The translations under genes and the position numbers were made by a program. Source: Ruminobacter sp. (GTDB lineage Bacteria; Pseudomonadota; Gammaproteobacteria; Enterobacterales; Succinivibrionaceae). Taken from it: DNA of 53,901 nt. The notes beneath the pieces were generated by a model. The model saw only the letters and a program-made list of their open reading frames with translations. It had not been told where the DNA came from and did not search any database. Where the stretch lies: assembly GCA_017940385.1 (NCBI GenBank), contig JAGAYS010000066.1, positions 1 through 53,901 on the forward strand, read 5' to 3'. Shown piece after piece: positions 1 to 53,901 of the stretch; positions within the stretch are counted from its first letter, which is position 1; the number at the start of each line of letters is the position of its first letter.

Positions 1-1
1 C

Positions 2-235
2 TTATCCAACCAGGATTCCTACTGCACCATCTATGAAATGGCTCAGATGTGCTGCGGCCTTGCGAACAATGAAATTTCAGTAAAGTTCGATTTGGATCCT
101 GAAAAATCGAAGTGCTATCCGAAGGAACAGAAGATCCAGCTAGATAACAGTAAGTACCTCGCTCTTAACAATTCTCCAAAGACATCGATTACGGGGATTT
201 ACGAAAAGTTAATCAGTTATATGAAAAGTTTTTAA
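2..235 (+). CDS. NAD-dependent epimerase/dehydratase, C-terminal end only
   Basis: The reading frame is open from the first bases of the window, so this is the 3' end of a gene starting outside; the first in-window ATG (38) is internal. The visible 77 residues fit the tail of extended short-chain epimerases/dehydratases that act on nucleotide sugars: a segment beginning NQDSYCTIYEMAQM matches the usual 'yn..d.yi.IkElAem' helix, QLDNSKYLALN resembles the 'lds.Kl..LGw.P' motif, and SITGIYEKLISYMK is a typical last helix. The NAD-binding and catalytic parts are not in the window, so the substrate cannot be told. It points the same way as the following glycosyltransferase genes and probably belongs to the same transcription unit. 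Confidence 0.7.
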   Translation, partial: LSNQDSYCTIYEMAQMCCGLANNEISVKFDLDPEKSKCYPKEQKIQLDNSKYLALNNSPKTSITGIYEKLISYMKSF

Positions 236-252
236 AAATAAAACCAAGGATC

Positions 253-287
253 ATTGCCAGCCTGCATACATTTCATGTTCTGGCAAT
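253..287. repeat. inverted repeat after the epimerase gene
   Basis: ATTGCCAG (253-260) and CTGGCAAT (280-287) are perfect 8-base inverted arms around a 19-base loop, just after the epimerase stop and before the GTG start at 369. No run of T follows on the plus strand, so it is a weak terminator candidate or a small regulatory hairpin. Confidence 0.35.
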
Positions 288-368
288 TCAATAAGACTGA
301 TTAAACAAAATATTTAATTATGAAACACAAGGATATTGTTTTTCACGTATTCAAAACAGGTTACTTAA

Positions 369-2360
369 GTGAACAAAGAACAACTAATTGAATTATTAAA
401 CAAATACAAAGAACAACTAATTGAATTATTAAACAAATACAAAGAACAATTAGATTTAAAAAATTTCATTTCAAAAATCTATCTGCATAAGGATGTTCTT
501 CCCGTAATTGAATTCACATCTGGCAACAGAACATTTGCTTTCGATGTTAAACCTTCAGGATCCAAAGTCGAATTAAAGCTCTGCTGGAGAAAGAATTCCA
601 TACAGTTTGCTGATTTCATCAGCTTCAAGGGAAAGGTTTCCGAAAACGATTTATTAAACGTTTTAAATACTCAGGCTCAGAAAGCCTTGGATTTTGTAAA
701 ATCCAACGGAAGCAAACTGGTATCTGTAATAGTTCCGGTATACAACAGAGATTCCGTAATTTCCAGATTAATAGACTCATTAAAGAACCAGACTCTTGAT
801 AAGTCAAATTTTGAAGTTATTTTTATTGATGACTGTTCCTCAGACAATACGGTTCAGCAAATTAATTCATATGCCGATGGATTAAACTACAAAGTAATAT
901 CAACTCCTTTCAACTCAGGTTCCGCATCACTTCCAAGAAATTTCGGTATTAAAACGGCCGTCAGTGATTATTTGTTTTTTGCTGACAGTGACGACTATCT
1001 GGATAAGGATGCTCTTAAAGATGCTGTTGCCTGTGCATCAAAGAATGAAAATGACATTGTTTATTTAAAGTACGAATCAACCAATCCGGAAAAAAGATCC
1101 TCTGCATCAAGATTATGGAACGGTTCTGACGTGAAATCAAAGGCTGATATCTTCAAAAACTTCCTTTTGTTGAGTCTTACTCCATATAAGCTTTTCAACA
1201 CTCATTTTCTGAGAAGCAACAATTTATACTTTAATACTGAACTCAGCAATACCGCAGAACAGCTTTTTATCACATCATGTTTGGCTAAAGCTGGAAATGT
1301 TGCAGTACTAAAGAAAAAGCCTTTCTACTACCTCACCACTGAACCTAATCTGGAGCATCAGTACAGTCTTAAACAGTCTGATGACATGGTTTACAAACTT
1401 TGGTCAGAAAGTCTTGTAAGTGTCCTTAAAATTGAAGATTTCGTTAAGAGATCTAAGTTGTTTAATTCACTCTACTACAGATTTGCAACAAAGTATCATT
1501 CCGTAATCAGGGAAAACAAAAACAAAAAGCTGATAAACCAGCTTTCAAAAATTATTGCTCTTTTTGAAAACAACTCTTCACTTTTCGACGAATCATTAAT
1601 TTTCCGTAACGGATTAAATAACGTTGTTTACGTGAGAAACCACTTCTTACAGGCTGCTCAGACTAGTTCTGACAACGTCACTAAGGTTGAGAAATTAGCT
1701 TCAAAACTAATTCAGAAGACTGAAGTTATTCAGGACAAGAACATCATGATTTTTAATGATGCTGGTCAGTCAAAACTTGTCGATTCAATACCTAATCTGG
1801 AAGTTAAATTCTTAGGTAAAACAGGATTGGTAAAGATTCATGAGTCCGTTTCCGTAAAAGGAAAGTGCAGTTTTACACTTGGCGATAAATCAGCTGTGGT
1901 TATCAATAAAAACGCGGTTATTGACTCCGTAGAAGCTGTTCTTAAGGCAAAATCATGCACTTTATGGATAGGCGGCAACACCACCGTAATTAAAACGTCC
2001 TTCACCTCAAATGAAGCAGATAACTCTGAAATAATCGTGGACAAGAACTGTTTTATCGATAAAGGAACCAAGTTTGTAGCTTCAGTTCCATACTCAATTT
2101 TCGATAAAGTCAGCAACAAGGTCGTCAATGCGGAGAACTTCGGCATTCATCTCGGAGAATCAGTTTATATCGAGAGTGATTCAACCATTACTGAAAACGT
2201 TCAGATTCCGTCTAATTGCCTCGTTAAAACAAATTCTACTGTAAACACTTCCAAAATTGTATCAGGAAGTCTGTTATCAGGAAATCCGGCAATAACCGTT
2301 AAGACGGGAATCTACTGGAAAAAAGAATCCCCTCAGAAGATTAACAACCAGATTTTCTAA
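369..2360 (+). CDS. GT2 glycosyltransferase fused to a beta-helix acyltransferase-like domain
   Basis: A 663-residue probable sugar transferase for the surface polymer, starting at GTG. After a short coiled, repeated N-terminus (see the repeat at 378) and about 85 residues shared in character with the N-terminus of the gene at 5183, a GT-A fold family 2 domain spans about residues 118-330: VSVIVPVYNR, the nucleotide-binding FIDDCSSDN, the SGSASLPRN loop and the metal-binding FFADSDDYLD. The last ~190 residues form short irregular hexapeptide-like repeats ending in SGNPAITVKTGIYW, as in left-handed beta-helix acetyltransferases. I see no clear catalytic histidine there, so acyl transfer is uncertain. 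The substrate is unknown. The next gene follows after 34 bases, so co-transcription is likely. Confidence 0.85.
   Translation: MNKEQLIELLNKYKEQLIELLNKYKEQLDLKNFISKIYLHKDVLPVIEFTSGNRTFAFDVKPSGSKVELKLCWRKNSIQFADFISFKGKVSENDLLNVLNTQAQKALDFVKSNGSKLVSVIVPVYNRDSVISRLIDSLKNQTLDKSNFEVIFIDDCSSDNTVQQINSYADGLNYKVISTPFNSGSASLPRNFGIKTAVSDYLFFADSDDYLDKDALKDAVACASKNENDIVYLKYESTNPEKRSSASRLWNGSDVKSKADIFKNFLLLSLTPYKLFNTHFLRSNNLYFNTELSNTAEQLFITSCLAKAGNVAVLKKKPFYYLTTEPNLEHQYSLKQSDDMVYKLWSESLVSVLKIEDFVKRSKLFNSLYYRFATKYHSVIRENKNKKLINQLSKIIALFENNSSLFDESLIFRNGLNNVVYVRNHFLQAAQTSSDNVTKVEKLASKLIQKTEVIQDKNIMIFNDAGQSKLVDSIPNLEVKFLGKTGLVKIHESVSVKGKCSFTLGDKSAVVINKNAVIDSVEAVLKAKSCTLWIGGNTTVIKTSFTSNEADNSEIIVDKNCFIDKGTKFVASVPYSIFDKVSNKVVNAENFGIHLGESVYIESDSTITENVQIPSNCLVKTNSTVNTSKIVSGSLLSGNPAITVKTGIYWKKESPQKINNQIF
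378..443 (+). repeat. 33-bp in-frame tandem repeat (two copies plus a partial third)
   Basis: Two identical 33-base units (378-410 and 411-443), followed by a partial third, encode EQLIELLNKYK twice at the very start of the glycosyltransferase. The unit is a multiple of three, so copy-number change would lengthen or shorten an amphipathic helix without breaking the frame. Confidence 0.9.
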
Positions 2361-2394
2361 AGATAAGAAATAATAAAAACAAGAGAAAAAATAA

Positions 2395-5154
2395 ATGACA
2401 TCCTTTATCACGCTTAACTATATTATTAAAGATTTGGATAGCATAGACGCAAAACTGAATAAACTTATTCAGTCATCTTTTTGTAAAGATATTCAGTTAA
2501 ATATCTTTGATACTGTAGGGATCAATGATGAAACAAAAATAACACTCATCGACAGCGTTTTAAAGAGATGTCATTCCTCCAGCACTTTTAATAATTCATT
2601 CATTCCTGCTAATTCTTCAGCTGAAAATGAACAGGAAGACACAGATGAAGAGCCTCATGTAAATTTTGCGTCTCTGTATAATCATGCCCTGAAAATTTCT
2701 TCATCCGACTATGTAAACTTCATCTCCACCGAAGTAGACATGTCAGAAAGAGATTTAAAGATCATTTCTAGAAAAATCAAATTACAGAACGATAAGTTCA
2801 ATATGTTCTGTTACATTCCATACATTATTAATCGTCTTGGTGAGGAGGAAGATTATTTCGTATCCAAAAACAATATTATTAAAGAAAACAATAATCTCAT
2901 AAACCTCAGACTAGAAAGTTATTTTTGGTCCCAAAATATCTTAAAAAGATTTTCATTCGATGAACATGCCCCTTTCGAATATGAAGCAGAATATATCATC
3001 AATCAGTTGTCTGCGGAAAAGAAGTGTGCCCGCATAAATCACCGGGTTAAACATTCTTTCGTATATGAATTTGATTTCTACAATAATCCTGATCAGTACT
3101 ACAAAGAATGGTACGCGGAAACTGCTGACGGAATACTCTACAGAATTCTGCAGAATAACAAAAATTCTCCTTACGCAAAACTGGCAGTTCTTTACCTTTT
3201 GGAATTAAGGTTTGCCTGCAACAGAAACAACAGAAATAAAAACGTATTGGAAGCACAGGACATTACTGATTTCTACAGAGCCTGTTCCAAGTGCCTTAAG
3301 CTGATCGATAACCTCACAATAATCAAATATAACGTTAACGGCAAAAAGCTGTTACCGAAGTTCATGAGTCTGGTGTTATTAAAGATTAAGTATAACAATC
3401 AGAATTTGAAACTGGGCATCTACTTTAATAAGAACGAGCTTGTGGCGGCTTATGACGACAATATCCTCGATCGTTCAATCAATTTAAATACTGAAATTAA
3501 AGCAATCAATTTTGATAAGAAAAACATCTACATTGATATTGAAATTTCAAATTCATACATCTTTGATTTCTCAACCATTTCCTGTTTTGCAAAAAGCGGA
3601 GCTAACAAGTACCGTTTAGTTCAGGACAGCGTATATTCTTTGGATAAATATTTCGGACAGACCTTAAAGCGCGGGTATACCGGACAGATAACCATCCCTA
3701 TTAAGGATTTGAAAAACGGAAGCACAGTAGGCTTTTATCTGAAATATAAAAGATGCGTAATCCAGATGCCGGTTAAATTCATGAAACTTGCCTCCCGTCT
3801 GGCAAATAATCTGGATTCATACACCCTGATTAATGATTTCTTTGTTAAATATGATGAAGAACATATGTTTCTTATTTTCAACAAAAAATCAGTTAAAGCA
3901 AGATTATGTAATGAATTAAAACTGTACAAGAGCATCCTGAAATCAGCTTTCTGTGAGCATACTGAAGAAAAGTCCTTTGCGTTCAAGGTTATCCTGTACA
4001 GACTATTCTATTGGTTATCTCTCCCGCTCTTCCGCAAAAAACAGATTTGGATTACTTTCGACCAGCTGTTCAAGGGAGGAGACAACGGAGAATACTTCTT
4101 CCGTTACATGCAGGATAATCATGCATCAGAAATCGACACCTACTACATCATCAACAAGGACAGTGAGTACTCAAAAAATCTGAAAAAGAAGTATTCGCAT
4201 GTACTGGGCTACGATACTTTCTGGTCACGAATAGTGGCTCTTAATGCAAAGTACATTTTTGCCACACGAGTGGATGTAAAGCAGTACTGCGGTTTTTCAA
4301 ACAGACTGTCTCTTTATTTCAGAGACCTGCTTTCTTTTGACGTTTTCTGTCTGCAGCACGGTCTCTCTATTCAGCAGATAGCAGAATATCAGAACCGCCT
4401 GTTTGATAACACAAGGTTCTATTTCTGTGTAAGTCCTTATGAAATTGAAAATCTTATGCATCCGGTATACGGATACACAAGAGATCAGTTATGTCTCACT
4501 GGTGCTCCTCGTTACGATGGTCTGCATAACAGGGATAAAAAGTTTGTTCTCATTACCCCTACCTGGAGAAGAAACGTTACTGCAGGCACCAACCAGAAAG
4601 GACATATGCACTCATACAGTGAAAACTTTAAACATACTGAATACTTCAGAATTTACAACAGTTTAATCAATGACAGTGAACTTATTAACTGTGCAAAGGA
4701 AACCGGCTATAAGCTTATATACCTTTTGCACCCTATTTTAAGTCCGCAAATAGATGACTTTACAAGAAATGATTACGTTGAAATTCTGGCCGGTGCCGAA
4801 GCTTCACTTAACTACGAGACAATCCTCTCTGAAGCCAGCTTAATGGTAACCGATTACTCTGGTATTCAGTATGACTTCTCATTCATGAGAAAACCGATTG
4901 TTTACTATCATACTGACACGTTACCGCCTCAGTATGATGCGAAGACAATGGATTTTGAGGAAATGGGAGTTGGTCCCGTATGCAAGAACCACGAACAGTG
5001 TGTAAAAGCCATCTGCGACTATATGAGAAACGGATGTAAGAACAGTGATTTTTATGAATCAAGAGTCGACAGTTTCTTTGCTTTCACAGACCATAAGAAC
5101 TGTGAAAGAGTTTATGAAGAAACCAAGAAATACGAGAGCAGATTGATTAAATAA
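2395..5154 (+). CDS. CDP-glycerol:glycerophosphate glycerophosphotransferase family protein (TagF/TagB type)
   Basis: A 919-residue protein whose C-terminal ~380 residues carry the glycerophosphotransferase (PF04464) signature: FCLQHGLSIQQ near residue 652, LITPTWRRN near 720, the LLHP motif near 778 and MVTDYSGIQYDF near 819. Family members move glycerol- or ribitol-phosphate from a CDP donor onto a growing polymer at the cytoplasmic membrane face; in Gram-negatives such enzymes build teichoic-acid-like capsules. The N-terminal half looks like a degraded GT2 fold (TSFITLNYII start, then acidic linkers) followed by a beta-rich region, which I do not recognise further. It sits 34 bases after the GT2 gene and 28 bases before the next. 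Polymerase versus side-group transferase cannot be decided. Confidence 0.85.
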   Translation: MTSFITLNYIIKDLDSIDAKLNKLIQSSFCKDIQLNIFDTVGINDETKITLIDSVLKRCHSSSTFNNSFIPANSSAENEQEDTDEEPHVNFASLYNHALKISSSDYVNFISTEVDMSERDLKIISRKIKLQNDKFNMFCYIPYIINRLGEEEDYFVSKNNIIKENNNLINLRLESYFWSQNILKRFSFDEHAPFEYEAEYIINQLSAEKKCARINHRVKHSFVYEFDFYNNPDQYYKEWYAETADGILYRILQNNKNSPYAKLAVLYLLELRFACNRNNRNKNVLEAQDITDFYRACSKCLKLIDNLTIIKYNVNGKKLLPKFMSLVLLKIKYNNQNLKLGIYFNKNELVAAYDDNILDRSINLNTEIKAINFDKKNIYIDIEISNSYIFDFSTISCFAKSGANKYRLVQDSVYSLDKYFGQTLKRGYTGQITIPIKDLKNGSTVGFYLKYKRCVIQMPVKFMKLASRLANNLDSYTLINDFFVKYDEEHMFLIFNKKSVKARLCNELKLYKSILKSAFCEHTEEKSFAFKVILYRLFYWLSLPLFRKKQIWITFDQLFKGGDNGEYFFRYMQDNHASEIDTYYIINKDSEYSKNLKKKYSHVLGYDTFWSRIVALNAKYIFATRVDVKQYCGFSNRLSLYFRDLLSFDVFCLQHGLSIQQIAEYQNRLFDNTRFYFCVSPYEIENLMHPVYGYTRDQLCLTGAPRYDGLHNRDKKFVLITPTWRRNVTAGTNQKGHMHSYSENFKHTEYFRIYNSLINDSELINCAKETGYKLIYLLHPILSPQIDDFTRNDYVEILAGAEASLNYETILSEASLMVTDYSGIQYDFSFMRKPIVYYHTDTLPPQYDAKTMDFEEMGVGPVCKNHEQCVKAICDYMRNGCKNSDFYESRVDSFFAFTDHKNCERVYEETKKYESRLIK

Positions 5155-5182
5155 AAAACAGATTATTAATTAGGAACGAAAT

Positions 5183-7516
5183 ATGCCAATAACTAATGAA
5201 ATACTTTCTAAACTTATAGATGAACAAATAAAAGATAGTTTATCTAGCACATTTTTTAGACGCTTATGGGTGTATGAAAAGAAAAAACTTCTTGTTTGCG
5301 AATTTGGCTATAAAAATGTAGGTTTTGGTATTGATGTCGCTCCAGTTGCTGAAAGTGATGAAATGGTTTCCCTCACATTATGTTGGAGAAAACCTTATGA
5401 CATATACTTATTTAAATCAAAGTGCATGAAAATTATACATATAAGTGAGCTTATCTCTAGCTTAGATGAAATAGTAAAAAAGGCAGTAAACTACATAACT
5501 GAAAATTCTCATATTAAGATTTCCATCATTGTTCCTGTATATAACAGAGCAAAGACTTTATCCAGGCTGATCGATTCATTTAAATCTCAGACTATGCCTA
5601 AGGATCAATTCGAAATTATATATGTAGATGATAATTCATCAGATAGCTCAATTGACGTTATTAATGAAAAGTCCAAAGGTTTAATATATTCCATATTGAA
5701 AAGCCCGATACAATCAGGTAATGCCAGTCAACCTAGAAATATTGGGATCATGGCAGCTCGAGGCATTTATACATTTTTCGTAGATAGTGATGATTACCTT
5801 GAAAAAGATTGCATATTGAATTCTTATACTATGGCTGTTCGGAACAAATCCGATATTGTATATGTTAAGTGTGATTCTACAGGTAACGGAAGATCATTAA
5901 AATCAAGATTATGGAATGGATTAAATAATGTTGATGACGCAGATATATACTCTAATTATTTGTTGTTAAATTTTTATTCGTTTAAGTTATTTAAAACTGT
6001 TCTGCTTAGAAAAAACAATATTTTTTTTGATAAATCCTTAACGCTTGGTGAGGATCAGGTTTTTCTGGTATCAGCATTGTGCAAAGCTGATAAGATATCT
6101 ATTTTAAAAGATAAATCATACTATTTCTTAACAACAGAAGATGGAGTGGAACATCTATCAAAAACAAAGGAATCTTTGGATAATTTGTATAAAAAATGGG
6201 TGTTTCCTTTAGCAAATATTATTAATCTTGATAATCTTGAAAAGAAAAAGAAATTGTTTAACTGCCTGCTTTTTAGGTTCGTAAAAAAATATTCTTCTAA
6301 TTTTAAAAGCATTTCTCAAGATCGTAGGAACGTAATAATATCTGTGTTGAATACTTTTCGTCAGAACAGTGAATTATTTGATGATTCATTAATATATGAC
6401 GATGGAAAGGAAGGATTAAGATTATTCCGTTGGGATGCTTTAACTAATAAGAAAACTGAACCGACAATATCAGAACAAAATCAGCTTGTAGGTGTTATGA
6501 ATTTCCACTTTGCCAACAATTTTGGTGCAGTATTGGTTCCTTATGCTCTTTTGAGTGCTATCCATAAACTAGGGTTTAATGCCGAAATAATTAATTATGC
6601 ACCTAAAGATGTTCCTCCTAGAAAGGATTATGTTGAATTTAGGAGAAAATTTCTGCATATATCAAGTAATACTAGACTACTCAAATCACAGGAAGAGCTG
6701 TTTGATTATCAAAACAGATACAACAAAATTGTTGTAGGTTCAGACCAAGTTTGGCGTCTTTTTAATACCTCAACATATATGCTTGATTTTGCACATGGAA
6801 ATAAAACATTAATATCTTATGCCGCTTCGTTCGGAGGTAGTGATTTTAGCAAACTTCCTAATAAAAAAGCCATAAGTCTTCTTAATAGATTTGATGCTAT
6901 TTCTGTTAGAGAAGATACAGGGGTAGATATATGCAATAATCAATTTGGCTTGGCTGCCATGCAGGTTTTGGATCCAACACTGCTTTTGTCAATCGATGAT
7001 TACCAAGCAATTATTGATCATTTCAAACCTCAATTGGTGGATGGTAAATATGCGGCATATTCCATTATAAATAAAAGTAACAAAGAATATGTTCCTTCTT
7101 TAGTTGAAAAATTAGAAAAACTAATGAATATAAAATTCAAAAGTTTACTTTCAAAATTTGGCTCAAATGAAGTGAATTCTGTAGGTGGTTGGCTTAATGA
7201 TATAAAGAACTCAAGTTTTGTTATAACTGATTCATTCCATGCCACTGTTTTTTCAATAATCTATCGTAAAAAATTTATTTGTCTTGTTACAGGTGCAAAC
7301 GGCACGGACAGAATACCGTCATTATTAAAAATGCTAGATATTGATGTATCTTCGCGGATTGTGGATTCTTTAGATAAAATCACTCCAGAATTATTTAATG
7401 AAGATATTGATTACGATAAAGTTTTCAGCAAATTAAAAGCTTATCAAGAAAAGTCAATTTTGTTTTTAAAGAATGCATTAAATAAACCGGAAAGCTATAA
7501 GATGTCACTTAAATAA
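5183..7516 (+). CDS. GT2 glycosyltransferase - polysaccharide pyruvyltransferase fusion
   Basis: A 777-residue two-enzyme protein. Residues ~112-330 are a family 2 glycosyltransferase (ISIIVPVYNR, IYVDDNSSD, SGNASQPRN, FFVDSDDYLE). Residues ~436-760 are a polysaccharide pyruvyltransferase (PF04230): VGVMNFHFANNFGAV, VVGSDQVWR, SYAASFG, ISVREDTG, VLDPTLLL and the late VITDSFHATVFS. Pyruvyltransferases add a ketal pyruvate from phosphoenolpyruvate to a sugar, giving the polymer negative charge. The fusion suggests the sugar is added and pyruvylated in one complex. The pyruvyl domain is a close paralogue of that in the gene at 8677. The gene is more AT-rich than those at 369 and 2395. Donor and acceptor sugars are unknown. 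Confidence 0.88.
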   Translation: MPITNEILSKLIDEQIKDSLSSTFFRRLWVYEKKKLLVCEFGYKNVGFGIDVAPVAESDEMVSLTLCWRKPYDIYLFKSKCMKIIHISELISSLDEIVKKAVNYITENSHIKISIIVPVYNRAKTLSRLIDSFKSQTMPKDQFEIIYVDDNSSDSSIDVINEKSKGLIYSILKSPIQSGNASQPRNIGIMAARGIYTFFVDSDDYLEKDCILNSYTMAVRNKSDIVYVKCDSTGNGRSLKSRLWNGLNNVDDADIYSNYLLLNFYSFKLFKTVLLRKNNIFFDKSLTLGEDQVFLVSALCKADKISILKDKSYYFLTTEDGVEHLSKTKESLDNLYKKWVFPLANIINLDNLEKKKKLFNCLLFRFVKKYSSNFKSISQDRRNVIISVLNTFRQNSELFDDSLIYDDGKEGLRLFRWDALTNKKTEPTISEQNQLVGVMNFHFANNFGAVLVPYALLSAIHKLGFNAEIINYAPKDVPPRKDYVEFRRKFLHISSNTRLLKSQEELFDYQNRYNKIVVGSDQVWRLFNTSTYMLDFAHGNKTLISYAASFGGSDFSKLPNKKAISLLNRFDAISVREDTGVDICNNQFGLAAMQVLDPTLLLSIDDYQAIIDHFKPQLVDGKYAAYSIINKSNKEYVPSLVEKLEKLMNIKFKSLLSKFGSNEVNSVGGWLNDIKNSSFVITDSFHATVFSIIYRKKFICLVTGANGTDRIPSLLKMLDIDVSSRIVDSLDKITPELFNEDIDYDKVFSKLKAYQEKSILFLKNALNKPESYKMSLK

Positions 7517-7652
7517 ACCAAACATTAAAAATATTTATTAGACCGGTATACCTAGTGAAACTCATAAGAGAGTTAGTCTTAACATAAAAAATTATTTAGA
7601 TTCAACTGCTATGATCACTTCCCAGGAATGTTTAATAAGACAAATTGAATAA

Positions 7653-7687
7653 TTTAATGCTATCGAGAAATTATTGATAGCATTAAA
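7653..7687. repeat. 12-base-arm inverted repeat upstream of galU
   Basis: TTTAATGCTATC (7653-7664) and GATAGCATTAAA (7676-7687) are perfect arms around an 11-base loop. They lie in the 215-base gap between the pyruvyltransferase fusion and galU. No clear T-run follows, so this may be an inefficient terminator of the upstream operon or a control site for galU. Confidence 0.5.
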
Positions 7688-7731
7688 TATTACCGTTCCT
7701 AGATTGTAATAAATTTTACATTGGACTAGTT

Positions 7732-8649
7732 ATGAAAATTACAAAAGCCGTTATTCCTGTAGCAGGATTAGGAACAAGAATGCTTCCTGCAACAAAAGCT
7801 ATTCCAAAGGAAATGCTTCCTATAGTAGATAAGCCGTTAATTCAGTATGTTGTTAATGAGGCTGTATCTGCTGGTATTAAAGATATTGTATTGATTACTC
7901 ATTCTTCAAAAAATGCCATAGAAAATCATTTCGATCGCAGTTTTGAGCTTGAGGCGACTCTAGAAAAGAGAGTTAAAAGGCAATTACTTAATGAAATTCA
8001 ATCAATATGTCCGAAAGACGTAACCATTATGCACGTCCGTCAAGGGATTGCCAAAGGTTTGGGACATGCCATTTCATGTGCCAGACCACTAGTCAATGAT
8101 GAACCTTTTGTTGTTATGCTTCCGGATGATCTGATAGATGAATACCAAGCAGATTTGTCAAAAGATAATTTAAAAGCAATGATTGACCGTTATGAGCAAA
8201 CTGGGAAAAGTCAAATTCTTGTTGAAAAAGTGGAAAGAGATGAACTTTCATCTTACGGCGTAATTGATATTCCTGAAGAAAATAAAACGCAGGATATTAC
8301 TGAAGGACAATCCATAAAAATAACAGGTTTTGTGGAAAAGCCACAACCTGAACAGGCTCCTTCAAGTCTTGCAATTGTAGGACGATACGTACTGTCACCA
8401 ACTATTTGGGATTTGTTAAAAGAAACTCCTGTCGGAGCGGGAGATGAAATTCAGCTTACTGACACACTTAAGTTGTTACTTAAGGAAGAGGAAGTCGAAG
8501 GTCATGTCTTAAAAGGAAGAAGATTGGATTGTGGTTCAAAATTAGGATATGTAAAAGCTTTTATAGAATACGCACTTAAACATCCTCAATTGAGAAAAGA
8601 TATCCGTGCTTATTTAATGCAAGAACTTGCTAATTCCAAAGTTTTTTAA
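7732..8649 (+). CDS. galU: UTP-glucose-1-phosphate uridylyltransferase
   Basis: Makes UDP-glucose from UTP and glucose-1-phosphate in the cytoplasm, feeding surface polysaccharides. The 305 residues match the usual GalU length (~300) and start with the family signature: [20 protein letters not shown], then [17 protein letters not shown]. Later family features are VMLPDDL near residue 128, the GFVEKP motif near 205 and the [11 protein letters not shown] stretch near the end. It is preceded by a 215-base intergenic gap, and the next gene begins 27 bases after its stop. galU is usually a chromosomal housekeeping gene, so its place inside this accessory cluster may mean a second copy dedicated to the locus. 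Confidence 0.95.
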
Positions 8650-8676
8650 TATTTTCTTTAACGTCAAGGAATCCAA

Positions 8677-10806
8677 ATGAAGGACAAATTTGAAAAAATT
8701 GATTCAATACCTGTCGGGGCTGAATTGTGTACTGGTTGTTCAGCTTGTGCCTCCATATGTCCAACAGGTGCTATCAAGATGTCTGTTGATCGTGAAGGTT
8801 TTTATGCTCCTGTATTTAATAAAGAGCTTTGCACTAACTGTAAACTATGCACAAAAGTTTGCCCTATCAAGGAATGCCATTTTAATAATGCTGCAGATAC
8901 AGCGTATGCCGTTATGATTAAAGACGAAAAAATTCGCCTGTCCTGTTCATCTGGTGGGGTTGCTTATGCATTGTCAAAATACGTAATTGACAATGATGGA
9001 TATGTATGTGGCTGTATTAATCAAAATTTTGAAACATTCCATGAGATTATAAGTAAAGATAATTTGTACCTTTTCGATAAACTTAAAGGAAGTAAATATG
9101 TTCAATCAGATATTCGAGATGTTTTTAAGCGCATAAAAATATTACTTAGGGATAAAAAACTAGTTCTTTTCATAGGAACTGGATGTCAGGTCGCAGGGTT
9201 AAAGAATTATCTGATCAAACCTTATGCCAATTTAATTACAGTAGATTTTATTTGCCATGGAGTTCCTTCTCCTAAGGTTTTAACGGACTATTGTGATATG
9301 TTAAAGCAGAAGTATTATTCTGCCACGACGTATTCTACTAGAGATAAAGTTGATGGTTGGCAGGGGCATCATGAATTTAATCTTTTTGATGACAATGGAG
9401 AGAACATATTTAGAGAAAATGGAAAATTCAACCTTTACATACGTAGTTTTCTAGCTAATTACATAAATAGAAAAAGTTGTAGCCGCTGTAAATTTGCACA
9501 AGTTCAAAGAGTATCCGATATTACAGTTGGAGATTTTTGGAAAATTAGAAAATACAATAAGAAATTTGATGATAAAAAAGGAACGTCTCTTGTTCTTTGC
9601 AACTCAGAGGCTGGCCAAAAAATTTTGGATAAAACACAAGATTACTACACTTTATGTGAACCTGTTCCTATCGATTTTGCTAAAGAAGTTCAGCCTCATT
9701 TATCACATCCAGCCAAGGAAAATATTAATAGACAAACAGTGTTTAAACTTATGGATGACAATAGTGACTATATAGCATATTTAAACAGAAAAATTGTAAA
9801 AGTTGGTTTATTAAGTTTTCATTTCGCTAATGATTATGGTTCTGTTTTAATAACTTACGCACTACAGAATATTGTAAAAAAATTGGGTTTTGTTCCTGAG
9901 ATTATAAATTTCATCGGAAAAGAAGTACCAGTCAAGCCAAATTTCGTATCATTCAGAGATAATTTTTTGAAACTCTCACCTTTAGCAGAAGATTATGATT
10001 CTCTTTGCAAATTACAAAGGTACTATCAAAAAATTATTGTTGGATCAAATCAAGTTTGGAGATTTTTTGATCAGAATGTCTATATGTTAAAATTTGCTTC
10101 AGGTATAAAAAGTTTAATTTCATATGCTGCATCATTTGGAAAGGTTTCATACTCAGCAACTGATACAGAATCAGCCAAACATTTGTTATCCAGATTCAGT
10201 TCTATTTCTGTAAGAGAACAAACAGGAGTAAATATTTGCCAAAATCAGTTTGGTTTGCCTGCTTTAAGAGTTTTGGATCCTACACTACTTTTAGACGCAG
10301 ATGATTATCAGAGTATTATTGATTTCTATGCACCACAAAATATTAATCAAGAATACATTGGCTACAGTTTATCTAAAAAAAATAAGGAACAAAATAGCGA
10401 TATTCTTTCCAATAATCAAAATTTTGGTAATAAGTTTTTGATAAAGGACATTACGCGTAGTCTTGGTAATGATAAAGATTCCAATGTCGGAGAATGGCTT
10501 AATTGTATTAAGAATTCTAAATGTGTCATAACAGACTCTTATCACGCTATTATTTTCTCAATAATATTCAAAAGAAATTTTATATGTTTATTACCTTCAG
10601 AAAATAAATCAGGACCTGTTTTTTCATTGTTATCTTTATTTAACTTAACTGACAGAATAGTAAAAACATTAAATGATGTTAAGCCAAATTTACTAAACAA
10701 TGCAATCCATTACGATGAACTGTATAAAAAATTGAATATTGAGAAAAAACGTTCTTTAAATTATTTAAAGAATTCGTTGGAAAAAAAAGCGGAAAAATGG
10801 ATTTAA
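8677..10806 (+). CDS. ferredoxin / F420-hydrogenase-beta-like (FrhB) / pyruvyltransferase triple fusion
   Basis: A 709-residue protein with three parts. Residues 18-62 hold two [4Fe-4S] motifs, CTGCSACASICP (Cys 18, 21, 24, 28) and CTNCKLCTKVCP (Cys 52, 55, 58, 62). Residues ~85-345 resemble the FrhB/FdhB N and C domains (SCSSGGVAYALSKY, GTGCQVAGLKNYL, VDFICHGVPSP, SDITVGDFW). Residues ~375-700 are a PF04230 pyruvyltransferase (VGLLSFHFANDYGSV, VGSNQVWRFF, SYAASFG, SVREQTG, VLDPTLLL, ITDSYHAIIFS). FrhB-like and pyruvyltransferase genes are commonly neighbours in polysaccharide clusters; here they are one chain. The redox half may act on a sugar or on the pyruvyl group; its true substrate is unknown. 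Start ATG at 8677 with AAGGA upstream. Confidence 0.87.
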   Translation: MKDKFEKIDSIPVGAELCTGCSACASICPTGAIKMSVDREGFYAPVFNKELCTNCKLCTKVCPIKECHFNNAADTAYAVMIKDEKIRLSCSSGGVAYALSKYVIDNDGYVCGCINQNFETFHEIISKDNLYLFDKLKGSKYVQSDIRDVFKRIKILLRDKKLVLFIGTGCQVAGLKNYLIKPYANLITVDFICHGVPSPKVLTDYCDMLKQKYYSATTYSTRDKVDGWQGHHEFNLFDDNGENIFRENGKFNLYIRSFLANYINRKSCSRCKFAQVQRVSDITVGDFWKIRKYNKKFDDKKGTSLVLCNSEAGQKILDKTQDYYTLCEPVPIDFAKEVQPHLSHPAKENINRQTVFKLMDDNSDYIAYLNRKIVKVGLLSFHFANDYGSVLITYALQNIVKKLGFVPEIINFIGKEVPVKPNFVSFRDNFLKLSPLAEDYDSLCKLQRYYQKIIVGSNQVWRFFDQNVYMLKFASGIKSLISYAASFGKVSYSATDTESAKHLLSRFSSISVREQTGVNICQNQFGLPALRVLDPTLLLDADDYQSIIDFYAPQNINQEYIGYSLSKKNKEQNSDILSNNQNFGNKFLIKDITRSLGNDKDSNVGEWLNCIKNSKCVITDSYHAIIFSIIFKRNFICLLPSENKSGPVFSLLSLFNLTDRIVKTLNDVKPNLLNNAIHYDELYKKLNIEKKRSLNYLKNSLEKKAEKWI

Positions 10807-10877
10807 TTTTAGTACCTAAATACATAGGTACAGATTTGTTAGATATGATTTTAGTCAGTTTCTCAATCTAAGGTAGA

Positions 10878-11003
10878 ATGATAATGGAAAATACTACATA
10901 TATTCGTAGTCATGAATTATGCTATTTAAAAAAAATTCATGTAGGTTTGGTGATGACTCACATCGAAGAATTAGGTAACCCTTATGATCCAAGGCTTTTG
11001 TAA
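10878..11003 (+). CDS. small ORF (41 aa) abutting the acetyltransferase gene
   Basis: ATG at 10878 opens 41 codons ending with TAA at 11001-11003, directly before the ATG of the next gene at 11004. The peptide contains HIEELGNPYDPRLL near its end; I do not recognise the family. It may be a leader peptide coupling translation to the acetyltransferase, or the relic of a longer gene. Neither is shown by the sequence beyond the exact junction. Confidence 0.35.
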   Translation: MIMENTTYIRSHELCYLKKIHVGLVMTHIEELGNPYDPRLL

Positions 11004-12002
11004 ATGAATATTGTATTATCACACAAAATATCAACATTATATAAGCAAGTTAAAATATTACCAAATGTTGATACAGAAATTTCTTCTTCAAACGGCTTTA
11101 AAATTTATTGTAACGATATTGACAAGAAGTTGTTTTTTTATAGCATCTTTGAGAAAGATGGAGAAATACAGCTAAAAGCTATTTTTATCAAGAATATAAT
11201 AACTATAGCTCCGAAAATCGTTTCTTTGATTCAAAAAATGTCATCTGGTCTATCAATGATTTTTTCGCAAAGTAAAAGTTATTTTTCGATTAGTTCAATT
11301 TCTGATAACACTGAAATTGATATTGAATCGATTACTAATTTTATGGCTAAAACTCATGATTACGCCAAAAGAACAGTTCAGATTATCAATCGTTACTATG
11401 CGCCTACTGATTATGATGATATGATGACCAAAAAAGGGCTTAATGTCAAAATCAAGACTGGTTCTAAAATTAATTATGGTTCTTTTGTTATTGGTCGTAA
11501 TAGTATCATTAATGGCAGCATACAATCAAAGTGCGGAAAAGTATTTTTAGGCCAATTTATAGCAGGCGGTTACAATATAGAGTTTATAGCAGGAAATCAT
11601 TTGACTCAATTACCTAACTTGCAAATAATTTTACAGAAAAAAATAGATGGAGGGGCGAGGAAAACATATTTAGATAAAGGATATATTGATATCGGTAATA
11701 ATGTGTGGATTGGGGATAACACAGTTTTCTTAAAAAATGTAACTGTTGGTGATGGTGCTATCATAGGTTCAGGATCCGTTGTTACTCACGACGTTCCTCC
11801 TTTTGCAATAGTTGCAGGTGTGCCAGCTAAGATTATTAAATATCGTTATACAAAGTCTGTGATAGATCAGATGTTAGATATTCAATGGTGGAATTGGAGT
11901 ATGGATAGAATTTTATCAGAGAAAAAGTTCTTTTCGACAGAAATACCTAGCGATACTGACTATGATGTATATTCTTTATTGAGTCAACCATCGGTAATCT
12001 AA
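11004..12002 (+). CDS. hexapeptide-repeat O-acetyltransferase (CatB/XAT-like)
   Basis: A 332-residue acyltransferase expected to move an acetyl group from acetyl-CoA onto a sugar hydroxyl of the polymer. Residues ~155-290 carry left-handed beta-helix repeats: GSFVIGRNSIINGS, then IDIGNNVWIGDNTVFLKNV, VGDGAIIGSGSVVT and the closing IVAGVPAKIIKYRY. The GNH motif with His199 fits the catalytic histidine of the xenobiotic acyltransferase/CatB branch. The tail IQWWNWSMDRI is also typical of that branch. The ~150-residue N-terminal extension is not usual in short CatB-type enzymes and is unrecognised. It is the last plus-strand gene of the left block and is followed by a good terminator. Confidence 0.87.
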   Translation: MNIVLSHKISTLYKQVKILPNVDTEISSSNGFKIYCNDIDKKLFFYSIFEKDGEIQLKAIFIKNIITIAPKIVSLIQKMSSGLSMIFSQSKSYFSISSISDNTEIDIESITNFMAKTHDYAKRTVQIINRYYAPTDYDDMMTKKGLNVKIKTGSKINYGSFVIGRNSIINGSIQSKCGKVFLGQFIAGGYNIEFIAGNHLTQLPNLQIILQKKIDGGARKTYLDKGYIDIGNNVWIGDNTVFLKNVTVGDGAIIGSGSVVTHDVPPFAIVAGVPAKIIKYRYTKSVIDQMLDIQWWNWSMDRILSEKKFFSTEIPSDTDYDVYSLLSQPSVI

Positions 12003-12325
12003 TTAAGTTTTAGATGGTGAGGTGTATGTAAAAATATTTCTATAAATAAAAACATCATGAGACTTTTTAAAGCAGTGACCTTCGGGTAACTGCTTTTGCA
12101 TTATTAAAAATGGTTCTTCACGGAATTGTTGGGAGACATGGAGAAGACAGTTATCTAATCGCCAGAGAAGCGTCTTTCCGAGCGATCAGCCTTTACCGGT
12201 TGTTACGCGAGTAAATATTTGCCCCCCTAAAACGAGTAAAAAGTTGTCCCCTAAAAATGATGGGGCTTCACGGAATTTTTGGGAATATTGATATAGAAGA
12301 AGGAGCGAATATATTCTTTATTGAA
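12003..12325. other. intergenic stretch with insertion-sequence debris
   Basis: Besides the terminator, this 323-base gap holds two near-identical direct repeats, GAGTAAATATTTGCCCCCC (from 12209) and GAGTAAAAAGTTGTCCCC (from 12234), each followed by CTAAAA. Such spaced repeats are found at the ends of IS21-family elements. It also holds two copies of a motif, TTCACGGAATTGTTGGGA (from 12117) and TTCACGGAATTTTTGGGA (from 12267). No transposase gene remains. I see no other gene. Confidence 0.5.
12069..12097 (+). terminator. Rho-independent terminator of the left plus-strand block
   Basis: AAAGCAGT (12069-12076) pairs perfectly with ACTGCTTT (12089-12096). An inner ACC/GGT pair and a TTCG loop complete the stem, and TTTT follows on the plus strand. 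It lies 67 bases after the acetyltransferase stop. Confidence 0.85.
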
Positions 12326-14452
12326 TCAAAGCATTGCCGAAATGTAATCCATCACCCTTTCAGCAACTTTGCCGTCACACTCCTGAACATTAAACTTTCT
12401 GTATTCGAGATACTCCTGAGTCTGAGGAACGGAAAGACTTCTGTAGTAGCCGTTAATAAATTCATCAGCGACAGGTTTATCAACCAGAGGCAAAGGAATG
12501 TCATTAGGGTAATCTATTTCAAATCCGTTTGGTCCTTTCTTATATTCATCAATATCGGTAGCATATAAAAAGATCGGCAATTTTAAAATAAAGGCAAAAT
12601 ACATGCTTGATGAATAATCTGTAACAAAGCAGTCGCCGGCACTTATCAGTTCAACGAAATCAAATGACGTGTCCACTATAAAATGACCGTTCTGAGAATC
12701 GTGCACGCCAGATTCGTCTGTTCCCATATCACGGAAATCTTCCTGAAAAATATGGTGTCTTTTGGTGATTACATAAAGATTATGCTCTTTGAGTTTCTCA
12801 GCCAGTTCATCTATATCAATTCCGAAATTATAGTAATGCCTCTTTCCCCCCATTCGGAAAGTCGGAGCAAAGAAAATGACTTTACCGTCATTAGGAATAC
12901 CGTATTTCTGACGAACCTTTTCTCTTGATGAATTTATAAAATCTTCGTCATACAGTCTGTCAGTCTGAACACATCCCAGACCAATGGCCTTATCCGCATG
13001 GAAATGTTCCTTATAACCTTCCTCACATGCTCTGGATGAACATATGATTGTACCCACGCTGTAATTCTGAGGAGTGAAAACAGTCTTTTTAAGCCACCCT
13101 AACCCATGCCACAGCGTAACATGCCTATCGGCACGGTAATACATGTCCCTGCATAAGCTTACGGAACTGAGTGTCAGTCTGGCAGCCCTGGAATGCATTT
13201 TCAGAATAAGGTTGTTTAATCTGTAATAGTCAACGTATGATCTCTTTACCTGATAATCAACCGAATACTTTTCCGAAATCAGCTCAAAAAATCTGGATTT
13301 ACCGATATCCGGCATTGCCGGATTTTCAACAATGAATATATCGGTCTGATTTTCTTCCACGAGAACAGGAATCATGCGGCATATCATGCCGTATACATCC
13401 TTATACGTTAGTTTGTGGCAGAAATCCAAAGACCTGCAAAATATCTGTTTCCACTTTTCCACCTCAAGCTTATGTATCTCACACAGATAGAGAACATAAC
13501 AGACTGAGGTAAATATCAGTGCTTTCTTCAGGACGTCAATGTTGCAACGGAAAAGATCTCTTACAACCCGATTAAATCTTCCTAAAATAATGTCCGCCCC
13601 ATCACTGCCGTAATTCACGGATTCAAGTTCCTGAATTGTCTCTTTGGCAACGACTGCAATATCCTTTAACGTAATTTCGCATGAAGGTATTTTATTGAAC
13701 AGATACTGTTCTTCATGAACGCAGACCTTTTCCTTTGCAGCATCACTTAAAGTACGGTTCAGAAGCCACAGGTTCTTATTGGTATCGGCATCTTTTAATG
13801 AATCCGTAAGGAAAGAGTTTCTGAACACGACTCCGGAAATCCCCGATAAGGACCAGTCCTGAAAAATACTGCCGGCATGAAGTGATTCACCGGCAACATT
13901 GAAATATTCCGAAGAAACATAAACGTCCCTGCCATCATTTTTGGAAATGACCGCGTCAATTCTGTTTATGAAGGATCTGGCGTTAATCTTATCGGTAAAG
14001 GTATAAAAAACCACGTACTCGGAACGCAGACATTCAACGGCCTTCAGCATCAAGTCCGCATGAGACTGATTGTCTGACACCTCGACAATCACCGCGTTCC
14101 CGTATTTTTTGAACTGATCAATCTTGGACCGAACCAGTTTTGTACAGTCACTGGCATTGGTATATATAAGAGTCCTGTACCCTGCCTTTACAAGGTAATG
14201 CAGGGACTCAAAAAGATTGTCGGAAACATATCTTCCGAAACAGAATGCCGCAAATGCATACTTCTGTTCGTCTTCGTTCTTAAAAAAGTTTTTAAGTTCC
14301 TCCGCCTTGTCCGCGGACAGACACTCACACTTTTCCTTATTGAGAATTACCCTTACGGAAGAATCAATTAATTCCTCAGTAGCATCTTTTGTCTCAGGTG
14401 GTGTATTTGATCTATTAATAACTTTATCAATAAGCGTTTTAATATTAAACAT
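12326..14452 (-). CDS. second CDP-glycerol glycerophosphotransferase family protein
   Basis: A 708-residue protein with a C-terminal PF04464 domain: VTLWHGLGWLKK near residue 443, VIFFAPTFRMGG near 528, the ITKRHH motif near 562 and CFVTDYSSSMYFAF near 611, ending with a KGPNGFEIDY acceptor-type segment. The N-terminal ~250 residues resemble a GT2 fold that has lost recognisable catalytic aspartates. Family members build or decorate glycerol- or ribitol-phosphate polymers from CDP-activated donors. It is not a close copy of the enzyme at 2395, so two different transfer steps are likely. It lies 114 bases downstream of the multi-domain glycosyltransferase in the same orientation, with GGAA before the ATG. 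Confidence 0.85.
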   Translation of the reverse strand: MFNIKTLIDKVINRSNTPPETKDATEELIDSSVRVILNKEKCECLSADKAEELKNFFKNEDEQKYAFAAFCFGRYVSDNLFESLHYLVKAGYRTLIYTNASDCTKLVRSKIDQFKKYGNAVIVEVSDNQSHADLMLKAVECLRSEYVVFYTFTDKINARSFINRIDAVISKNDGRDVYVSSEYFNVAGESLHAGSIFQDWSLSGISGVVFRNSFLTDSLKDADTNKNLWLLNRTLSDAAKEKVCVHEEQYLFNKIPSCEITLKDIAVVAKETIQELESVNYGSDGADIILGRFNRVVRDLFRCNIDVLKKALIFTSVCYVLYLCEIHKLEVEKWKQIFCRSLDFCHKLTYKDVYGMICRMIPVLVEENQTDIFIVENPAMPDIGKSRFFELISEKYSVDYQVKRSYVDYYRLNNLILKMHSRAARLTLSSVSLCRDMYYRADRHVTLWHGLGWLKKTVFTPQNYSVGTIICSSRACEEGYKEHFHADKAIGLGCVQTDRLYDEDFINSSREKVRQKYGIPNDGKVIFFAPTFRMGGKRHYYNFGIDIDELAEKLKEHNLYVITKRHHIFQEDFRDMGTDESGVHDSQNGHFIVDTSFDFVELISAGDCFVTDYSSSMYFAFILKLPIFLYATDIDEYKKGPNGFEIDYPNDIPLPLVDKPVADEFINGYYRSLSVPQTQEYLEYRKFNVQECDGKVAERVMDYISAML

Positions 14453-14566
14453 AATCAGTTCCGCCCGTTACCTTAACGGATAATTCTCTCCTGTAATACA
14501 GGGTTAACGTTCATTTCCTGCAGGATTTTTCGGGAAATTCCTGTCATAAAAAGATTTTTAGTCTTA

Positions 14567-17500
14567 TTAACATTTCCCGAAATACAGCTTAACGGTATTC
14601 AATGCATCAGTGTACCTTTTATTTTTACAAAGGAACAGATAAGCACGCAACAAATCACCCTGTCCGTTGTAATGATCACAGTATACTGAAAGTGTGTTAA
14701 ATACAGCCTTAACTGATTCCTCAGCGTCCTCAGGATTTACGTTACTGAGTTTCTTCAGGACATACTCAGTGGAATACCTGTTGTATTTCTTATCCATGAA
14801 ATCATCCAGAAGACCGGAATCGTTAAGCCAATTAAACTTGGCTTCCTGAATACGCAGAAGTTTTCTGAAATACCCTGATGACACTGTATTGGTTACAGAA
14901 GACTCCACGTCAGCATAGTATACCTGAATGTCTCTGTCGATAAAATGAATTCTCAAATCACTGCACAGAAGCTGCCACGAATACAGGGTATCCTGTCCCA
15001 CGGCCCCCTCAATCTGGTGATGGGAAAAATTCTGCAGGACTTCTCTTCTGATGAGCAGAACGTGCAGTCTTACGGCTAGAAATTTTAGCTCCGGAAGGAT
15101 GTCCTTCATTCCGTGTTCAAAGAAGAAATCTTCATGAACCAGGGATATTCTTTCACGGTTATCAGACCTTCTGACACCGTCGGCGCAGACCAGATGATTA
15201 CCGGCCGAAATGTCATAGTTTCCCGATTCAATATCCGCATAAAGGCAGGCATAACCGTCACTGACGGCCTCATCGTCAGGATCAAGAAATGCCACATATT
15301 TTCCGGAGGCAAGTTCCACGCCCTTGTTACGTGGGCGGGAAGCGCTTCCGCTTCCCCCCACAGGGAATCTGTATAATCTTACGTTTCCGTAATGTCTTAA
15401 GAGATAATCCTCAACGGCCAGAGTGTTAAAGTCCGAACTTCCGTCATCGACAAGAATAACTTCCGTATCATCAAATAACGAACTTCTTAAAAGAGAGGCA
15501 AATGCCTTGCCGTAAAGTAAGTAACCGTTATTATACACGGGGATTATTACGGATATCTTATACTCCGTTTTCTCATAATCAGAGATTCCCTTAATCCTTG
15601 GGGCATCAAGACACTCAGCACCGCACGAAACGTCACGAGCGGTTACGCCATGACCGATTCCATCCTGAATCAGATCTGAGGTCAGCAGATTAAAATGATC
15701 CGCAGCATAGCCGTTATCGGAATTATAAATACCGTTTAATATGTCTGCAGGAGCAAAATCATCAATCCAGAACACGGTATTGTAAAGAGATTTATATGAA
15801 CCGGTATAGGCATGTTCCTTTCCCTGAACAAGTCCCTTCCCGCTCATGTACGAATCTTTGGTTACAAAACTTGCATGGGTATATTTGAAGGCATTTACCA
15901 TGTCTTCAAGATAAAATTCCTCATAAAGGAAATCATCGGAGAACCAGGCAATTACCTTATGCTTTTCCAAAAGCTTCTCCGTCAAATCCGCATATGCTGT
16001 CAGCTGCTTTTGCGGATACGTCTGACGCTCAAAAGATTTTCTTATGCCGTCGGTAATACTCTCGCAGACCACAAGAACCCCGGGAACGGAAACATTCAAA
16101 TCAAAACCAGCCTTTTTCAGCATGCCGGCGAACTGTTCAAATCCCGTGTATTTTGAATACGCGGTTCTGACGTTTACCATTCTGCCCGCATACAGCCGTT
16201 CCTCATCAGTGGCAGTCAAGATCCTTCCGGCCTCCGATGCCTCACCGACCATCCTGACGTTAGGGAAATAATTATTTACCGCTGAGCCGTAATTGGAAAT
16301 AACGGCGGAACCGCATGCTGAAAGCGATACTGTTTTTTGCAGCACGTCTTCACCGGCTGCCGGTGAATCCACCGCAACGCCCCAATTAAAAAGCTTTGGC
16401 ACAGCATACCTTAAGCTGTCCGGAACCTTCGGCGAACAGAATCCGAAAAACTCTTCGGGGAAAGTTCTGCCGTACCTCTTTTCCGGATAATTGGCATCAA
16501 AAATCTTAAGTGACTTACCGGCTCCGGTAACTCCATTCAAAATTGCAGATAACACGTCACTGTGTCTTTTATCCTTTCCATCCCATTCCCCTGCATAGAA
16601 CACGTCATAAGGCGCTGACTTAAGACAGTTCACGGGGTTATAAAGTGCAGGATTAAAAAAAGGCTCCATGCTTAATATCGTAGAGCATCTGCAGTCTTTG
16701 ACGTACCTGCGGATTTCTTCCTTTCTTTGGGATGTAACTACATATCTGCACTTTTGTGCGTACCAGACAAAGTCCTCGTAATCCCCTGACACCTGATAAG
16801 CAGAGATGAAAAACGTAGGAATGTTTCTGGTATTACATTCGTCAATGAGATGCAGCAGCTTTCTGCTTGATTCACCATGCAAACCTAGATTATTCCATCC
16901 TGAATCATTTCCGTCATGGAGAGTTACAAAGAGACAGTCAAACGAATACTTATCGCAGGCTGAAGCCGAATCTTCAGGTGATATTCTTATGACTTCGGAA
17001 AATAAATCCTTAACGGTTAACATGAAGTCATCGTCGCTCACAAGGGCAATCCTTAACGGAATAACGTCATAGTATTTATTCTTCGTTGGATTCGATTCAT
17101 GATTATCCGTTTCCAAATGCTTCCTAAGCCAGCTAACCTGTTCCTCCGTCATTTTGGGAACATCTGACTCAAGCTTTTTCAGGGATGTAAAAGTCGTTAA
17201 ATCATCCGTACCTGAACAGAATGACTCATTCGCTTTCGGTAAAAACTCCATGGATGACTTCATCATGTTAACCGAACGCTCATACATTCTTAATCCCAGC
17301 CACGTGCCTATTTCCTCACTGTTGCCTAAGGCAAATGCCTTCCGAGCAAGTCTTAATGCCTCGTCAGGATCGTTTTCATAGACTTTTTCCGCGAGTGAAA
17401 ACAGCCCCTTAGCCAGAGCCGCATCACTCAGTTTTCGTGAATATAACTTCTGCTCTTCGACGGCAGGAATTATGGATTTTCCGTTTACCGCCTTTTGAGC

Positions 17501-17860
17501 CATAAGGACGTCATAATTTGCGTTAACGTATTCGAGTTTTTCCCTGTCATACTTTGTCTTAAAGCATGAATCCGGAATCTGACTCAGAATACTTTTTGCG
17601 GTAATGAACATTTTAATGTCGCCGAACCTGAATCCGAGCCATTTGAGTTTTTTCTTACTCGGAGCAATAAAAAAAGATTCCTCGGCGATCCTCAGTGAAT
17701 CGTATCTTGCCACATAAAAAGATTTTTTGGCCAGCCAGAACAGATTATCTGCAAGCTTATTCCTGTTTGACGAATCATGACGGATGGAACGCTCTACGGC
17801 ACCAAAGCCCCTTGACAGGTCATATGAAGGTTTAAATTTATTTTTAATTGACGCAAACAC
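14567..17860 (-). CDS. 1097-aa multi-domain glycosyltransferase (helical repeats, CgeB-like, degenerate GT2, GT2)
   Basis: Starts at GTG with GAGAG six bases upstream. Domains by eye: residues 1-210 helical, repeat-like (segments such as PDEALRLARKAFALGN); ~268-590 a CgeB-like glycosyltransferase of the GT-B, DUF3880/group 1 kind (IALVSDDDF, VFYAGEWDGKDKRHS, SACGSAVISNYGSAVNNYFP); ~592-745 a GT2-like segment with VIAWFSDDFLYEEFY but no usual DD motif; ~768-1000 a full GT2 domain (ISVIIPVYNN, VILVDDGSSD, GGSGSASRPRNKG, FLDPDDE). It probably adds two sugars of the repeat unit; the donors are unknown. A paralogue of exactly the same length lies at 50085. It follows the LtaS-like gene by 23 bases, so co-transcription is likely. 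Confidence 0.82.
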   Translation of the reverse strand: MFASIKNKFKPSYDLSRGFGAVERSIRHDSSNRNKLADNLFWLAKKSFYVARYDSLRIAEESFFIAPSKKKLKWLGFRFGDIKMFITAKSILSQIPDSCFKTKYDREKLEYVNANYDVLMAQKAVNGKSIIPAVEEQKLYSRKLSDAALAKGLFSLAEKVYENDPDEALRLARKAFALGNSEEIGTWLGLRMYERSVNMMKSSMEFLPKANESFCSGTDDLTTFTSLKKLESDVPKMTEEQVSWLRKHLETDNHESNPTKNKYYDVIPLRIALVSDDDFMLTVKDLFSEVIRISPEDSASACDKYSFDCLFVTLHDGNDSGWNNLGLHGESSRKLLHLIDECNTRNIPTFFISAYQVSGDYEDFVWYAQKCRYVVTSQRKEEIRRYVKDCRCSTILSMEPFFNPALYNPVNCLKSAPYDVFYAGEWDGKDKRHSDVLSAILNGVTGAGKSLKIFDANYPEKRYGRTFPEEFFGFCSPKVPDSLRYAVPKLFNWGVAVDSPAAGEDVLQKTVSLSACGSAVISNYGSAVNNYFPNVRMVGEASEAGRILTATDEERLYAGRMVNVRTAYSKYTGFEQFAGMLKKAGFDLNVSVPGVLVVCESITDGIRKSFERQTYPQKQLTAYADLTEKLLEKHKVIAWFSDDFLYEEFYLEDMVNAFKYTHASFVTKDSYMSGKGLVQGKEHAYTGSYKSLYNTVFWIDDFAPADILNGIYNSDNGYAADHFNLLTSDLIQDGIGHGVTARDVSCGAECLDAPRIKGISDYEKTEYKISVIIPVYNNGYLLYGKAFASLLRSSLFDDTEVILVDDGSSDFNTLAVEDYLLRHYGNVRLYRFPVGGSGSASRPRNKGVELASGKYVAFLDPDDEAVSDGYACLYADIESGNYDISAGNHLVCADGVRRSDNRERISLVHEDFFFEHGMKDILPELKFLAVRLHVLLIRREVLQNFSHHQIEGAVGQDTLYSWQLLCSDLRIHFIDRDIQVYYADVESSVTNTVSSGYFRKLLRIQEAKFNWLNDSGLLDDFMDKKYNRYSTEYVLKKLSNVNPEDAEESVKAVFNTLSVYCDHYNGQGDLLRAYLFLCKNKRYTDALNTVKLYFGKC

Positions 17861-17883
17861 AATGGACTCTCAAAAACAGAAAT

Positions 17884-19461
17884 TTAAAAAATACCCTTAA
17901 GCCACATTACCGGAAGCTCGTGAATTTCTCCGTTATGAAGTTTTCTGCCTTCACCTGATTTTACGTTACTGTTCCAGATGAAATAAGGCACTGTTCCTTC
18001 AGGCTCTCCGAGAATTGCATAAGGTTTCGGAAGAATTGGCACGTGATCCCCGTAAAACACCATGGAAACGGGATAATTCTTTTCCTTAAAGTTACCGGTA
18101 AGCTTTCTCAGCATGTCGTTTTCGTTGGAAATATGTCTTAGATATATGGCAAGCTCCCGGAAATCATCGGATACACTTTCCTTAAAATATCCCTGTACCT
18201 CTTCTCCGGTAATGCTTTCCAGATTTAAAGGTCCGTGATTTTCCATGGTTATCATGAAAATGAACAGAGGCTTTTTGCCGTTCCACTCATCACAGAGTTC
18301 AAGCATTCTGTCAGCTATTGCCGAATCGGATATGTAAGGTCCGAACTTATCTGATTTGGTAAAACTTCTTATATCAAGAAATTCGTCAAACTGCCACTTT
18401 TTAAAAATTACGTCCCTATGATAAAAACCATTATGATAAGGATGTATGCACACGGTGTGATACCCTCTGCTCTTCAGGAAATTTACGAATGACACTATTT
18501 TCCATGAGGTTGAAGATATCTGATAGGGACTGAATCTGTGCCCTTTCATATCCTCCGGGCTAATCCCCGTAAGAAACGAAAACTCCGTTCTTATGGTATT
18601 GGCTCCCCATGCCGGAACCTTCATTTTTCCGCACATAAGGCTTTCCGCAAGGATACTGTCGTAATCTTTTAAGACATCTTCCTTAATGTTCGGATTCCAT
18701 TCACGGGGATCAAAGAATGATTCACTCTGAATGGCAATGAGGTTCGGCATAACCGCATTGCCATCATGACTTAATTCATTAGCATTACGGTTTTCATTTT
18801 TATCTTGATCTTTTTCTGACGGGACATCCGCACCTGATGAGGCAAAAGACTCAAAAGGAGATTTAACCGCAGGTTTTTCCAGATAAGCCAGAAAATAACT
18901 CCAGAGAAACACCGCAAAGCCCAGATTATTCAAATCTTCACCGATATTGAAGGTATTAAGATTTTTTATGTCACGGGTAAACCAGAGTATCAGCAGGCAT
19001 CCTGTCTCAATTCCCATGACTGAGGCAGCCACGACCGGATCGGTAAATCTGTTGATATGGGACGGATCAATGCAGAAGCCGCAGATAATGACGGCCACGG
19101 CCGTCATTATTCCCAAAATGCCAGATACACCCAAAAAAGGAATGTAGAGTCGCGGAAACCTGAATGCGTCGGTGAAATAATCATAATCGGAAAAAACCAG
19201 AGGTTCCATCAGGTTCAGGTACTTGGCATTGTTGACGACAATCAGGATGCAGTAAAGAAGAAACGTAACCGTTGCGGAAAAGATAATCTTTCCGCTAAGA
19301 AGAAGCATGAGCCCGTAAATAAAGCCGAAAATGCTTAAATTAATGAGAACGATCTTAAAATTAAGTCCGGCATGACGGGTTTTCGGCTTCACCAGAAATT
19401 CAGCCGAAAACGCCGCAAGCGAACACAGAAGACCGGCTCCCATTATGTACGGCACAACCAT
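17884..19461 (-). CDS. LtaS/MdoB-type membrane phosphoglycerol (or phosphoethanolamine) transferase
   Basis: A 525-residue protein with five or six hydrophobic helices in residues ~1-195, then an alkaline-phosphatase/sulfatase-fold domain (PF00884). Key motifs are NLIAIQSESFF (metal site, ~232), GANTIRTEFSFLTG (~284), whose Thr matches the nucleophile of lipoteichoic acid synthases and OpgB/MdoB, and VFYGDHVPIL near the end. Enzymes of this type move phosphoglycerol or phosphoethanolamine from a phospholipid to a glycan outside the cytoplasmic membrane. Its ATG directly follows the TAA of the upstream gene with no spacer, so translation is probably coupled. With two TagF-like enzymes nearby, it supports a phosphodiester-containing polymer. 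Confidence 0.85.
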   Translation of the reverse strand: MVVPYIMGAGLLCSLAAFSAEFLVKPKTRHAGLNFKIVLINLSIFGFIYGLMLLLSGKIIFSATVTFLLYCILIVVNNAKYLNLMEPLVFSDYDYFTDAFRFPRLYIPFLGVSGILGIMTAVAVIICGFCIDPSHINRFTDPVVAASVMGIETGCLLILWFTRDIKNLNTFNIGEDLNNLGFAVFLWSYFLAYLEKPAVKSPFESFASSGADVPSEKDQDKNENRNANELSHDGNAVMPNLIAIQSESFFDPREWNPNIKEDVLKDYDSILAESLMCGKMKVPAWGANTIRTEFSFLTGISPEDMKGHRFSPYQISSTSWKIVSFVNFLKSRGYHTVCIHPYHNGFYHRDVIFKKWQFDEFLDIRSFTKSDKFGPYISDSAIADRMLELCDEWNGKKPLFIFMITMENHGPLNLESITGEEVQGYFKESVSDDFRELAIYLRHISNENDMLRKLTGNFKEKNYPVSMVFYGDHVPILPKPYAILGEPEGTVPYFIWNSNVKSGEGRKLHNGEIHELPVMWLKGIF

Positions 19462-21843
19462 TTACTTCATTCTCCCGTAACCGAACAGGGCTGCTATAGG
19501 AGCCGCAAGGCAGTGAGGAAGGAATGACAGTGACCAGATTCCCAGATTCAGCGGGAACGGGAATGAAATGCGTGCCAGATTAAGATAAAGACCTCTGGCA
19601 ATAATGCCGGCAGCCTTATCTGAATGCATGAGGAACGGCTTCGGTCCCGGCATGGCTCTGCACATCGGTGAATCGACATACCCCGGAAGAATCACGTTTA
19701 TCTTAATGCCCTCTGGCTTTAACCAGGCACGAAGGGAATTTCCGTAGTTACGGAGCGCCGCCTTGGTGGCACAGTATGTAGGTGTATATATGAGGCCGTA
19801 GTATGAAGCCAGTGAGGAAAGAATGGCAATCTGACCTTTACCTCTTCTGCGCATGGCAGGAAGCACGGAATCAATCAGGGCGATGTCAGACAGGAGATTA
19901 ACCTCAACCAGGGCTTTTGCCTCTTCAAAAGGTTCCCCTTCAAGGTTTTCACCGATATTGGTATTAAGACCGGCATTGGCAATAAGAAGATCAACGGGAA
20001 GAGTGTCGCCTAAGCCATGTCCCCATTCCCTAAGTTCATCGGTATTTCTTACATCAAGCACCTTTATGTCAACTTCCGCACCCAGACGTTCACACTCAGC
20101 CTTTACCTCATGAAGCTTTTCTTCATTTCTGCCGCTTAGCGTAAGATGCATTCCCCTGCGGGCGAACTTTCTGGCAAGAGCCCCGCCGATTTCACCGGTG
20201 GCTCCGGTAATGACCACATGCTTTAATCCGCTGAGATAATTGCTGTAATTTTCGGTAATACTCAAAAACAGGGATATACCGAAACCTGCGGTACAGATTG
20301 AGGTATAGAGAAGAGTCCAGCAGTTACCATATCCGATGCTCAGCATTACACCGAAGAGAGCATATACGAATGAAACAATTTCGAGTATCAGAATTGTTGA
20401 GGAAACCCTGTTTCTGCAAAGTTTTGCCCCGCCCTTCGGAGTCGGAACAAAAGCCACGTTCACACCGAATGACACCTCAAAAATGGCCATGAAATAATAT
20501 AAGGACAGAGGCAGATACATGAAAACGTAGGCCACATATTCCCAGAAACCGAGACCTGATGATGCCGGTACGGAACCATCTACGGCTTTTTCTTCATCTC
20601 TGCCATTTTCGGAGACATCACAGTCCTGATCTTTTTCTGCGCTGCCGAAAATTCCGAAAATATCAATTTCACCGACACTGTTACATCCCCATACAATCGC
20701 CGTTAAGAGAAATACGGTACATACGATGTCAAAGAAACATCCGAGATGCTCGGACACCAGAACGGCCGGAACGGTAAGAAGCAGCAGTGCATAGAAGGAT
20801 GCCAGTAAAAATGTCTGGGACATCATGAGCACGGCATTTATCTTGCGTGATACGGATAAAGACGCATTCACGATAACCTCACCGGCGTGTAAAAAAGTAT
20901 TTTTAACGAGACCGTAAGCCCATCTGTGTCTCTGAAGTCTTACCGCAGACATGGTTTCAGGTAGTTCCTCTTCGGATACGGTGTCGGCAAGATATCTGCA
21001 CTTCCACCCCTGAAGCTGCGCCCTGTAGCATATGTCAATATCTTCAGTAAGGGTTCTGTCACTGAATCCGCCCACTTCATCAAGACACTTTCTTCTCCAG
21101 ACACATGAAGAGCCGGTTATGTTTACCAGATCTCCGGTCTTATTAAGGTTTTCGGTCATGCCGTCCTTGTGACTGATTTCCCCTTCCAGAAATCTCGTCA
21201 GGAAATTGGCATTCTTATTTCTGAAGGAAATTGCCGTCTGCAGAAATCCAAGGGATTTGTCATTAAAGCACGGCACGGTTTTCATTAAGAAATCTGACGG
21301 AGGAATGCAGTCTGCATCGAAAATAACAATTAAATCACCTTTGGCTTTAGACAGACCGTAAGTTATGTTTCCGGCCTTAAAACCGTCCCTGTCAGCCCTT
21401 GAATGATACTGCACGTATCCTGAATTCAGATGACCGTCTTCGATGTCGGCACGGTCACTCATCCCGCGGAAGGTATTGAAATTATCAACCGTACGCTTAA
21501 TGATTTCCGCATTTTCCGGATCTGAATCATCAAGAAGGAGAATTTCATATGCTCCGTCCACGTACTCGATTTGGGTAACAGCCTGAATAAGCTGACCTAC
21601 TACCGCAGTCTCATTGCATACAGGAAGGAGTATGGAAACCTTTGGCACGTCATTCACGTCATATTCGGAATCTTCCGCTGAAACTTCAGTTGCGGAATCA
21701 TCGCCTTTACTATCTTCTGCGACACTTTCACATGCAGGAACATTCTTCTTTTTACGGACTTCGAGAATCTCATAGCAGGTAAAAACAACAAAAAAGGCAA
21801 CCAGAAGACATAACAGAATCTGTATAATTACGGAAAAAATCAT
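19462..21843 (-). CDS. membrane GT2 glycosyltransferase fused to a short-chain dehydrogenase/reductase
   Basis: A 793-residue fusion. After an N-terminal membrane helix, residues ~65-310 form a processive-type GT2 domain like cellulose synthase: VSILLPVCNE, DADCIPPSDF, LTEDIDICYRA and QRHRW. Several membrane helices follow (~325-535). Residues ~537-793 are a classical SDR: VVITGATGEIGGALA (NADP site), LIANAGL, SSLASYYG and the catalytic YCATK. The SDR tail (FPFPLNLGIWSLSFLPH) is like stand-alone SDRs of capsule clusters. By analogy with RkpH-type reductases it may reduce a keto-lipid made by the polyketide synthase/oxoamine synthase pair at 35-44 kb; that link is inference. It heads the minus-strand run down to 12326. 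Confidence 0.87.
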   Translation of the reverse strand: MIFSVIIQILLCLLVAFFVVFTCYEILEVRKKKNVPACESVAEDSKGDDSATEVSAEDSEYDVNDVPKVSILLPVCNETAVVGQLIQAVTQIEYVDGAYEILLLDDSDPENAEIIKRTVDNFNTFRGMSDRADIEDGHLNSGYVQYHSRADRDGFKAGNITYGLSKAKGDLIVIFDADCIPPSDFLMKTVPCFNDKSLGFLQTAISFRNKNANFLTRFLEGEISHKDGMTENLNKTGDLVNITGSSCVWRRKCLDEVGGFSDRTLTEDIDICYRAQLQGWKCRYLADTVSEEELPETMSAVRLQRHRWAYGLVKNTFLHAGEVIVNASLSVSRKINAVLMMSQTFLLASFYALLLLTVPAVLVSEHLGCFFDIVCTVFLLTAIVWGCNSVGEIDIFGIFGSAEKDQDCDVSENGRDEEKAVDGSVPASSGLGFWEYVAYVFMYLPLSLYYFMAIFEVSFGVNVAFVPTPKGGAKLCRNRVSSTILILEIVSFVYALFGVMLSIGYGNCWTLLYTSICTAGFGISLFLSITENYSNYLSGLKHVVITGATGEIGGALARKFARRGMHLTLSGRNEEKLHEVKAECERLGAEVDIKVLDVRNTDELREWGHGLGDTLPVDLLIANAGLNTNIGENLEGEPFEEAKALVEVNLLSDIALIDSVLPAMRRRGKGQIAILSSLASYYGLIYTPTYCATKAALRNYGNSLRAWLKPEGIKINVILPGYVDSPMCRAMPGPKPFLMHSDKAAGIIARGLYLNLARISFPFPLNLGIWSLSFLPHCLAAPIAALFGYGRMK

Positions 21844-21928
21844 ATTCAGGGATACTCCGATAATTAACCGGATATTTAAGAATTACGGGGAAAGGTAATA
21901 GTCGAATACCGGTTTACTGCAACAAAGC

Positions 21929-21951
21929 CCCGGCAACCTTACATTGCCGGG
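21929..21951 (-). terminator. hairpin after the CgeB-like gene
   Basis: CCCGGCAA (21929-21936) and TTGCCGGG (21944-21951) form a perfect, GC-rich stem with a 7-base loop in the 220-base gap between the CgeB-like gene and the GT2-SDR gene. On the minus strand it is followed only by GCTTTGTTG, so the U-tract is weak. Confidence 0.55.
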
Positions 21952-22063
21952 ACTGATTAAACCCGCTTATCAGTCATTTCTTACGGAATGACAGCACTGA
22001 ATTTTCATACAAATTTTACATAAACTTCACAAAAAAATCAGTATGATCACTCTGAAATGATAA

Positions 22064-23170
22064 CTAAAGCCCTATATCCCCGGCCATCTGCTCCAGTCTG
22101 CGTTCCCAGCAGTGGTGTTTTTTCACGAATTCACTTCCGGCAAACGCCCTGTCCATATTTTCTTTTGACGGAGCTTCAACCATTTTCGGCAGGATGTCCG
22201 CAAGTTCTTCGGGATTACCCACCGACGTACAGAAATCCTTAAAATGAAGGTCAACAGCTCTTGATCTGTTGGTCAGCAGAATTCCCCCGCAGGCAAGTAT
22301 TTCTATAAGCCTTCTGGAATACATGGTTTCGGAATCAGTAACCGAATTCACGTTAAGACAGACATTGTAATCCTTATATACTCGGGCCGTCTCCTGATTG
22401 GTGAGACTTGGATAAACCTTTATGAAATCACTTTTGGGGAATCTGAATTCAAAATAACCGGACATTCTCGAACTGTTACGGTCATAGGCATCCAGAATTA
22501 CCGACTTTCTGTTGCAGACGTCAAAAACCGCATCGAGAAACAGTCTTCTGGAATTGAGTATCTTACGGTAATAGGAGCCCACAAAACACATTCTTTTTTT
22601 GGTGAAGTTAAATCCCGTAAAATTATGGACCCGCGGCTGATATGCAATCTGCATGACGGAAACATGCTTTGAGCATTTTCCGTCTGGAGATATTGCCGCA
22701 ACGCGCTCCCTGTATTTCGGAACACAGTTAGCATCGGTTGTATAAATAAAATCACATTTCTCCGCCACGTCAATGAACGGTTCAAAATATGCTCCGTCAT
22801 CCTTGTTCCAGAAAACCGTCGGAATGTGAAGATCATTTGCCAGCCTTATCAGTTCTGAAAATTCATTCAAATCATTGCTTCCGAACACGGCGGAGTGTTT
22901 AACCAACCTGTAGCTCCAGGTCCAGCGGTAACCGTGAAATGCCGATTCCACAAAAACCAGGTCCGGCTTCCAGTTAACCAGCACATCCTTAAAATTATGA
23001 GGAGTAAGACTTCTGACACGGCATTCAAATGACAGATTCACGGATGTAAGATAATCGGTAAGGAGAGCCACTTTGAGCGAACCGAACTTACCGTCACCCT
23101 TGGCATCTTCCATTATGCCGGGATAATCGTACATGAACGTACGGGCCATTCTGATGATGTTACCCAGCAT
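22064..23170 (-). CDS. CgeB-like glycosyltransferase
   Basis: About 368 residues when started at the ATG overlapping the upstream stop (TAATG at 23168-23172). An upstream ATG at 23203 would lie inside the neighbour, and I prefer the overlap. The fold is GT-B of the CgeB / DUF3880-Glyco_trans_1_2 kind: VALLTDYLT start, IPTVFWNKDD, DFIYTTD, a mid-protein MCFVGSYYRKILNSR and the C-terminal SRRLIEILACGGILLTNRS. The same fold occurs inside both 1097-residue glycosyltransferases. It probably transfers one sugar of the repeat unit, but donor and acceptor are unknown. It is translationally coupled to the GT4 gene. Confidence 0.8.
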   Translation of the reverse strand: MLGNIIRMARTFMYDYPGIMEDAKGDGKFGSLKVALLTDYLTSVNLSFECRVRSLTPHNFKDVLVNWKPDLVFVESAFHGYRWTWSYRLVKHSAVFGSNDLNEFSELIRLANDLHIPTVFWNKDDGAYFEPFIDVAEKCDFIYTTDANCVPKYRERVAAISPDGKCSKHVSVMQIAYQPRVHNFTGFNFTKKRMCFVGSYYRKILNSRRLFLDAVFDVCNRKSVILDAYDRNSSRMSGYFEFRFPKSDFIKVYPSLTNQETARVYKDYNVCLNVNSVTDSETMYSRRLIEILACGGILLTNRSRAVDLHFKDFCTSVGNPEELADILPKMVEAPSKENMDRAFAGSEFVKKHHCWERRLEQMAGDIGL

Positions 23171-24531
23171 TATGAATATACCTCTTTGGTAAACTGATTC
23201 CACTGTCTGTGGTCTATGACATACTGCCTGGCCCTGCGCCCCTTCTCACGGAGTCCGTCGGCATCATAAATGTTTTCCTTAAGAACCATGGCAAGGTCGT
23301 GATAATCTCCGGACTTAAAGAAAAGGCATCCGGAATCACCCAGCCCGAGTTCATCCCTGAATACGGGAAGATCGGGAACGATGACACACTTTTCCTTGGC
23401 CATTGCTTCCACGAGCTTAATAGGAGGAACTATTCTGCACACCTCAAAAGGTTCACGCGGAATGCAGACAAGAGAACAGTCATCCTGCTTTCTCTTTGCT
23501 TCCACGGGAGTTACCCTGCCGAGAAAGAACACATGATTTTCAAGTCTGAGCTCTGCAGAAAGCTGTTCCAGTGCCTTACGGTACTCGCCGTCGCCCAAAA
23601 TCTCTAGCCTTACGGGAAGATGTTCATCGTGAACCAATACGGATAAGGCTTTAAGAAGCGTCTGTATTCCCTCATAGACGATTAGCGAACCGGCATAAAC
23701 AATCGTTATGGCAGACCTACCGGTAAGGGAATCATTAGCGCCGGTTTCTGACGAATTATCTGTTCTGCCCTCATTAGGTGCAGCATCCTCCGGCTTTATT
23801 ATGTCCACGTCGGCACAGTTAGGAAGAAGTCTTATAACTGACGGGGACACCTTCCAGTTGTTTATGATGTATTCTGACAGCTGTTCGGATATTACAAACA
23901 CCTTGTCGGCATTTGTGGCCACCATGGTCTCCAGATTCAGCCCCAGCTTAAAATTATGGGATTTTTCAAATTTGGGATTTCTGGATATTCTGGTAAGCTC
24001 CCAGATCCCGCGCATCTCATACTGAAACGGAATACCAAGTCTTTTGGCGGCAATGAGAGCCGGAAGCGCATTAACATGGTTTGAGGCCGCATGAACGCAT
24101 GATATCCTGTTTTTAATGATATATTCCTCAATACGCTTTGACGCCTCAGCCGCATACATGGCCGTTAAAATGGAATTTTTGGGAGTTCTGATGTGATCAT
24201 ACCTGATTCCGTCGATAACATTTGATTCACTGTCCGGATATTCCAGGGAATCCCTGCGATCCCACGGATACCCGGTTCTCGTCAGAACAAACAGCTTTCG
24301 CGGATCGTCCGGATGAGCCGTGTTATGACTGTCAAAACCGGCTTTCAGGGATTTGAGTATTTCATGAGTTCTGTTGGTATATCCGCTTATATGAAAAGGC
24401 AGACAGCTTGCCGGAACATACAGAAAATTGCCCTTCTGGGGGATAAAATCCCGTGGTGGTTTTGCACGACCTGCCGAGCTGATTAATTTTTTCAGCTTAT
24501 AAATGGTATAAAAGCTGTGTAAATCAAACAT
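23170..24531 (-). CDS. family 4 (group 1) glycosyltransferase
   Basis: A 453-residue GT-B enzyme. The N-terminal acceptor domain contains PFHISGYTNRTHEILK, the usual loop after the first strand of GT4 proteins. The donor domain begins around residue 275 with ITIVYAGSLIVYEGIQTLLKA, continues with LEILGDGEYRK, FLGRVTP and the C-terminal PPIKLVEAMAKEKCVIVPD, where the glutamate usually contacts the nucleotide sugar. An acidic, Ser/Thr-rich linker (~245-272) separates the domains. It is the first gene of a two-gene unit with the CgeB-like transferase, whose ATG overlaps its stop. The sugar cannot be read from the sequence. Confidence 0.88.
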   Translation of the reverse strand: MFDLHSFYTIYKLKKLISSAGRAKPPRDFIPQKGNFLYVPASCLPFHISGYTNRTHEILKSLKAGFDSHNTAHPDDPRKLFVLTRTGYPWDRRDSLEYPDSESNVIDGIRYDHIRTPKNSILTAMYAAEASKRIEEYIIKNRISCVHAASNHVNALPALIAAKRLGIPFQYEMRGIWELTRISRNPKFEKSHNFKLGLNLETMVATNADKVFVISEQLSEYIINNWKVSPSVIRLLPNCADVDIIKPEDAAPNEGRTDNSSETGANDSLTGRSAITIVYAGSLIVYEGIQTLLKALSVLVHDEHLPVRLEILGDGEYRKALEQLSAELRLENHVFFLGRVTPVEAKRKQDDCSLVCIPREPFEVCRIVPPIKLVEAMAKEKCVIVPDLPVFRDELGLGDSGCLFFKSGDYHDLAMVLKENIYDADGLREKGRRARQYVIDHRQWNQFTKEVYS

Positions 24532-24684
24532 ATATACGATTTTCCAAATGATTAGTTCTCACGAATGAAACACTTTAACAAAAAAATTAAAAATATTATC
24601 CGTACCGTATCTATTTTTTTTAATTTTTATTCCGAATGTCTAAATTTCGTGCTATAGATATAAAAAATGCCCAGCACACGGAAC

Positions 24685-24714
24685 AACCGGAGAACAGACT
24701 CCGGCTCTCCGGTT
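24685..24714. terminator. hairpin downstream of the SNF2 helicase gene
   Basis: AACCGGAGA (24685-24693) and TCTCCGGTT (24706-24714) form a perfect 9-base stem with a 12-base loop in the gap between the SNF2 gene end and the GT4 start. A T-run is lacking on the minus side, so termination is only probable. Confidence 0.5.
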
Positions 24715-24773
24715 AAAAACGGCAATCCTTAAAAATAAACGTCTTCACTTTCATGGAGTTTCAGATATCCGCA

Positions 24774-27700
24774 TCAGTCATCACCGGCATCAATGCTTTT
24801 TGAAAGCTTAAACAAATCTTTGATTTCACCAATGGACATTTCAGTAATCCATTTTTCCCCGGACTCTACCGTAAGATCGGCAAGTTCCCTCTTGGCTCGA
24901 ATCATTTCATCGATTTTTTCTTCAAAGGTGCCTTCACAGATAAAACGATAGACATTGACGTTATTTTTCTGCCCGATACGGAAGGCTCGGTCTGTCGCCT
25001 GATTCTCTACTGCCGGATTCCACCACAGATCATAATGAATCACGGCGGATGCGGCAGTTATGTTAAGACCGGTACCGGCGGCCTTCAGGGAAAGAATCAG
25101 CACAGGACGGTGACGGTCGGTCTGAAATACACTGACCATCCGTTCGCGTTCCTTAAGGGAAATGCTGCCGTACAGAAAATCAGCGTCAATATTCATCTTA
25201 TCCTTAAACCATGAGGCAATAAGCTCTCCGGTAGAGGTATACTGCGTAAAAATAATGGTCTTTCTGCCGGCATCCCTGAGGGATGATACCAGTTCTAGAA
25301 GAGTCCCCGCCTTGCCGGAGGTATCCCATTCAGAGGAAGCTGTAGTGTCATAGCAGTGCGGAGCATTACAGATCTGCTTGAGAGCGGTAATCATTGACAG
25401 AATGATTCCCCGTCGCTGCTTCTGGAAATCACTGCCTTCAGAATCTCCCTTTTCCAAAATGGAAACGGCATTATTCACGACTGACTCATAAAGCACCTTC
25501 TGTTCGACTGTCAGAGAACAGTACTGCTCGGTAACTATTTTCTCAGGCAGATCGCTTATTATGGATTTATCTGTTTTCATTCGACGCATGATAAACGGAG
25601 AGGTAAGACGTTTAAACTGCTCCAGAGATTTAAGATTCTTCTCCCGTTCAATCGGCACGGCATATGCCTTGTTAAATGATGACATGCTGCCGAGAAGCCC
25701 CGGATTGGCAAAATCCATAATTGACCAGTATTCCAGCAGTCTGTTTTCCACCGGTGTGCCGGACATGGCGATAAAGCCGTCTGATTTCAGAGAGCATACT
25801 GCTTTTCTGGTAGTTGTGGAGGCATTCTTGATGTTCTGAGCTTCATCAATAATCAGTATTCTGATTTTCATTGAGGCAAAAAGCTCCGTTGCAGATCTGA
25901 GTTTGCCGTACGTAGTGATAACCACATGCCCTTTCTCAGGAATCTCCGCTCCGGGACCGTATACTACGGAATACTTAAGTTCCGGAGCAAATCTGGTTAT
26001 TTCCTTCTGCCAGTTGATAAGCAGTGTTTTCGGAACCACCACCAGCGCTCTTGCTTTATTAAATTCTCCGGCAAGACGCATCGACTCCAGAACGGTAATA
26101 ACCTGCAGTGTCTTACCGAGCCCCATGTCGTCGGCGATGATGGAGCCTATGCCCAGCATGGCGTTGTTGTAAAGCCAGCTGAAACCGCTTACCTGATAAG
26201 GACGCAGTTCTGCCTTAACCGTGGCAGGCACTTCGATATTCCTGCGTCTGAACAGTCCGTTAAGAGTAGCGGTGGCAGTATCATCAAGGAGCACATCTAT
26301 TCCGGAAAAACTTCCGGTAATGGCGGCCAGCACCAGTGCATTGCCGGAAACAGCCTTTTCCGTCTGTTTCTTCTGCTTAAGGAGATTCTTAACATCATCA
26401 GCGGTAAAATAAAGGTACCGCCCCTTGAAACGAACAAGTTTTTCGGCATTGTCGACAAGCCCGGCAAAATCGTCCGGTGAAAGCTCCAGATCCCCTGCCG
26501 TATACTCCCAGTCATAGGACAGTATCTTTTTAAGATTGATAAAGCTTAAGCTTCCACCCGGCATCCCTGACGAGGAGATCTTCATCTTCACTGCCGGTTT
26601 AAGAAGCTTCTGCATGCTTTTCGGCATGACAATCCGGCAGCCGATGATCTTTAAAAGAGGAAGAGAGCTGATAAGAAGTTCTTCCAGCTCCTTTATGGAA
26701 AGTTTTATTCTATCCTTACCGGTATTAAGCAGAGTATTCAGTGCAGGACAGCAGAATGTTAGCTTTCCGGAAAGCTTCAGAACATCAAAATAACATGGAT
26801 CGGCTGGGTTCGCCAGCACTCTGGCAAGAGGAACAGCCTCATTTCCAAGACTTTTGGAACTTAAACTCAGAGAAAAATAAACATTTACCGCATCATCCGC
26901 CATTTCGGCTGATGTCCCTTCGGCTTTGGCAGAGCCATGCTCCGCCGTGTTTTCACCGGCGGAAGATTCAGTAATCGAAATAAGCGGAACCATATCCCCG
27001 TCAAGCAGATGGAAGGAAACCAGCCATTTTTCCAAACTGGTGTATTCAGGAAGCAGACCGTTATAGGCAATAGCGGCACCGGGAGTATCAAAAAGAAGAT
27101 CAAATACAATATCATCCGAGTAGGTTTTATCGTACTCATCAAAATAGGTGTCCTGAATGATATTCGAAACAAAGTAGCCGATGGCTGTGGTTCCGATAAA
27201 AAGTGCTGACGGTTCCGCATCTCCCTCTACGGCCACTATTTTTCTGGAAAAGCCCTTCAGGATATTACCGGTCCTGGTACATAAAGCTCTGACATCAGGA
27301 GAAAGCAGTGCCGGAATCCAACGGCAGGATACAGCATCGGAAGACTCATCTTTTATAAGTCTTAACTGTTTAATCATCAGACCGTATTCCGGCTCAAACC
27401 TTATAATCTGAGGAATAATCGCACCTGAAACCACCAGCTTGAGGGCAATATAGTAAAGTCTGAGGCAGATTTCCTCCTCAGTAGAATAGCAGGAGCTAAT
27501 CACTTCCGAACCAGGTATTCCCGGAAGTCCGGATACTCTGTCAGTGATATCGTGATTTACCAGAATACCGCAACCGGTGTATGCCATGACCGCATTAACG
27601 GCATCCATGCCTTTTTTCTGAACGGGATTTACATACTCATCAGCGTAGCTTTGACGTTTTTTACTCCATCTTTTTAAAACCGTTTTATTGACGGTATCAC

Positions 27701-28682
27701 TAGAAATCAGACTGCCGGCCGTAACCACGTTTTCATTTTTCTCAGTGATTTCCGGAAAAACATTTACTCCTGGACGAAGATGCCTGAAAGCATCTTCGCC
27801 TATATCCGTATTTTTTAATACGGCTTTGGCTTTTTTAGCGGCTTTTTGAAGCAGTTTGCCGTATTTACTTCTGAAATTTCCGAAAACATAACCAGCAGGA
27901 CTTTCCGGCAGCAGATTCATAAGATCTTCGAAAAGATTCGGTACCGGTTCAAAGGAAAGCCTGTCCAGCATACTCAGAAGACGGTTTTCCTCCTCACTGT
28001 TTCCGGAAGTATCCTCCAGGAAACCGGTGCTGCAGTTTTCATCATCAGTTTCTTCATCTGTCGGCAGTCCAGATTCAGATTCACATTCATGTCGCTTATC
28101 ATCATGTCCGGAAAATCCGGATATCTCGTTCCATTTAGGAACACTGACCTCCATAGCCCTATCCAGATTAATCTTGCGGTTCTTAAGTTCCTTGAGCAAA
28201 TCTATACCGCGCATTCTGAAAAGTACAAAGGGATCCCGGTCAATCTCCATGCTCATCATGTATATAACAGCGGCAATATGTTTGCACGGCACGGCAAAAT
28301 CAGGACAGTTGCAATTCATTTCCAGATCTCGCCACTGTCTCGGGAATATACTGATATCAAGAGACGAAGCAATATCAAGAAGATCAGGATCAAGTATTCT
28401 ATTTGACAGAGAAGCCATAATATTCGGCTTCGTCATAATGAGATCCATCAGTTTTTCCAAGTCATTGGCAGATACCTGAGGAACCGTAATGGTAATCCTG
28501 TAGGATGAAGCATAGTGACCTTTAACCTTTGCGGAAATAACATTTTCAGTAATAGTAAGATCCAATACCTTACCGGTATTGGCATAAGTTTTTCCGCGGG
28601 GAATCCGGTTGGCATTATCGATTTTAGTCAGGGATGCAAGCCATTCCTTTCCCCACCATGTTGTACCGTAAGATGTAGCCAT
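24774..28682 (-). CDS. SWIM zinc-finger SNF2-family helicase
   Basis: A 1302-residue DNA-dependent ATPase. A SWIM motif near residues 124-135 (Cys124, Cys126, Cys133, His135) precedes an acidic linker, a long middle region typical of bacterial SNF2 proteins, and the two RecA-like lobes. Motif I is ADDMGLGKT (~852), motif II is IIDEAQN (~944), motif III is MSGTPVENRL, and motif VI is QATDRAFRIGQ (~1228). Such proteins remodel protein-DNA or RNA polymerase complexes (HepA/RapA relatives). Nothing links it to capsule synthesis. It is read alone between a hairpin and a divergent neighbour, with GGA seven bases before the ATG. It looks like a separate gene lying between parts of the capsule cluster. 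Confidence 0.92.
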   Translation of the reverse strand: MATSYGTTWWGKEWLASLTKIDNANRIPRGKTYANTGKVLDLTITENVISAKVKGHYASSYRITITVPQVSANDLEKLMDLIMTKPNIMASLSNRILDPDLLDIASSLDISIFPRQWRDLEMNCNCPDFAVPCKHIAAVIYMMSMEIDRDPFVLFRMRGIDLLKELKNRKINLDRAMEVSVPKWNEISGFSGHDDKRHECESESGLPTDEETDDENCSTGFLEDTSGNSEEENRLLSMLDRLSFEPVPNLFEDLMNLLPESPAGYVFGNFRSKYGKLLQKAAKKAKAVLKNTDIGEDAFRHLRPGVNVFPEITEKNENVVTAGSLISSDTVNKTVLKRWSKKRQSYADEYVNPVQKKGMDAVNAVMAYTGCGILVNHDITDRVSGLPGIPGSEVISSCYSTEEEICLRLYYIALKLVVSGAIIPQIIRFEPEYGLMIKQLRLIKDESSDAVSCRWIPALLSPDVRALCTRTGNILKGFSRKIVAVEGDAEPSALFIGTTAIGYFVSNIIQDTYFDEYDKTYSDDIVFDLLFDTPGAAIAYNGLLPEYTSLEKWLVSFHLLDGDMVPLISITESSAGENTAEHGSAKAEGTSAEMADDAVNVYFSLSLSSKSLGNEAVPLARVLANPADPCYFDVLKLSGKLTFCCPALNTLLNTGKDRIKLSIKELEELLISSLPLLKIIGCRIVMPKSMQKLLKPAVKMKISSSGMPGGSLSFINLKKILSYDWEYTAGDLELSPDDFAGLVDNAEKLVRFKGRYLYFTADDVKNLLKQKKQTEKAVSGNALVLAAITGSFSGIDVLLDDTATATLNGLFRRRNIEVPATVKAELRPYQVSGFSWLYNNAMLGIGSIIADDMGLGKTLQVITVLESMRLAGEFNKARALVVVPKTLLINWQKEITRFAPELKYSVVYGPGAEIPEKGHVVITTYGKLRSATELFASMKIRILIIDEAQNIKNASTTTRKAVCSLKSDGFIAMSGTPVENRLLEYWSIMDFANPGLLGSMSSFNKAYAVPIEREKNLKSLEQFKRLTSPFIMRRMKTDKSIISDLPEKIVTEQYCSLTVEQKVLYESVVNNAVSILEKGDSEGSDFQKQRRGIILSMITALKQICNAPHCYDTTASSEWDTSGKAGTLLELVSSLRDAGRKTIIFTQYTSTGELIASWFKDKMNIDADFLYGSISLKERERMVSVFQTDRHRPVLILSLKAAGTGLNITAASAVIHYDLWWNPAVENQATDRAFRIGQKNNVNVYRFICEGTFEEKIDEMIRAKRELADLTVESGEKWITEMSIGEIKDLFKLSKSIDAGDD

Positions 28683-29026
28683 AAAAAATCCGTTTAAAAA
28701 GACAGATCTAAGTTAAAATCCGTCACCAAATCATCTGTTAATCATAAATGGCCACAGTATACCAAAACATCGACTTTCTGGAAAATTCAGCTATATTTTC
28801 GGGACAATCACTTTTTATGTGATTGCCAAAAATAAAACCGGTATTCATCACCATAACATCTCTTAAATATTGATATTTACAGTAAAACGCTTTAACATCT
28901 GAAGACAGTAAGTATTGTAACCCGTTTCATCCGGCGGTTGACAGCCGTAAATTACGCTTTACGACCTCAAAGGTGTCAGGGCAACCGCATAGGTGTCAGG
29001 CATTATTTGAAAATCAGGAATTCATT
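28683..29026. other. divergent intergenic region with a short direct repeat
   Basis: This 344-base gap separates the SNF2 gene (leftward) from the AAA-ATPase gene (rightward), so it must hold both promoters. AGGTGTCAGG occurs twice, at 28971-28980 and 28991-29000, spaced 20 bases apart. Copies of GGTGTCAGG are common in REP-like sequences, but no transposase is present. I see no convincing consensus promoter. Confidence 0.5.
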
Positions 29027-30781
29027 ATGGCGGAAGAATCAGTAAAATTATTAAATTCCCCTTATGGTGTAGTTGCATACGAAAGTTTTAAACTTCGAAA
29101 CCGTGCCTTTGCAGATAAAAGCGGCATAATTCTGCATCTTGATGATGATGGTATGACACCATACCCTGTTCTTCTCCGTCCGAGACGCTTCGGTAAAAGC
29201 ACCTTTGTTCAGATGCTTAAGTGCTTTTACGACATATCGTACGCTGACAGATATGAAGAACTGTTTTCCGGAACTGCCGTATATAATGAACATCTGGAAA
29301 GCCACAACACATACCATGTACTGGACTTTGATTTTTCAGGAGTATCCGGTGATGACAAGAATACATTAATCAATGGATTTATCACGGCAGTTGATTTAGG
29401 AATTACCGATTTTATTGAACGTTATCCCGATTTTGTTTTCAATCCTACAGAGGAGGAAAAGAAAACACCTTCCAGCTTTATCAGATCCTTTTTTAAAGCA
29501 TATAAGCTGTATCTGTCCAAGAAATCTCTTTACTTAATAATTGACGAATATGATAATTTTGCCAACAGTATTCTCTCTCAGGATTTGGAACTCTTCAAAG
29601 CAATTACCGGTACGGGGGGATTTCTTAAGGATTTCTATGCTGCCATAAAAGACGGGGCTAAACGCGTTGTCGCCAAAACCTTTATTACCGGGGTATCATC
29701 CGTTTCCCTGGATTCACTTACCTCCGGATTTAATATTTCACTGAATGTCACTTCTGATAAATGCTTTAATGAATATGCCGGTTTTACTGAAGATGAACTT
29801 GAAAAGCTTATTCCGCAACTAGTTGATATTGAAGAGCTTGGCGTAAGCACAGATGAAATAATAGCCAGAATGAAACCGGTATATGACGGCTACTGCTTCA
29901 GTCAAGAGGCCGAACACACCGTATTTAATTCATCCATGTGTCTTTATTATTTAAGAACAGTACAGAATAAACAGCAGTTCTTTCCTCCGGAAGACTATAT
30001 GGATCCAGCTTCTGATCACGACGGTTCAAAACTGCAGCTGCTGTTTGACATCGCCGAAAACGGTCTGGTAGATGAGATCGTGGAAAGCTATTTGAGTAAT
30101 GATTTGTTCTTTCTGGACAAGCTGGCGGAAAACATTAATTTAAATAAAGTAACCGGATATAACCGGGAGCAGTTTCTCTCCATGCTCTATTATCTCGGGT
30201 ATCTGACTATTGATAAGGAGGCTTCCGACAGTTCCTCTCTGGCTCTCAAAATACCTAATCTTTTCATGTCAAAGCTGTTTGCTCAATGCATCGCTGACAT
30301 GCGATTAAAAACAAATACGGTATTTACCGATACGGTTCTTGATATATCATCGTTACGTGATGTTAATGATGACATCAGTTCATTTGCCTCATCCTGTACG
30401 GAATTCCTGAGCGGAATCTTCACCAATCAGGTACTGACTCACATGAGCGAAATGGCACTTAATCTGACACTCTGCACCAAGCTTAAATCCTTGCGCGGGA
30501 TATTTGTTGAAATGCAGAAGTCTCTCAGAGTTGTCGGAAAAGGAGAAAAGTTTGCCGATCTGGTAATAACCGTTAACAAGGGGAAAAGTAACCAGTGCAT
30601 TTATCTTATCGAACTGAAATACGTCACCAAGACAGATGCTACTGAAGCAAAGATTCAAAACACTATAAAAGATGCAACCGAACAGGTTAATACCTACAAA
30701 ACAGCCTTGGAATTCAGGGACAAAACGGTCAAAGCCTATGCCATGGTCTTTGCCGGCTCGGAATGCGTGTACTGCGGGTAA
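29027..30781 (+). CDS. AAA-ATPase-like / PD-(D/E)XK (DUF1703) protein
   Basis: 584 residues from the ATG at 29027, chosen because AGGA (29016-29019) sits seven bases upstream; an ATG at 28973 would add 18 residues with no ribosome site. The N-terminal ATPase domain (PF09820) shows the family start NSPYGVVAYESF, a Walker A-like RPRRFGKST and the Walker B LYLIIDEYDNF. The C-terminal DUF1703 region has FADLVITV and IYLIELKYV, which match the D and ExK of a restriction-like nuclease fold. Such proteins occur in many copies in gut anaerobes; their job is unproven and a mobile or defence role has been suggested. It has no evident functional link to neighbours. Confidence 0.9.
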   Translation: MAEESVKLLNSPYGVVAYESFKLRNRAFADKSGIILHLDDDGMTPYPVLLRPRRFGKSTFVQMLKCFYDISYADRYEELFSGTAVYNEHLESHNTYHVLDFDFSGVSGDDKNTLINGFITAVDLGITDFIERYPDFVFNPTEEEKKTPSSFIRSFFKAYKLYLSKKSLYLIIDEYDNFANSILSQDLELFKAITGTGGFLKDFYAAIKDGAKRVVAKTFITGVSSVSLDSLTSGFNISLNVTSDKCFNEYAGFTEDELEKLIPQLVDIEELGVSTDEIIARMKPVYDGYCFSQEAEHTVFNSSMCLYYLRTVQNKQQFFPPEDYMDPASDHDGSKLQLLFDIAENGLVDEIVESYLSNDLFFLDKLAENINLNKVTGYNREQFLSMLYYLGYLTIDKEASDSSSLALKIPNLFMSKLFAQCIADMRLKTNTVFTDTVLDISSLRDVNDDISSFASSCTEFLSGIFTNQVLTHMSEMALNLTLCTKLKSLRGIFVEMQKSLRVVGKGEKFADLVITVNKGKSNQCIYLIELKYVTKTDATEAKIQNTIKDATEQVNTYKTALEFRDKTVKAYAMVFAGSECVYCG

Positions 30782-31117
30782 CTGATTTAAAGCTGACTTA
30801 AAGATCACCGGAGAAGACTTTCCATAAACTTAATTATCATGGCTTCCTCACGTTTCCAGTTACATGTGACCGGATTTTATGACAGATCATAAAACTTCAC
30901 CGGATTAAGGATGCCGTGGTTTAATCCGGTTAAAAAAAGGAGGGCAGACCATTTACGAAATTAGTGAAGCAATCCCACAGAGCCAAACGAGCTTATGCCA
31001 CATGGCTCGGTATCAAATTCGGTATAGGGATTTCGCTAATCCTTTCCTCTAGCGGACAGATTTGGGACTTTCACCCTATAGATTATCCCCATGCCGAGCA
31101 CACTATGTAAAAGAGTA
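30782..31117. other. gene-free stretch with nested inverted repeats and an unassigned small ORF
   Basis: Contains a hairpin ACCGGATTAA (30899-30908) / TTAATCCGGT (30921-30930), then a strong ribosome-site-like AGGAGGG (30938-30944). A nested imperfect inverted repeat follows: outer arms 30961-30976 and 31027-31039, inner GAGCCA (30980-30985) / TGGCTC (31003-31008). One frame is open from GTG 30964 to TAA 31108-31110 and ends with IWDFHPIDYPHAEHTM. It may be a structured RNA, a relic of a mobile element, or a small gene; I cannot tell which. Confidence 0.35.
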
Positions 31118-31118
31118 A

Positions 31119-31144
31119 AAGAGCCGGCAAACGCCGGCTCTTAA
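31119..31144 (-). terminator. Rho-independent terminator of the kps operon
   Basis: GAGCCGGC (31121-31128) and GCCGGCTC (31133-31140) make a perfect 8-base GC-rich stem with a 4-base loop. On the minus strand it is followed directly by TTTT, just beyond the kpsE stop at 31172. It ends the long minus-strand unit coming from wecB/wecC and the polyketide synthase. Confidence 0.9.
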
Positions 31145-31171
31145 AGTCTGCATGACATTCAGTGATGCTGA

Positions 31172-32326
31172 TTAGTCAACGTGGTCAAGTATTACCGACT
31201 TGAGGAGCTGCAGCATGCCGAGCACAAGCAGAGCTATGCATAAGGTAGCTACAAAGCAGTAAAATCTTTCAGGCTTCAGTGCATATTCAGGCTTGGACGG
31301 ACTCTGTAAAACAGATACGTGCTTAATGAGTCTGGCGGCATTCATCTTGCCCTTTACAAGACCGGTAAGGGCCGATGAATAAATATCCTTCTTGAAGTCA
31401 ACATCCATCTTAAGAGCCTGTTCCTTATCAGCCAGATCGTTAAGAGAGGTTGTTTTATCTGAAGTAATGAAGGATCTGACGTTGGCAATCTGCTCGTCAA
31501 TGGCCTTTATGTTACTTCTTAATGACAGCTTTATCTGATTATCGGAACCGATTGACTGAGGCAGTGACTGCATCTTAATGATAAGTTCACTCTTCTGTTT
31601 TTCCAGATCGGCTATGATGCGCTGATAATTTTCTACTTCTATGGCAGGAGATGCCATATTCTTCTGATTCTGGAATTTAAGAAGTCGGTCATTGGCGGCA
31701 CGGAGATCGTCTCTTGCGGTAGCAACCTGCTCTTCAAGGAACACAACCTGCTCATTGGCAACGGAATGGGTCAGTTCATTCATGAAGGCTTCGCCTTCCT
31801 TTACCAGGAATGATGAAATCTTTTCCGCGGTCTCAGGGTCGAAGGCCTGAGCCTCGATTCTGATAACACCGGTATAATCATCGTATGTTGCAAAAACACG
31901 CTTCTTAAAATAGGCGTAGAACCATTCCACTGAAACATCCCTGTCCCAAAGTCTGGAAACTATGTCATGCTCGGTGGAACTGTAGTGACTTCTGAGATCA
32001 AACTCCTTGTCAAGCTTATTCAGCATGTCGAGTGAGGTCAGATATTCTACCAGCAGCAGCTGGTCGCTCTTGTTTCCTGTGGTATTGGAAAACAGGTTCA
32101 GAAGATCCATTGACTGGGTTGATCCGCCGGTATCGGTATTCTGAACAAGAACCACCGCTTCTGAAACATAACGATCTGAAGCAAAACACCAGTAAATGAG
32201 GCTCAGAAAAGCCGCCACATAAATCAATTTAAAAATATACTTAAACGCGCGGTTTACGGCTCTGGTTGTTTTACCCAGATCCTTAAACGCCGCGGAATTA
32301 ACATCATTAACCTGTGTTTCACTCAT
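31172..32326 (-). CDS. kpsE: capsule export inner-membrane/periplasmic protein (KpsE/CtrB/BexC family)
   Basis: A 384-residue polysaccharide co-polymerase-type adaptor that bridges the ABC transporter and the outer-membrane channel. It has one membrane helix at ~residues 30-48, a large periplasmic part with long coiled-coil stretches (~190-300), and a second helix at ~355-378, the classical two-helix KpsE topology. The segment SDRYVSEAVVLVQN after the first helix is typical of the family. Its ATG overlaps the kpsT stop (ATGA), so translation is coupled. It is the last gene before the terminator. Confidence 0.9.
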   Translation of the reverse strand: MSETQVNDVNSAAFKDLGKTTRAVNRAFKYIFKLIYVAAFLSLIYWCFASDRYVSEAVVLVQNTDTGGSTQSMDLLNLFSNTTGNKSDQLLLVEYLTSLDMLNKLDKEFDLRSHYSSTEHDIVSRLWDRDVSVEWFYAYFKKRVFATYDDYTGVIRIEAQAFDPETAEKISSFLVKEGEAFMNELTHSVANEQVVFLEEQVATARDDLRAANDRLLKFQNQKNMASPAIEVENYQRIIADLEKQKSELIIKMQSLPQSIGSDNQIKLSLRSNIKAIDEQIANVRSFITSDKTTSLNDLADKEQALKMDVDFKKDIYSSALTGLVKGKMNAARLIKHVSVLQSPSKPEYALKPERFYCFVATLCIALLVLGMLQLLKSVILDHVD

Positions 32327-32985
32327 ACTTTTATGGTTTCCTTATAAGCAGCCAGTGCATCATCCAACTTGTCATACCATGTTGCCTGACCTTTGTACAA
32401 AAAAATTCCGGATTCGCAAAAACTCTTTAACATTTCATCATTATGGGCAACCATAATAATACTTGATTTGCCTGCAAGATCCTTAAACGCTTTTTTAGCC
32501 TTTTTCTTGAAAGCCGCATCACCTGCGGAAGTCACCTCATCCGACACGTAAACATCAAAATCGAAGGCCAGGGAAAGTGCGAACTGCAGTCTTGACTTCA
32601 TACCTGACGAATAGGTGTTTACCGGCTTGTCAAAAGCCTGACCGATATCGGCAAATTCCTGAATTCTGGCGATGCGTTCGTCCATCTCATCCTCAAAACC
32701 GTGAGCTCTGCAGATGAATTTTGCGTTCTGACGCCCTGTCATGGTGGCCTCTACGCCACCGTTTCCCATCGGCCACGACATTCTGCAGTGACGTTCCACT
32801 ATACCGTGGGTGGCGTAGTCCGCACCGCATATTATTCTGAGAAGTGTTGACTTGCCGGCTCCGTTACCGCCGACAATCCCAACGCTTCTGTTTTTGGGAA
32901 TTACCAGGTTAATACCTTTTAAAACCCAGTCACCCACGCCTTTTCTGGTGGTGTAACGTTTGTATACGTCTTTAACAATAATCAT
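32323..32985 (-). CDS. kpsT: capsule export ABC transporter ATP-binding protein
   Basis: 220 residues when started at the ATG overlapping the kpsM stop (TAATG), which is the usual KpsT length; an upstream ATG at 33072 would add 29 residues encoded within kpsM. Walker A is GGNGAGKST (39-47), the ABC signature is YSSGM (125-129) as in KpsT/CtrD/BexA, Walker B is DVYVSDE (144-150), and the switch His is at 181. With the KpsM-like permease it powers transport of finished capsule chains across the inner membrane. It has no C-terminal sugar-binding extension of the Wzt type, so the substrate is more likely recognised by a common lipid terminus than by a modified chain end. Confidence 0.95.
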   Translation of the reverse strand: MIIVKDVYKRYTTRKGVGDWVLKGINLVIPKNRSVGIVGGNGAGKSTLLRIICGADYATHGIVERHCRMSWPMGNGGVEATMTGRQNAKFICRAHGFEDEMDERIARIQEFADIGQAFDKPVNTYSSGMKSRLQFALSLAFDFDVYVSDEVTSAGDAAFKKKAKKAFKDLAGKSSIIMVAHNDEMLKSFCESGIFLYKGQATWYDKLDDALAAYKETIKV

Positions 32986-33761
32986 TACTGTGTCACCAAT
33001 CTTGTTTCCAACGCCCTGTAAAGAGCCATGCCGATAACCAGCATAACCAAATCTACGCCGTAAAGGTACCACAGGGATACATCGACGGTGTGATAGTTAG
33101 GCCAGAACCCCAGGCGCATGGATTCAAGGCCATGGACTATCGGGTTAATGGTCAGCAGACTCTGATACGGCTCAGGAATTCTGGCAATCGGAATAATAAC
33201 ACCGGAAATAATCATCAGAGGCATCATCAGAATCTGCAGAATGTGTCCTGAATCTCTCACAATTCGCATACATACCGATGAAATCAGACCATATCCCAGT
33301 CCCAATATCCATAACCCCATAAAGCCAGCCAGCACCCTTAAAATATCAACGGGAATTACCTGATAGCCGATAAAGGCAAAGATAATAACCAACAGGACAG
33401 TCACCCAAAACATGGAAAAAAGTTCAACGGTGGCACAGGTTAACGCCGTATCAAAAGGTCTTACCTGTCTGAAGGCAAAAAAAGCCTTGTTACAGTCAAG
33501 AGCATGAATGCCCTGAACCCCGGTTCTTCTAAACAGAAAGAACCCCATGAACCCCACCATCAGCCAGGATGCAACATCAACACCGCTGATCTGTCTGGCT
33601 CTTATCACCGTGAAAATAAATACCATGAACAATATGTGAATGCACGGTTCAATAAGCATCCAGGCCCAGGCACCGCGACTCCCGAAAAAACGGCTCAGGG
33701 CGTCTTTTAAAAAAAGAGCCTTCCATACCATCAGGGTATTTTTTACAGGATTACCACTCAT
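32985..33761 (-). CDS. kpsM: capsule export ABC-2 type permease
   Basis: A 258-residue membrane protein with six hydrophobic helices of the ABC-2 family. LKDALSRFFGSRGAWAWMLI at the N-terminus and the late INPIVHGLESMRLGFWP are typical of KpsM/BexB/CtrC. It forms the inner-membrane pore of the capsule exporter with the ATPase encoded by the next, overlapping gene. It starts 16 bases after the stop of the outer-membrane lipoprotein gene, in the same operon. Confidence 0.95.
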   Translation of the reverse strand: MSGNPVKNTLMVWKALFLKDALSRFFGSRGAWAWMLIEPCIHILFMVFIFTVIRARQISGVDVASWLMVGFMGFFLFRRTGVQGIHALDCNKAFFAFRQVRPFDTALTCATVELFSMFWVTVLLVIIFAFIGYQVIPVDILRVLAGFMGLWILGLGYGLISSVCMRIVRDSGHILQILMMPLMIISGVIIPIARIPEPYQSLLTINPIVHGLESMRLGFWPNYHTVDVSLWYLYGVDLVMLVIGMALYRALETRLVTQ

Positions 33762-33777
33762 AGATACTCTAAACCAA

Positions 33778-35043
33778 TTATTCCGTTATCTTGTTAATGT
33801 TGTTGCCCCATGAAAGAGCAGGATTAACTATCAGACCGACAATGCGCAGGAACTTGGACAGTTCATAGCTTGAAGCGGTGGCAATGTAGATAACGTCACC
33901 GTTTTTCACACTGAAGTTCTGTGAGGAGAAAAATGAGCCTGGCTGATTTAAATCAATCTGGTAAACCATCGGTATTGATTCAAGTCTGCTGTACTTGTCA
34001 ACCTGCTCCATCGGATATACCCATGACTTTCCTGCGGTTTTGGCATTGTTGCCTTCAGCCGAAGCACCGGCTGAATTAAACGCGTCGGAAAGTTTTTTAT
34101 AAGTGGCCTTATCCTCAAAACGGAACACGAACACACCTGATGGATCGGCCATGTTGTCATTCAGACCGCCGGCACGTGAAAGTGCCTGAAGCAGGCTTAT
34201 GCCGGTAGCTTCAAAATTAATTTCCTTGGCTGAACCAAGGTTTGCCCCCATGATGGAATAGGACCACGGCTGATTCATGGCCACAAGCACGTCACCTGAA
34301 TTGAGATAAACGTTCTGTTTCGGATCCTTGATTATGCTTTCCAGCGGCATGGTTACGGTCTTACCGTCTCTGGTGAGCCCAACGGTAATTTTGCTGAAAG
34401 TGCTGGCAATGCCTGCGGTTGAAGCGATGGCATCAAGCACTCTTTCACCCTTAGGTGAAAGCAGAATGCTGCTTCCGCCCTGTCCGTCACCGATAACGGT
34501 AACCTTGTCAGCAGGTCTCTCGGAAACCTTTACCAGCACCTGAGGATTATTGGCTTTGTTTTCAAGTGCTTTAAGAATATCCTTTTCCACCTGACGCACG
34601 GTCTTGCCGACAACGGAAATCATGCCTACGAACGGCACGGAAATTTTACCGTCGTCTTCGATAATCTGAACAGGAAGCTTCTGAGAGCTCACCGCCAGAT
34701 TGTCACTGTCAACGCTGTTGGTCCCGAAAAGGAGAGCGGGAGCACTTTCCCAAATGTAAAGTTCAAGCGAATCACCGTAATTAACGGTATAGGTATCAGG
34801 CTTTCTGTCTCCGAACACGTCATAAAATGAAGACTTTGAAACGTCTTCATTGAGAAGATCCGTTACTGCCTCATCAACCATTACCAGAGAAATCGGAGTC
34901 TGCTGCTGATTCTGTTCCCTGGAGGTTATGTCCCCATAGCTTGGTCCCGCATGAGGGAGTGTACATCCGGAAAGAGTTACCTGCGATGCCACAACTGAAA
35001 GCAGTAATGCTGTTTTGATGCAAACGGCTATTTTTGAAATCAT
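33778..35043 (-). CDS. outer-membrane polysaccharide export lipoprotein (CtrA/BexD/KpsD-like)
   Basis: A 421-residue OPX protein. The N-terminus is a lipoprotein signal with lipobox LSGC (Cys27). A polysaccharide-export domain follows (VNYGDSLELYIWES, KISVPFVGMISVVGKTVRQV), then SLBB-like soluble-ligand domains (VTVIGDGQGGSSILL and VLVAMNQPWSYSIMG) and a C-terminal amphipathic stretch. Its length suits CtrA/BexD/VexA (~390 residues) better than E. coli KpsD (~560), so I leave the symbol blank. It forms the outer-membrane exit for the capsule. Its ATG immediately follows the TAA of the oxoamine synthase gene, tying lipid synthesis to export by translational coupling. Confidence 0.92.
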   Translation of the reverse strand: MISKIAVCIKTALLLSVVASQVTLSGCTLPHAGPSYGDITSREQNQQQTPISLVMVDEAVTDLLNEDVSKSSFYDVFGDRKPDTYTVNYGDSLELYIWESAPALLFGTNSVDSDNLAVSSQKLPVQIIEDDGKISVPFVGMISVVGKTVRQVEKDILKALENKANNPQVLVKVSERPADKVTVIGDGQGGSSILLSPKGERVLDAIASTAGIASTFSKITVGLTRDGKTVTMPLESIIKDPKQNVYLNSGDVLVAMNQPWSYSIMGANLGSAKEINFEATGISLLQALSRAGGLNDNMADPSGVFVFRFEDKATYKKLSDAFNSAGASAEGNNAKTAGKSWVYPMEQVDKYSRLESIPMVYQIDLNQPGSFFSSQNFSVKNGDVIYIATASSYELSKFLRIVGLIVNPALSWGNNINKITE

Positions 35044-36375
35044 TTAAATCCCTTCATTCTTACATAAGGAAGACAATATTTCACATGTCTTCGTGATTTG
35101 TTCTGCTGTATGTTCCGAGGTTATGAAGAACCTCAGTCTTGCCTGACGTTCCTCCACGGCAGGATGAATTATCGGCTGTACGTTTATTCCTTCCTTAAAT
35201 AAAGCGGCAGACAGCCATACCGCCTTTCTGGAACTTCCGGTGATAATCGGTACTACGGAATATCCCAGTGATTTTCCGGTGTTCAGATTCAGTCTTTTTG
35301 CGGTTTCAAGGAACAGCTTTCCGTTATCCTGAAGTCTCCTTACCCTTGACGGATCCTTTTTCATCAAATCCAGCGCCGTTTCGGCGGCAACCGCCATGGG
35401 AGCTGAGATTCCCACGCTGAAAACAAACCCCGGAGCATTATACTTTAAAATGTCAACTATGTCCTGCGTGGCGGCGATGTACCCGCCGCAGCCGGAGAGG
35501 GTTTTGCTGAGTGTTCCCATCCAGAGATCGACATCGTGAGGATCAACGTCAAAATGCTCGTAAACCCCCTTACCGGTTTTGCCGAGAACCCCAAGTGAAT
35601 GAGCCTCATCAATCATGAGGAAACAGCCGAATCTCTTTTTAAGCTCTATAAGCTTAGGCAGATCCGGAATATCCCCGTCCATGCTGAAAAGCCCCTCGGT
35701 TACTATCAGTACCCTTTCGTGATTACGGCGGTTCTTTTTAAGGAGATTCTCAAGAGAATCCATGTCGTTATGAACGTATGGGAAATGCGTTGCCCCGGAG
35801 AGCTTTATGCCCTCTATGATGCTGTTGTGCACCAGTGAATCGTTGATGATTAAATCATCGGCACCGAAAAGAGTGCTTATGACGCTTACGTTGGTGGCGT
35901 GACCGCTCACAAAGACAATGGCGTCATCGGCATCATAAACATCGGCAAGTTTTCTTTCAAGGCTCCGCTGGAAAGGTCTTTCCCCGGCAACCAGCCGGCT
36001 GGCGCCGACAGAGGTGCCGTGAACCTTCACGGCATTAATCACAGCTTCGTTAAGCTCGGCACTGCCGTTAAAGCCCAGATAGTTATAACTGGAGTAGTTG
36101 ACGTAATCCTTTCCGTTGATTCTCGTAACGGTTCCGTTAACTCTTTCATGTTCCCTGAAAAACGGATCTTCGATGTGGAAGGTTGAAGCAAGGGTTCTCA
36201 TGGTGCTTATCTTCTGATAGAGAGGATGCTCCCTGAAGGTGGTAAATTTCTTATTAACCTTCGGCTGTGCGTCGTCTTCCATAAGCTCCCTTGCGAGCTT
36301 CTCATCTTCTGATTTTCCGGATTTTTCCTTCATTATGGAATTAAGCATTCCGGCAAATTTAGGTGGATTAAACAT
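35044..36375 (-). CDS. PLP-dependent alpha-oxoamine synthase (BioF / serine palmitoyltransferase-like; RkpG/WcbT-type)
   Basis: 443 residues. The family joins an amino acid to an acyl thioester with loss of CO2, giving a 2-amino ketone. Visible motifs are NYSSYNYLGF (~93-102), GTSVGASRL (120-128), HNS near 183, IDEAHSLGVLG (Asp256 and His259 hold the cofactor) and TLSKTLSGCGGY with the PLP lysine at 291. An N-terminal extension of ~65 residues is longer than in BioF. It sits 8 bases after the polyketide synthase and abuts the capsule lipoprotein gene, so it most likely releases the polyketide chain from the carrier protein by condensing it with an amino acid. BioF proper is unlikely because no other biotin genes are here. 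The amino acid is unknown. Confidence 0.88.
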   Translation of the reverse strand: MFNPPKFAGMLNSIMKEKSGKSEDEKLARELMEDDAQPKVNKKFTTFREHPLYQKISTMRTLASTFHIEDPFFREHERVNGTVTRINGKDYVNYSSYNYLGFNGSAELNEAVINAVKVHGTSVGASRLVAGERPFQRSLERKLADVYDADDAIVFVSGHATNVSVISTLFGADDLIINDSLVHNSIIEGIKLSGATHFPYVHNDMDSLENLLKKNRRNHERVLIVTEGLFSMDGDIPDLPKLIELKKRFGCFLMIDEAHSLGVLGKTGKGVYEHFDVDPHDVDLWMGTLSKTLSGCGGYIAATQDIVDILKYNAPGFVFSVGISAPMAVAAETALDLMKKDPSRVRRLQDNGKLFLETAKRLNLNTGKSLGYSVVPIITGSSRKAVWLSAALFKEGINVQPIIHPAVEERQARLRFFITSEHTAEQITKTCEILSSLCKNEGI

Positions 36376-36383
36376 ACTGCTTA

Positions 36384-39300
36384 TTATTTTCCCACATTCA
36401 ACTGTCGTCCGATGGCGTCTCTTTCACCCTCATCGACATGAGCAGAGATAACCTGACGTACGGTTCCCTGTTCGTCATCGGAAGATTCGTTTCCGCTAAT
36501 CTTCATAAAGATCTTTTCGGCAAGTTTAAGTACCGTAGGATTGTCCTGGAAGGCCATCACGGAAAGCTTAATCTTTGTTTTCTTCTCGATGCTTACGATA
36601 AGCTCCATAGCCATGAGAGAATCAAGACCGATACTCTGCAGGTTCTGATCCTTTGCTATCTGATCGGAACTTAAACCCATGGTATCCGCAATTTCGGAAA
36701 CAAGCATGTCGGAAATCACGGCTATGGCATCCTCACGGCTTCTGCCTTCAATTACGGAAAGCAGATCATCGGAACCGAAATCCTTAAGTCTGAGCTTATC
36801 CTTCTGGACCAAATCATAGATTCTTGACGATACCCTGCCTGAGGTTTCGGCAACGCCCGCCCAGTTAAGGTTGGCAAAAATGTTCACGCCGCCGCGTCTT
36901 AATGCCTTTGGCAGCAGGGCCAAGGCCTCGTCACATGTCAGAGCCTCGGCACCGAGCACTGATTCAAGAGACTTCTTAATCTGTACTCTTGAACTTAAAT
37001 AACCGGTATCACTGATTGGACCCCATTCAATACAGCAGGAAGGCAGTCCCTGCGACAGTCTCATGGCCGTCAGACCTTCAAGTCCTGAGTTTGCGGACAC
37101 GTAATTTGCCTGACCGATGTTACCGATGGCAACGGATATTGACGAATACACCACAAAATTACGCAGTGCTTCGGAGTTAAACACCTCGTGAAGGTTACAT
37201 GCCCCCACGAACTTCGGATTCATAACCCCGGCATAAAGCTCACGGTTCATGGCCTGAAGCATGGTATCAGCAAATACCGCGGCGGCATGAATGATGCCGT
37301 TTACGGTAATGCCGGCGACGCCAAGACGCTCCCTTAAGGCTCTGACCTCCTCAGCTTTGGAAACGTCACATTTTTCCACGATAACGGTCAGACCGTTGGC
37401 CGCAATAAGATCTTCAAGCTCAGCCAGTACGCTTTCATCCCTGATACCGCTTCTGGAGACCAGTACCAGCTTCTTAATCCCCTGACCAATAAGATAACGG
37501 GCTGTTGCAAAACCGAAACCGCCGGTACCGCCCGTAATCATCCAGACATCATCAGCACTGAATACTTCGCAGGATCTGGAATTTTCAGATACGCCACGTT
37601 CAGCTTCTGTTCCAGCAGTTGCGGAATGTTCCGTTCTTTCAACGGTAATCTTACCAATCTGTCCGCCCTGCTGCATAAACTTGAACGCCTTAACGACGTC
37701 ACGATCACTGAACTTCGTAAACGGCAGCGGGGTGAATTCCCCTTCGGCGAAGAGACCGATTACCTCATGGAACAGTTCCCTTGCGCGCTTTGGATAAACC
37801 TTAAAGAGCTGATCCACGTCAATGGCAAAGTAGCTGATGTTTTCCTTAAGACTGCGTAATCCCACGGTGGTATTTTCCACGAAGTCACGTTTGCCGAGTT
37901 CCATGAATCTGCCGAACGGCTGAAGAACGGACATGCTCACGCGCATGGCCTCACCTGACAGGCAGTTAAGAACGGCATTAACGCCAACACCGCCTGTATC
38001 CCTCATTACCTCATCATGGAAATCGAGATTTCTGGAATTGTAAATGTGTTCAACACCAAGCATCTTCAGGAAATCACGCTTTTCAGGAGAACCTGCAGTC
38101 GCATAGACCTTAAGTCCCAGATGACGTGCGATCTGAATGGCCGCAATGCCCACGCCGCCTGCGGCACCGTGAATAAGAATGCTTTCGCCTTCTTCCATTC
38201 TTGAAAGGTGGTGAATGGCATACCATGCGGTAAAGAATACTATAGGAGCAGTGGCGGCGGCATCAAATGACCACTCGTCAGGAATCCTGGCAATTGCATA
38301 TTCAGGAACGGTCAGCTTATCGGTAAAACAGGCTGAACCGAATCCGAGCACCCTGTCACCCTTAACGTATTCGGTGACGTCAGAACCGACTTCCGAAACC
38401 ACACCGGCAAATTCAAGACCGAGAGCGGGACCTGAGAAGCCGTTTTCCAGAGCATCATCAGGAACCAGGCCCATGGTGAGCATGATGTCCCTGAAGTTAA
38501 GCCCCGTTACCTTAACGTCAACAATAACCTCATTGGCCTTCGGTGCGGAAACGGTCTTTTTCTTCCAGCAGAGATTTCTTAATCTACCGGGACTTGTGAA
38601 ATCAAGACAGTAGTTTTCGGAAATCAGAGAATTACTGCCGTCGCTCTTACCGACATTATTGGAAGCATCCGCAGGATCATTTTCACTTTCAGAGCTTCTT
38701 ACTACGGTGCGGAAACGTTCAGCCCCGGAAAGAATGACTTCATCGGAACCGTCAGGAAGCAGTAAATCCTTCAGAAGAGATGCTTCAGCAGCACCGGTGT
38801 CTGTTTCCGCCTTAAACGACAGATCAATGCTTCTTACGTTAATCTCCGAAGCTTCACTTCTGATTACGCGTGAAAGACCGATGAGTGCCGACTGTTCGGG
38901 AACGGTCTCATGAGTAAGCACAGCGTTACCGACTGAAGAACCGTTAACGGTAACAACTGAGAGATTTATTTCACCGGCTCCGGCATTCTTCTGCGCATAG
39001 CCGTTAAGCTTATTGACAACGGATGTGAGGACACTGAGGGCATCACTGATATCGGTTGAATCATCAGATGCGGGGATAATTCCGGTCTTTTCTGACAGGG
39101 AATCAAGTAACTGGTGTGAAGCCAGTCCGCATGATGAAACAAACACGAAGCTGTCATAATCTGCGATGTTAAGACTGTCTAAAGAGTCTTCATCAGCAGC
39201 AATAACATCCGCCTTAACCCCGAGTCCTACAAGTTCATTACGAATGAAACCCGCCTGAACGGAATTCCCTTCAGGAGAAACGACGGCATAGGCGTGTTTA

Positions 39301-42300
39301 ACACCTGCGGCAACCTCACTTAATGAAACTTCTTCGGTGTTTCTTACGAACATGAGATAGGCGCCCATCCGGTATTCGGAGGCGGCAGGTTCACGATATA
39401 CGGAAACGTCATTAAATGACTTTTCAAAAACAGTCTTCCAGTATTCAGGACTTCTGAGAGGGCTTATGGCATTGCCGTCACCGCGTTCAGACCACCAGTC
39501 TGAACAGAAACCGCTGCACATATTGGCAGACCAGTCTGAGTGTCTTTCAAGAACGGCAATTACACCGCCTGAAGCTAACATGTTTTTAAGACCTTCAACG
39601 GCTTCAATCACTGATGACGCCCTGTAAAGAGCTTCCTGAACCACGATTAAATCGTATTTCTGAGGGATGTACGGATCCGCTGCGTCTCTTTCAACAGTAA
39701 ACGTCTCAGGATCAAACTTTGCCTTTCTGATGTTTTCTGAAGGATTGATTTCAGCCATGTCCTTTTCGTTAAGGGCAAGAACCTCAACACAGGAACCTTC
39801 AGCAAAACAGTCAGTAAAAAGCTCTCCGAGCTTAAGTCTGTTGCTGCCGATTTCAAGCACCCTGAACTTAGTGCCTTCGTCTGCACCGATGCGCTGACTT
39901 ACGTCTGCTATGAATGAAGACATGGCATCCTTCATTCCGGTATAGAGAAGAGAATAACCGTTTCTTTCTTCTCCCCTGAGATCTTCTGCGGATACCCCGT
40001 CGGAGGCCTGTCCGTTCACAAGAAGATCCTTAAGTCTGTTGCCCACACGGTACAGAGGAAGAAGATCAGGCAGGGCTTCAGGTGCAAGATGATAGGCATA
40101 TCTTATGATTTCGTCGCCTGTGCCGATGTCATCCTGACTTACAAAATCCGTCGGAACTCCGTCAGCGATCTTAGCGAGACTATGCTTTACAAGCAGATCG
40201 GTCAGATATCCGTAAAGCGGACTTGTACCTGCCTTAGCCAAATCACCGGCATCGGAAGCCACGGCCTTTACCGCCTCAACGGAATAAGCCAGTACCGCCT
40301 GTTCCATCAGCGGCATTATCTTTTCGTACCAGTTCTTTCTGGCCTCTGTGTTTAAGAATCCGGCATCGCCGGCACATGCTTCAAGGAAGCTTACGATTTC
40401 AGAAGTGGATCGACCATCTCCCTTACGCGCATTCAGCGCATGAGGAGCGGCTTCAGCCTCATAATGCCATGAAGCGACACCTTCCTCTGCGGAACGGTTT
40501 TCGGTCTTAGGCATCATGTTGAATCTGCAGTTGTCCATTATGCCGACACAATCGTCAGCATCATTAAACAAACGGAATGATGCGAGAATGCTTCTTGCGC
40601 CCATTCTTTCAATTCTCGCCACGATATATGAAACTTCGGCATTCTTCATAACGGAAATGCGTCCGAATTTTACCGGAAGATAAGCCGAATCAGCTGAACT
40701 CAGCTGTTTCATGGCAAACAGGGAATGGAAGCCCGCATCAAGAATTCCCGGATGAATCACGTACTTTTCGGAATGAGCCTTAAGTGTCTTTCCGTTAAGA
40801 TGAATCTTCAGAACGTTATCAAGAATTTCCACCTTTTCAGTAATGGCAAACTGTTCACCGTAATGAAGTCCCAGACTTTCGGTAATGGCATAGATTTCAT
40901 CTTTCGTAACCACTGTCTGAGAAACGTCTGACGCCCGCTCATTCAACTTTTCATCATAAAGGTTTACGGCATTTCTCAGTGCGGAGTCATCCGTGGTCAG
41001 AAGACGTCCTTTGACGTTTCTGGTCCATTCGTCGAATGAGAGATAATCTCTCGAATATATGTCAAACGACATTGTTTCCGGAACAATACGGAGTCTCATG
41101 GACTTGTAATGTTCTCCGTCAAACACCAGTGAACTCAGAATGTCGAGATGTTCGATATTGATGCATTCGCCTGAATTAACGCATGACGCACCTTCAAGCA
41201 CAGTCTCGATAAAATCGGCAGCAGCATAAACGTATTCACCGTCTACCATGTGATCGCGGAGCAATGCGTATTTTGACGGTTCCAGAACATTCTGCCAGGT
41301 TCTGTCGGCAGAAAGAATGTTCCAGCCGAGAAGAGGGAAAATTCTGAACTCGTCAGGATGCTTTTCGGATGATTCCTTATACTCAAATACCTTTTCAGAC
41401 CATTTGTAGTAAGGGAGATCCACAAATCTGCCCTTCTCAGGGAAGAATACGGCCTTGTCGGACTCTGCGACAGACAGGTGATAATCCATGACAACCTGTC
41501 TCATCCTGCGGACACCGTCATTATTGAGCAGAAGCGTTGAACCAACCCTGGCATCGGCACCTGACTTCTTTGAGATATCACGCAGGTAACGCTGCAGAAT
41601 GGCATTGGAACCAATCTCCACGATATAATCGAAGCCGTCTTCGACCATGGCCTTAACGGCCTGCCAGAACTGAACCTTATCCCTGATGTTATGCCACCAG
41701 TAGTTGTTCTTTAAGAAGAATCCCTTCTCAATCCGTCTGCCCAAAACCGCTGAATAGAAAGCGGTACTCTGAGTGTCCGAACTTACGGTCCCCACGTCGG
41801 CGAGATCTTTCATTACGTCATTTTCAATAACGTTCATGAAAGAGCTGTGGAACGGATAATCAACATTCAGAATCTTAAAGAACACACCCTTTGATGAATA
41901 ATATTCCTTGAGTCGGGTAATTGATTCAGTTCGGCCTGAAACTGTAATGTTGTCGGATGAATTTATGGCGGCAACATCCACGTCGGTTATTCCGAGTTCT
42001 GCCTTAACGGCATTGAAATCATCCTCGGATACGGATACGGCGGACATTTTTCCGTGACCGCGGGTTCTGTCCTGCAGCATGCTGCGAATGCAGATAACCT
42101 TTACGGCCTCATCAATGGTAAGAAGCCCGGCAACATAAGCCGCGGCTATTTCCCCCATGCTGTGACCGACCACTGCCTCAGGCTTTAATCCGCCCTTTTC
42201 AAGCACCGCACAAAGTGCTGCCTGAATGGCAAAAATAAGAGTCTGGGCAATCTTTGTATCCTGAATAAGATCAGCTTCGTTTACCGTGCCTTCTTCAGCC

Positions 42301-44084
42301 GTTTTACCTGAAACGATATCCTTTAACGAAACGTTAAGGTACTTCTCTATCCTTTCTGAAAGATCATCAAACACGGAAGCGAACAGCGGGCATTCACGGT
42401 AAATGCTGCGCCCCATTCCCACATACTGGGAACCGTTTCCGTTAAAAACGAATGCCGTCTTTCTGCAGGGCTTTTTGGTTACGGCACCGAATACGCTGAC
42501 GTCGGTTCCGGTCTTAATCCAGTTATCAAGGGATGAGAGTACATCTTCCTCAGTGTCACCGGTCACGGCGAGTCTGTGCTCATAGGTATCCCTGGAGTTT
42601 ACCGCGGCATATGCAACGTCATAGTAATCATATTTTCCGCTTCTTAACAAATCTGCATACGATTCGCCGATTTCCTTAAGGGATTCCTTTGTTCTTGCGG
42701 AAATAAAAAGCGGAGGAACGGAACCGGAAACCTGACTTCCGGTTACTGACGAACAGTTTTCAGCACCGCCTCGGGAAGCATCGGATACCGCGTCATTGTC
42801 AAAAGACTGCAGTATCACGTGAGCATTGGCACCGCCAAAACCGAAGGAGTTGATGGCACCGGTATGAATGCGTTTATCGGAAAGTTTTACGCCGTCCTGA
42901 GAGCAGAGGATGTTCAGTCCGTCAAAATCAATCTTCGGACTCGGTCTGAAATCAAAAGGAATCGGCGGAACCGTACCGTGCTTTAACACGGTTACGGCCT
43001 TTACAAAACCGGCAAGTCCTGACATTGGTTCCATGTGACCGAGATTGGCCTTCACGGAGGAAACAGGAAGTCTTCCGTTACGATCCTTTGCATACACTGA
43101 CGCTATTGAACGGACTTCAATAGGGTCTCCCACTGGCGTACCGGTTCCGTGAGCTTCGATGTAATCAATGTCATCAACGGAAATACCGCTTTTTTCAAGC
43201 ACCTGCCTCATCAGCTCTGACTGTGCGGTTTCAGAAGGAATGGTAAGACCGCTCTTGCGTGAACCGTCGGTATTAACGCCTGAGGCCTTGATTACCGCAT
43301 GAATTCTGTTGTGATCCCTTAAGGCATCATCAAGCGGTTTCAGAAGCAGTGCGGCAACACCTTCGGAACGGACGTAGCCGTTTGCCCGTTCATCAAACGG
43401 TCTGCAGGTTCCGGTTGGCGAAAGCATGGATGCCTTACTGAACCCGACGAAGGAATAAGGCTTAAGGAGCAGGTGCGCACCGGCTACGATGGCACACGGA
43501 ACTTCCCCGCTTCTTATGGCCTGACAGGCGTGATGCAGGGTAACCAGAGTGGAAGAACAGGCCGTATCCATGGTCACGGAAGGACCGTGAAGATCAAAAA
43601 CGTAGGAAATTCTGTTTGAGTCAATACTCAGTGTATTGCCGGTCATGGTATAAGGTGAAACGGCAGGCAGATCCTCATCGGCACGCAGGAAGTAATCCAG
43701 TGACGAAATCCCAGTATAAACACCACAGTCGGAACCTTTGAAATCCTCAATCTTTATGTTGGCATTTTCAAGGCACTCGTGAGTAACCTTAAGAAGAAGT
43801 CGCTGCTGCGGATCCATCCATTCGGCTTCCTTCGGCGAAATACCGAAAAATGCGGGTTCAAATTCCTTTACGGAATCCAAAACACCCGCATTAAAGGTAA
43901 CGCTTCTTCCCGGAACGTTTTTATTATCATCCTGATACAGATCCGTTGGCCATCTAGAGGCCGGGATTTTGGTAATTGCACAGGTTCCGCTGCTTATCAG
44001 CGACCAGAACTCTTCTTCGTTCCTTATTCCTCCCGGAAACCTGAATGCCATGCCCACAACGGCTATATCTTTATTTTTACTCAC
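36384..44084 (-). CDS. highly reducing type I polyketide synthase (KS-AT-DH-degenerate MT-ER-KR-ACP; RkpA/WcbR-type)
   Basis: 2566 residues from a GTG start with AAGG seven bases upstream. The ketosynthase (1-430) has Cys176 in DTACSST, His312 in EAHGTGT and His350. The acyltransferase (~540-850) has Ser642 in GHSMGE and His746 in YPFHS. The dehydratase (~915-1190) has His945 and Asp1116, but the usual proline of HxxxGxxxxP is absent. Residues ~1240-1570 look like a methyltransferase whose SAM motif is degraded (VLEIGSNRLKLG). The enoylreductase is ~1830-2150 (GAAGGVGIAAIQ), the ketoreductase ~2178-2345 (TGGTGGFG, Tyr2328) and the carrier protein has Ser2489 in GLDSL. There is no thioesterase. 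All reductive steps are present, so a saturated, fatty-acid-like chain made by iterative use is expected. The gene is followed by the oxoamine synthase. Confidence 0.93.
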   Translation of the reverse strand: MSKNKDIAVVGMAFRFPGGIRNEEEFWSLISSGTCAITKIPASRWPTDLYQDDNKNVPGRSVTFNAGVLDSVKEFEPAFFGISPKEAEWMDPQQRLLLKVTHECLENANIKIEDFKGSDCGVYTGISSLDYFLRADEDLPAVSPYTMTGNTLSIDSNRISYVFDLHGPSVTMDTACSSTLVTLHHACQAIRSGEVPCAIVAGAHLLLKPYSFVGFSKASMLSPTGTCRPFDERANGYVRSEGVAALLLKPLDDALRDHNRIHAVIKASGVNTDGSRKSGLTIPSETAQSELMRQVLEKSGISVDDIDYIEAHGTGTPVGDPIEVRSIASVYAKDRNGRLPVSSVKANLGHMEPMSGLAGFVKAVTVLKHGTVPPIPFDFRPSPKIDFDGLNILCSQDGVKLSDKRIHTGAINSFGFGGANAHVILQSFDNDAVSDASRGGAENCSSVTGSQVSGSVPPLFISARTKESLKEIGESYADLLRSGKYDYYDVAYAAVNSRDTYEHRLAVTGDTEEDVLSSLDNWIKTGTDVSVFGAVTKKPCRKTAFVFNGNGSQYVGMGRSIYRECPLFASVFDDLSERIEKYLNVSLKDIVSGKTAEEGTVNEADLIQDTKIAQTLIFAIQAALCAVLEKGGLKPEAVVGHSMGEIAAAYVAGLLTIDEAVKVICIRSMLQDRTRGHGKMSAVSVSEDDFNAVKAELGITDVDVAAINSSDNITVSGRTESITRLKEYYSSKGVFFKILNVDYPFHSSFMNVIENDVMKDLADVGTVSSDTQSTAFYSAVLGRRIEKGFFLKNNYWWHNIRDKVQFWQAVKAMVEDGFDYIVEIGSNAILQRYLRDISKKSGADARVGSTLLLNNDGVRRMRQVVMDYHLSVAESDKAVFFPEKGRFVDLPYYKWSEKVFEYKESSEKHPDEFRIFPLLGWNILSADRTWQNVLEPSKYALLRDHMVDGEYVYAAADFIETVLEGASCVNSGECINIEHLDILSSLVFDGEHYKSMRLRIVPETMSFDIYSRDYLSFDEWTRNVKGRLLTTDDSALRNAVNLYDEKLNERASDVSQTVVTKDEIYAITESLGLHYGEQFAITEKVEILDNVLKIHLNGKTLKAHSEKYVIHPGILDAGFHSLFAMKQLSSADSAYLPVKFGRISVMKNAEVSYIVARIERMGARSILASFRLFNDADDCVGIMDNCRFNMMPKTENRSAEEGVASWHYEAEAAPHALNARKGDGRSTSEIVSFLEACAGDAGFLNTEARKNWYEKIMPLMEQAVLAYSVEAVKAVASDAGDLAKAGTSPLYGYLTDLLVKHSLAKIADGVPTDFVSQDDIGTGDEIIRYAYHLAPEALPDLLPLYRVGNRLKDLLVNGQASDGVSAEDLRGEERNGYSLLYTGMKDAMSSFIADVSQRIGADEGTKFRVLEIGSNRLKLGELFTDCFAEGSCVEVLALNEKDMAEINPSENIRKAKFDPETFTVERDAADPYIPQKYDLIVVQEALYRASSVIEAVEGLKNMLASGGVIAVLERHSDWSANMCSGFCSDWWSERGDGNAISPLRSPEYWKTVFEKSFNDVSVYREPAASEYRMGAYLMFVRNTEEVSLSEVAAGVKHAYAVVSPEGNSVQAGFIRNELVGLGVKADVIAADEDSLDSLNIADYDSFVFVSSCGLASHQLLDSLSEKTGIIPASDDSTDISDALSVLTSVVNKLNGYAQKNAGAGEINLSVVTVNGSSVGNAVLTHETVPEQSALIGLSRVIRSEASEINVRSIDLSFKAETDTGAAEASLLKDLLLPDGSDEVILSGAERFRTVVRSSESENDPADASNNVGKSDGSNSLISENYCLDFTSPGRLRNLCWKKKTVSAPKANEVIVDVKVTGLNFRDIMLTMGLVPDDALENGFSGPALGLEFAGVVSEVGSDVTEYVKGDRVLGFGSACFTDKLTVPEYAIARIPDEWSFDAAATAPIVFFTAWYAIHHLSRMEEGESILIHGAAGGVGIAAIQIARHLGLKVYATAGSPEKRDFLKMLGVEHIYNSRNLDFHDEVMRDTGGVGVNAVLNCLSGEAMRVSMSVLQPFGRFMELGKRDFVENTTVGLRSLKENISYFAIDVDQLFKVYPKRARELFHEVIGLFAEGEFTPLPFTKFSDRDVVKAFKFMQQGGQIGKITVERTEHSATAGTEAERGVSENSRSCEVFSADDVWMITGGTGGFGFATARYLIGQGIKKLVLVSRSGIRDESVLAELEDLIAANGLTVIVEKCDVSKAEEVRALRERLGVAGITVNGIIHAAAVFADTMLQAMNRELYAGVMNPKFVGACNLHEVFNSEALRNFVVYSSISVAIGNIGQANYVSANSGLEGLTAMRLSQGLPSCCIEWGPISDTGYLSSRVQIKKSLESVLGAEALTCDEALALLPKALRRGGVNIFANLNWAGVAETSGRVSSRIYDLVQKDKLRLKDFGSDDLLSVIEGRSREDAIAVISDMLVSEIADTMGLSSDQIAKDQNLQSIGLDSLMAMELIVSIEKKTKIKLSVMAFQDNPTVLKLAEKIFMKISGNESSDDEQGTVRQVISAHVDEGERDAIGRQLNVGK

Positions 44085-44143
44085 TAATACGCCTTTATTC
44101 TTCAGTTATTCTTTTAATTATTAAATCCAAACCAAAATACAGC

Positions 44144-44168
44144 GGCCCCCAACGCTTCAGGGGTGGCC
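44144..44168 (-). repeat. GC-rich hairpin between wecC and the polyketide synthase gene
   Basis: GGCCCCC (44144-44150) pairs with GGG/GGCC (44161-44168) with one bulged T. On the minus strand it is followed by a T-rich stretch containing TATTTTGG, but not a clean T-run. It could partly terminate transcription and lower expression of the polyketide synthase. Confidence 0.4.
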
Positions 44169-44185
44169 TGCCGCATGCTGCTCCG

Positions 44186-45424
44186 CTACTTCCGCCACAG
44201 ACCTCTGGTGTCAATCAGTATCTGCTTTTCATCAAAGTCAGGGCTGATGCTCCTGAACTCACGATGGTCTACCAGAAGAAGAATGATATCAGCCTTCAGA
44301 GCCTCTTCAGCGGATACCAGTCTGAGACCGGTGCCGTCAAAAATTTCCGGGAGTTCGGTTATGTTTGGTTCAACTGCCATCACACAGCCCGGATATTCCT
44401 TCGCCAGATCACGGGCAATGAACACTGACGGACTCTCTCTCAGGTCGTCTATGTCAGGTTTGAATGCAAGTCCCAGACAGGCAATGTTACAGTGTCTGTT
44501 AAGCTTTGCTATGGCATTTCTTACCTGCTGCTTCACCCATTCAGGCTTTCCGTCATTTACAAGTCTTGCGGTATGAATAATCCTTGCCAGATCCGGAGTC
44601 CTGCTGACGATAAACCACGGATCCACCGCTATGCAGTGTCCGCCGACTCCCGGTCCCGGGTTAAGAATGTTTACGCGTGGATGATGGTTGGCAAGGGATA
44701 TAAGCTCCCAGACGTCAATGTTCAGTCTGTCGCAGATAAGAGAGAGTTCATTGGCAAAAGCAATGTTTACGTCCCTGAATGAATTTTCGGTAAGCTTGGA
44801 CATTTCTGCGGTTCTGGCATTGGTTCTGAGAAGCTCCCCCTTAACAAAAACCGCATATACGTCAGCAGCTTTATCAGCTGAAACCCGGTTTATGCCTCCG
44901 ATAATGCGGTCATTATTAACCAGCTCAGACATAATCCTGCCGGGAAGAACCCTTTCTGGACAATATGCAATGAATACGTCACATTCGTCAGTGTTTTCAG
45001 ACGCCATTACCAGATCCGGACGCATTTCTCTGAGGATTTTGGCTACCCTCTCGGTTGTTCCCACCGGAGAGGTTGACTCAAGAATAACCGTATTTCCCTT
45101 TCTCAGAAACGGAGCTATCTCGGCTGTGGCTGACTCAACATAGCTGAGGTCAGGTTCATGAGATTCACCTTTGAAAGGAGTCGGTACGCAGATTATGAAT
45201 GCATCAGCTTCACACGCTTCGGTTGAAGCGCTCAGCATGTTTTCCTTTACGGCCTGTCTGACAACTTCACCGAGTCCCGGTTCAACAATATGAATCATTC
45301 CCTTGTTAATTGTTTCAACGGCATGGACGTTTACGTCAACCCCGAGAACACTGACTCCGTGAGATGCAAACATGGCGGCGGTAGGCAGTCCTATATACCC
45401 TAATCCGCAGATACAAAGTTTCAT
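44186..45424 (-). CDS. wecC: UDP-N-acetyl-D-mannosaminuronate dehydrogenase
   Basis: 412 residues. It oxidises UDP-ManNAc twice with NAD+ to UDP-ManNAcA in the cytoplasm. The Rossmann start CICGLGYIGLP, PTPF near 81-84, the STSPVGTTE motif (118-125), the Lys210/Asn214 pair and GVGGHCIAVDPWF with catalytic Cys264 match the UDP-sugar 6-dehydrogenase family. The CIAVDPWF variant and the neighbouring epimerase point to the WecC branch rather than UDP-glucose dehydrogenase. It lies 110 bases downstream of wecB in the same direction, and together they give a uronic acid for the capsule. It may instead be the paralogous capsule gene (cap5O/mnaB type), which does the same reaction. Confidence 0.93.
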   Translation of the reverse strand: MKLCICGLGYIGLPTAAMFASHGVSVLGVDVNVHAVETINKGMIHIVEPGLGEVVRQAVKENMLSASTEACEADAFIICVPTPFKGESHEPDLSYVESATAEIAPFLRKGNTVILESTSPVGTTERVAKILREMRPDLVMASENTDECDVFIAYCPERVLPGRIMSELVNNDRIIGGINRVSADKAADVYAVFVKGELLRTNARTAEMSKLTENSFRDVNIAFANELSLICDRLNIDVWELISLANHHPRVNILNPGPGVGGHCIAVDPWFIVSRTPDLARIIHTARLVNDGKPEWVKQQVRNAIAKLNRHCNIACLGLAFKPDIDDLRESPSVFIARDLAKEYPGCVMAVEPNITELPEIFDGTGLRLVSAEEALKADIILLLVDHREFRSISPDFDEKQILIDTRGLWRK

Positions 45425-45487
45425 TTTTTATCCTATGCTACCATTTCAGTAGTCTTATATTATTTATTATTATTTTTAAACATCATG

Positions 45488-45519
45488 TTCCGTGCAGGTT
45501 TTGACTTACCTGCACGGAA
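45488..45519 (-). repeat. long perfect hairpin between wecB and wecC
   Basis: TTCCGTGCAGGT (45488-45499) and ACCTGCACGGAA (45508-45519) are perfect 12-base arms with an 8-base loop, between two genes of one pathway. The sequence after it on the minus strand is only moderately T-rich, so it may terminate partially, protect the wecB message end, or be bypassed. Confidence 0.7.
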
Positions 45520-45534
45520 GTTTATCTGAAAATT

Positions 45535-46677
45535 CTATACGGCCATCAGACTGGTTTCATACCCTGACGCACGGAGAATGGCACTCACGATTTTTTCAGA
45601 AGAATGTCCGTGTCCGTACGGATTCTGGGCATTTTTCATTCTGTTGTATGCTTCGGCATTCTCAATCAGTTCGGAAACCCCGTCAACTATGGCACTGGTG
45701 CTAGACCCCACAAGTCTAGCACATCCGGCCTGAATTCCTTCAGGTCTTTCGGTAACCTCTCTCATTACGAGAACAGGCTTGGAAAGAGCCGGAGCCTCCT
45801 CCTGTATACCTCCGGAATCCGTCAGTACCAGGTATGATACGTTGAGCAGAGCCTGAAAATGAAGATATGAAAGCGGAGGAAGAAGCATTACCCTTGCGTG
45901 ATTACTGAGTATTTTCCTTACGGTATTCTGAACTGCAGGATTGAGATGAACCGGATAAACAAAAATACAGTCCATATACTTGTATGACAGATGTTTAATG
46001 GCATTACAGATGTCTACGAGGCCGGTGCCCTGATTTTCCCTCCTGTGGCCGGTTACGAGAATGATTTTCTTCCCCTGTTCAACGGCTTTCCTGACATCCT
46101 CATGCAGATATTCGTTTTTATCCTTAAGGTAATCCCTTACCCACATAAGAGCATCAATTACGGTATTTCCCGTAATATATACGTTATCGGGAGAAATCCC
46201 TTCCTTAATCAGATTGTTGTATGCCAGTCCGGTAGGTGCAAAATGAAGATCGGCAATTCTGGTAACGGTCTGACGGTTTACCTCTTCCGGGAACGGAGCA
46301 TACTTGTCGTAACTTCTTAATCCTGCTTCAACGTGCGCAATCCTGATATGACGGTAAAAAGCACACATTGCCCCCACCATAACAGTGGTGGTGTCACCCT
46401 GAACAATGACCCAGTCAGGTTTTTCCCTTTCAAAAACCTCATCAATGGCGGTAAACAGTTTTGCCGTCAGACTGGCAAGAGACTGACCGTGACACATGAC
46501 ATTAAGGGAAATGTCGGGAACAATGCCGAAATCCGAAAAAGCATCCTCTATCATCTGCTGATGCTGTCCCGAATTACATACTACCGTCGTAATATCTTTA
46601 TGTTTTTTTAATTCCATAACCACGGGAGCCAGTTTTACGGCTTCAGGTCTGGTTCCCGCAATCACTATAATCTTCAT
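45535..46677 (-). CDS. wecB: UDP-N-acetylglucosamine 2-epimerase (non-hydrolysing)
   Basis: About 380 residues from the ATG at 46677, which gives the normal family start MKIIVIAGTRPEAVKLAPVV. An ATG at 46800 would add 41 hydrophobic, unrelated residues, so I reject it. Other family motifs are VQGDTTT (~95), AHVEAGLRS, FPEEVNRQ and the C-terminal LTDSGGIQEEAPAL. It interconverts UDP-GlcNAc and UDP-ManNAc, the substrate of wecC downstream. It is the first gene of the long minus-strand unit that carries lipid synthesis and export, and is divergent from the heparinase-like gene. Confidence 0.94.
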   Translation of the reverse strand: MKIIVIAGTRPEAVKLAPVVMELKKHKDITTVVCNSGQHQQMIEDAFSDFGIVPDISLNVMCHGQSLASLTAKLFTAIDEVFEREKPDWVIVQGDTTTVMVGAMCAFYRHIRIAHVEAGLRSYDKYAPFPEEVNRQTVTRIADLHFAPTGLAYNNLIKEGISPDNVYITGNTVIDALMWVRDYLKDKNEYLHEDVRKAVEQGKKIILVTGHRRENQGTGLVDICNAIKHLSYKYMDCIFVYPVHLNPAVQNTVRKILSNHARVMLLPPLSYLHFQALLNVSYLVLTDSGGIQEEAPALSKPVLVMREVTERPEGIQAGCARLVGSSTSAIVDGVSELIENAEAYNRMKNAQNPYGHGHSSEKIVSAILRASGYETSLMAV

Positions 46678-47155
46678 ACAAAACTCAAAAAAGCTCAAAA
46701 ATAAAGCGTCTGCATACAACTGTCCGGCATTACACGGTTGTTTCAGCACCAAAAATAAACTTGTTATCAGCTTCACAATTTTAATACAAAGCTTCAACAT
46801 GTATCATTTTTTTTACAGATTTTAATTTTATTTTAAAACATTAATCACAAATATTAAAATTTTTATTTCAGCATTCAGTTCCACTCATAACGCCAAAATT
46901 ACCGACAACAGCTACATGCATGTATGCGGAAAACCTTAAAAAAACACATTCTCATGAGTCTTTTTAAAGGAATTCAAACCATGTCATGAAAATAAAGTAA
47001 GCCTTTTTCTTTCGTTAAAGTCTTTATCATCTAAACGGCCATTTCCTCAACCGACGCGGCAAACTGATGATTTTCTGAATTATTAAGTTATAATGTCTGC
47101 CTGTTTCGCCATGTGTAAAGTATCGGATAACCAGCATAGGACTACAAATCGATAA
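46678..47155. promoter_or_regulatory. divergent promoter region between wecB and the heparinase-like gene
   Basis: A 478-base AT-rich gap without a gene. On the plus strand a consensus -10, TATAAT, lies at 47089-47094, about 60 bases before the heparinase-like ATG; the best -35 (TGATGA, 47065-47070) is poor. The minus-strand promoter for the wecB unit must lie here too, but I see no strong match. I did not find an ops/JUMPStart-type element. Confidence 0.5.
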
Positions 47156-49057
47156 ATGGATACCATGAAAAATACGGAAATTAATTTTGCATCCTGTTTA
47201 AAAAAAGAACCGGATGATAAAACTTTCAACAGATTCATTGATGCCCTGAGCGGACATTATCCGTTTGTCCTGTATTCGTCCCACTCATACTTTCCGGCCA
47301 AAAAAACAAAACTCATAGCCGATAAAATTTCCAAAGGACTGATTTACGTTCATAAAAATCTGGATAGCGTTACCTGCAGGTCCTTCAGCGACATCGATTG
47401 GAACATTGCCGTAAGCCGTCAGCCCAATTCATATCAGCTGTACCTGCACACCCTGAATCCGCTGTGCATCCTTTGCGAAGCCTGCCTTGCGGAAAAAGAA
47501 AAGGAAGGAAAGGATTTTTACATCAAAAAAGCCGTACGGCTGTTCGACTCATGGCTGAATTTTGCCTCAACACCAAATCTTTCTTTCGGAAATATTTTTA
47601 TCTGGGGAGACCATACCGTTGCCGGAAGAACTTTCGTACTGCTGCTTTTCCTTCTTGCACTGCACAGAACCGAAGCTCCTCTTGAATACCGGAAAAAGGT
47701 GTATTCCGTCATTCTGTATCACGGTGAATGGCTGAGAAACGATTCAAACTACACACCGACAAACAATCACGGAATTATGCAGGACCGCGCACTGGTCTTT
47801 CTTGGAGTACTTACCGGAAATGACGAATGGCTGAATCATGCGGTCGACAGACTGGTAAAACAAAAAGAAATCTCTTATACCGGCGAACACGTTCACGTGG
47901 AAAATTCATCATCTTATGCCCAGATGGTTTATTCAATATTCAAAGGCATTCAGAAATTTCTGGAGGACAACGGTAAACATTCTCTGAGCGACAGACTCGG
48001 AAAAACTTCCGGACAGGAAGAGGAATATCTTGAATGGCTCACCATGCCGAACAGATATTTTGTACAGATGGGAGATTCCGGAGCTCTTAAATCCGGCTAT
48101 GCCGATCATGCAACGGAAACCAAAAAACTCTACCCTTTAAGCGGCATGTACTTTTACCGGAGCAGAGCAATCGAGGGAGAAGACTCCGCCAACCGCACGT
48201 ATAAAATGTTTAAATGCGGGTTCAGTTCACGCACTCACAAACATGCTGACGATCTGTCATTCGTTCTTTATTCAAAGGGAAAGGACATATTTACGGACTG
48301 CGGATATTACGGCTACGGCAAAAGTGCCTATCGTGAATATCTGACATCCGCCCTGGCTCATAACACCGTCACGGTGGATGATCTCAGTTACGTTCCGGAT
48401 CTTAATGACGTAAGATACAATACAGTCATCTACAATGCGGATCTTCATGAAGAATATGACATAGCGGAAGCAGTCAACAAACTTTATACGGAAACGATCA
48501 TCCGCAGATCATTCGTGTCTGCTGATGACATGACCTTTATCAGTGACAGAATCACATCAGACACCGGACATACCTACTCACAGCTCTTTCACCTTAACGA
48601 AGGCATTGAAATAATATCGGCTGATGACCGGGAAGTCCGGCTTAAGATAAATGATGAATATATCGTGAGACTGGTTCAGTATCTCCCGGCAAAGCTATCC
48701 GTCATTACCGGTGACATCAAAAATCCGGGGTACGGCATTGTTTCCAGAAAGACCAACAAACTGGCACCTACAGTCACCCTCAAATTTGACACCGTTGGAC
48801 GAAAGGGAGCCTTTATTACGGGAATTTTCATAGTTGACGGAAACGGATGCGTCCGCCATTTTGACAAAAAGCTTTCCGCAGATGACATTTCCGTTAATAC
48901 CAAATCCCTTTCCGTAATGGCGGGCTCATCCCGTATTAAGCTTCACACCCTCAAAGGAGAAGTGAAATTCAGACTTCTGCTTCTCAAACACCGGCTCATA
49001 AAATTCCATGACAGCCACATAAAACCGAGACTGCAGAAAAAAGCTGACAAAGCATAA
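47156..49057 (+). CDS. heparinase II/III-like polysaccharide lyase family protein
   Basis: 633 residues. Residues ~85-300 form a helical toroid like alginate/heparin lyases, with TPTNNHGIMQD (the family NNH motif, 203-205). Residues ~350-600 are the heparinase II/III beta-sandwich, with SRTHKHADDLSF (His361, His363, Asp365), IFTDCGYYGYG and AHNTVTVDD. Such enzymes cut uronic-acid-containing chains by elimination. No signal peptide or membrane helix is visible, so it should act in the cytoplasm unless exported some other way. Divergent from wecB, it probably trims, edits or releases the ManNAcA-containing polymer made here (inference). An ATG at 47165 is an equally possible start; the upstream ribosome site is weak for both. 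Confidence 0.82.
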   Translation: MDTMKNTEINFASCLKKEPDDKTFNRFIDALSGHYPFVLYSSHSYFPAKKTKLIADKISKGLIYVHKNLDSVTCRSFSDIDWNIAVSRQPNSYQLYLHTLNPLCILCEACLAEKEKEGKDFYIKKAVRLFDSWLNFASTPNLSFGNIFIWGDHTVAGRTFVLLLFLLALHRTEAPLEYRKKVYSVILYHGEWLRNDSNYTPTNNHGIMQDRALVFLGVLTGNDEWLNHAVDRLVKQKEISYTGEHVHVENSSSYAQMVYSIFKGIQKFLEDNGKHSLSDRLGKTSGQEEEYLEWLTMPNRYFVQMGDSGALKSGYADHATETKKLYPLSGMYFYRSRAIEGEDSANRTYKMFKCGFSSRTHKHADDLSFVLYSKGKDIFTDCGYYGYGKSAYREYLTSALAHNTVTVDDLSYVPDLNDVRYNTVIYNADLHEEYDIAEAVNKLYTETIIRRSFVSADDMTFISDRITSDTGHTYSQLFHLNEGIEIISADDREVRLKINDEYIVRLVQYLPAKLSVITGDIKNPGYGIVSRKTNKLAPTVTLKFDTVGRKGAFITGIFIVDGNGCVRHFDKKLSADDISVNTKSLSVMAGSSRIKLHTLKGEVKFRLLLLKHRLIKFHDSHIKPRLQKKADKA

Positions 49058-49119
49058 AAAAGTAGCGTGGCAAATGACTGAATGTTTCGTCAGGTAACAG
49101 TAACGGGAACCTATAAAAC

Positions 49120-49160
49120 CGTTCATCACTGAATTGTTGGGAATGTGGCTTTTGAAGAAG
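49120..49160 (+). repeat. third copy of the GAATTGTTGGGA motif
   Basis: CACTGAATTGTTGGGAATG followed by a GAAGAAG run (near 49153) resembles the two motif copies at 12117 and 12267. It is probably a fragment of the same dispersed element or insertion-sequence end. No associated transposase gene is visible. Confidence 0.4.
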
Positions 49161-49259
49161 TGGTAAAAGTACTCTAATATTTTAAGCTTCCACACACCAC
49201 AAAACCTAGAGATACTTTATGCCCCTCCTTACGTATGATGGTAGTTGAACAGAAGATAT

Positions 49260-49541
49260 TTAGAAGGAAATAGTTAACTCACCGCCAAGAGCGATCAGAA
49301 TTTTCATAATTGTATCAATTTTGGCATTAACATCGCCTTTTTCCATTCTGGCAATGACTGGTTGAGATACACCGCTAAGTTTTTCCAGATCTCTTTGTGA
49401 TAATCCTTTTTGCTTACGTGCAACAGCTAAATCATGCATGAATTTTACTCTGGATTCCATTTCCTTGAGCTCTTGAGGGGTGAAAAGTTCTGCTCGCACT
49501 TCATCCCAAGATTTTCCAATGGCAGAATTATTCATTGTCAA
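49260..49541 (-). CDS. XRE-family antitoxin (HigA-like)
   Basis: 93 residues with a helix-turn-helix at ~45-70 (GLSQRDLEKLSGVSQPVIARMEKGD), which binds DNA and represses its own operon in HigBA-type modules. It overlaps the end of the decayed toxin gene upstream by several bases, the usual toxin-antitoxin arrangement in the HigB-HigA order. Because the toxin is broken, the protein may now be only a regulator or a leftover. The C-terminus ILIALGGELTISF is typical of this antitoxin branch. Confidence 0.88.
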   Translation of the reverse strand: MTMNNSAIGKSWDEVRAELFTPQELKEMESRVKFMHDLAVARKQKGLSQRDLEKLSGVSQPVIARMEKGDVNAKIDTIMKILIALGGELTISF

Positions 49542-49883
49542 TATCTCTTTTCTTTAAATCAAGTAATTCTCTTTGTGCCTTTTCAATTTCTTCTTTTGGC
49601 GTTTTTTGAGTTTTACAAAAGTGTGTAAAAGAACGAAACTGTCATTTTCCCAAGTCACGAATAATACTCTGTTTCTTTGTGGCCGTAGTTCCCAAATTTT
49701 GTCTTTTAAATGCTTAATGTACGGTTATCCAGCGTCTAATCCATACTGCCTTAAAATATCAATATAGTCGGATATTTTTTGTAATTATATGCGACTATTT
49801 TGTCTGTTTTACTTTTTAATTCATATATAATCAAGAACAGGACTTTTGTTTTTGGCGTTCTTATAAAAATAAATTTTATACAA
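49528..49883 (-). pseudogene. decayed HigB/RelE-type toxin gene
   Basis: Reading the minus strand in pieces recovers a RelE/HigB-like (Gp49) protein: YFYKNAKNKSPVLDYI, then YELKSKTDKIVA, then ISDYIDILRQYGLDAG, then PYIKHLKDKIWELRPQRNRV with LFVTWENDSFVLLHTFVK, then KTQKTPKEEIEKAQRELL to the stop. The pieces lie in different frames: there are shifts near 49830, near 49785 and in the A-run near 49616, plus an in-frame TAA after GLDAG. The start is uncertain (a TTG at 49883 is possible). Several independent lesions make a sequencing error unlikely as the only cause. Confidence 0.8.
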
Positions 49884-49904
49884 TTTTACACATCCTTTTT
49901 CTTT

Positions 49905-49928
49905 AATGATAACTCTAAAGTTATCATT
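49905..49928. promoter_or_regulatory. perfect palindrome upstream of the toxin-antitoxin remnant
   Basis: AATGATAACT (49905-49914) and AGTTATCATT (49919-49928) are perfect 10-base arms around CTAA. The site lies just upstream of the toxin start, where HigA-type antitoxins bind, so it is a likely operator. Confidence 0.65.
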
Positions 49929-49944
49929 ATTCGAGATTAGACAG

Positions 49945-50040
49945 CATTCTTAATTCTTTTAAGCGTGGATTTGCTAATACCAGCGATTCGACTTGAAAAG
50001 GAGTGTAACTCCGTTACAGCTCTGCTGCCTGTTCTAAAAA
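49945..50040 (-). pseudogene. C-terminal scrap of a recombinase-like HTH protein
   Basis: On the minus strand about 30 codons read RAVTELHSFSSRIAGISKST, then LKRIKNAV and a stop (49946-49948). This resembles the DNA-binding helix-turn-helix tail of serine resolvases/invertases. The frame closes with a TAG upstream and no catalytic domain follows, so it is a remnant. Confidence 0.4.
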
Positions 50041-50084
50041 ACACCTATCCTGTCAATGCTCCCCAAACGGTATGGAGAAAGAAA

Positions 50085-53000
50085 TTAAGCTTCACATGAC
50101 ATGATGAGCTCTTTTGCCTTTTCAAGTTCCCCGTCACGGCAGAGAGCGTAAAAACGGGATACGTCAGAATCCACGGCATCATAATATTTCATGTACGGGG
50201 TGATCATCCCGTACACAAGCCGCATGTTTTCCTCAAAATCATCGTCGGAAGACTTTCTGAGCAGTTTAAAAAGCCATGACGTAACATAGCCCTCAAAGCG
50301 TTTCCCAGAATAATCTTCCATTAAACCGTTGGCTTTAAGCCAGACAATTTTCTCTGGCTGAACAAGGCTCAGTTTACGAAACATGGACGGATTGATTCTA
50401 TTGGTTTCAGAATCTTCCCTTGCCGCATAATAAACGTGAGTACACAGATCGCATACTGAAATCTTTCTGCATAATTTCATGATTTGCCATGAATACAAGG
50501 AATCTTCCCCGACAGTCCCCGTGATAAACCTGAGTTTTCGAGCCAGCTCCGTTTTAATAATCATTGACTGGATTCTTACGGTACGATAATCAATATCCGA
50601 AATCAGCAACCCGTTATCGCACGTAAACGTATCTTCATTGAATCTTGAATAAATGTTTTTATGATTAGCGGTTTTGATTATTTTGTCACCGGCCCTTAAG
50701 TTATCGCCGATTACCAAATCCGCGTCACCGTTCATGGCCTTTTGCAGCATTTGAGAATAGGCATCATTAAGGCATTCATCATCCGGGTCAAAAAACAGGA
50801 CATAATCGGATGATGCCATTGACAGTCCCTGATTTCTCGGTCTGGATGCCGAACCCGATCCACCTTTCCCGAAGAAATACGTTTTTACGTTGGCATAATG
50901 TCTGGCAAGATAATTAATTATTGCAGGGGTATCCACATCGGTAGATCCGTCATCGACAATGATAATTTCCGTATCATTAAAAACGGACAGTCTCCTGATA
51001 CTTGCAAATGCTTTGCCGTACAGGAACAGGCCGTTATTGTAAACCGGCAGGATTACTGAAAGTTTATAATCCCGAGTCCCACTGTTATACACGACATGTC
51101 TGTTTGCAAAATTTTCGATGTAATTAAAATGATCTGAAGAATAACCTTTTCGGGAAGATCTTAAATTTTTTGACAGAATGTCATCAGTTTCGTACGAACC
51201 TATCCAAAAAAGAGTTCTGTCGTAATCCGGAAAATCGGTCACGTAATCATGCTCCACGCCTTCGTGCAGCTGAAGATTACCGTCATAGTAAGATGCTTTG
51301 GTCACGAAATCACAGTCGGTGTACTTAAAGGCATTAACCATGTCTTCAAGGTAGAATTCTTCGTAGAAATCATCACTTGAGAAAAAAGTGATGATTTTAT
51401 GCTTTGACAGAATTTCCGGGGTCAGTTCGGAGAATCTGCACCATTCCCTGTCAGGATAAGTCTGTCTGTTAAAGCTTTCCATGAACCTTTCGGAACCGTC
51501 ACCGATTATAAGAACCGGAACATCAAGCTCAATATCCTTACCGAGGGAGCAGCAGTCCAGAATCTCTTTTAACCTGTCATAACAGGTATGTTTTTTGTAA
51601 ACGGTTCTTATCCCCGTTATTCTTCTTTCGTATAATTCCTCATCGGTGAAGGAATGCAGTATCAGAGGGACCTCGGATGCTGAAAACACCGTAAAAACAG
51701 TAGGTAACGTGCTGTTAACACCCATGCTGTAATTTGACAGGAGAACGGAGCCGTTCGCCTGTAATTCAAAAACCCTGTTGGCGAACATGGTGGGACTGTA
51801 TTTAACGGTATTCACGTTTACGGACCATGGCGTTAACTTATGGACCTTCTGCAGGGTTTTGTGTTCTATTCCCCTGTATATGTATTCATTATATTCTTCA
51901 GGATAGCTGTATTTTCCGTCATACTGACCGAAAAACCTGTCTATAATCGACAGCGTATAGTTCGAATCAATAATTCCGTTAAAAATGTTTCTGATGTCCT
52001 CACATCTTTCGGGATACTTTTGCATCCAGGAACCGGAAAAAAGAACCTCTTTTCTGTTCATGTTACGTATTCCGATTGGATTGTGTTCCTGCGGATTAAT
52101 GCCGAACTGTATAATCCCGTAGGATTTGGCGTCAGGTGCGTCAGTCCTGTATTTTTCCAGACAGTCCCTGTCCGTTGTCAGTACATGATTACAGTGTCTG
52201 GCGTATTCAACGAAGAGCTCATAATTTGTCGGATCTTCCTTTGAATAAAAAACCGTGGCAATTCCCTGATTATTACACTCAGTGATGATATCTAGGGCAA
52301 TATTACCTGCTCTGCTGCCTGTATTCACCGCCGCAACACCGACCCATTCCTTATTTAATCCGTTCCAGGTCGATACAAACAGCAATACGTCTATTTCTTT
52401 GATCTTATCCTTGTAATTCTGCGGTGTAAGGTATACAAAATCGGCACAGCCTCTGACGGAATCCCAGTAGAATTCATCACAGATTATTCCTATGCGGATA
52501 TCTGTTTTGGTAAATACCCTGCTTCCGTTACTCGAATTGATTCTTTTAATGCGGTCAATGTTAAGTTTTTCATAATCACGGGAACTTCTTCCGTCCCCGG
52601 TATCCTGATTCAGATCCGCAGTTTGGGAATGACGGCCGTTCAGAAATTCAATGATGTTATTGTCGTTTATTACGTGAAATAACTGCTTGATGTTTAATGC
52701 GTTCTTAATTTCCCCGGAACTCTTCTCATATTTAGAATACGTGAGAAAATGGGCTTTTAACGCCTCCAGGGAGTTTACGTCATTGTCAAAACAGCGCATG
52801 AAATCATTTACCACGATTTCTTTTGTCTTTAATATTCCGGATATTCTCGCCAGCTCCTCTTTAAGCTCCGAGGCCTGAACACCGTAAGATTTCTTTTTAT
52901 CTTCAGACTCAGAGTCCGCTTTTACGGACTCACCGTTTAATTTTGCCTCAGACCTCCACAGAGCCTTATATTTTTCCAAATCTCTGTCAAGACTGAGCTT

Positions 53001-53378
53001 ATGCCCGTATGAATCCCCGTTTACGATATCTCTAAAAATACGGTTAAACTTATTGATTTCAGAATTCCGCTTAAGTGTATGGTAAAGTATCTCGTCAAAA
53101 TATTTTTTACATTCCCTGATTTTTCCCAATTCATATAATCTGAACATTATCCATTTTGACTTTGAGATTTTCGGGACGAGAGCGTTTGATTCTTCCATCA
53201 GTTTTACGGCAGCTTCAGGATGTGCGGAACAAACGCTTTTTGCAAGAACTCTCAGTTCATTGGCAAGCTGAACGTCATCCTGACATTCTTCCCTGATTTT
53301 CTGCTCAGCCGCTTCGAGATTATCATTAACATTAAAGGAAAGTTTTTCTTTTTTTAAAAACTTTTTGAAAACAAACAT
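50085..53378 (-). CDS. 1097-aa multi-domain glycosyltransferase, paralogue of the one at 14567
   Basis: Start placed at the ATG 53376-53378, preceded by AAGGA eight bases upstream. This gives 1097 residues, the same length as the paralogue, and aligns its MFVFKKFLKKEKLSF start with MFASIKNKFKPSYDL. An ATG at 53525 would add 49 residues. Architecture: helical N-terminus (~1-240); CgeB-like domain (~300-590; IGIICDEFYWD, EVLFSGSWMQKYPER, ANGSVLLSNYSMGVNS); degenerate GT2 segment (~600-750; ITFFSSDDFYEEFYLEDMVN, nearly identical to the paralogue's); full GT2 domain (~770-1000; LSVILPVYNN, IIIVDDGSTD, GGSGSASRPRN, FFDPDDE). It probably adds two sugars; the donors are unknown. It stands alone at the right end of the cluster. 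Confidence 0.82.
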   Translation of the reverse strand: MFVFKKFLKKEKLSFNVNDNLEAAEQKIREECQDDVQLANELRVLAKSVCSAHPEAAVKLMEESNALVPKISKSKWIMFRLYELGKIRECKKYFDEILYHTLKRNSEINKFNRIFRDIVNGDSYGHKLSLDRDLEKYKALWRSEAKLNGESVKADSESEDKKKSYGVQASELKEELARISGILKTKEIVVNDFMRCFDNDVNSLEALKAHFLTYSKYEKSSGEIKNALNIKQLFHVINDNNIIEFLNGRHSQTADLNQDTGDGRSSRDYEKLNIDRIKRINSSNGSRVFTKTDIRIGIICDEFYWDSVRGCADFVYLTPQNYKDKIKEIDVLLFVSTWNGLNKEWVGVAAVNTGSRAGNIALDIITECNNQGIATVFYSKEDPTNYELFVEYARHCNHVLTTDRDCLEKYRTDAPDAKSYGIIQFGINPQEHNPIGIRNMNRKEVLFSGSWMQKYPERCEDIRNIFNGIIDSNYTLSIIDRFFGQYDGKYSYPEEYNEYIYRGIEHKTLQKVHKLTPWSVNVNTVKYSPTMFANRVFELQANGSVLLSNYSMGVNSTLPTVFTVFSASEVPLILHSFTDEELYERRITGIRTVYKKHTCYDRLKEILDCCSLGKDIELDVPVLIIGDGSERFMESFNRQTYPDREWCRFSELTPEILSKHKIITFFSSDDFYEEFYLEDMVNAFKYTDCDFVTKASYYDGNLQLHEGVEHDYVTDFPDYDRTLFWIGSYETDDILSKNLRSSRKGYSSDHFNYIENFANRHVVYNSGTRDYKLSVILPVYNNGLFLYGKAFASIRRLSVFNDTEIIIVDDGSTDVDTPAIINYLARHYANVKTYFFGKGGSGSASRPRNQGLSMASSDYVLFFDPDDECLNDAYSQMLQKAMNGDADLVIGDNLRAGDKIIKTANHKNIYSRFNEDTFTCDNGLLISDIDYRTVRIQSMIIKTELARKLRFITGTVGEDSLYSWQIMKLCRKISVCDLCTHVYYAAREDSETNRINPSMFRKLSLVQPEKIVWLKANGLMEDYSGKRFEGYVTSWLFKLLRKSSDDDFEENMRLVYGMITPYMKYYDAVDSDVSRFYALCRDGELEKAKELIMSCEA

Positions 53379-53771
53379 CGCTGTAATCCTTAACATGACA
53401 GCACATATCAGAGGTACAGCTTCCTGATATCCGCATCGCATCACGCGTTCCGCAACCGTTCTTCTGAAACATTCGGGGAATTCCGTGACTGTATTTTTCC
53501 AAAGATTTCGGTCCTGAATCGACACCTGTTTTAATGACGTTTTTTCTTCAGGATCATCGGTATCTGATTTGCGGCAGAACCTTTAACCATACGGGTTACG
53601 GAATCAGTCCCGACCATTCCGGACATTAAAAATTATATCGCAGACATTCGGAAAATCATGTGTAAAAATTAAGGAGGCCGTCCAAAAATCCAAATCAGCT
53701 CAAATATACGGATGGACACGGGAAAGCCTTAAAGGAAGGGAGGGGGATGCGGACATAATCCTGGACATATA
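53379..53771. other. upstream region of the right-hand glycosyltransferase and insertion-sequence end
   Basis: A 393-base gap with no convincing gene. On the minus strand a consensus -10 TATAAT lies at 53632-53637, about 250 bases before the chosen start, without a good -35. The part from about 53690 to 53771 (TGTCC-containing, GC-richer) lies beyond the transposase stop and should include the terminal inverted repeat of the IS3-type element; I cannot fix its exact end. Confidence 0.4.
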
Positions 53772-53901
53772 TTACTCAGATTGTTCCCTGCTAAGTCTGT
53801 ACTGAACAGGACTCAATCCACCTAATGTATTTTTAATTCTATCGTTATTGTACCATTGAATATATCTATTCATGTATATCTTGAATTCCTCTAACGAAAG
53901 A
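53772..53901 (-). mobile_element. IS3-family transposase (OrfB), C-terminal end
   Basis: The minus strand reads into the window in an open frame ending at TAA 53772-53774: LSLEEFKIYMNRYIQWYN, then IKNTLGGLSPVQYRLSREQS. The YI.WYN...RIK..LGGLSPVQYR pattern is the hallmark end of IS3/IS150-group DDE integrases (rve domain). The catalytic DDE residues lie outside the window. It marks the right border of the cluster. Confidence 0.9.

Follow-up and report, generated by a model that had tools for sequence, protein, structure and literature searches.

The window, by which we mean the whole stretch of 53,901 nucleotides of Ruminobacter DNA analyzed here, contained a capsule gene block on the minus strand, in which wecB (UDP-GlcNAc 2-epimerase; 45535..46800), wecC (UDP-ManNAc dehydrogenase; 44186..45424), a type I reducing polyketide synthase gene (36384..44084), an alpha-oxoamine synthase (AONS) gene (35044..36375), kpsD, and kpsM were separated by gaps of 110, 101, 8, 0, and 16 nt. 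Both wec products exceeded their NCBIfam cut-offs (WecB, TIGR00236, 461 bits with a cut-off of 210; WecC, 625 bits with a cut-off of 459). The export genes encoded a KpsD-like outer-membrane export protein (33778..35043; PF02563 and PF22461), a KpsM-like ABC exporter membrane subunit (32985..33761; PF01061; 117 bits to the KpsM model, cut-off 300), a KpsT-like ATPase (32323..32985; PF00005), and a KpsE-like inner-membrane protein (31172..32326; PF02706; 232 bits to the BexC/CtrB/KpsE model, cut-off 437). The open frame of kpsT extends to 33072, overlapping kpsM by 88 nt; a comparison of start candidates favored 32985, with which the overlap is about 1 nt, and kpsT overlaps kpsE by 4 nt. A gene for a heparinase II/III-like protein, perhaps a capsule-editing lyase, adjoined wecB on the plus strand (47156-49057).

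The synthase, of 2566 aa, showed the domain order KS-AT-DH-ER-KR-ACP by Pfam and motifs, with a weak methyltransferase-like segment (aa 1388-1553; PF13489, 21.7 bits, Pfam cut-off 27) that lies between DH and ER and is probably degenerate, and its Pfam listing contained no thioesterase. By the patterns that we take to define these active sites, the KS Cys/His/His, AT GHSxGE, DH His and Asp, and ACP Ser motifs, the ER and KR nucleotide motifs, and the KR Ser/Tyr/Asn residues were all present and intact. The PLP-dependent AONS (PF00155) matched its nearest solved chains with 217 bits. AONS-type NCBIfam models matched it, none above its own cut-off; the BioF model TIGR00858 (8-amino-7-oxononanoate synthase) reached 345 of 426 bits and three serine palmitoyltransferase models 294 of 640, 266 of 500, and 203 of 670 bits. 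We propose that the synthase makes an acyl chain and that AONS releases it as a long-chain amino ketone. The gene order from the synthase and AONS to the capsule genes was the same in the relatives G002 and G003 (69-98% identical).

A second capsule block lies on the same strand about 6.6 kb past kpsE, beyond genes for an ATPase and a helicase. The functional unit extends to 17884-24531, past the region considered in the original prediction, which overlooked this module as well as the undetected KpsC/KpsS described below. Between the two blocks are genes for a predicted AAA-ATPase that contains a PD-(D/E)XK domain (28973-30781, plus strand) and for an SNF2 helicase (24774-28682); both genes were seen in G003, and the G002 stretch has another glycosyltransferase-like frame there instead. 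The module begins with a GT4-type glycosyltransferase, GT1 (23170..24531; PF00534; 175 bits to TIGR04063, below the cut-off; syntenic relatives), and a putative linker glycosyltransferase (22064..23203; PF13524), 45-55% identical to seven relatives. These are followed by a 793-aa fusion protein (19462..21843) assigned by Pfam and motifs, consisting of a membrane GT2 (about aa 1-535), with the motifs DDS, DAD, TED, and QxxRW, and a short-chain dehydrogenase/reductase (SDR; about aa 541-793), with TGxxGxIG, NAG, and YxxxK. The fusion, whose SDR is encoded about 15 kb away from the synthase, is proposed to combine a ketone reductase (SDR) with the first sugar transferase (GT2). GT2 passed the PF13506 cut-off (49.8 over 21.7 bits), but among solved relatives it matched cellulose synthase with 137 bits and ceramide glucosyltransferase (GT21) with 28 bits, so that a closest relationship to the latter could not be upheld. 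Being nearer to cellulose synthase, GT2 could be a polymerase.

The last gene of the module (17884..19461, minus strand) starts directly after the fusion gene and encodes an LtaS/GacH-like membrane protein with a sulfatase fold (PF00884). Its nearest solved structures were the phosphoglycerol transferases GacH (61 bits), LtaP, and LtaS, and it missed the cut-off of the NCBIfam LtaS equivalog (29.5 of 970 bits). The residues T289, D472, H473, and H409, which we take to be the conserved Thr and metal ligands, were invariant in 17 aligned sequences, and the protein is a putative phosphoglycerol transferase. Two genes probably involved in capsule polymer synthesis followed on the minus strand, for a GT2-containing protein (14567..17860; PF00535) and a polyol-phosphate (CDP-glycerol-type) transferase (12326..14452; PF04464), and a second teichoic-type gene was found at 2395-5154 (PF04464). 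The original prediction had described a complete synthase without thioesterase, an AONS gene 8 bases away whose stop abuts kpsD, the ensuing kpsM/T/E, and UDP-ManNAcA and teichoic-like genes, and it held in all of these particulars. The region 5001-12000, with a GC content of about 30% compared with 42-49% over most of 15-46 kb, is perhaps a recent import; it holds pyruvyl-transferase domains and a GalU-type gene, and includes a 709-aa protein (8677-10806) that joins ferredoxin-type 4Fe-4S motifs and an FrhB/FdhB C-terminal domain to a polysaccharide pyruvyl transferase.

Distribution of the synthase-AONS cassette and of the glycosyltransferase module

In a tblastn search with AONS against plasmids, of which the best 40 of 527 records were considered, 14 records showed 46-53% identity, followed by a drop to 43% and 39%. 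Named genomes were then represented by the best 80 of 583 AONS relatives, scanned with gene profiles built in this analysis; these genomes come without completeness figures, and the genome searched may be a different assembly from the named record. A synthase lay near AONS in 76 of these 80 loci, directly upstream on the same strand in 56. The other 24 comprised nine with an LpxC-like gene in between, seven with overlaps of long open frames, four with no synthase in the stretch examined, three with the synthase on the opposite strand, and one with it in pieces. The intervening gene, annotated in Burkholderiaceae as a UDP-3-O-acyl-GlcNAc deacetylase (L081 12920-13834 and L083 12904-13830), perhaps carries out an amide-editing step on the lipid. 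Four Desulfovibrio relatives suggest a differently built system, in which the synthase profile matched a shorter opposite-strand frame by AONS (L147, L153, L163) or nothing in the stretch examined (L158); the genomes of L147 and L158 had neither PF05159 nor the module.

Within the examined flanks of the same best 80 of 583, a kps-type gene was present in 36 loci, a number that rose to 54 when SDR and LtaS-like genes were counted; both of the latter occurred in 22 loci. None of the tested capsule genes was found in the flanks of 26 loci, several of which are short contigs. The synteny of synthase, AONS, and kps genes, a check proposed with the original prediction, therefore recurs in other named loci and is not unique, and its wide recurrence places the set with the rkp/wcb kind. 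Pairing of the AONS cassette with ManNAcA genes was also seen in Caballeronia p2, Leeia oryzae, and a Desulfomicrobium MAG.

Two relatives bear on the hand-off from ACP to AONS. A single annotated 2532-aa protein of Planktothrix agardhii has the order KS-AT-DH-ER-KR-ACP-AONS, and a single protein of Streptomyces anthocyanicus the order KS-AT-ACP-AONS; the joining of synthase and AONS in one chain supports transfer of the chain from ACP to AONS. No capsule genes were seen around these fused genes in the stretches examined. A precedent for the hand-off is the acyl-ACP-using serine palmitoyltransferase of Caulobacter, as described in parts of PMC9386255.

The order GT1-GT-GT2-SDR-LtaS-like was kept in Nitrosomonas europaea, Leeia oryzae, an Accumulibacter MAG, and Betaproteobacteria HGW-12. 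It was interrupted by a contig end in the Desulfomicrobium MAG, and on the Caballeronia plasmid p2 the module was in two pieces, with the glycosyltransferases apart from the SDR-LtaS pair. In Leeia and Accumulibacter, the module lay on the same contig as AONS, at a distance of about 20 kb, and in Caballeronia both were on one plasmid. Among the best 80 of 583 named genomes, the linker glycosyltransferase profile gave 660-695 bits in six (next best 374), and GT2 gave 603-870 bits in the same six (next best 240).

Undetected KpsC/KpsS and exchange of linker modules

KpsC and KpsS were searched with PF05159, a model that had control matches in E. coli and Bacillus subtilis. No match was found in the window genome (93.9% complete) or in the three other genomes of its genus (all four 92-97% complete), whereas all eight genomes that carry the cassette in the family's other genera had PF05159, with G021 set aside. 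In those other genera, the order was synthase-AONS-KpsS-GNAT-SDR-LtaS-like-KpsC-KpsM-KpsT, read fully in L071 and L075, to the stretch end in L078, and partially in the rest of L070-L078. In one of them, G015 (L076 13001-14956), the SDR of the cassette has 651 aa, with the Pfam SDR domain in about the first 250 residues and no Pfam match in the remainder. G021 carried one locus of each type on separate contigs, with GT2 and SDR as separate adjacent genes. Among 56 family genomes, the GT2-SDR fusion was found as one frame in three (G000, G002, and G003) and as two overlapping frames in G001, all four belonging to one genus. Of 25 family genomes searched for the linker glycosyltransferase, five had it, namely the four of the window genus and G021, and the remaining 20 gave no match.

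Outside the family, five module genomes of other genera were PF05159-negative, namely N. europaea, L. oryzae, the Accumulibacter MAG, HGW-12, and the Desulfomicrobium MAG. No PF05159 match was found on the Caballeronia plasmid, the only Caballeronia record searched, so that calling Caballeronia as an organism KpsC/S-negative is unsupported. Among the best 80 of 583 named genomes, 70 with AONS carried PF05159 and ten did not (7 of 50, 2 of 27, and G050 among the remaining three). Five of the six with strong linker glycosyltransferase and GT2 matches were PF05159-negative, and another five of the ten negatives had no module (G431, G433, G458, G471, and G480). A strict exclusion between KpsC/S and the glycosyltransferase module was rejected, because both occur in Bordetella pseudohinzii, where GT1, the linker glycosyltransferase, GT2, KpsC, and KpsS lie together in one locus, and in G021, in separate loci. 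The association of the module with missing PF05159 gave a raw Fisher value of 5.9e-5, which treats genomes as independent. A tree-aware paired test, using 92 of 104 rows and leaving out all plasmid rows (including L080 from Planktothrix and L084 from Streptomyces) and both G021 rows, yielded three pairs in agreement, none opposed, and three without difference (p 0.25, not significant).

A quick AONS tree with long branches, in which the Planktothrix and Streptomyces rows were labelled KpsC/S by default, grouped the window AONS with the cassette AONSs, apart from three outgroup rows, and contained six changes of module type, at least four of them forced by well-supported branches. Well-supported sister pairs of unlike type were Accumulibacter adjunctus and A. 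conexus, and Caballeronia p2 (plasmid only) and a Burkholderia, and these pairs suggest that linker modules were exchanged while the lipid pathway stayed in place.

Several window proteins were closer to far loci of the module type than to loci of the other type in their own family. For KpsM, identity was 44-50% with six distant module-type loci, compared with 24-26% for three other-type loci of the family; for KpsT, it was 57-63% (six loci) compared with 35-38% (two loci). The corresponding values were 51-55% (five loci; Caballeronia 40%) and 25-33% (seven loci) for SDR, and 34-40% (six loci) and 24-31% (seven loci) for the LtaS-like protein. The cluster thus looks as if it was acquired from outside the family. 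Some far KpsS-type loci were equally close (SDR 52-53% in L111, L131, and L132; KpsM 44-46% and KpsT 60-62% in L092 and L093), and neither the exporter type nor the SDR type corresponds strictly to the type of linker.

A proposed lipid terminus and its alternatives

We propose that the locus makes its own Kdo-free lipid foot for an ABC-exported capsule, an amino-alcohol lipid that is directly glycosylated, and we regard the case for this full account as evenly balanced. The synthase would build a reduced and presumably long acyl chain on its ACP, probably by iteration. With no thioesterase, AONS would take the chain from ACP and condense it with a small amino acid under loss of CO2, and the resulting long-chain amino ketone would be reduced by SDR to an amino alcohol, a sphingoid-like base. 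The membrane GT2, fused here to SDR, would attach the first sugar on the cytoplasmic side, and its two neighboring glycosyltransferases would extend a conserved linker in place of the KpsS/KpsC Kdo linker, as synteny and the undetected KpsC/KpsS suggest. A ManNAcA/polyol-phosphate polymer would be built on this linker and exported by KpsMTED, and the LtaS/GacH-like enzyme may add phosphoglycerol to the lipid or the linker, probably on the periplasmic side.

The fusions, the undetected PF05159, the conserved module, the co-occurrence of the linker glycosyltransferase with GT2, and the acyl-ACP precedent all count for this account. Against it stand B. pseudohinzii, the PF05159-negative genomes with no module, the p of 0.25, the cellulose synthase-like GT2, the ManNAcA genes, the distance of about 15 kb between SDR and synthase, and a cited title that speaks for a phospholipid anchor in S. 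meliloti 1021. The role assigned to the glycosyltransferases is the part most likely to be wrong. In more general terms, and tentatively, ABC-exported capsules may have a further conserved glycolipid terminus in addition to the Kdo-phosphatidylglycerol and Vi diacyl-HexNAc kinds, a polyketide-derived, sphingoid-like amino-alcohol lipid glycosylated with no Kdo by a GT2-SDR pair and two further glycosyltransferases and swapped with KpsS/KpsC more than once, a generalization that we hold to be possible and somewhat short of probable.

The glycosyltransferases may instead belong to the capsule type, because wecB/wecC accompany the module in four of the six named genomes (among the best 80 of 583) in the stretches examined (short frames only in Accumulibacter), and WecB was near AONS in two of the other 74 (L118 and L149). 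The synthase, AONS, SDR, and LtaS-like protein would then make the capsule lipid, GT1, the second glycosyltransferase, and GT2 would make a ManNAcA-type repeat, and another enzyme would join the first sugar, a division of labor also consistent with the three glycosyltransferases beside KpsC and KpsS in B. pseudohinzii and with the resemblance of GT2 to cellulose synthase. This explanation appears rather unlikely to us, as the examined stretches of N. europaea and HGW-12 gave no strong WecB/WecC match despite the module, and GT2 adjoins or is fused to SDR, a lipid-type gene, in several lineages.

An ordinary rkp/wcb system, in which the lipid acts as a carrier or as an aid to export, the anchor is a normal phospholipid, and the Kdo enzymes are too divergent for detection or hidden in assembly gaps, would fit the 70 of the best 80 of 583 named genomes that carry both AONS and PF05159, the 93.9% completeness of the window genome, and a phospholipid anchor in S. 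meliloti, as worded in a title cited in PMC5539429. We consider it improbable, given that PF05159 went undetected in all four genomes of the genus, each 92-97% complete, and present in the eight from other genera of the family (G021 aside), and that the model detects its E. coli and B. subtilis controls. It is very improbable that the product of the synthase and AONS is a secreted amino-polyketide with no relation to the capsule, their genes being no more than neighbors of the capsule genes, as the fused Planktothrix and Streptomyces genes with no capsule genes in the stretches examined and the 26 named loci with no tested gene in the flank (several on short contigs) might suggest, since 54 of the same best 80 of 583 had tested genes (36 by kps-type genes alone), AONS abuts kpsD in the window, and the same set is required for the Sinorhizobium capsule according to statements in reviews.

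If correct, the proposed lipid foot would add a further branch to the ways in which ABC-exported capsules are understood to be anchored. The lipid of rkp/wcb-type capsules is left undefined in the portions of the literature consulted, despite the long-standing proposal of a lipid carrier. The fusions, of synthase with AONS in one organism and of SDR with GT2 in another, sketch a sequence of reactions open to testing one enzyme at a time. Organisms with no detected KpsC/KpsS, such as N. europaea, offer a background not blurred by a Kdo linker.

Comparison with known capsule and sphingolipid systems

The closest known systems are Sinorhizobium rkp-1 and Burkholderia-type wcb, which, like the window, have a synthase, AONS, SDR, and LtaS-like gene among capsule genes; the window shares with them a full reducing synthase beside AONS and an SDR directly followed by an LtaS-like gene. 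The original prediction had noted that such clusters combine similar proteins, and the cassette is indeed of the same kind, with the AONS of S. meliloti Ak57 pSymB 46% identical to that of the window over 96% of its length. The S. meliloti locus L079 has the cassette order synthase-AONS-SDR-LtaS-like, in which a 520-aa LtaS-like frame (16322-17881), for which the incomplete PLSDB table lists no gene, follows SDR in what is presumably the place of rkpI. It differs in carrying KpsS/C-family and KpsF-type genes, where the window genome had no PF05159 match and the window has the GT1-GT-GT2 set instead, and the two SDRs are only 28% identical.

The interpretation first offered, a chain off-loaded onto an amino acid and reduced to a sphingoid-like lipid on which the capsule is built or anchored, is plausible and was partly anticipated in print. 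The hand-off suggested by the Planktothrix fusion, the SDR in the capsule block, and the capsule context of the relatives favor it indirectly. Its claim that a defined lipid product for this set would be new in a ManNAcA/teichoic-like capsule did not stand as worded, as the set is of the rkp-1/wcb kind, the ManNAcA pairing recurs, and the lipid-carrier idea is not new in itself, the rkp-1 products being said in a passage of a 2016 review to make and modify "a specific lipid carrier" (PMC4881576). Reviews state, in the passages concerned, that the synthase-AONS set is required for the capsule in Sinorhizobium. The title cited by PMC5539429 names a phospholipid anchor for the S. meliloti 1021 capsule, which, as far as a title goes, argues against an exclusively sphingoid anchor in that strain or leaves the matter undecided. 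Identity with the swf synthases of sponge symbionts was set aside, because PMC3908369, in the part that concerns them, itself separates them from WcbR/RkpA. In the open-licence literature, where absence is a weak sign, no article linked capsular polysaccharide, sphingolipid, lipid anchor, and ABC transporter, joined sphingolipid with KpsC, or treated rkpA, rkpG, and rkpH together, and capsule, oxoamine synthase, and polyketide synthase met in a fungal review only.

Group 2 capsules, with KpsMTED, KpsC/KpsS, and Kdo-phosphatidylglycerol, have in common with the window the KpsM/T/E/D-type export; KpsMT, KpsE, and KpsD were all found, with KpsM and KpsE below their NCBIfam equivalog cut-offs. They differ in their use of KpsC/KpsS, for which, as for rkp-1/wcb, the window genome had no PF05159 match. 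The Vi capsule of Salmonella Typhi is, as here, exported by an ABC transporter with no KpsC/KpsS and has a diacyl-HexNAc anchor according to the main text of a 2025 review (PMC12220298); it uses VexE, whereas the window has the synthase-AONS-SDR set. That review describes the Kdo-phosphatidylglycerol and Vi diacyl-HexNAc termini, and "polyketide" and "sphing" are absent from its main text (PMC12220298). The bacterial sphingolipid pathway, with a serine palmitoyltransferase and AcpR, resembles our proposal in the AONS fold and the use of acyl-ACP, as given in parts of PMC9386255. It differs in that the window AONS misses the serine palmitoyltransferase cut-offs and the chain would come from a type I synthase. 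In fungal fumonisin- and sphingofungin-type pathways, an AONS releases the chain of a reducing synthase and the product is secreted; the solved fungal SphA matched the window AONS weakly (84 bits). What is new in the locus is a conserved variant, apparently free of Kdo, whose GT2-SDR pair is fused in this genus.
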